Virus record (IMG/VR): IMGVR_UViG_3300012920_000189
Span: 1-28,484 of that record
DNA length: 28,484 bases
Reading direction: 5' to 3' (one strand)
Source of the DNA: a virus
Made by a program: the position numbers and the translations under genes. The notes under the pieces were generated by a model. That model was not told where the DNA came from. It was given only the letters and a program-made list of their open reading frames with translations, and did not search any database. Of this stretch, positions 1 through 28,484 are shown one piece after another; within the stretch, counting starts at the first letter, position 1, and the number at the start of each line of letters is the position of its first letter.

Positions 1-15
1 AATGAAGAGGAATAG
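1..15 (+). CDS. C-terminal end of an upstream gene (partial)
   Basis: The first 15 bases read in frame as Asn-Glu-Glu-Glu followed by a TAG stop at 13-15. The same frame and style of ending (GAAGAGGAA then stop) closes several other genes here, where the purine-rich run also serves as the ribosome binding site of the next gene. This suggests the tail of an upstream gene in the same operon, cut by the window edge. Nothing can be said about its function. Confidence 0.5.
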   Translation, partial: NEEE

Positions 16-20
16 ATATG
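5..20 (+). repeat. 16-nt direct repeat, copy 1 (gene junction)
   Basis: The 16-mer AAGAGGAATAGATATG is present here and again, identical, at 205-220. It contains an SD sequence (AGAGG), the TAG stop of the preceding gene and the ATG start of the next one. The two copies bracket the 65-aa gene exactly, one start codon to the next. Confidence 0.8.
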
Positions 21-215
21 GGATTGATTGATTTTTTATTCGGACCACCAGAGCCTCGATGTGCATACGGTTGCGGTTATGATGACCCAGAGATGTTGTT
101 CAAACACAAGGGTGAATGGACCTGTGCAACATGTCTTGAATCTTATGAAGGCATAGTATACAATCATGCAACTAAGCGTTACAGAAAAGCAGAGCCCTAT
201 CTAAAAGAGGAATAG
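18..215 (+). CDS. Zinc-knuckle mini-protein, 65 aa
   Basis: A small acidic/aromatic protein of unknown function. Four cysteines are arranged as C15-x3-C19 and C36-x2-C39 with His30 between, a typical treble-clef or zinc-ribbon spacing, so it probably binds one zinc. No signal peptide or membrane segment is evident. The ATG at 18 lies 7 nt after an AGAGG ribosome binding site that overlaps the preceding stop codon. The protein ends in Lys-Glu-Glu because its last codons are the SD sequence of the next start (ATG 218). It is the first of six tiny zinc-type proteins in the window. A DNA-binding or host-factor-binding role is a guess. Confidence 0.7.
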   Translation: MGLIDFLFGPPEPRCAYGCGYDDPEMLFKHKGEWTCATCLESYEGIVYNHATKRYRKAEPYLKEE

Positions 216-220
216 ATATG
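205..220 (+). repeat. 16-nt direct repeat, copy 2 (gene junction)
   Basis: Second identical copy of AAGAGGAATAGATATG. It supplies the SD, the TAG stop (213-215) of the 65-aa gene and an ATG (218-220). Recombination between the copies would delete or duplicate the 65-aa gene cleanly and in register. Confidence 0.8.
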
Positions 221-277
221 ATTCGTGAATGGTTAGATTTGTTACTTAGACTGATTACTTTTGACTGGTGGGATTGA
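218..277 (+). CDS. 19-aa ORF overlapping the PolB start
   Basis: An ATG with a strong upstream SD (AAAGAGG) opens a 19-codon ORF rich in Leu and Trp, ending Asp-Trp-Trp-Asp and stopping at TGA 275-277. Its tail overlaps the beginning of the polymerase ORF, whose frame is +1 relative to this one. The polymerase has no SD of its own at TTG 261, so this ORF may be a leader peptide that brings ribosomes to the polymerase start by coupling. It could also be a chance remnant of a gene start. There is no family match by eye. Confidence 0.35.
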   Translation: MIREWLDLLLRLITFDWWD

Positions 278-2630
278 TATAATAATTGACATCTTCAAAC
301 CAGACCCTACAGGTCCCGACCATATCTACAAGAGATGGCGTGACGCTGAGGGTAATTTGATTGAAGAAACAGTTACCGACTTCGAGCCTTACTTTTGGAT
401 TTCAGCCAATACTTCCGAACAAATTGCTGACTCGGTCATCGGCCAGTTTCCCGGCTCTCGTATAGACTGGGAAGACAAAGCGGTTGGTCTTAGAGATGAT
501 GAACCTTTAGTCAAGGTATATGCATACAGGCAATCAGATGTCAAGAGTATGGCCGCCATGTTCAGAAAAACATGGGAAGCAGACCTCAGTTTACAAGACA
601 GATATTTGATAGACAATGTCAAAGAAATGCCCGAATGGAAACCAAGAGTGTGGCACTTCGATTTAGAGTGGGATGTTAAGACCAAAGAAACCACGGTGAT
701 GGCGGTCATAGACAACTACAACAATCGCCATGTGGCTTTTTGTTGGAAGAAGCACAATCCTAATGGTCTATATGATAATGATTATCAATTAGAGAGTAAA
801 ATCGTAGAGTATGAAGTCAACGGAACTATTCAAGAGTTTACCTATGACAGATACCTTTACGGTTCAGAGCAAGAAATGCACGATGCCTTTCTTTACTACT
901 TAGATGAATGTAATCCTGATGTATTCGTAGCCCACGCTATAATGTGGGCTGACTTACCTCACTTGATTGATAGACTCAAGCGGTTCAGAAAACTGAGTCC
1001 TTTGGGTAGAGTTATGAAGCCTATGAAAAGCGGTGCTTATGACTATGTAGCCCAGCCTATCGTAGGTAGGTTATGCTTTGATACTGCTGCACCAGTAAGA
1101 AGCGGTAGCGGCTTTGAGCGTGTATGGAAGGATAGTGGTCAGCCACAACTTAAGAATTTGAAATTAGACACCATCGCTAAAGCCTGTAAATTGGGTGGTA
1201 AGTTTGACATGGATGTCAAGACAGGTTGGACAGAAAGGTTTGATGAGTATGTTGATTATTGTATGCAAGATACCTTATTACTGAAAAAGATAGACGAAGG
1301 TAACCATGTACTAAATTTCTTTTTATCGCTACAAAGATTATGTGGCGTTTCTTTTGAATCGTGTCATAATGTAACACGGTTCGCCAAAGGTCTGTTGAAC
1401 AGACGAACACACTGGAAGGCACCGAGTCGCTCTATGCAAGAGAAGCAAGAGTATGAAGGTGCTTTCATTCCACCTCCCAAACCCGGTAGATATGAGGGTG
1501 TGGCTTGTGTAGACTACAAGGGCTTGTACCCTAGTATCATACTGAGCCATAATCTATCGTGGGAGACTCAAGTTCCCAAGCACATGGCAGAGGAAGACAA
1601 TGTTAGACAATTACCTGATGGTACTTGTTGGAGACAAGATGTCCCTGCACTGCTACCTAAGATTGTTACGGAGATGTTTGAACTCCGTGACAATTACAAA
1701 AAGAAAATGCGAGAAGCCCCCACTGAAAATGAGCGAAACGGATGGAACACATTACAACTTGCAGTAAAGCGTGTAATGGCATCGTTTTACGGCATGACTG
1801 CCAGTGCTTACTGGGGCTGGTCGGATTTCGATATAGCGAGTGCTATCACAGCCTGTGGTCGAAGAGCAATTAAGGCTCTCATGGAAGAGTCAGAAAAGGC
1901 TGGCTACAAGGCATTGTACGGTCATACGGATTCTGCTTTTGTCGAAGTGCCTTTCGATGAAGCACCTGCTTTAGCCAAGCATCTAACTGAGACCATACAG
2001 CGTGACCATGAAGCAAGTCATTTGATTGTAGAGTTCGAGGCTTACATGCCTTATTGGATTGTTGGCGGTAAGAATCTATACTATGGTATTTGTTCTTGGC
2101 CACCCGAAGATGAAGGTAAGAAAAAGTCAGCAAGATGGGGTAAAATCAGCACTTTGTCTCCGATATCGAAGGACTTAGAAAATAATATACTCACTGCTAT
2201 CTGCACTGGGGCTGATGAAGAAAAAGTCATCAGCATAATAAGACCGTTGGCTAAGAAAATAAAGCGAGGAGATGTCGATATAAAGGATATATCTACTACT
2301 ACTAGGCTACAGAAAAGGTTAACAGAATACTCAGATACTGCTGGCGGCGCTGTTAAAGCGGCTCGGTATTACAATCAGCACATAGTCGGGCGTAACCACT
2401 TTGGGGAAGGAGACAGCGTAGACTGGGTATATATTGCCAAGTCGAAAGACGGTTTACCTCCTACTCCGGTAGTCGCTTATGAAGATGTCAGCGAACTAGA
2501 CGGTTTCGTAATAGATTATGATTTAATGGTTGATAAAATTGTCAAAGACAAAATAAAACCTATATTTAGAGCCCTAGATTGGGACTTAGAAAGAGCAAGT
2601 GGGGCAGCGATGCCTAAACAATATTGGTGA
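261..2630 (+). CDS. polB: Family-B DNA polymerase with 3'-5' exonuclease domain
   Basis: Replicative DNA polymerase, 789 aa from TTG 261. The exonuclease domain comes first: Exo I FDLEW (D134, E136), Exo II VAHAIMWADLPHL (D231) and Exo III YCMQD (Y333, D337). The polymerase domain follows: motif A VDYKGLYPSII (D418), motif B K503-RVMASFYG and motif C YGHTDS (H555, D557). Oddities are that motif C has His in place of the first Asp of the usual DTD, motif B has Ala for the usual Asn, and Exo II lacks the usual Asn and Phe. All four exonuclease carboxylates and the Asp pair D418/D557 remain. The start is uncertain: TTG 261 is the only standard start after the in-frame stop at 252-254 and has no clear SD, while homology to PolB N-termini seems to begin near Ile5 (273). 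The adjoining primase, nucleases and ATPase indicate a self-encoded replisome. Family call is near certain. Confidence 0.97.
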   Translation: MTGGIDIIIDIFKPDPTGPDHIYKRWRDAEGNLIEETVTDFEPYFWISANTSEQIADSVIGQFPGSRIDWEDKAVGLRDDEPLVKVYAYRQSDVKSMAAMFRKTWEADLSLQDRYLIDNVKEMPEWKPRVWHFDLEWDVKTKETTVMAVIDNYNNRHVAFCWKKHNPNGLYDNDYQLESKIVEYEVNGTIQEFTYDRYLYGSEQEMHDAFLYYLDECNPDVFVAHAIMWADLPHLIDRLKRFRKLSPLGRVMKPMKSGAYDYVAQPIVGRLCFDTAAPVRSGSGFERVWKDSGQPQLKNLKLDTIAKACKLGGKFDMDVKTGWTERFDEYVDYCMQDTLLLKKIDEGNHVLNFFLSLQRLCGVSFESCHNVTRFAKGLLNRRTHWKAPSRSMQEKQEYEGAFIPPPKPGRYEGVACVDYKGLYPSIILSHNLSWETQVPKHMAEEDNVRQLPDGTCWRQDVPALLPKIVTEMFELRDNYKKKMREAPTENERNGWNTLQLAVKRVMASFYGMTASAYWGWSDFDIASAITACGRRAIKALMEESEKAGYKALYGHTDSAFVEVPFDEAPALAKHLTETIQRDHEASHLIVEFEAYMPYWIVGGKNLYYGICSWPPEDEGKKKSARWGKISTLSPISKDLENNILTAICTGADEEKVISIIRPLAKKIKRGDVDIKDISTTTRLQKRLTEYSDTAGGAVKAARYYNQHIVGRNHFGEGDSVDWVYIAKSKDGLPPTPVVAYEDVSELDGFVIDYDLMVDKIVKDKIKPIFRALDWDLERASGAAMPKQYW

Positions 2631-2634
2631 TAAA

Positions 2635-2820
2635 ATGAGCAGGATAGAAGACGAAGTATGTAAGAAAATCCAAGGGAGAGCAGAAGTTGGTAAAGCGAAG
2701 TACGGCGTTACTATGGAGACTGCACCTTTGTCTAGGCTAGAATGGCTCATCCATGCTCAGGAAGAAGCCATGGACTTGGCTGTCTACCTACAGAAATTAA
2801 TCGAGGAGGAATCGGAATGA
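2635..2820 (+). CDS. MazG-like / all-alpha NTP-PPase-like mini-protein, 61 aa
   Basis: A short helical protein resembling the small phage proteins with the pattern GKxKYG...PLS..EWL.HA.EEAMDLAVYLQK. Visible parts are K20-A-K-Y-G24, W37-L-I-H40-A and the acidic helix E43-E44-A-M-D47, which in MazG-type nucleotide pyrophosphatases would help bind Mg2+. At 61 aa it holds only one such helix pair, so it would have to act as an oligomer or may have lost catalysis. I chose ATG 2635, four bases after the polymerase stop, over an in-frame GTG at 2599 inside the polymerase gene. It ends Glu-Glu-Glu-Ser-Glu because GAGGAGGAA is the SD of the next gene, and the two genes overlap by ATGA. Likely role: trimming unwanted dNTPs (inferred from family). 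Confidence 0.65.
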   Translation: MSRIEDEVCKKIQGRAEVGKAKYGVTMETAPLSRLEWLIHAQEEAMDLAVYLQKLIEEESE

Positions 2821-3812
2821 GCGATAGAGATTGGAGTGCCTACGCTAAATCTACCTATCAGTATGTGCTGGGCCATGAAAAAATGCTTCGTATCACGAAA
2901 ACTAGTCTCACCAGTGACTTCGATTTCTGCCCTAAACAGTATGAATACAAGCGTATTCATCGTTTACCAGAGCCATCGACAGACGCTATGACAAAGGGTA
3001 CAAATGTACACGACGCTATAGAGTTTTATTATGACAATGTCATGCCAATAGTAGGTGAACTACATACTCTTGTACAAAGAGACAAGATAAAAGAAGCACT
3101 TGAACTGGCTAAATCCATTTTGCCTGAGAAGGAATATCACTTAGGTGAACAATCGTCGATAGATACTAGAATACACTGGGACTTACAGCGATTAAAGCAT
3201 GTAGGAGTAGATGACTATTTACCGATTATCAATGAATCTGAAATACACGCTTATGTCGAGGAAGAGATTGAATTCAATGGCGAAGTGCACACTATACCGA
3301 TTCACTATGCAGGTAGTATTGACCGTGGTTTCAGTGAAGAAGACGGTGGAGTAGCCATCATGGAATTGAAAACAGGTAAGTGGGTACAGACTAAAAGAGA
3401 CGATGAATGGAAAGACTCAGATTTCAAAGTAAAGTCCATGAGAAGAGAAATGGCGTTTTACAAGAAGTTGCTAAAGTTAGCAGACCACCCTTTACAGAAT
3501 GTGACGCACTGGGGTTGGGTTTACCCATCAGGCACCGTAGAAGGATTAGATTCTCTTAACAAATATGGCTATGAGCAAAGAAGCATTAACAAAATATTTT
3601 ATGAAAAGATTACCAAGCGTATGGATACCACATATACTAAGCAAATTGACAAATTGAAAGTTGGTTTGATTACGGCTTATTTGACTGGTGACTTCCCTAC
3701 CAGTTCCAGTGCGGGTAAGTGCGCTTGGTGTAGTTTTAAAGAAATCTGCCCGGCATGGGAAGGAAGTGACAATCCACAAGAATATTTGGATAATTATCAG
3801 GAGGAAGAATGA
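2817..3812 (+). CDS. Cas4/RecB-like PD-(D/E)XK nuclease with Fe-S cluster motif
   Basis: A 331-aa exonuclease-type protein. The core motifs occur in family order: C38 in DFCPKQY, then H65 in TNVHDAIEF, D169 in GSIDRGF and E183-L-K185 in MELKTGKW, followed by a REMAFYKKLL helix. A C-terminal C302-x2-C305-x5-C311 pairs with C38 to give the four ligands expected of the [4Fe-4S] cluster in Cas4, AddB and Dna2 nucleases. The ATG at 2817 overlaps the previous stop (ATGA) behind a GAGGAGG SD; an earlier in-frame start at 2742 lies inside the MazG-like gene and is rejected. No Cas1, Cas2 or repeat array is nearby, so a role in viral DNA end processing or recombination-dependent replication is more likely than CRISPR adaptation. 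The protein ends in Gln-Glu-Glu-Glu, encoded by the next gene's SD. Confidence 0.88.
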   Translation: MSDRDWSAYAKSTYQYVLGHEKMLRITKTSLTSDFDFCPKQYEYKRIHRLPEPSTDAMTKGTNVHDAIEFYYDNVMPIVGELHTLVQRDKIKEALELAKSILPEKEYHLGEQSSIDTRIHWDLQRLKHVGVDDYLPIINESEIHAYVEEEIEFNGEVHTIPIHYAGSIDRGFSEEDGGVAIMELKTGKWVQTKRDDEWKDSDFKVKSMRREMAFYKKLLKLADHPLQNVTHWGWVYPSGTVEGLDSLNKYGYEQRSINKIFYEKITKRMDTTYTKQIDKLKVGLITAYLTGDFPTSSSAGKCAWCSFKEICPAWEGSDNPQEYLDNYQEEE

Positions 3813-4066
3813 TGGATAAAGGGATGGTAAGCCGTTTGATAGAAAAAATGATGACTATGGTTGTAGACAGAAATGTAGAAGTTAACTTTTCTCATTTGGG
3901 TAAAGGTAACGACTATAGTATCGCTATTCAGGCGTCGCTGTACGAGTTTGATGAGAATGTACAAGGACCGAAAGGGCCTATGTACATCACTTTGAACAAC
4001 TATCTTTTACAAGATACAGGCGAACTAATCAACACCATAGACAAAATCATCGAGAGTAGGAAGTGA
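3809..4066 (+). CDS. Hypothetical protein, 85 aa
   Basis: Not recognised. It starts ATG 3809 (or the next codon, ATG 3812), overlapping the nuclease stop as ATGATGG behind the SD AGGAGGAAGA. The N-terminal third is a Met-rich amphipathic helix (SRLIEKMMTMVV), followed by probable beta strands around VEVNFSHL and DYSIAIQASLYEF and a C-terminal helix (GELINTIDKIIESRK). There are no cysteines, no membrane segment and no catalytic motif. Its place between the Cas4-like nuclease and the primase suggests a small accessory factor of replication, by context only. Confidence 0.7.
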   Translation: MMDKGMVSRLIEKMMTMVVDRNVEVNFSHLGKGNDYSIAIQASLYEFDENVQGPKGPMYITLNNYLLQDTGELINTIDKIIESRK

Positions 4067-4070
4067 ACCC

Positions 4071-5174
4071 TTGAAAATAACATTTGACTTTCCAAGAGAA
4101 GTAATGGAACTTGGAAATGAGAATGGTAGGGGCTTTCGCAAAATCGTCAGAAGCAGTGGTGACCTAGAGAGATACTGGGCTGGTAAGAACGGCGTATCTA
4201 ACGCTTACATGACGGTCTACGGTTATCGTGCTACTAAGCAACCTCATAACAACAGGGTAGATTTACTGACTCCTATAGTGAGACACTTTGTTATGGACTT
4301 TGACCCTAAAGACTTTCGACAAAGGAGTAGACCTGATGTTGACCCTGAGAAAGCGATGGAACAGACTAAGACTTTGCATTATTATTTACTCAAAGAAAAT
4401 ATATCTCACGCTATATGGTATAGTGGAGGAGGATTTCATGTATGGGTCGGATTAGATAAGCCTTACATGCCGAGTAACGGTAATCATTTGTCTGCTATCA
4501 AAGATGCAGGTATGCAGGTTGTCAATGACTGGATAAGAAATATGAACCTATTTTGCTCTGACCCTGCTGTCCCTTTCGATACCAGCGGGATGATTAGAAT
4601 ACCTAACTCGTATAATTCCAAAAGAGGCTCATGGTCGATACCTTTAACGACTAACGATTTAGAAAGAGGACTAGACCACATTATGGTCAAGGCACTTAAT
4701 CCTAAAAACGGAGTGATTAGTTATGGCGAAAAAGGACTTGATTTAGTTATTAAAGAATCGCACAAAAAAGCCAATGTTTTCAATCCCAAATCAAAACCAA
4801 TTGATTTACCAACAGTATCAATGGATGGTGTCATCATATTACCATGCTTAAACTCAGCAGCATGTCGACAAGGGAGTAACCCTAGTCATGATGCTAGGGT
4901 ACAGTTAGTCAAGTATCTGGCTAAACGACTGAGAAACTTCATACCAGTAGAAAGAGTAAGTAAAGAGAAAGTTGAGAAAGACACGGAAACTATCATAGAT
5001 TACATTAGGACATTAGAATGGGCAGACTTTGACGAAAGGACAACCAGATACCAAGTTAGTACAATTGTCGGAACAGAGTATCCTCAGACTTGCTCTATGC
5101 TCTACAAGAAGGGTATGTGTTTAGGTAAATGTAGATATTGGGACAAAACTGGTGCCATTGAGGAGGAAGAGTGA
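4071..5174 (+). CDS. Archaeal/eukaryotic-type primase: PriS catalytic domain fused to PriL-like Fe-S domain
   Basis: Makes primers for the adjacent polymerase. The N-terminal catalytic part shows the AEP motifs: D76-F-D78 in VMDFDPKDF, S118-GGGFH123 in YSGGGFHVWVGL, and a third Asp D170 followed by MIRIPNS (R176, P178). Residues from about 255 onward resemble the Fe-S C-terminal domain of the large primase subunit PriL: LPCLNSAAC (C259, C265), NPSHDARVQLVKYL, then C341 in QTCSMLYKKGMC with C350 and C354. The length (367 aa) is about that of PriS alone, so both parts are compact and the usual PriS zinc site was not seen. The start TTG 4071 follows AGGAAGTGA and gives a natural beta-strand start (MKITFDF). 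The protein ends in four Glu codons that form the SD of the next gene. Catalytic family firm; PriL part moderately sure. Confidence 0.88.
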   Translation: MKITFDFPREVMELGNENGRGFRKIVRSSGDLERYWAGKNGVSNAYMTVYGYRATKQPHNNRVDLLTPIVRHFVMDFDPKDFRQRSRPDVDPEKAMEQTKTLHYYLLKENISHAIWYSGGGFHVWVGLDKPYMPSNGNHLSAIKDAGMQVVNDWIRNMNLFCSDPAVPFDTSGMIRIPNSYNSKRGSWSIPLTTNDLERGLDHIMVKALNPKNGVISYGEKGLDLVIKESHKKANVFNPKSKPIDLPTVSMDGVIILPCLNSAACRQGSNPSHDARVQLVKYLAKRLRNFIPVERVSKEKVEKDTETIIDYIRTLEWADFDERTTRYQVSTIVGTEYPQTCSMLYKKGMCLGKCRYWDKTGAIEEEE

Positions 5175-5413
5175 TGACATTGCACTATTGTGAGATTTGC
5201 GAAAAGCGTGTCAGAGCCACCAAGAATATGAGAGATAGATACAAATCTATTGAAGACCCAGTTATTATCTGCCAAATCTGTAGGTACAAGAAACTAGTTC
5301 CGAGAAATCTTCTATGCACACGGACTATCAAAAGTGGTAGACTGTGCAACGGTGTAAGGTTTGATAGAAACATAGACAAGTGTGCATTATGCAGGAGGAA
5401 GGGTTATGAGTAA
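5174..5413 (+). CDS. Two-site zinc-knuckle protein, 79 aa
   Basis: A basic small protein with eight cysteines in four pairs or near pairs: C6-x2-C9, C33-x2-C36, C48-x9-C58 and C70-x2-C73. This is enough for two zinc sites. No other motif is recognised. ATG 5174 overlaps the primase stop (TGATG) and lies behind GAGGAGGAAGAG; an in-frame GTG at 5171 is possible but less well placed. Its end overlaps the nuclease start by 8 nt, and the sequence GGAGGAAGGG there reads as Arg-Arg-Lys in this frame. A nucleic-acid-binding role beside primase and nuclease is plausible but not shown. Confidence 0.75.
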   Translation: MTLHYCEICEKRVRATKNMRDRYKSIEDPVIICQICRYKKLVPRNLLCTRTIKSGRLCNGVRFDRNIDKCALCRRKGYE

Positions 5414-6140
5414 ATCTCCTCTAATAATTGACACTAATGAAAGAGGACCTCTTCACGATGCTGTTATTCGTGCCGCCGAAAGAGAAGGCTTCTCAGTAAA
5501 GAAAGAGCATTTGCAGGGAATGGGAGATTACAAAGCAGGTAATGCTCACATAGAGTGTAAAAGCATATCCGATTTGATTCAATCTACATTCAAAGGTCAT
5601 CTACAAAGACAGATAGAAAACTTGGATGCTAACTGTGACAGAGTAGTTTTGCTGGTACACGGTGACATCGCTAAGTATGTCGCAATGTGTAAAAATCAAG
5701 GTAGACCTACCAGTTATCCAAAAGTCTTAGACATGATGCTGGGTATATTTGCCAGACTTACAGCAGATTTTGATTGTCACATTTATCGAGCAAAAGATTA
5801 CACCGAAGCAGGTATTTTCATAGCCAAGTTACATGCTAAGATGAACAAACCTGCCAGTAAACATGGTGCAAAGGCGATAACAAGAGTAAGTACTAATGAT
5901 GTACGAGCAGACATGCTTGTTACAATACCGGGCTTTGGCCCGGATTTGGTGGACAAGTTGTTAGAAAAATGCGGGTCAATCGAAGAGATGTTGTTTCCCG
6001 AATCACTCAAACAAGTAAGAGGAATGGGAACAACTCTGCGACAAAGATTGCTAAATGTACTGACATCCGAGGAACCGATTAGGATTCATAAAACATACAA
6101 CAAGAGAGGGAAAGGAAATGATGGAACACAGAGCAGATAA
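5406..6140 (+). CDS. ERCC4/XPF-family nuclease with tandem helix-hairpin-helix
   Basis: A 244-aa structure-specific endonuclease candidate of the XPF/MUS81/Hef type. The nuclease domain shows D9 in IIDTNERG, G40-D41-Y and I49-E50-C-K52-S-I-S-D56, the GDx(n)ExKxxxD signature with Cys in place of the usual Arg. A helix then carries TFKGHLQRQIENL. The C-terminal part has two HhH hairpins (TIPGFGPDLVDKLL and QVRGMGTTLRQRLL), the normal DNA-binding partner of this nuclease fold. It lacks the SF2 helicase domain of archaeal Hef and so resembles the short crenarchaeal XPF layout. ATG 5406 follows GGAGGAAGGG and overlaps the previous stop; the in-frame ATG 5382 lies inside the preceding gene. Likely acts on flaps, forks or recombination intermediates. 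Confidence 0.92.
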   Translation: MSKSPLIIDTNERGPLHDAVIRAAEREGFSVKKEHLQGMGDYKAGNAHIECKSISDLIQSTFKGHLQRQIENLDANCDRVVLLVHGDIAKYVAMCKNQGRPTSYPKVLDMMLGIFARLTADFDCHIYRAKDYTEAGIFIAKLHAKMNKPASKHGAKAITRVSTNDVRADMLVTIPGFGPDLVDKLLEKCGSIEEMLFPESLKQVRGMGTTLRQRLLNVLTSEEPIRIHKTYNKRGKGNDGTQSR

Positions 6141-7551
6141 GTACGATTGCGTGAAACAATATCCTATACTGAAAGGGTATCTTGAACACTTTAACCAAGT
6201 GAGTAAGAATAACGAGATACCGGGTTTGATATCTTTCTTTTTCATACTGGGCCAAGCAGCAGTACCTTATGTCAGAATACCTGTCGGTGGTAGCAACCTT
6301 GACCCAAGAGTCAGTATATTTTGGATTCAAGATACTAGGACAGGTAAATCGGCAGCGTACCAAATCATAGAAAGAGTGCTAAAAGAATCAGGAATGCAAA
6401 GCGAAGACTACAACTCCGGTAATGACGCTGCTTTAGTTGGTACACTAATCCCTGACCCCGAATTTGACGGACCAGTAAGAGACGCACCACAAATACCAAG
6501 GCCGGGTATACTGGCTGGTAGAAAAGGGCTTAACTTCGACGAGGGTAGCGTAATCTTGAAGTCTGGTCAACACAATGAAAATACTACCCTATTCCTACAG
6601 TCTGCATTGAACTCAGCAGGTACTGGTCGTAACATACTTACTAAGCACATGGCAAGAGACACATTTAGTGTCAAATCTGAGGTATCTCTATGGATAACTA
6701 CATACCCTCCGAAAGGTATCAAAGAGCATGTTCTTGACAAAGGTATTTTCCAGCGTGTTTTGACATACTGGAGGCATTGGACTCTTGAAATGAAAAAAGA
6801 TATCAATCAATTATTAGCGGAGGCTGTTTACAATATACCGACATACACTGTATCCTTTGAAGAGGTCGTAACTTTCTTTGAGAACATGAGGCGTAAACTG
6901 AAAAGAAGAGTGCTGGAACTATCTGACATTGCGCCACTTGAGTGGGATGAGATGTCAGAAGAAGACCAAGATGTAGTAGTGGGTAACTTGAAGCATTTAA
7001 TGTTCCAGCCAGACGAAGCCTATGTACCAGCACTTATGTCAGCCATTGATGATTATTACAGCGCAGTAGAAGTAATGAGTCCCGACAAACAGGGTATATG
7101 TTCTTCTTTCATCATGGGTCTACAGAACTACACCAATGTACTAGCGCATCATATGGCGATGATTGAAGGAACATGGGTAGTCAGAGGCGACCACATTGAC
7201 ATGGCTAAAGAGATACTTTTAGACTTGTACGGTAACTTGATTCAATGGCTAGAGTCTGAAATAAACATCGGTGCCGGTGCTAGTGAAAAGAAGAAGATGG
7301 AAGGTTACTGGATTAGTGCATTCGGTCAAGCAGAAAAGTTTGACTTTGACGACACTAGAGGTCACGGATGGGCTAAGAAGAAAGAGGTTATGGACAACTT
7401 TGGTAAGATAGCAAACTACAGTAGTCATGCTTCTATCAATGACAAATTCAAATTATATGGCAAAGAAATATTCAAAGATACTCGTGAAGGGGCGAGGATA
7501 TTTATTAGGTTAAACAAAGATGTCAAGCAACCGAAAGGTGGTAACTCATGA
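6118..7551 (+). CDS. P-loop ATPase, probable replicative helicase (DUF3987-like)
   Basis: A 477-aa ATPase. Walker A is WIQDTRTGKSAAY (G76, K77, S78); the residue that is usually Gly/Ala five places before the GKS glycine is Gln. Walker B is LNFDEGS (D141, E142). A sensor-like strand LWITTYPPKG and an Arg-finger-like GIFQRVL (R213) follow. This order resembles the DUF3987 and related primase-associated helicases of phages. The C-terminal half is helical with no recognised DNA-binding domain. The start is ATG 6118 or 6121 behind GAGAGGGAAAGG, inside the end of the ERCC4 gene (23-nt overlap). Since no other helicase lies in the window, it is the best candidate to unwind the viral DNA. A packaging or recombination ATPase is the alternative. 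Confidence 0.7.
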   Translation: MMEHRADKYDCVKQYPILKGYLEHFNQVSKNNEIPGLISFFFILGQAAVPYVRIPVGGSNLDPRVSIFWIQDTRTGKSAAYQIIERVLKESGMQSEDYNSGNDAALVGTLIPDPEFDGPVRDAPQIPRPGILAGRKGLNFDEGSVILKSGQHNENTTLFLQSALNSAGTGRNILTKHMARDTFSVKSEVSLWITTYPPKGIKEHVLDKGIFQRVLTYWRHWTLEMKKDINQLLAEAVYNIPTYTVSFEEVVTFFENMRRKLKRRVLELSDIAPLEWDEMSEEDQDVVVGNLKHLMFQPDEAYVPALMSAIDDYYSAVEVMSPDKQGICSSFIMGLQNYTNVLAHHMAMIEGTWVVRGDHIDMAKEILLDLYGNLIQWLESEINIGAGASEKKKMEGYWISAFGQAEKFDFDDTRGHGWAKKKEVMDNFGKIANYSSHASINDKFKLYGKEIFKDTREGARIFIRLNKDVKQPKGGNS

Positions 7552-7688
7552 GTTTCTGGGATATAGAATGTATATGCTGCGAAAGTGTATTAGGTGATAA
7601 TATCGGAGGCTATTTCATGGGTTACAAGGGTAAGAAGAGGATTGCTGTCTGCGATTGGTGCCTATCTTGTATGTCGGGGGATAACTGA
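7548..7688 (+). CDS. Zinc-knuckle mini-protein, 46 aa
   Basis: A 46-codon gene joined to both neighbours by overlaps: ATGA with the ATPase stop and TGATG with the exonuclease start. This argues that it is real despite its size. It has six cysteines, C8-x-C10-C11 and C35-x2-C38-x2-C41, compatible with one zinc site, plus a Gly/Lys-rich middle. No family is recognised. It fills what would otherwise be a 136-nt gap in an operon with no other such gap. Confidence 0.7.
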   Translation: MSFWDIECICCESVLGDNIGGYFMGYKGKKRIAVCDWCLSCMSGDN

Positions 7689-8293
7689 TGAAGATGCTAG
7701 CGCTCGACATAGAAACTGCTAACTTTAGCCACGATATAGGTGGTTTTGGTCAGACGCATTTATTCGAGCCTACTGTAGTAGCCACATGGGATGGAAATCA
7801 AGGCGTGGTATATTCCAACGAGTCGGTTTCTAAATACTTACCAGAGGGTACTGTAGTCAAAAAAATGCATCCTGAGATAATAGGAGACGACTTAGCCAAG
7901 CATGTCAGCGAAGGCGGTATGGTACTAGGTCATAATTTGAAAAACTTTGACTTACCTATTATCAGAGATGCACTTGATTGCTACACTGTTGGTGAGATAA
8001 TGAAAAAATCCACCGAACAGGTTTTTGATACATCTGTTTTGCTGAAAAGTATAGTGGGTCATGCAGTACCCTTATCAGATGCCTGTTATCACACTTTGAA
8101 CAAAGGTAAACTTATGAACAGTCACGATGCCCCAATAGAGTGGCGCAAGGGTAATTACAGCAAAGTCGCTGAATATTGCTTGAAAGACGCTGAACTCGTA
8201 TACGAACTTTGGAAACATGGTATGGAAGAAGGTTTCGTAAAGGCGAGATGCAGAAAAACGGGGGATGTCAAAGAATACGAGGTGGACTGGTAA
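7688..8293 (+). CDS. Stand-alone DEDDy 3'-5' exonuclease (RNase H-like fold)
   Basis: A 201-aa exonuclease of the DnaQ/PolB-exonuclease superfamily. All motifs are canonical: ALDIETANF (D7, E9), GHNLKNFDLPII (N83, D88) and Y163-CLKD167 giving the DEDDy type; D114 in FDTSVLL is a further conserved-looking acid. It closely resembles the exonuclease domain of family-B polymerases with no polymerase attached. ATG 7688 overlaps the previous stop (TGATG) and is shielded by the 46-aa gene upstream. Within a replication operon it may proofread, or degrade single-stranded ends. RNA as substrate is possible. Confidence 0.88.
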   Translation: MKMLALDIETANFSHDIGGFGQTHLFEPTVVATWDGNQGVVYSNESVSKYLPEGTVVKKMHPEIIGDDLAKHVSEGGMVLGHNLKNFDLPIIRDALDCYTVGEIMKKSTEQVFDTSVLLKSIVGHAVPLSDACYHTLNKGKLMNSHDAPIEWRKGNYSKVAEYCLKDAELVYELWKHGMEEGFVKARCRKTGDVKEYEVDW

Positions 8294-8436
8294 TGTCAAT
8301 GATAGTCTGCGAAGTATGTGAAAGAGATAATTGGTCAGGAATTAGATGCTCTAAACATAGAGTGTGTACTTCCTGTATAGATTCCATATTGGAAAAATAT
8401 TTTGAGAGGGAAAATAATGAACGAAAACGAGAGTAA
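8293..8436 (+). CDS. RING-like half zinc finger mini-protein, 47 aa
   Basis: ATG 8293 follows GAGGTGG and overlaps the exonuclease stop (TAATG). The ligands C6-x2-C9-x9-C19-x2-H22-x2-C25-x2-C28 match the first six ligands of the RING cross-brace consensus, but the last CxxC pair is absent and a charged Lys/Arg/Glu helix follows. It could bind one zinc as a treble clef. The longer in-frame ORF beginning at 8209 runs through the exonuclease and is rejected. The 3' end overlaps the thermosome start by 20 nt, with GAGAGGG inside it acting as that gene's SD. Confidence 0.7.
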   Translation: MSMIVCEVCERDNWSGIRCSKHRVCTSCIDSILEKYFERENNERKRE

Positions 8437-9913
8437 CACAAGCGCAGTGGTGCATAATATAAGAGCAGCAAAAAGAGCCGTAATGACGGTCAAGACAACA
8501 CTTGGCCCGATGGGTATGGACAAAATGATGGTAGATGCCGGTGGTAATGTAATAGTTACTAACGACGGTGCTACTATTCTACAAGAGTTAGACATCAGTC
8601 ACCCTGCGGCTAAAATGGTGGTCGAAGCGGCTAACACACAAGAAAATATCTGCTACGACGGAACGACAAGTACAGTAGTCTTGGCAGGAGAGTTACTGGG
8701 TAACAGTGAACTTCTGTTTAACAAGGGGCTTCATGCCAATATCATTTGTCGTGGTTACAGGAAAGCCTCCAAGTGGGCAACTGACCACATACAATCACTG
8801 GCTTTCAAAGGGTCTAAGCATCTCAGTAATGTAGCAAAGACTTCTATTACAGGCAAAGCGTTAGAATCTAGCGTAGAGCATGTTAGTGGATTATGTGTAG
8901 AGGCGGTCAAGAAAGCAGCAGGTGACTTTGAAAGAATTAGAGTTCTATGTCAGCCGGGCGGTAGCCTAGATGACTCGTCTTGCTTTAGCGGTGTAGTTTT
9001 ACACAAAGAGTTTATGTTACCTGCTATGCCTACCTTACCAAATGGTCAGGCTTTACTAATCAACACTGGCTTGAGTGATATCAAAAGCGATGATAATGTT
9101 CAACTGAATCTTGGCTCTGCTGCTGAATATCAGCAATACAAGCGGCAATCAGGTAGAGAGCAATGGGTAGACAAAGCCAAGGCAATAACTAATCTCCTGC
9201 CAAAGGGAGGCGTAGTATTCGTTAGAGACACTGTCCATGAAGTTGTGGCGGCTACATTAGCCAAGCATAACATATCCATGGTGCACAGAATACCTGAAAG
9301 TAACATGACGGCACTAGCCAAGTTGCTCAACACCACTATTGCCCATACCACAGAAGACCTACAAGAGGCGGTAAAATGCGACGCAGAGTGCAAGACTATT
9401 GGTGATATGAAGTATGTCGTAGTCAAGGGTGAAGGAGAAGTCACTACGCTTATTCTAAGAGGTGCTACTAAGCAAACTCTTGACGAGACTGAGCGTGGCT
9501 TTGAAGATGCTCTCGGTGTAGTCTGCTTGGCTTACAACAGCGATTCGGTTGTCTACGGCGGAGGCTCTGCTTATCTTAATGCAGCGTTGCACTTACGCTC
9601 AAGGGCTGCGGAAGCAGGTGGTAGAGAGCAGATGGCTATCGACGCATTTGCTGACGCATTAGAGTCAATACCGGCTACCATTGCTGAGAATGCAGGTCAT
9701 GACCCACTTGACACTATACTGACACTAAGAAATGAGCACAAGGCGGGTAACACTGACAGCGGCCCAGATATAGAAAACGGCGGTGCTTGTTCGATGAAAG
9801 AGCAAGATGTCTTCGAGCCGCTTGATTTAGTCAAACAGGCTATTCAATCGGCCAGTGAAGTTACAATTAGTATACTACGAATCGACGACATCATAGGAAA
9901 GCGTGGTGAGTAA
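8417..9913 (+). CDS. ths: Group II chaperonin (thermosome) subunit
   Basis: An ATP-driven protein-folding chamber subunit, 498 aa. The equatorial ATP site is clear: TLGPMGMDKMMVDAGG, VTNDGATILQELDISHPAAK and C-Y-D81-GTTSTVVLAGELL, where Tyr replaces the usual Gly before the key Asp. The apical region runs from about VLHKEFMLPAMP to MTALAKLLNTTI. The C-terminal equatorial part has RGATKQTLDETERGFEDAL, VVYGGGSAYLNAALHLRSRA, FADALESIPATIAENAGHDP and SASEVTISILRIDDII. It is shorter than the usual 540-550 aa, mainly because the Gly-Met-rich tail is missing. ATG 8417 is preferred (SD GAGAGGG); a TTG at 8402 has no SD. Viral thermosome genes are known from marine archaeal viruses. With one gene here, a homo-oligomer or mixing with host subunits are both possible. 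Confidence 0.97.
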   Translation: MNENESNTSAVVHNIRAAKRAVMTVKTTLGPMGMDKMMVDAGGNVIVTNDGATILQELDISHPAAKMVVEAANTQENICYDGTTSTVVLAGELLGNSELLFNKGLHANIICRGYRKASKWATDHIQSLAFKGSKHLSNVAKTSITGKALESSVEHVSGLCVEAVKKAAGDFERIRVLCQPGGSLDDSSCFSGVVLHKEFMLPAMPTLPNGQALLINTGLSDIKSDDNVQLNLGSAAEYQQYKRQSGREQWVDKAKAITNLLPKGGVVFVRDTVHEVVAATLAKHNISMVHRIPESNMTALAKLLNTTIAHTTEDLQEAVKCDAECKTIGDMKYVVVKGEGEVTTLILRGATKQTLDETERGFEDALGVVCLAYNSDSVVYGGGSAYLNAALHLRSRAAEAGGREQMAIDAFADALESIPATIAENAGHDPLDTILTLRNEHKAGNTDSGPDIENGGACSMKEQDVFEPLDLVKQAIQSASEVTISILRIDDIIGKRGE

Positions 9914-9914
9914 C

Positions 9915-10016
9915 TTGAGTGATAATCAACTTTCTGTAGAAGAAGAAATACACGCTCAAATGAAAATCTCAGAGATGATACTTGAAGAAAATCCAGACTT
10001 ATTAGAAGAGGAATGA
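9915..10016 (+). CDS. Acidic mini-ORF, 33 aa
   Basis: A TTG two bases after the thermosome stop, preceded by GTGGTGAG, opens a 33-codon ORF. The product is acidic and helical (SVEEEIHAQMKISEMILEEN) and ends Leu-Leu-Glu-Glu-Glu. Its last codons, GAAGAGGAA, are the SD of the following ATG at 10019, the same junction style seen for firm genes. No family is recognised. TTG starts are used elsewhere in this operon (primase), which supports it. Confidence 0.5.
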   Translation: MSDNQLSVEEEIHAQMKISEMILEENPDLLEEE

Positions 10017-10018
10017 TT

Positions 10019-10114
10019 ATGAGACTTTGCTCAAAAAGAGGCTGTTTTAATCTAGCCCATAACGGATTTAGACACTGCTTAGCGTGCCTCCGTGGAAAAG
10101 AAGAGGAAGAGTGA
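10019..10114 (+). CDS. Zinc-knuckle mini-protein, 31 aa
   Basis: ATG 10019 lies 5 nt after an AGAGGAATG ribosome binding site. The 31-aa basic product has C4-x4-C9 and C20-x2-C23 with His14 and His19 between, enough for one zinc knuckle. It ends with four Glu codons that form an SD-like run, although no gene starts right after it. It is the last gene of the long + operon. Function unknown. Confidence 0.55.
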   Translation: MRLCSKRGCFNLAHNGFRHCLACLRGKEEEE

Positions 10115-10139
10115 CCACTCAAATGCACTCGCTTTCTGA

Positions 10140-10186
10140 TGAGTATTACTCAATTAGTTTAAGTATAGTATGGTATACCAAAACTT
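10140..10186 (+). promoter_or_regulatory. TATA promoter for a leaderless gene, with two dyads
   Basis: The only real intergenic gap (10115-10186). TTTAAGTA at 10158-10165, extended by TA, is a good archaeal TATA box and lies at -29 to -22 relative to ATG 10187. Transcription would therefore begin at or beside the start codon. No SD is present before that ATG, unlike almost every other gene here. A 13-nt dyad, TGAGTA-T-TACTCA, lies at 10140-10152 just upstream of the TATA box where the BRE would be. A perfect 10-bp palindrome, TGGTATACCA, lies at 10171-10180 between the TATA box and the start. Both are candidate operators. Confidence 0.6.
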
Positions 10187-10462
10187 ATGGCGGATGAAAA
10201 GAAACCAGAAGAGAGCGAGGGAATACAGATTCCTGATATTGAACAAGCAGCAGTAGTAAAATTAAACGGTATGGATTGGCATATAATCGAACATATATTT
10301 GTTGACTATGTAGGGCAGAATTTCGGTGAATATGCAAAAACTGAAACTGATATAGAAGAACTAAGAAGTAGTGCTATCGGACTTTACAACAGATTCTGTG
10401 CAGCCGAGCATGTCTTTCAAGAATTGAGAGAAGCATTAGTAATAGTGAATATAGACGATTAA
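10187..10462 (+). CDS. Hypothetical protein, 91 aa, with its own promoter
   Basis: Not recognised. An acidic protein with a Lys/Glu-rich flexible N-terminus (about 15 residues), then probable helices across DWHIIEHIFVDYVGQNFGEYA, DIEELRSSAIGLYNRFCAAEH and VFQELREALVI. It has one cysteine and no membrane segment or DNA-binding motif that I can see. It differs from its neighbours in having its own TATA-type promoter and no SD, so it is probably expressed separately from the replication operon. Its TAA stop at 10460-10462 abuts the stop of the convergent - strand operon. A small regulator or host-takeover protein is possible by context only. Confidence 0.8.
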   Translation: MADEKKPEESEGIQIPDIEQAAVVKLNGMDWHIIEHIFVDYVGQNFGEYAKTETDIEELRSSAIGLYNRFCAAEHVFQELREALVIVNIDD

Positions 10463-10720
10463 CTACCTTCCTAACTTCTCAGCCATTTGTCTGAGATAAC
10501 GGGACAGTCTTCCGCCAGCCCTTCTCGATACAGGCTCTGCCTTGCGCTTACGGACACCCTTGAATCCGAGTTGTCCATGAAAGCGTATGTAGTCGCAGAA
10601 AGAACACTGATGTAAGACTACAGGTTCGCCCGATATATAACAGCCCGATATCGACAACGGTAGAGAGATGCGATTACAGTTTTCGCATCTTTGCTTGAGC
10701 ATGTCGATTAGTCTACCCAT
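10463..10720 (-). CDS. Zinc-ribbon protein with basic tail, 85 aa
   Basis: Last gene of the - strand structural operon. C12-x2-C15 and C39-x2-C42, with C27 between, form a zinc ribbon. The remaining 40 residues are strongly basic (KGVRKRKAEPVSRRAGGRLSR). The pattern suits nucleic-acid binding. The ATG at 10718-10720 overlaps the TGA of the 392-aa gene (TGATG) and has GGTGAG upstream; a TTG one codon earlier is less likely. It is the only non-structural-looking gene in this operon, and could be a late regulator or a DNA-packaging accessory. Confidence 0.72.
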   Translation of the reverse strand: MGRLIDMLKQRCENCNRISLPLSISGCYISGEPVVLHQCSFCDYIRFHGQLGFKGVRKRKAEPVSRRAGGRLSRYLRQMAEKLGR

Positions 10721-11898
10721 CAACTCACCGTATGCAAGTCTAATTTATGCCAATCAGCACCGTCATAGACAAACTTAGCATACTTGTTTATTCCGACATC
10801 GACATTTATTTTTGTGGTAGTGCTATGTCCACCAACAGTAGAGTCAAAGTGTAAAGTGTGACTTCCAGCCTTGTGATATACCTCTACAACATGACCTCTT
10901 GGAAAATCACCTGTAGGGTTTATTTTTCTAGCAGCGTCGGTGGTAACTATCCATATATTACCTTGGTCGAAATTGAATGTGACATCTCCACTAGTTGTTA
11001 CAATTTCTAATCTGTTTGGTCCCAAAACATGCGTATCTGTGGAGGGTGTAGCCTGTAAGTTTCTAGGTGACGCAGCATATACTAATCCGTGTCGATTACC
11101 TGCCACATCAGCAGTGTGACTCTGCCATATGGCTCCGAATGGACTGCCAGCAAAATCTCCACCTTCGTTACCAGCAAAGAATGCATCTAAGTCAGCAGCG
11201 GAGTTGATTGAGTTGCTGGGATAAGCGGTATTCCCGTTTTCAGCCTTGGTCATAGGTGTCAAAAAATTGACAGTGTTATCTAAAAATGTCCTGCGGTCAA
11301 AGATGATTGGGTCGTTACCTAAAACACCACTAGTGCTGATTGTGTATCTTAGAACTGCTATGACTGTGCTTTGATGATTGGAGTCTGTATTAGCGGTTAT
11401 ACTAGGGTCAGATAAGAATCGGCTAGGTATCAAAGGGGTTCCTGCTGACGCTACAACAGGTGTGCCTATTTCATACATCACATTGTCTTTCGGTGAACCG
11501 TTACCAACTAGATATACCACTACAAATACCTCTGAGTTTGAAGACGGGTTACTTGGTAAGTCTCCAGAAAAGTTAGAATCCGACTTTACCGTGAACGCTA
11601 CGGTGCCATTCGGACCGCCCGCAAACTTATACAGAATACCATCTATTTTGCAGTAACCCCCGTTGACTGTAATCAAGCCTGCGTTACCTGCTGTGATGTA
11701 ACCGGGTGTACCTGATACAACGCTGTTTCTGAGCGAATGACCTTTGGCACCATCGCTTAATCTCAAAATACCGTTACCGTGTAACCCTTCGTATAGATTA
11801 GTAAGACTAGGACTAGTAAGCCCGTCTCCGTCTCTAAGTCCTTGTGAATTAGAACCGTAGCCCGTTGCGCTTGTGTGTCCTGCTTTTGGATTAGTCAT
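10720..11898 (-). CDS. Beta-rich virion structural protein, 392 aa
   Basis: A probable tail or baseplate component. It is rich in Gly, Ser, Thr and Asn with many short beta strands and no catalytic motif. The N-terminal part (ITAGNAGLITVNGGYCKIDG) resembles the opening region of phage baseplate/fibre proteins that build a trimeric beta stem. The C-terminal part has HVVEVYHKAGSHTLHFDS, a YxKAG[ST] motif also found in the giant protein. The ATG at 11896-11898 overlaps the upstream stop (ATGA) behind GAGGTGGGA. It is placed downstream of the hub-like and 118-aa genes, which suits a distal tail structure. Exact role not determined. Confidence 0.65.
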   Translation of the reverse strand: MTNPKAGHTSATGYGSNSQGLRDGDGLTSPSLTNLYEGLHGNGILRLSDGAKGHSLRNSVVSGTPGYITAGNAGLITVNGGYCKIDGILYKFAGGPNGTVAFTVKSDSNFSGDLPSNPSSNSEVFVVVYLVGNGSPKDNVMYEIGTPVVASAGTPLIPSRFLSDPSITANTDSNHQSTVIAVLRYTISTSGVLGNDPIIFDRRTFLDNTVNFLTPMTKAENGNTAYPSNSINSAADLDAFFAGNEGGDFAGSPFGAIWQSHTADVAGNRHGLVYAASPRNLQATPSTDTHVLGPNRLEIVTTSGDVTFNFDQGNIWIVTTDAARKINPTGDFPRGHVVEVYHKAGSHTLHFDSTVGGHSTTTKINVDVGINKYAKFVYDGADWHKLDLHTVS

Positions 11899-12251
11899 TG
11901 TCCCACCTCTATGATTGCGGTAAATTTAATTTCATTATTGCTTGTTTTTTCTATCGAGTTATAGGTGTATCGGCACAAGTCTGTAGTGTCAGTAGCATCG
12001 GCGGGATTCTTGTATCTGATAACAACTTCCCTTAGCGGTAGCGTGAAACTAACATCTAATGACAGTTTTGCTTCCACCGATAATGTATTGTCGTCTATTA
12101 TCTTAACATCAGGTTTGACAACGACTGCTGGTCTACCTATCCCGCCGTCTTGTTGAGTAGCAACAGTGCCGTCAAATCCAAACACCACTTCATTGATTCT
12201 CGCTCTTAATGTATCTATCAAAAATCTTGTTCCCTCGTCTAATATTGGCAT
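11895..12251 (-). CDS. Small virion-associated protein, 118 aa
   Basis: Not recognised by family. It begins with a helix (GTRFLIDTLRARINEVVFG), then mostly beta strands, including PAVVVKPDVKIIDDNTLSVEAKL, REVVIRYKNP and a final EIKFTAIIEVGQ. This looks like a compact beta-sandwich such as small baseplate or tail-completion proteins have. The start ATG 12249-12251 lies 1 nt after the upstream TGA with GGAGAGG before it, and its stop overlaps the 392-aa gene start. Tight coupling on both sides suggests that the three proteins are made in matched amounts for one structure. Confidence 0.6.
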   Translation of the reverse strand: MPILDEGTRFLIDTLRARINEVVFGFDGTVATQQDGGIGRPAVVVKPDVKIIDDNTLSVEAKLSLDVSFTLPLREVVIRYKNPADATDTTDLCRYTYNSIEKTSNNEIKFTAIIEVGQ

Positions 12252-12252
12252 A

Positions 12253-13905
12253 TCAACCTCTCCTGTTTTTCAAGTATCTACTTTGCACTGCGCCCAACTT
12301 GAGGTGAGCGTTCTTAGATTCTGGAACAGTATCTGACCTTATCAGTAGTTCTTCATTATCTAACACTGGGTGAACACTTCTTGATTTGATAACAACAGTA
12401 TTTGCCCCCACTCCGGCTAGATGAATATGACCTAATTTGTTACCGCTAGATGTGTAAATTGGTTGGTTGTCAGTAGCAAATACAGAAGTGGCGCTTACTC
12501 CGTCTACTGTAAATGAGGTCGTGCCGATTGCGTGACCTCCCCCGTTATTTATGAAAACACCTGTGCTTTGTAACACACGAGCACCGTGTATGATATCTCT
12601 GTTAGGTTGACCGAGGTTGAACCCTACGCCTCTGTTGTTATCAACTCTCTCTGCTATCTCCCAACTAATTTTAATCTTGAAGCCAAAAGAAGTGGCAAAC
12701 TCTTCAACGCTGAACTGTCTGTTTCTATCGAAGTCATCGTCAGATGTATTACTAATGTCAACCTCTTGGAATTTTTGTAATACATCTTCAAGTGTTCCAT
12801 CGACTGAGTTTATGTGCAAATCAGATTTGCGATTTATTAAATCATAATTACCACTCAAGACAATTTTCTTGTTGCTATCAGTCCTTGATTGATAACTAAC
12901 TAAGTCACCGGGTTGAATGTGACTACCTTCCAAGACATCACTTAGTATCTTTGAGTTGGTAGCCTTCTTTGCCATCCTGAGCATGTTCTGACCTATCTTT
13001 CTAGCACTTGCCTTGGTTAGTGCAGTAGGTGCGTAAATGCCTCCGGGCACTTCGACGATAGAATCACCTTGACTACCAAAATCATCAATCTGAACTACAT
13101 TGTTATCATTGTTGGCTCTGGGCTTGCCTCTCACTACAACTCTGTTTGGTAAAGCGGCATTGTTACTTTCGGTAGTTCCTCCGCTAACTCTGTTTTCAGT
13201 CAAAAGATGCTCTCTTTCTATTTGAGTCTGGGGCGAATAAACAAGATTGCCAAACCTATCACTTCTAGGTGAATAAAAATCATGTTTGGCTAAAAATCTG
13301 ATGGCAGTTAAGGAATCTATACCATAAAAATCCTGAGCAACAAAGGTCGTGCTAGGTCTTTTTATTCTAAGACCGTTGATAGAACTCTGAGAAGAATTAC
13401 CTAACTTGATTGCCAAATCAGAAGTTCGCAAACCCACGCCTACTTTTTGAGCAAAACGGATAGTTTTATCAGTAAAGCCGATATCGTGTAACTTTCTACC
13501 CTTCAAGTTCTCTATTCCGTACCTATTACCCTTAGTTGATGTCTTGATTTCGGACATGACTAATGCTTGAGCATGGTTCTCACTGCCAACAACCAACGCA
13601 GGTAAAGTGCTGTTTGTAGTAACTTTATCACCGTTAAAGAACAACGAGCCTTCGTAAGTCATACTATCTGTCGGATTGTGAAGCAAACGGATAGTATCTT
13701 CTTCTTCGATGAGTTTGTATCTGCGCTCAGGTGTAGGTATAAAATCCGTTTTGATAGGTTTGTTAGCCGCAAATCCAGCCTTTACTTTGGTGTATTGAGC
13801 GTGGCGTACAGCGTTATCGACAAAGCGTGGCTTACGAATCTTCTTCATCACAGTGTTCTGAGCAGCGTCTGCTCGACCTGTTGCGAGATTCTTACCTAGC
13901 GCCAT
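12253..13905 (-). CDS. Putative tail/baseplate hub protein, 550 aa
   Basis: The N-terminus is basic (RKPRFVDNAVRHAQYTKVKAGF). Residues about 296-355 read KASARKIGQNMLRMAKKATN followed by GSHIQPGDLVSYQS, then a strand describing a bound or transformed coordinate. This is the pattern at the end of phage late-control protein D / gp27-type tail hubs, where it closes the hub barrel. A later segment (about 466-524, 12336-12510) holds the small beta module D..PIYTSSGNKLGHI...DNEELLI, which also occurs near the start of the giant protein. There is no lysozyme or peptidase motif. ATG 13903-13905 lies 2 nt after the upstream stop. Structural role likely; hub assignment is inference from pattern and order. 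Confidence 0.5.
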   Translation of the reverse strand: MALGKNLATGRADAAQNTVMKKIRKPRFVDNAVRHAQYTKVKAGFAANKPIKTDFIPTPERRYKLIEEEDTIRLLHNPTDSMTYEGSLFFNGDKVTTNSTLPALVVGSENHAQALVMSEIKTSTKGNRYGIENLKGRKLHDIGFTDKTIRFAQKVGVGLRTSDLAIKLGNSSQSSINGLRIKRPSTTFVAQDFYGIDSLTAIRFLAKHDFYSPRSDRFGNLVYSPQTQIEREHLLTENRVSGGTTESNNAALPNRVVVRGKPRANNDNNVVQIDDFGSQGDSIVEVPGGIYAPTALTKASARKIGQNMLRMAKKATNSKILSDVLEGSHIQPGDLVSYQSRTDSNKKIVLSGNYDLINRKSDLHINSVDGTLEDVLQKFQEVDISNTSDDDFDRNRQFSVEEFATSFGFKIKISWEIAERVDNNRGVGFNLGQPNRDIIHGARVLQSTGVFINNGGGHAIGTTSFTVDGVSATSVFATDNQPIYTSSGNKLGHIHLAGVGANTVVIKSRSVHPVLDNEELLIRSDTVPESKNAHLKLGAVQSRYLKNRRG

Positions 13906-13907
13906 GT

Positions 13908-14504
13908 TCAGTCAACCCCTATTTCTCCTCTTTCACCAAAGTGACTTTGCCCACCTGTCCAACCATCAGGTAATCTTACCAAAAATTCAGGAGGTATATA
14001 TTGGGTAATGAAACCCTCAGCAGGCTCATCCTTACCTCCAAAAGGATATCCTCTGTTTCTAAACATACCCTCGACTTGTTCTATTGGCATCCTTATACCT
14101 AGTCTCCCTCTTCCCATTTCAGCATCACTGTATATATTCCAGCCGCCTCCGCTTGCACCAGCAGGAAATACGAAATTACCAGATTTACCTTCTATGTCAA
14201 ATGGCTTATAACGGTCACCGCCAAATTTACCTGTATTCATAAATTGCATATCTTCCCATTCAGTTGCATTCTTACTAGCAGGAACAGGTTTCAAACCTTC
14301 TCGTATTAATTTCTCATACGGTTGTCTATCTTCTTGGGGTATACTTTGCCCTAACTCTGTTCCTTCATACCATGATTCTAAAGGATGCAATCTCCTCATG
14401 GTAACAGGCCCGTAAGGACTCGGTAAGTCAGGATGAAACTCACCAAGCGTAGTCTGACGCTTCAATATCATCCAAGCCTCATCCATTGGTGTCATACGCC
14501 TCAC
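13908..14504 (-). CDS. Hypothetical structural-operon protein, 198 aa
   Basis: Not recognised. The N-terminal helix (MDEAWMILKRQTTLGEF) is followed by Pro/Gly-rich, charged segments such as PYGPVTMRRLHPLESWYEG, a Gly-rich turn (FPAGASGGGWNIYSDAEMGRG) and a C-terminal strand region (EGFITQYIPPEFLVRLPDGW). The start is ambiguous: GTG 14502-14504 overlaps the giant gene's stop (GTGA), whereas ATG 14493-14495, three codons later, has GTGAGG at a better distance. Its position between the giant protein and the putative hub suggests an adaptor or a chaperone for the giant protein, by context only. Confidence 0.65.
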   Translation of the reverse strand: MRRMTPMDEAWMILKRQTTLGEFHPDLPSPYGPVTMRRLHPLESWYEGTELGQSIPQEDRQPYEKLIREGLKPVPASKNATEWEDMQFMNTGKFGGDRYKPFDIEGKSGNFVFPAGASGGGWNIYSDAEMGRGRLGIRMPIEQVEGMFRNRGYPFGGKDEPAEGFITQYIPPEFLVRLPDGWTGGQSHFGERGEIGVD

Positions 14505-17500
14505 TCCCCACTATGGTCTCCTGTATTATAAGATGCATCCCCTTTGCTACCCTTTGGATGTAGCGTCTGGCTGTGTCTTGGCTGAACACTGTAATCACCC
14601 TCATCATCATCTATAGAACGACGACTTGCGTCGGCTCGGAAGTGTTCAAGAGTGTTTTCTGACATGACCATTCTGGCCACCGGGTTAGTAATATCTGACT
14701 TATCATAGCCTGTCACATCGACACCGGGTATCTTCGGCCCTTGGCTGTCTGGAACAGTGATGCTACTAGTCGGGTCTACAGTGTATACAGGTGCGTAAGG
14801 TGGGCTACTTGGTGTACCTGTTCTAGCACCCGGTACATCACTTGTAAACATACCATACTTGCCACCAGCAGTTGCTCTGTAGAAGTTTGAGTTTTCTTGA
14901 GGACTGCGACTTTTCAGTGCTACATAAGGTCTAAACATCTGACTGTGTTTGAAATCAAGTCCAAACGCTGGTCTATACAAGAATTGTATATTACTATCAG
15001 AATGGTTTAAATTTTCCTTTAGCGGATGCTGATGGTCACTATCTTGGTAAGGGTTAGATGACGATGTAACTCCATCTTTACCCCAGCCTGTGACATCTAA
15101 GTTACCGGCGTGTTTACTCCAATCTATTACATAAGTACCGCCAAGCGGCCACATAGCATGTGCATCTGAGTGTTTGACAACACCAGTAACAGGGGCGGCA
15201 CTCCAGTTAAGTCCAGTCATGTCCAAGTCCTTAAGAGTTCTACTTCCGAAGTCATATGCTCCTCTGATATTGGTTCTTTGACCAACCTCTCTGTCTGTGT
15301 GCAGACTGTGGGCTTCTGTTGACATAACGATGTATTCTCTACTTACACCGTCGTTTAGTTCTGCGATAGTGTCTACATCTAATCCCAACCTAACATCATC
15401 TCTTGACACAGGCTCAGCACCTCTAGTATCTGCGTTGACAGTTTCGATGGCCTCACCGACATGTGCGCTAGGCTTGAGTAGACCGTCATCAGAATCTAAG
15501 TCCACCCTATCGCTGATACCTCTTTCAATTTCACCAGACTGTAATGTCTCGTTGCTCGGCCTAACCAAACCTTGTCCGTAGACAGGTTCGGCTGTGTTAC
15601 TTGACAATACCAAACCAGTAGCATCATGGTTTTCGCTAACAGCCATAAGTAAACTTTCGTTGAATACTGTAGGCCATCTACAACCTCTACCATCTCCCCT
15701 GTCACCAACTCTAAGCATGCTCGCAGGATTGAACCAATCGACTACTCCCATATTAGTAGCATCGTTGTTCGCTGTGTTGGCATACCCACTCTGTCTATCA
15801 CTGCCGTCACCTCCGAATAAGTTGGTAGCAGAAGGTCTGTTATTTACATTAGTATCTTGATAAGCATCCTCTGGGTCCCACGATGGCCTTAGTCCGAATC
15901 CTCTTACAGGGAAACGCCTGACATCCTCGCCACGAGTATTACCCCACCAGTCAACCATGTAATGCCTGTGCGCTGTGGCTAACTCGGCTATATCTTGTCC
16001 AACTTCATCGTTAGGGAATAGCCTAGTAACGGTAGATGCATTTCTTGCAGTTCTAACTGGGCAACCAAACGGCCCTGTCATTCTTCTACCGTCACTATAT
16101 CTGACTTGGCGACCAATTTGGTCTTGGCCGAGTAAACTAGAAACTTGAGTTAGTCTTTCAAGTATACCTACATTGATAGACGCTAAGGCTTTGTTTTGTC
16201 CACTACCTAGACCAAAATATTGCCAGTTACCTGCATCTTGTTGTATAAAAGGACCATTGTAATAACCTAACATTGCGTTACTACTAGATACCTCTAGCCA
16301 ACCACGAATGTATGGAGACCATCTTGGTCTGTTGTACAGTTGCCTAACTGCCATTCTATAACCAAAGCACCTATTTCTGTCGCTAGGTAAAGACAGCGTC
16401 GCAACTCCAGTTGAATCTTGGTATGTTTCGCAATCCATGCCAAATGTGTCGCTACCCCAACCCATAATGGAATGACCATACGAATCTAATCGGCTAACAC
16501 CACCTCCTCCACGAGAGCCGCCCGGCCAGAACCCAAAGAAGTTGTATTTGTCTGAGCCTACAGTCCCGCCTTGATGATTTAGAGTTCCAGCACCGTCAGT
16601 AAGTGCATCAATTTGTGCGGCGGTTTTAACTAACCCATCATGTGACAGCGCAGTTCCAGAGTCGTTATCGTGGTCATGAGGGGGTACTACTGTCTTCATA
16701 CCAAATGCAAAAGGCCCTTTACTGGCTACATAATTGAAATCGTGGTAATGTATTGTTTCAAAGTGTTCTGGAACATGGTTGTATGGCTTTTGGTTAACGG
16801 GTGTATCAGCAGTTCCAGCCTTGGTGTATATATTTCTTGAAGCATCGTCACTATACCAAGTAAACGGTCTGCCTAAATTAGGGTGCCACATACACAGGAA
16901 AGCGTCTGCTGAATGCAACGAATTAGTATCTCTGCTTCCGTTAGCAAATTGTGGCAGGTTTCTAGTCATCGCACTTGTATCAGAATTAAGATAAAGCGTT
17001 GACGCACTGCCATTATCGTATGGTCTGGTCAACCTAAGCACTGTATTTGTTGCTATGTTAGACCAGAAAGAAGCGTCTGCTGTAACATTATCAAAACCAG
17101 TTGTGCCAGCGTGTGTTCCAGTCCCTCCAAATGTTCCAAAAATATTATTATAGGTAGCAGTATATCTCACTCCGTCTTTAGTATATTCTAACCTTTCACC
17201 GTAATAAGGAAACGCTGGAAATAAATCAGAACTGTCTTTAACGGTTATAAAGCCTCCTGTGCTCGTTCCGCCACTGCTGTCAAATCTATTTACTATACAA
17301 GTAGGAGACAGGCTTCTTATTCTCTTGTGAACTTCGTATATGTCTAAAAACGATGTTGGGTAACCTGCAAGTGTTATCTGAGCGCCGACAGCGCCATAGT
17401 TTGCTCTACACAATTCATAGTAGTTATCTGGTTTATACCACTCAAGATGTCTAAATCTGTTAGCACCTGTTCCCAAAGCGCCATCTTTGTGAAGAGTGCT

Positions 17501-20500
17501 CCACCAAGGTATGGTTAAGGTTCTGCCCGGTGTTGAACTTACAAACATACCCGGTCTGTAAGGTAGACTTCTGCGAGTAAAAGCAGGGCTAATAGACTCT
17601 TGAACACCGAGTGGGTTGTAAAGAGCAAGAGGCGGTAAACTAGCAAATTGGCTACCGGGGTCGGGGTCAATATCTAATATTACTTCGTTTAGTATAACTT
17701 CACAACCTCTAACATCAGCCATCATAGCCTCGGCTAAGATAAGTGCATAAGCACCTCTAGTGTTGACATTCCTTTCTATGGCAATCACTGTGTTAACTTG
17801 CTGACCTGTTAGTTCAGTTACTTTTGTACCAGCCTCGCTAGGTGCTTTTATAGAGTCACTGTGATTTTGATGAAAACCTTGTAACTGTTGTTTAAACACA
17901 TTCGGCTGAATAATAATCTGGTAGGAACCTACTTCCAACGGGTCTGGAAAGTGATTGTTCATAGTGTATGTGGCCGCTGCTTCGAGAACAAGTGTATGCC
18001 CTCCTGCTGCGTTTATGTTACCTGCATCAGTACCTACACTGGCTGCTATGCCGTATCCTTCATATTTTAATTTGGTCTCGGTGAGTAGTGTAAACGCACC
18101 GCCATGTATATCACTAGGTCCATAAGCAGTACTTGCCGCAGAAAACCAAACCGTCGGGTCTCTACCAAAACCAGATGGAACAACAGTATCACTATCAAAT
18201 TCGAATCTACTCGTTTCGAGTGTTCCAATAAGTGAATCTTCAAAGAGAGATTGATTGGAACTTTTACATGCTTGATGTAAATCATACATTCTTTGATACG
18301 CCGGATGTGCATAATGACCGGGCATCAAAGCCATAGTAGGAGTAACATAATGATGTCCCATTCTTGGTATGGGCATGGGTGTCATAGTTGCAGCATTAAT
18401 GTATTGACTTGGAACTGAGTTTGCAGCAAAAGCACTTGTGCTAGTGGGCAAAGCGTTATACATTCCAAACCAATCTATTTTTTTCATATCTGGGCTCGCA
18501 CCGCTATATTCACTATGGTCACGCAAACGCTTAGAAGCAAACATTCTGGTTGTTCCAGCGGGCATATAATACGAAGGGACCATCAGTAAATTATCGCTTG
18601 ATTCGTTGTTGTTGTCTATAATAAACTGCTCAAAATCTGGACTGACTACAACACCGGTAAACTTGTTAGTTCCTAATCCTGTATAAGACGCTATGACCCC
18701 TTTGTCGGTGACAGGATTGTATACTCTCAAGAAATATCTACCTCCACTAAGTTGGGAAGTATCCGCCCAAATGTCGGAGTTAGGTGCAGATGCTGTAAGT
18801 ATCTCACTCGTTGATGATTCATAGCCACCAAAAGTCAACTCTTGTAAATCGTAACGATGAGTCATCGTTGTTCCCATTTTAGTTACATGAAAATATAACG
18901 ACCTGTCATGCGGTTCAAAAGCAGACTTGAGTGGGTTACTATCAGTGTGTTCAGTCCACTTACCTAGTTCAGAATCTGGGAAATTAGAGTCCTGCGACAA
19001 ATGTTCCCACCCGTTATTTTCCCATGTTGGCCAAACTCTTGGACTAATATATTCGTGCTCAAACATCTCTCTAATCTCAGTAATGTTTTGTGCGGGGTGC
19101 TGTAAACCACCCGAACCGATGGTCTCGTTTTGATACGCTTGTATTCTATCGAAACCTGACCTAATAACTATGTTGCCGGGAATTTCATCTGGTTCTGGTA
19201 ACCTTATCCTTAAGTTGGGACTGACACCAGCACCTGCCAGAGCAGGGGCCAAACCCTCTATTTCCCTGTCACTGATGTGTCTGAAATCCATAATTACTGT
19301 GCCAAACGGTGACCCACCTTCGATTCTATGCTCTTGTCCAGTATCGTCTACTACATTAATGCTTGAGAACTGTTTGTGTTCATTGGGTATCATTAAAGCG
19401 TTTCTCACTTCTATGGGATGTTGTTCTGCTAGTTGTGGATGTCCCAACTCTTGTGCTTGGATGATAGGAAACATAGCAGCGTTAGTAGTCTCAAAACTAA
19501 ATCTAACATTGCCGAGTATTTTCTCTCCTACTGTCTTATACACATTTGAAGAATCTTTACGCTTTGTCCAAGGTATCATACCTAGTCCACGAGCGTTCAG
19601 TGCTGGCATAGTCAAACTACCGCCATCCATTCGCTTCCAAACTACATGTTCTGGTAAAAAGTTTCTGGCAGCGCTTCTTTTGTTGTAAAAGCCAAACAGA
19701 CCAGTGTTTCCTTGGTTAGCACTTGTTGACAAGTAGTGTTTCTCGCCGGTAAGACCTATGCATTCTACTGCATATTGAGATTGATTTTCGTGAATACTGT
19801 TACTAACAACTGTGCTTTCATCCCAGAACAAATCACCAGTAGGATATCTACAAGCGTTGGCTCTAACCATATCACCACTTTGTATAGTTCGATGCCACTG
19901 AACATCTTCTGGTAGCGTATTACCGTTAGGGTAATCGTCAGCAGTAGTTGGTCTGAATTGATTTTTGTGTATCTGAACCTCTACATGAGGGCCAGCAGTA
20001 GCGGGTCCAACATATCTATCTTTATTATGTATAATACTTGTAGAAAATGTAACTGTTCCGGCCTTAGTTATACTAGATTCTTGACTGGCTAACAACATAT
20101 CACCAGTGCAAGTTACTCCGTCGATGTCAGCCTTCGCTATCAGAGGCAACTCACTTTCGTGACTTACTACAACCAGATGCCTACTTGACAAACCGTTGAC
20201 ACATGAATCACTTGCGAAATTTACTAAAGGATTTTCCGAAAATTGTAACACAGGTGCAGAACTTGCCAAACATGTTTCGGCAGCCCCATAAGGATTGAAT
20301 CCTAAAAACGGATGCCATGCGCCCAGACCAGCAGCATAAGTATTGCTACCCAAATCTAAAGAATTCAGATAGGAATATCTTTCACCATGCCAACCTATTG
20401 CTCCTACTGGTCTAGTTCTATCTACGGCATCTACAAATCCACTGTAGTGCACTTGGCACATATGGTCTCTGGATGTGTTACCTGAGTCATTATTGTGCCT

Positions 20501-23500
20501 ATGTGTCCCTGCCTTAGTCCAAATATAAACTTCGTAAACAGTTCTGGGACTAAAACTAAACGCACTACTATCATGAGGGTTGATTAAATTAGTAGAACCT
20601 CCGTCAGGACTTTTACCTAATGTGAGAGTAAGGTTAGGTGCAGAATAAGATGTGGATACATATGGTGCGTAATGAGCATTAGTACCGTCACTGACCCTTA
20701 CCCACCCATATTCTGGTAAAGTTGTCAGGCTACCGCCAACCACTAAACTGGCAGCAGTACCACTATTTTCTGCGGTATAACTTAATATATTGGTTTTTAC
20801 CCAACCATATCTGTCTTGCTTATGGGCGTTTTGCATTGATGGCATGAATGTTCCACCCATGGCTTTCAACGGGTCTTTTCCGGGGAATGTGTTTATCGAA
20901 GCACTAATGATTGTCGCCAACTCTTCTGCATTTTGCACTCTAGTTGCGTCAATAATAACCACATTGTCGTGCACCGCTTGGTTAGTTGGTGTGCCTCCGT
21001 AGTAACCTAAGTAAGCCTTTGCCAACAAACCACATGGCCTGAAAGCAGAAGTGTTCTGTGCAGCATTGCTACCAGTGTTCAATCTACCAGTTGTTGGGTG
21101 TGCAGGGTTTTTACTTACATGGTTGTCTAAGAAATGCCCGCCCGGATGGTAACCGCCATCCATATGCCAAACAACAGCAGACTTTCTAGTCTGTAAGAAA
21201 TTAGAGCCGCCTATGGTATTAGCAGCACCGCCTGCAATTGCTACAGGAACATGATTAAACGGATGATAATGTTTGGGAAGGTTGGCTGTCGTAGCAACGC
21301 TGCCCTCATAGTAAAATGCTTTATCAAAGGTTTGGTTGTAGTTTTTAGTAGCACTAGCGTCTTCTGACGGAAATCCTTTGGTAGGTTGCCAATTCATAAC
21401 ATAGTTAAATCCTTTAAGATTGTTCTTTTGGAAAAAGGTAGTCATAGGCAAGTGGGCTTTCGTCCATACTGGGGTTACAGTACTACTTCTGTTGAAACCG
21501 CTGTGTTCAGTTAAATCACCGTTGGTCAATTGATTTGGTAAGAATGTATCCTTGGTAGCATCACTATTGAAGTGAATTGGAACAGCACTGTAACCATTAC
21601 CAGTTGTAACTATACGAGAGCCCTGCGGTTCATGGGCTGCTGTGTTGTGCGGGAAAGCCTGACCGGGACCGAATATCATGTATGTAGTGTGTTGAGTGTT
21701 ACTTCCCGTTGGACTATATCTAGCGTGCGGGTGAGCGAATCTCAACACTATTGGACTAGGAATATTAACACTTACACTGTTAGTACCGTCAGTATAATCT
21801 ACACCTGTGACTTTACTGTTAGCGTTTTTAGCCATGTCAAAAGTAAGTATAGCGTCTTGGTTGAAGAAAGGAGGATGGTTCTGACCTTTGTGTTGGTCAA
21901 GATAAGGTGTACCGGGGAACATAGCCAGCATAGCATTGGTGTCTAACAATGCGTAAGAGCCAGCCACCTCTCCTATGTTCTGCATACCAGCGCTACCTGT
22001 CGGACCGGAGGAGTATGGGTGTGTGTAGAATTCGCTGTAGTCGTTTTGTGTTCCGTCATTGATATCTACAACAGCGCCGCTAAATCCACCGCCGAAGTAT
22101 AACGGCACCCAATGGTCGGGGCTGTCTCGACCTCCACGGAAAAATAGGAAAGGACTAGATTGTTTACTACCTGCTCTTCTTATACCATCTGTTTTGATGG
22201 CATCGTATGTGTTGGCGTAACCCTTGAACACTATGTCATTGGCAGATGGTGTGGACCAGTTAGAAGAACTAGCATTGCCTACATAGATGACTCTGGTAAC
22301 ACTATTTGCACCGGGCTCACTTCTTACTGTAGCATATTTGTCAGAACTGTATCTAATTAAGAAAGGTTGACCCCAACTATTAGCGTTGTTAGATGCAAGT
22401 TTACCGAACAAGGCCCATGTCTGGCCGCCTGCGACATCTATGTTTGTAGTTCCGCTTGCAGCACTTATCAGTGCAGAAGGCGAATCAACCCTAGGTATAA
22501 TTCTGTCACCTGCTACATCAATGAAGTTTTCACCTCGTAGATTTCTTTGCCATGTAGTAGTGTCGACAGTGTTATTCTGACTGTCCACCAAGACAGGAGT
22601 GGCTGTGTTGGCATTAGCGCCTCTATACTTAGTGGTAATCTGTAGTAAGGTCTCAGGTATGTAACCGACATCTAATCGAGTACCACTATCTATTTCGCCT
22701 GTGCTAAGACCTCCTGTGTGTTTGCTAGTTACCGTAGCATCTGTTGAAGCACCGTCTAACAATCCAAAGTCTTTAGTTCGCTTTGCCTCGAACAATTTAC
22801 TCAAAGATGTTTTTTTGTCTGCTCTTGATTTTATTCTAATAGCAGTAGGACTAACGCCCCACTCTCCTAATGTCTTACCGTCAGGAGCAAACATGTGCGT
22901 GCAATCAAAACTCGTTGCGCCTATGTCATCCAATCCAGCATCTGGCATATTGATAGCATGTTCTACAGCAGCAGCAATTACCTCATCCGTCAACAGACAA
23001 GTGAAATTTATCCTTGGACTCAATATCAGCCCCGGTCCACCATCTACGATTTCTGTAGTGTTAGTGACCCCGTAAAAGAAGTGCTTGTTGGCTGTGCCAC
23101 CTGACTTACCGAAGTGGGAACGACTGGTGTAGAATGTAGTCATACCTTGGTCGCCGCTAGTTCCTGCATCATCACTTAGTTGTAACATACCTGATTCTGG
23201 GAAACCAAGATAACCTAGTATATCTGGGTGAGAAAAAGAGCCTCCGTTGTCATACGGGCTAGTCAAAACAACTTCTAATGTTGTTCCGTTAAGAGTCGCA
23301 GTTACATGTATACCTACATGTGGGCTTGGATAATTGTTCCACAAATTACCTTTGTAAGACTGCAAAGTGCCCCCAGTCAATTCGCCACAAACTTCTCCTT
23401 GGCCTACTACATGCTTTCCTATAGTAAAGCCACCTTGCGCTACATCTCTATCGTCAAAATGAATGATAACTTCTTCATCCAATGTAGGCGGTAAGTATGT

Positions 23501-26500
23501 GTTATCATTAGCAAATGATTGTCCAAACTGTCTGTAGACCATCCGTATGGTATGGTTGTTGCCTCGGTGGTCAACAAATCTAAATCCGTAAAGTGGAGTA
23601 TTACCTATGTTTTGTTTTTTCATGTCATCTTTAGGTATATAGCCACCAGTGTTATTTACGGTGAACTCAGACATGGACCTTCCTTCGACAGGAGAGGAGC
23701 CATATTTCGACCTGAATACCGCTTGAGTGCCATCATTATCGAAGCCCCACCTGCTCACATCAGGTGCCCATCCGGGTATACCTGCCTGTGTCAATCCACC
23801 AAAGTTTATTCTAGCCTTTGCTCGACTACCAACTCTCAATCCTTCGACTAGGGTTGAGGCAGGGCTTTTAGTTTCAAAAGATTCATTGAGCAATGTGTTT
23901 GCGCTTCTACCACTCACCATTTCTGTGTTAGCAGTTTCTAACGCAGTTCCGCTGTCAGCATTATCTGGTCCTAGATTTAAATTGTTAAAAAACGGGTCTG
24001 AGGGATTTTCCGGCGGTAGATGCTCCTTCAATGTTGTAATAGGAGCAAACGGTCTACCAAACCTATTGATAGGCATAGGTGCAGGGTGCATATTTTCTCC
24101 GGTTATCTCATCAGGCTGACACCAATAGTTTCTGAAACGACCACCGTGGCCTATCAAGAACTGAGGCTTGTATGGACTTTGTGCTTTACTACTATCTAAC
24201 CAAGCGCAAAAATTACGACCAGCAGCACCGGGTATAGTAGAGTGAATGACGATAGAAAATCCTTTTTTGTTATCAGAATCTAATACAACCCTACCTAAAT
24301 GAGCCCTAACATAACCCATGTGGCTACCTCTGTCATGACTAGAAAATGCTTTTTCTACATCCCAAAACGGTGCTGGGTCGTGCGTAGATGCTGTTGCAGC
24401 AAAATCAGCGTGTAAGTGTGTGGCTGCTGGGTCAATGTTAGTACTGTATGCGTTAGATTTAGGTCCAGCACTTGTCAAATCAAAACGAGCGCTTTCTCCC
24501 AGATATTGGTCATTTGGTCTACGGGCGTGTGTTTTGCCATTCTTAGCACCGGCTTGATTGATGAGCCTAACTACTTCTATAGCAGCAGATTCGATATTAG
24601 TCACTCCTTCTTTTAACGACACCTCGCCTAAATCCACAGTCAGCCTTCTTACGAAATCCATCTGAGTCCAATGGTCTAAATTGTTTAAGCGAGAATCGGT
24701 TAATGTGAGTTGCTTTGACCTTATACCTTTCATAGCCAAAAATACAGGTATGACTCTAGTGCCGTCAGGAGTATCGAAAAATGTAGAAGACTCTCTAGTA
24801 CCACTGTCTATGACTTGGTGTTCTGCGATAGCGTTATCAGTTGAAGCCACAGCCGGGTTTGTCCTGCTACTGTATCCTTGTTTAAGTAAACCGCTTATGC
24901 CGCCTACATTATGTTCTGATATAGCGCCAGTTGCGCTTTCGTTTAAATTCGAATTGTGTGCGTAACTCGACTCTATAAAATCAGATTTGGTAGTAGTGTT
25001 CATTCTCTTGTTCTGACTAGGGAAACCAGCAGCAACATCTAATTGTGTGCCAGAATCTGTGACTGTGTTTTTTACGACTCCTGTTTTGTTGGTATCTTCT
25101 TCACTAATTCTAGCAGCGGCGGGACTTGACTGAACTTGCATGTGTAAGTCTTGGAACGCAATAAATTCTCTATCACCTTTAACATCGTATAATAATATTC
25201 TAACGAAATCGTCTGTGCACTGATACGGGTCCAAGTAAGCGACGACAGGTGCAGTAGTAGTCGCAGCGAACAACTCAGCGTAATTTAACTCAACTGTTTT
25301 GTTGATATGTTGAACTAAATTCTTAGCCGTTTCTATACAACTGTTTCCAATCAAGAAGTTTTCTATTGGCACACTGTCTCTTGGATTAGCGCTTGCACTG
25401 GCCATACCACCGTTGAAACCTGTCCATACCTCGCCTTCATTTAGTGTCCCTCGACTTTTACAAAACAAGCCCTCTACTGCATAAGGATTAGTGTAGTGCA
25501 TGTTCATCCATACTGTATCGCCCTGTCTTAATCCACCTACACAATAAGGATGAGACCAAGCCCTATTGAGGAATGTTTCTTTGACCTTTGGCCAAGTGCT
25601 AGCAGAGGTAGCATATAGGTCCTCTACAAATATCTCATCACCTACTGCTGGAGTAAAACCGCTATCGGGACTTACTATAGTAAGCACATTGCCTACTCTG
25701 TTGTCGTAAAATCCACGATTGATTGCACCACTAGCATTTCTAAATACGACTCTGAATTTGTAATCAGAATCTGGAGAACTAATTGGAAACAAACTAGCGT
25801 CATCTAGTGTAAGAGAAGTGGCAGGACTTCCGGTTACTGCGATAACTTTTGCTCTCGGTCTTTTACTGACAATCTTGGGTAAGTGAGGGTTGGTTGTCGG
25901 ACCTGCTCTAAGTTCGATGGCGCTAACATATTGTCTTAGCCCATAATCTACATTGCCACCTTGCGTCATCACACTAGACCTATCAAAGTAGAATGAACGA
26001 CGATTTTCGTACCCTGCACTAATCAGACTTGGGTTGTCAGCAATACTGTTGTAATTCATGTCTTGATAGCCGGGTGCTGGTGTGAGATGTGCACCTACAG
26101 TTAAGTCACGGAAAAAATTTTCACTGGCTATGAAGTCATCGCCATGGGCACCTGCAACTTCTAAGTAATGGTCGCTGATGTTTCTACCATCATAGATAAC
26201 CCATTCGCCATTGGGTAAGAATGCCCTACGATATCTGGCTCCACCAGCAATACCTGCCACATCTACGGCTGGGGCTGTCGGTATCGGGAATATATTAGCA
26301 TCCTCGACATATATTTTGTGAGCGCTAGTAGTATACGGTCTGGTAACTTTCGTGCCACTCCTGTGACTGCCAGACTGTATTGTGTAAGCAAACGGTCCAA
26401 ATATTTCAGGGTCTTGAGGTGAGACACTGTCAACCCTTCTACCAACCGGACTAGGGTTCCATGAGTGTGCAGTATGTGTAGCGTCGATGTGTAGTTTCAT

Positions 26501-28484
26501 ACTGTTATCGGGACCGGGGAATATACTTTCTTCTGGGTTATCAAAGAAAAAGTCTTCAAACAGTGGTATCTCTACCAACGCTCTAGTGCTTGCATATTGG
26601 CTACCTAATTGATAATCGTGTTGAACTGTGTCTAATGTTTGGAACAACCTATCGTTGATAGTAGTCCCGTCATTACACATTGACTCTTCACTAAACTTAT
26701 CGTCAACATGTAAAATACTACCTTTAGTAATTCCAGTAGAGGTAATCCAATCAGCAAGACTTGCTGCTTCGCTACCGTCTGCTAGAACAAATTTACCTGA
26801 ACCTTGATGAGTTGACCCGCTAGCGAAAGTAAATACATCGCCGGATTTGCTAGTATATTCTGCACTAGCAAATTGTTTCTGTTCCCCCTGATTACCAGAC
26901 AGTTCCAAGTAGATTTTACCAGTCGCAGGGAAACAGTATGTTCCCCATGATTGTAAATCAGTGGCCTTATTGTTGAGTGGTAACACTGTAACAGTGGTAG
27001 AACTAGTTGCACTAACAACTGTTTGACAGTCTCTACGAGTATTCCAAGCAAGTCGTGTAAGAGGCGCCGGGTCCCAAGTCTCTTTTGTGTTGACTGCCCC
27101 TTGGCCGCCACCGCCAAGCATAATTGTTACCACTGGCGCACCCGGCATGATTTCTTTGACAATGTGAGAATCTGGGCTGGCTGAACCTTTTACATTCACC
27201 GTCGATGACGCTATATCGCTCAACAATCCGTGTGCCCTCAACACAGCGTTACCATCTTCACCGTCTGCGAAAGACAAAACTCTAGCCTTTGACATCAAAT
27301 GCTCTACACTGATATGATTTCGCATTTCGGTATCTTTTGTCATCTTAGATAACTGAGCAAAACGGCTCCTTTGACTCGGTTGTATGACTAGACTAGTGAT
27401 ATTGTTTCTCGACTTATGCTCGATAATATCAAAATATTCGTGGACAGCGGTGCTTTGGTTAGTGCTTCCCCTTCCGGCTGCTTGCGGCTCTAAGAATATC
27501 TCATCCTTGATTACAACAGCGTCACCTGTTCCTGCACCTACTGTAAGGCTACTAGATGTTACTGCCGTAACTATACCTAGATTCTTACCATCTGACTTGT
27601 ATATCACATCATTTACTGATATTATGTCGTTAACAGTGCCCCCTGTTACATTCATCGCACTAGATGTCGAAGCAGAATAATCAGCAGTAAAAGTAAGACC
27701 TAGTCTTTGTCTTGTCCCGTTGGTAGTTTTTCTTAATTTGACATTAGCCAACTCTTCGTAGTCTGATGATTTGACAAAATGATTACGAACTAGAACACGA
27801 TGAAAAACAGATGACCTATTTGCTAACTCAGTCTGAGCCAAACCTATACCTTTCGGTGTTGTTTGTGGCGAGTCTGTATTGACCGACGGTAAGTAATTAG
27901 CCGGGCACAAACTAAGGTCAAGTTGATTTTCACCTACCAAGCCTTCTGCATCGTCGCCTTCTAACTGACCATCGTCGAAAGGAAATAAGTTGGGTGTTTT
28001 GAAAGTCAACAGACCACCGGGTGAAACAACAGTTAGTGGCTTAGTGTTAGCAGATGTTCTTATCAAATCTAATATACTAGTTGTCCCAGTCAAAATTGTG
28101 CTTACATCAGGTAATGTTTTGTCAACTAATAATTTAGGCGTTTGGTCTATAAATTTTACAATTGCATTAGACACTGCGGCAGTGTTGAAAGCGCTATTAT
28201 TAGGAGTAGCAGAAAACACTATTGTTTTCGCAGAATGACTTATGGTAGCGGTTTGGTTAGTATAAGAAGTAAATGGAGTATGACCGTCTATTGATATTCT
28301 ACTAGCAGGTATTGTAGCGTTATCTACATCAAAGCCTTTTACACTTTGAAGCGTTAATGTAGCAGTAGATATATTCGCTGTCAATCGAGATGTTGCTCTT
28401 ACATTGAAGTGTTCTCCTGTTCTGTCTATAGCATTGTAGTGAATCTGAATGAACGGTGCATAATTATAAGTGCTCAACTCAGGC
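14501..28484 (-). CDS. Giant beta-rich tail/appendage protein, at least 4,658 aa (5' end open)
   Basis: One uninterrupted frame of about 14 kb, half of the window. It remains open at the right edge, so the TTG at 28475-28477 may not be the true start. The protein is rich in Ser, Thr, Gly, Asn, His and aromatic residues with few cysteines and no long coiled coil, which argues against a tape measure. It shows recurring modules: DA..FP-type beta modules (about residues 718-770, 885-955, 3741-3798), a VNDVIYKSDGKNLG module (about 283-329), short helices ending Ile-Asn (four copies), D-S-G-T-x-L motifs and KAG[ST] motifs. No signal peptide, LPXTG anchor, protease or glycosidase site was recognised. 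It is the first visible gene of the structural operon and overlaps the next gene by GTGA. Best guess: a tail fibre, baseplate skirt or host-binding appendage. Confidence 0.75.
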   Translation of the reverse strand, partial: PELSTYNYAPFIQIHYNAIDRTGEHFNVRATSRLTANISTATLTLQSVKGFDVDNATIPASRISIDGHTPFTSYTNQTATISHSAKTIVFSATPNNSAFNTAAVSNAIVKFIDQTPKLLVDKTLPDVSTILTGTTSILDLIRTSANTKPLTVVSPGGLLTFKTPNLFPFDDGQLEGDDAEGLVGENQLDLSLCPANYLPSVNTDSPQTTPKGIGLAQTELANRSSVFHRVLVRNHFVKSSDYEELANVKLRKTTNGTRQRLGLTFTADYSASTSSAMNVTGGTVNDIISVNDVIYKSDGKNLGIVTAVTSSSLTVGAGTGDAVVIKDEIFLEPQAAGRGSTNQSTAVHEYFDIIEHKSRNNITSLVIQPSQRSRFAQLSKMTKDTEMRNHISVEHLMSKARVLSFADGEDGNAVLRAHGLLSDIASSTVNVKGSASPDSHIVKEIMPGAPVVTIMLGGGGQGAVNTKETWDPAPLTRLAWNTRRDCQTVVSATSSTTVTVLPLNNKATDLQSWGTYCFPATGKIYLELSGNQGEQKQFASAEYTSKSGDVFTFASGSTHQGSGKFVLADGSEAASLADWITSTGITKGSILHVDDKFSEESMCNDGTTINDRLFQTLDTVQHDYQLGSQYASTRALVEIPLFEDFFFDNPEESIFPGPDNSMKLHIDATHTAHSWNPSPVGRRVDSVSPQDPEIFGPFAYTIQSGSHRSGTKVTRPYTTSAHKIYVEDANIFPIPTAPAVDVAGIAGGARYRRAFLPNGEWVIYDGRNISDHYLEVAGAHGDDFIASENFFRDLTVGAHLTPAPGYQDMNYNSIADNPSLISAGYENRRSFYFDRSSVMTQGGNVDYGLRQYVSAIELRAGPTTNPHLPKIVSKRPRAKVIAVTGSPATSLTLDDASLFPISSPDSDYKFRVVFRNASGAINRGFYDNRVGNVLTIVSPDSGFTPAVGDEIFVEDLYATSASTWPKVKETFLNRAWSHPYCVGGLRQGDTVWMNMHYTNPYAVEGLFCKSRGTLNEGEVWTGFNGGMASASANPRDSVPIENFLIGNSCIETAKNLVQHINKTVELNYAELFAATTTAPVVAYLDPYQCTDDFVRILLYDVKGDREFIAFQDLHMQVQSSPAAARISEEDTNKTGVVKNTVTDSGTQLDVAAGFPSQNKRMNTTTKSDFIESSYAHNSNLNESATGAISEHNVGGISGLLKQGYSSRTNPAVASTDNAIAEHQVIDSGTRESSTFFDTPDGTRVIPVFLAMKGIRSKQLTLTDSRLNNLDHWTQMDFVRRLTVDLGEVSLKEGVTNIESAAIEVVRLINQAGAKNGKTHARRPNDQYLGESARFDLTSAGPKSNAYSTNIDPAATHLHADFAATASTHDPAPFWDVEKAFSSHDRGSHMGYVRAHLGRVVLDSDNKKGFSIVIHSTIPGAAGRNFCAWLDSSKAQSPYKPQFLIGHGGRFRNYWCQPDEITGENMHPAPMPINRFGRPFAPITTLKEHLPPENPSDPFFNNLNLGPDNADSGTALETANTEMVSGRSANTLLNESFETKSPASTLVEGLRVGSRAKARINFGGLTQAGIPGWAPDVSRWGFDNDGTQAVFRSKYGSSPVEGRSMSEFTVNNTGGYIPKDDMKKQNIGNTPLYGFRFVDHRGNNHTIRMVYRQFGQSFANDNTYLPPTLDEEVIIHFDDRDVAQGGFTIGKHVVGQGEVCGELTGGTLQSYKGNLWNNYPSPHVGIHVTATLNGTTLEVVLTSPYDNGGSFSHPDILGYLGFPESGMLQLSDDAGTSGDQGMTTFYTSRSHFGKSGGTANKHFFYGVTNTTEIVDGGPGLILSPRINFTCLLTDEVIAAAVEHAINMPDAGLDDIGATSFDCTHMFAPDGKTLGEWGVSPTAIRIKSRADKKTSLSKLFEAKRTKDFGLLDGASTDATVTSKHTGGLSTGEIDSGTRLDVGYIPETLLQITTKYRGANANTATPVLVDSQNNTVDTTTWQRNLRGENFIDVAGDRIIPRVDSPSALISAASGTTNIDVAGGQTWALFGKLASNNANSWGQPFLIRYSSDKYATVRSEPGANSVTRVIYVGNASSSNWSTPSANDIVFKGYANTYDAIKTDGIRRAGSKQSSPFLFFRGGRDSPDHWVPLYFGGGFSGAVVDINDGTQNDYSEFYTHPYSSGPTGSAGMQNIGEVAGSYALLDTNAMLAMFPGTPYLDQHKGQNHPPFFNQDAILTFDMAKNANSKVTGVDYTDGTNSVSVNIPSPIVLRFAHPHARYSPTGSNTQHTTYMIFGPGQAFPHNTAAHEPQGSRIVTTGNGYSAVPIHFNSDATKDTFLPNQLTNGDLTEHSGFNRSSTVTPVWTKAHLPMTTFFQKNNLKGFNYVMNWQPTKGFPSEDASATKNYNQTFDKAFYYEGSVATTANLPKHYHPFNHVPVAIAGGAANTIGGSNFLQTRKSAVVWHMDGGYHPGGHFLDNHVSKNPAHPTTGRLNTGSNAAQNTSAFRPCGLLAKAYLGYYGGTPTNQAVHDNVVIIDATRVQNAEELATIISASINTFPGKDPLKAMGGTFMPSMQNAHKQDRYGWVKTNILSYTAENSGTAASLVVGGSLTTLPEYGWVRVSDGTNAHYAPYVSTSYSAPNLTLTLGKSPDGGSTNLINPHDSSAFSFSPRTVYEVYIWTKAGTHRHNNDSGNTSRDHMCQVHYSGFVDAVDRTRPVGAIGWHGERYSYLNSLDLGSNTYAAGLGAWHPFLGFNPYGAAETCLASSAPVLQFSENPLVNFASDSCVNGLSSRHLVVVSHESELPLIAKADIDGVTCTGDMLLASQESSITKAGTVTFSTSIIHNKDRYVGPATAGPHVEVQIHKNQFRPTTADDYPNGNTLPEDVQWHRTIQSGDMVRANACRYPTGDLFWDESTVVSNSIHENQSQYAVECIGLTGEKHYLSTSANQGNTGLFGFYNKRSAARNFLPEHVVWKRMDGGSLTMPALNARGLGMIPWTKRKDSSNVYKTVGEKILGNVRFSFETTNAAMFPIIQAQELGHPQLAEQHPIEVRNALMIPNEHKQFSSINVVDDTGQEHRIEGGSPFGTVIMDFRHISDREIEGLAPALAGAGVSPNLRIRLPEPDEIPGNIVIRSGFDRIQAYQNETIGSGGLQHPAQNITEIREMFEHEYISPRVWPTWENNGWEHLSQDSNFPDSELGKWTEHTDSNPLKSAFEPHDRSLYFHVTKMGTTMTHRYDLQELTFGGYESSTSEILTASAPNSDIWADTSQLSGGRYFLRVYNPVTDKGVIASYTGLGTNKFTGVVVSPDFEQFIIDNNNESSDNLLMVPSYYMPAGTTRMFASKRLRDHSEYSGASPDMKKIDWFGMYNALPTSTSAFAANSVPSQYINAATMTPMPIPRMGHHYVTPTMALMPGHYAHPAYQRMYDLHQACKSSNQSLFEDSLIGTLETSRFEFDSDTVVPSGFGRDPTVWFSAASTAYGPSDIHGGAFTLLTETKLKYEGYGIAASVGTDAGNINAAGGHTLVLEAAATYTMNNHFPDPLEVGSYQIIIQPNVFKQQLQGFHQNHSDSIKAPSEAGTKVTELTGQQVNTVIAIERNVNTRGAYALILAEAMMADVRGCEVILNEVILDIDPDPGSQFASLPPLALYNPLGVQESISPAFTRRSLPYRPGMFVSSTPGRTLTIPWWSTLHKDGALGTGANRFRHLEWYKPDNYYELCRANYGAVGAQITLAGYPTSFLDIYEVHKRIRSLSPTCIVNRFDSSGGTSTGGFITVKDSSDLFPAFPYYGERLEYTKDGVRYTATYNNIFGTFGGTGTHAGTTGFDNVTADASFWSNIATNTVLRLTRPYDNGSASTLYLNSDTSAMTRNLPQFANGSRDTNSLHSADAFLCMWHPNLGRPFTWYSDDASRNIYTKAGTADTPVNQKPYNHVPEHFETIHYHDFNYVASKGPFAFGMKTVVPPHDHDNDSGTALSHDGLVKTAAQIDALTDGAGTLNHQGGTVGSDKYNFFGFWPGGSRGGGGVSRLDSYGHSIMGWGSDTFGMDCETYQDSTGVATLSLPSDRNRCFGYRMAVRQLYNRPRWSPYIRGWLEVSSSNAMLGYYNGPFIQQDAGNWQYFGLGSGQNKALASINVGILERLTQVSSLLGQDQIGRQVRYSDGRRMTGPFGCPVRTARNASTVTRLFPNDEVGQDIAELATAHRHYMVDWWGNTRGEDVRRFPVRGFGLRPSWDPEDAYQDTNVNNRPSATNLFGGDGSDRQSGYANTANNDATNMGVVDWFNPASMLRVGDRGDGRGCRWPTVFNESLLMAVSENHDATGLVLSSNTAEPVYGQGLVRPSNETLQSGEIERGISDRVDLDSDDGLLKPSAHVGEAIETVNADTRGAEPVSRDDVRLGLDVDTIAELNDGVSREYIVMSTEAHSLHTDREVGQRTNIRGAYDFGSRTLKDLDMTGLNWSAAPVTGVVKHSDAHAMWPLGGTYVIDWSKHAGNLDVTGWGKDGVTSSSNPYQDSDHQHPLKENLNHSDSNIQFLYRPAFGLDFKHSQMFRPYVALKSRSPQENSNFYRATAGGKYGMFTSDVPGARTGTPSSPPYAPVYTVDPTSSITVPDSQGPKIPGVDVTGYDKSDITNPVARMVMSENTLEHFRADASRRSIDDDEGDYSVQPRHSQTLHPKGSKGDASYNTGDHSGE
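17085..17255 (-). other. FP-type beta module in giant protein (about aa 3741-3798)
   Basis: Reads FITVKDSSDLFPAFPYYGERLEYT then a Gly-rich turn and GTHAG. This matches the shape of a common phage tail module: a strand, D-x-S/A-x-x-FP, a strand carrying Glu/Tyr, then a Gly-Thr turn and H-A-G. Confidence 0.5.
20881..20935 (-). other. Helix-IN module in giant protein, copy 4
   Basis: NAEELATIISASINTFPG, preceded by the strand NVVIIDATRV. The pattern, a strand followed by an Ala-rich helix ending Ile-Asn, recurs at three other places in the same protein. Confidence 0.4.
22941..22992 (-). other. Helix-IN module in giant protein, copy 3
   Basis: TDEVIAAAVEHAINMPD follows the strand SPRINFTCLL. 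It has the same strand-helix-Ile-Asn pattern as the copies at 20881, 24551 and 25291. Confidence 0.4.
24551..24600 (-). other. Helix-IN module in giant protein, copy 2
   Basis: NIESAAIEVVRLINQAG, following RRLTVDLGEVSLKEGV. Same pattern as the other three copies. Confidence 0.4.
25291..25345 (-). other. Helix-IN module in giant protein, copy 1
   Basis: SCIETAKNLVQHINKT, followed by a short loop and the strand APVVAYL. Same pattern as the other copies. Confidence 0.4.
25614..25825 (-). other. FP-type beta module in giant protein (about aa 885-955)
   Basis: SLTLDDASLFPISSPDSDY, followed by strands and ending GFTPAVGDEIFVEDL. It is the best-preserved copy of the recurring D-A-S-x-F-P module. 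Confidence 0.5.
26170..26330 (-). other. FP-type beta module in giant protein (about aa 717-769)
   Basis: HKIYVEDANIFPIPTAP, then a strand pair with GEWVIYDGRN. It lies just upstream, in protein order, of the second copy, as expected of tandem duplication. Confidence 0.45.
27491..27630 (-). other. Small beta module shared with the hub-like protein (about aa 283-329)
   Basis: VNDVIYKSDGKNLGIVTAV, a hydrophobic strand, then VIKDEIFLEP. The hub-like 550-aa protein has a matching stretch at 12336-12510: D..PIYTSSGNKLGHIHL, a strand, then DNEELLI. Confidence 0.45.

Follow-up and report, generated by a model that had tools for sequence, protein, structure and literature searches.

A conserved promoter-like module with exchanged cargo genes at one variable spot of magrovirus-like viruses

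We analyzed a stretch of viral DNA of 28,484 nucleotides (IMG/VR record IMGVR_UViG_3300012920_000189, positions 1 to 28,484; hereafter the window) and found that a short promoter-like module before a small gene recurs once per record, at one and the same spot, in related viral contigs, while the body of the protein encoded behind it is exchanged. Judged from its sequence, the promoter is constant and the gene exchanged at this spot across viruses whose TCP1 genes are only about 73% identical. We interpret the arrangement as a moron-like cargo cassette at a fixed variable spot, in which a constant leaderless promoter is combined with swappable cargo, and assign this reading a probability of roughly 0.7.

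The window is a magrovirus-like contig and thus resembles tailed viruses of marine archaea. It encodes a DNA polymerase of family B and a group II chaperonin (TCP1), and its genes form two convergent arms with opposite reading directions, the combination described for magroviruses (the MGII virus clade with a thermosome). Its gene content and arm layout fit the descriptions of the Magrovirales, in which replication and morphogenesis genes form two oppositely read clusters (PMC10768690), and of the MGII virus clade, all 18 genomes of which have a thermosome according to PMC5332604. The plus arm ends with a 91-aa gene whose stop codon abuts that of the first convergent gene, and the promoter element lies at the meeting point of the arms, between TCP1 and the small zinc-type gene. 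Pfam searches of the minus arm of the window gave matches without significance and did not identify its gene content; about half of the window (14501-28477, minus strand) is one open frame of 4,658 codons. The features considered here are as follows.

8402..9913, plus strand: group II chaperonin (thermosome/TCP1; Pfam Cpn60_TCP1, E 3.5e-130), left border of the variable spot
10013..10114, plus strand: 33-codon cysteine-rich microprotein (MIMRLCSKRGCF...), an optional neighbor of the cassette, with a homologous ORF in several other inserts
10140..10152, plus strand (-47 to -35 from the A of the ATG): 13-nt dyad TGAGTATTACTCA, of which distant relatives keep the right half only
10148..10152, plus strand: ACTCA element, separated from the downstream TTTAA by 5 nt (in the variant group, from the corresponding box by 8 nt)
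10158..10165, plus strand (-29 to -22): TATA-like box TTTAAGTA, followed at the same distance by ATG in 14 of 16 copies and by ACG in the other two
10171..10180, plus strand (-16 to -7): perfect 10-bp palindrome TGGTATACCA, a possible operator, kept in 11 of 12 main copies
10187..10222, plus strand: start segment (MADEKKPEESEG), partly common to main-group cargo proteins with differing bodies
10187..10462, plus strand: acidic cargo gene, 91 aa, pI 4.4, class I body, with two relatives found, both at the same spot
10463..10723, minus strand: convergent zinc-type protein gene, 86 aa, right border of the spot

The first-pass annotation had described a TATA-like box at -29 to -22, an ATG at 10187 that lacks an SD, a 13-nt dyad and a 10-bp palindrome, and all of these are present where it placed them. 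It had also placed the dyad over the expected BRE; the dyad exists, but at -47 to -35 it touches that position (10152-10157, AATTAG) with its end alone, and it therefore does not lie over the BRE. The six bases before the box, -6 to -1, are AATTAG in the window, AATGCA in L018 and AGCACC in L057, representing three lineages. According to the main text of PMC11065993, a strong BRE has G at -6 and A at -3; G at -6 is found in none of the three lineages and A at -3 in the third only, and we see no clear candidate for a strong BRE beside the TATA-like box. The window furthermore contains an inverted repeat, CTCGCTTTCT / AGAGAGCGAG (one G-U pair), at 10128-10137 and 10210-10219, bracketing promoter and start; its left arm was not found in the L033/L057 group. 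The microprotein, 31-33 residues in length, has a glutamate-rich end that encodes an SD-like GAGGAAG, and similar ORFs occur in the inserts of several relatives; the homologous ORF is missing from L033, L057 and L058.

The gap before the 91-aa gene is not plainly noncoding, since a frame from GTG at 10111 to TGA at 10197 crosses both dyads, and we considered whether the stretch might be an SD-led 28-codon ORF coupled to the 91-aa gene. The SD-like GAGGAAG before the GTG, the overlap with the next start and an open frame in L003, L008, L009 and L018 are all consistent with coding. Nevertheless, codon changes between the window and L018 comprise 1 synonymous and 13 nonsynonymous ones, differences are spread across all three codon positions, the GTG is GTA in L009 and L018, and L033 and L057 have other sequence in place of the frame's upstream part. 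Comparison of the window with four relatives gave no synonymous bias; we rejected the coding frame and regard this reading as scarcely credible. A second candidate, an RNA element that masks or exposes the start codon in read-through transcripts, was suggested by folding z-scores of -2.6 in the window and -2.7 in L057. It is very improbable, since z-scores were only -1.7 in L018 and -0.7 in L074, the folds differ, and palindromic stretches would presumably lower folding energy with no role in RNA; an RNA switch was rejected because folding is weak and unconserved.

Copies of the module were located with sequence patterns in a collection of 2.9 million contigs. Besides the window, a degenerate promoter pattern matched 11 viral contigs, and a pattern for the diverged form matched 4, giving with the window 12 main and 4 variant copies, each present once and at the same spot; the combined degenerate pattern matched exactly those 15 contigs. 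Because members of the set supplied the patterns, the matches show absence at other places and are not an independent rediscovery. In 14 of the 16 stretches, window included, the copy was seen behind the chaperonin end; the stretches of L117 and L122 end too early to show the chaperonin, which their contigs show in L018 and L005.

We set the identity of 43 promoter bases, from ACTCA to ATGG, against that of fourfold sites of TCP1 in seven loci (21 pairs). The promoter was the more similar of the two in 21/21 pairs. Between the window and L009 it was identical at 43/43 positions, compared with 64% at TCP1 fourfold sites (193 sites); corresponding values were 86% and 51% for L018, 79% and 36% for L033, and 79% and 41% for L057. 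The identity between the window and L009 lies in colinear sequence and speaks for constraint; in the other pairs, horizontal movement may have added to the conservation.

The distance from TTTAA to the start is equal in 14 of the 16 copies, even though the variant group has few common bases in between. This distance was noted in L016 and L074 before any pattern was written, and the later pattern has it built in. The other two copies, L021 and L132, which belong to one lineage, have ACG in place of the ATG, followed by an SD-led ATG. A fixed distance, together with ACG copies that have an SD-led ATG, is the trace expected of a promoter whose transcript starts at the ATG. The suggestion that the 91-aa gene has a TATA promoter of its own gains support from relatives that keep the putative promoter at the same TATA-to-ATG distance, and the pattern fits leaderless transcription. 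Upstream of the box, ACTCA or CCTCA is found 5 nt before TTTAA throughout the main group; the variant copies have a similar (A/G)CTC(A/T), placed 8 nt ahead of their corresponding box. We conclude from this comparison that the right half of the dyad (ACTCA) and the TATACC stretch are probably part of the promoter.

The module also proved to be single-copy. A search of 16 records with up to 2 mismatches gave one match each in 5, none in 11 and two in 0. A promoter matrix built from three lineages scored 52-55 at the spot in four carrier records and at most 13.7 elsewhere in them, and the next scores, 15.8 and 16.3 in two carrier records, came from the same spot on the other strand; the top score in G010, which lacks the promoter, was 14.1. 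Since the matrix gave no second site in the five records, a virus-wide promoter motif was rejected. In cellular genomes, a 26-base pattern had no exact match in the genome collection, and a chaperonin search toward Poseidoniales genomes returned one Altiarchaeales match only. The motif GTATACCAAAA occurs twice in the first 5 kb of G001; it is absent outside the spot in G002, G010, G017 and the window, so we take it for a chance match or an independent element.

To examine the spot itself, we took the loci of the best 80 of 166 chaperonin relatives from the viral collection and determined how far the convergent zinc-type gene lies from the end of the chaperonin gene. The chaperonin tree contained 81 rows, i.e., 79 fetched loci, the window and L119; L069 was left out because its chaperonin piece was too short. 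Six rows with a different gene arrangement were excluded from the counts, and L132 was not placed. Among the 75 rows with the window's arrangement (window included), 32 are empty, with no more than 12 nt between the genes, and 43 have inserts, of which 12 carry the window's promoter, 3 the variant promoter and 28 other content. The inserts are 60-1,140 nt long (42 of 43 measured) and diverse, encoding a GNAT-like protein (under the Pfam cut-off), cysteine-rich microproteins, oppositely read genes or tRNA-Arg(TCT). Empty sisters, L034 and L055, stand next to the filled L033 and L057/L058; L033 and L034 are 97% alike in the left flank and 91% in the right flank, and the insert is the difference between them. 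On the chaperonin tree the promoter label changes 7 times, at least 4 of these forced by well-supported branches, against a shuffled mean of 11.3; the label is therefore still clustered. In a scan of eight loci, a tRNA-Arg(TCT) gene was found in the variable spot of six (L016, L021, L074, L035, L041 and L042), directly 5' of the variant promoter in L016, L021 and L074.

An alternative is that the conserved block serves chiefly for recombination or insertion and resembles a promoter only incidentally. In its favor, cassettes are gained and lost at this very place, L033 and L057 share the block from the stop codon of the chaperonin gene as far as codon 11 or so, and in the window group the promoter is flanked by the inverted repeat (10128-10137 and 10210-10219). 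However, the block is absent from the 32/75 empty rows and from the 28/75 rows with other inserts, which indicates that insertion does not need it. Furthermore, the distance from TATA to start is fixed while the bases between vary, and in L021 the ATG is ACG with an SD-led start downstream. We consider this explanation unlikely.

Exchange of the protein body is the other component of the cassette reading. The 12 main copies are followed by three kinds of acidic protein, which resemble one another at the start and differ in the body, and the pI ranged from 4.05 to 4.90 in all 12 cargo rows examined, some of which are near-copies. The window and L003 are 94% identical over the last 600 nt of TCP1, 96% in the promoter and 90% in the right flank; identity falls to 76% over the first 33 coding nt after the ATG, and the proteins are only weakly alike, at the start only (BLASTP E 0.30). 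L003 and L057, with TCP1 at 73%, have homologous bodies (34% over 127 columns, BLASTP E 5e-16). L033 and L057, again with TCP1 at 73%, are identical in the promoter (100%) and nearly so in the first 33 nt (97%), and their proteins are alike over the first 22 residues only (BLASTP). The proteins of the window and L033 show no likeness past the start (BLASTP). Near relatives thus have unlike bodies and distant ones related bodies, and the distant L033 and L057 have promoter and start in common but unlike bodies, which together argue for exchange of the body. Inspection by eye shows a likeness between about 20 bases at the right end of the L033 insert and the 3' terminus of the L055/L057-clade zinc gene, suggesting this clade as a source. 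The contigs are metagenome assemblies; an assembly chimera could account for the way promoter and body are joined in L033, but not easily for the shared promoter. In the identity tables, promoter and start-segment values for L074, L016 and L021 were not used because they were one base out of register, and right-flank and body values near 0 for several distant pairs were not used because the free-end alignment had slid; bodies were compared by BLASTP.

In the variant copies, L074 encodes a class II protein with another start, and L016 and L021 encode two further proteins that lack the start segment and were not joined to the classes. A first protein search with the 91-aa protein as sole query found no relatives. 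Relatives of the class I and class II proteins were found in 2 and 9 loci, respectively, all of them on contigs with the promoter or its variant. No accepted family or fold was obtained for the cargo proteins tested, the best matches in PHROGs and PADLOC having E values of 0.004 to 0.01. The predicted structure of the 91-aa protein was poor (pLDDT 65) and that of the class II protein mainly helical (pLDDT 74); fold searches of PDB and BFVD, run with models other than that of the 91-aa protein, gave no match at E <=0.001.

Otherwise unlike small proteins of these viruses share an N-terminal tag, M..(P/A)(F/M)(D/N)xAWx(L/I)LK, which is possibly a targeting tag. It was observed at 13908-14504 (minus strand) in the window, at 2743-4698 (minus strand) in L136 and in convergent inserts of L007 and L024; five tag sites are clustered in G001. 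At 4341 and 4723 of L136 (minus strand), AGTATACCAAAAC followed by CGCTAA lies 5' of two neighboring tagged genes in G001, and this combination resembles the cassette stretch after the TATA box.

We next consider the palindromes, which by size are not rare in the window: perfect 10-bp palindromes number 16 and 6+1+6 dyads 18. Among its 64-nt stretches, 3.1% have a 10-bp palindrome, 3.1% a 6+1+6 dyad and 0.25% both, and both kinds were present in 57 of 20,000 base shuffles of the promoter stretch. By itself, and given the 28 kb looked over, the palindrome pair is only modestly unusual, and comparison with relatives was therefore needed. Conservation in the aligned copies is decisive: it holds for the TATA box, the start distance, the upstream ACTCA and TGGTATACCA, and not for the left arm of the dyad.

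The proposal that a repressor uses the two palindromes as operators to switch the gene off is one we find possible but doubtful. Of the 12 main copies, 11 have TGGTATACCA intact and L018 has it with one change, the conservation expected of an operator; on the other hand, no covariation was seen in TGGTATACCA, and both palindromes are absent from the 4 variant copies. As for the 13-nt dyad, five of the 12 main copies carry it without a mismatch, namely the window, L008 and L003-L005 (in the last three, one pair is changed on both sides and still pairs); two, L009 and L010, have a single mismatch, and the left arm is missing from the remaining five (L018, L033, L057, L058 and L119). The compensated pair favors an operator, although it is a single event. 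BRE-spanning inverted repeats have been proposed as repressor sites in early genes of archaeal viruses (main text of PMC11065993), which lends the idea some precedent, but no regulator was recognized beside the gene. We found no evidence for the further suggestions that the gene is a switch gene or is controlled by viral zinc proteins. Conservation of the dyads in relatives had been named as the test of the proposal, and the 13-nt dyad fails it beyond close relatives; from the alignments we conclude that this dyad is a feature of one clade, while an operator at TGGTATACCA is possible. The first-pass annotation thus recognized a real and unusual promoter-like stretch and read the upstream dyad too strongly.

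Several known systems resemble the cassette. Morons of tailed phages are extra genes with their own promoter, inserted between genes that are adjacent in relatives, where the site is empty. The cassette likewise is an extra gene, absent at the same site in close relatives (32/75 rows empty; L034, L055); a conserved promoter-like module stands before it. It differs in that a simple scan made for bacteria found no terminator-like site at 9000-12000 and in that the promoter is retained while cargo bodies change. In T4 internal-protein loci, a constant promoter and N-terminal segment precede an exchanged body. The cassette has a similar constant leader and variable body, but nothing here shows that its cargo is packaged.

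Early anti-defence genes of archaeal viruses have conserved regulatory sequences (Bhoobalan-Chitty et al. 2024, main text of PMC11065993). As in the cassette, small genes with poorly conserved, mutually unrelated coding parts follow a common TATA-bearing sequence, and we found such a conserved sequence before unlike small genes across genomes; some members have BRE-spanning inverted repeats that are likely repressor sites. In that regulon, as the same text describes it, several genes of one virus share the sequence and its BRE is of the strong kind, whereas the cassette has one copy per record, is common across genomes at one spot and lacks a clear BRE. The viruses differ as well: that text concerns viruses such as rudi-, lipothrix-, bicauda- and fuselloviruses and contains no caudoviri-, euryarchae- or poseidon- words, whereas the cassette belongs to magrovirus-like tailed viruses. 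PeSL cassettes of T4-type phages and the TATA and inverted-repeat motifs of halovirus HGTV-1, as cited in passages of PMC3950731 and PMC4503421, are similar in that a promoter and an inverted repeat are thought to drive expression and gene shuffling. Those elements stand before many genes per genome, whereas the cassette is single-copy, and no stem-loop terminator was found with it.

In the cassette reading, the constant module would consist of ACTCA, the TATA box, TGGTATACCA or a relative of it and a start codon at fixed distance, and in the main group also of a short acidic start segment. Behind it would come a single small acidic protein that has its body exchanged through recombination, with the constant left sequence and the conserved neighbor genes on both sides as probable anchors for homologous recombination. 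The mRNA most likely starts at or beside the ATG, in which case the gene would be made from its own promoter and not by read-through of the chaperonin arm. Read-through RNA offers no SD at 10187 and leaderless RNA needs none, so expression of the gene probably follows a schedule of its own. Most likely, the cargo is an accessory protein for host takeover or anti-defence that is made separately from its arm. This functional guess is made by analogy, in that a small, acidic, exchanged and dispensable gene behind a constant promoter resembles the early anti-defence genes described in the main text of PMC11065993.

We found no description of such a promoter in open-licence literature: the word "promoter" is absent from the main text of PMC10160649, PMC12999244 and PMC5332604, and the whole text of PMC10768690 does not treat promoters. 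A constant single-copy promoter with an exchanged gene marks an accessory gene to test in each genome, and the module provides a first promoter model for these viruses, namely a TTTAA box with the start 29 nt later and no SD. It would also give a clear example, from nature, of gene swapping anchored by a promoter in an archaeal virus. More tentatively, leaderless promoter and start segment together may form a dedicated docking module where the two gene arms meet, through which a magrovirus-like population swaps anti-defence proteins of unrelated bodies. If this is true, the module would serve as bait for counter-defence genes directed against the unknown immune systems of uncultured Poseidoniales.
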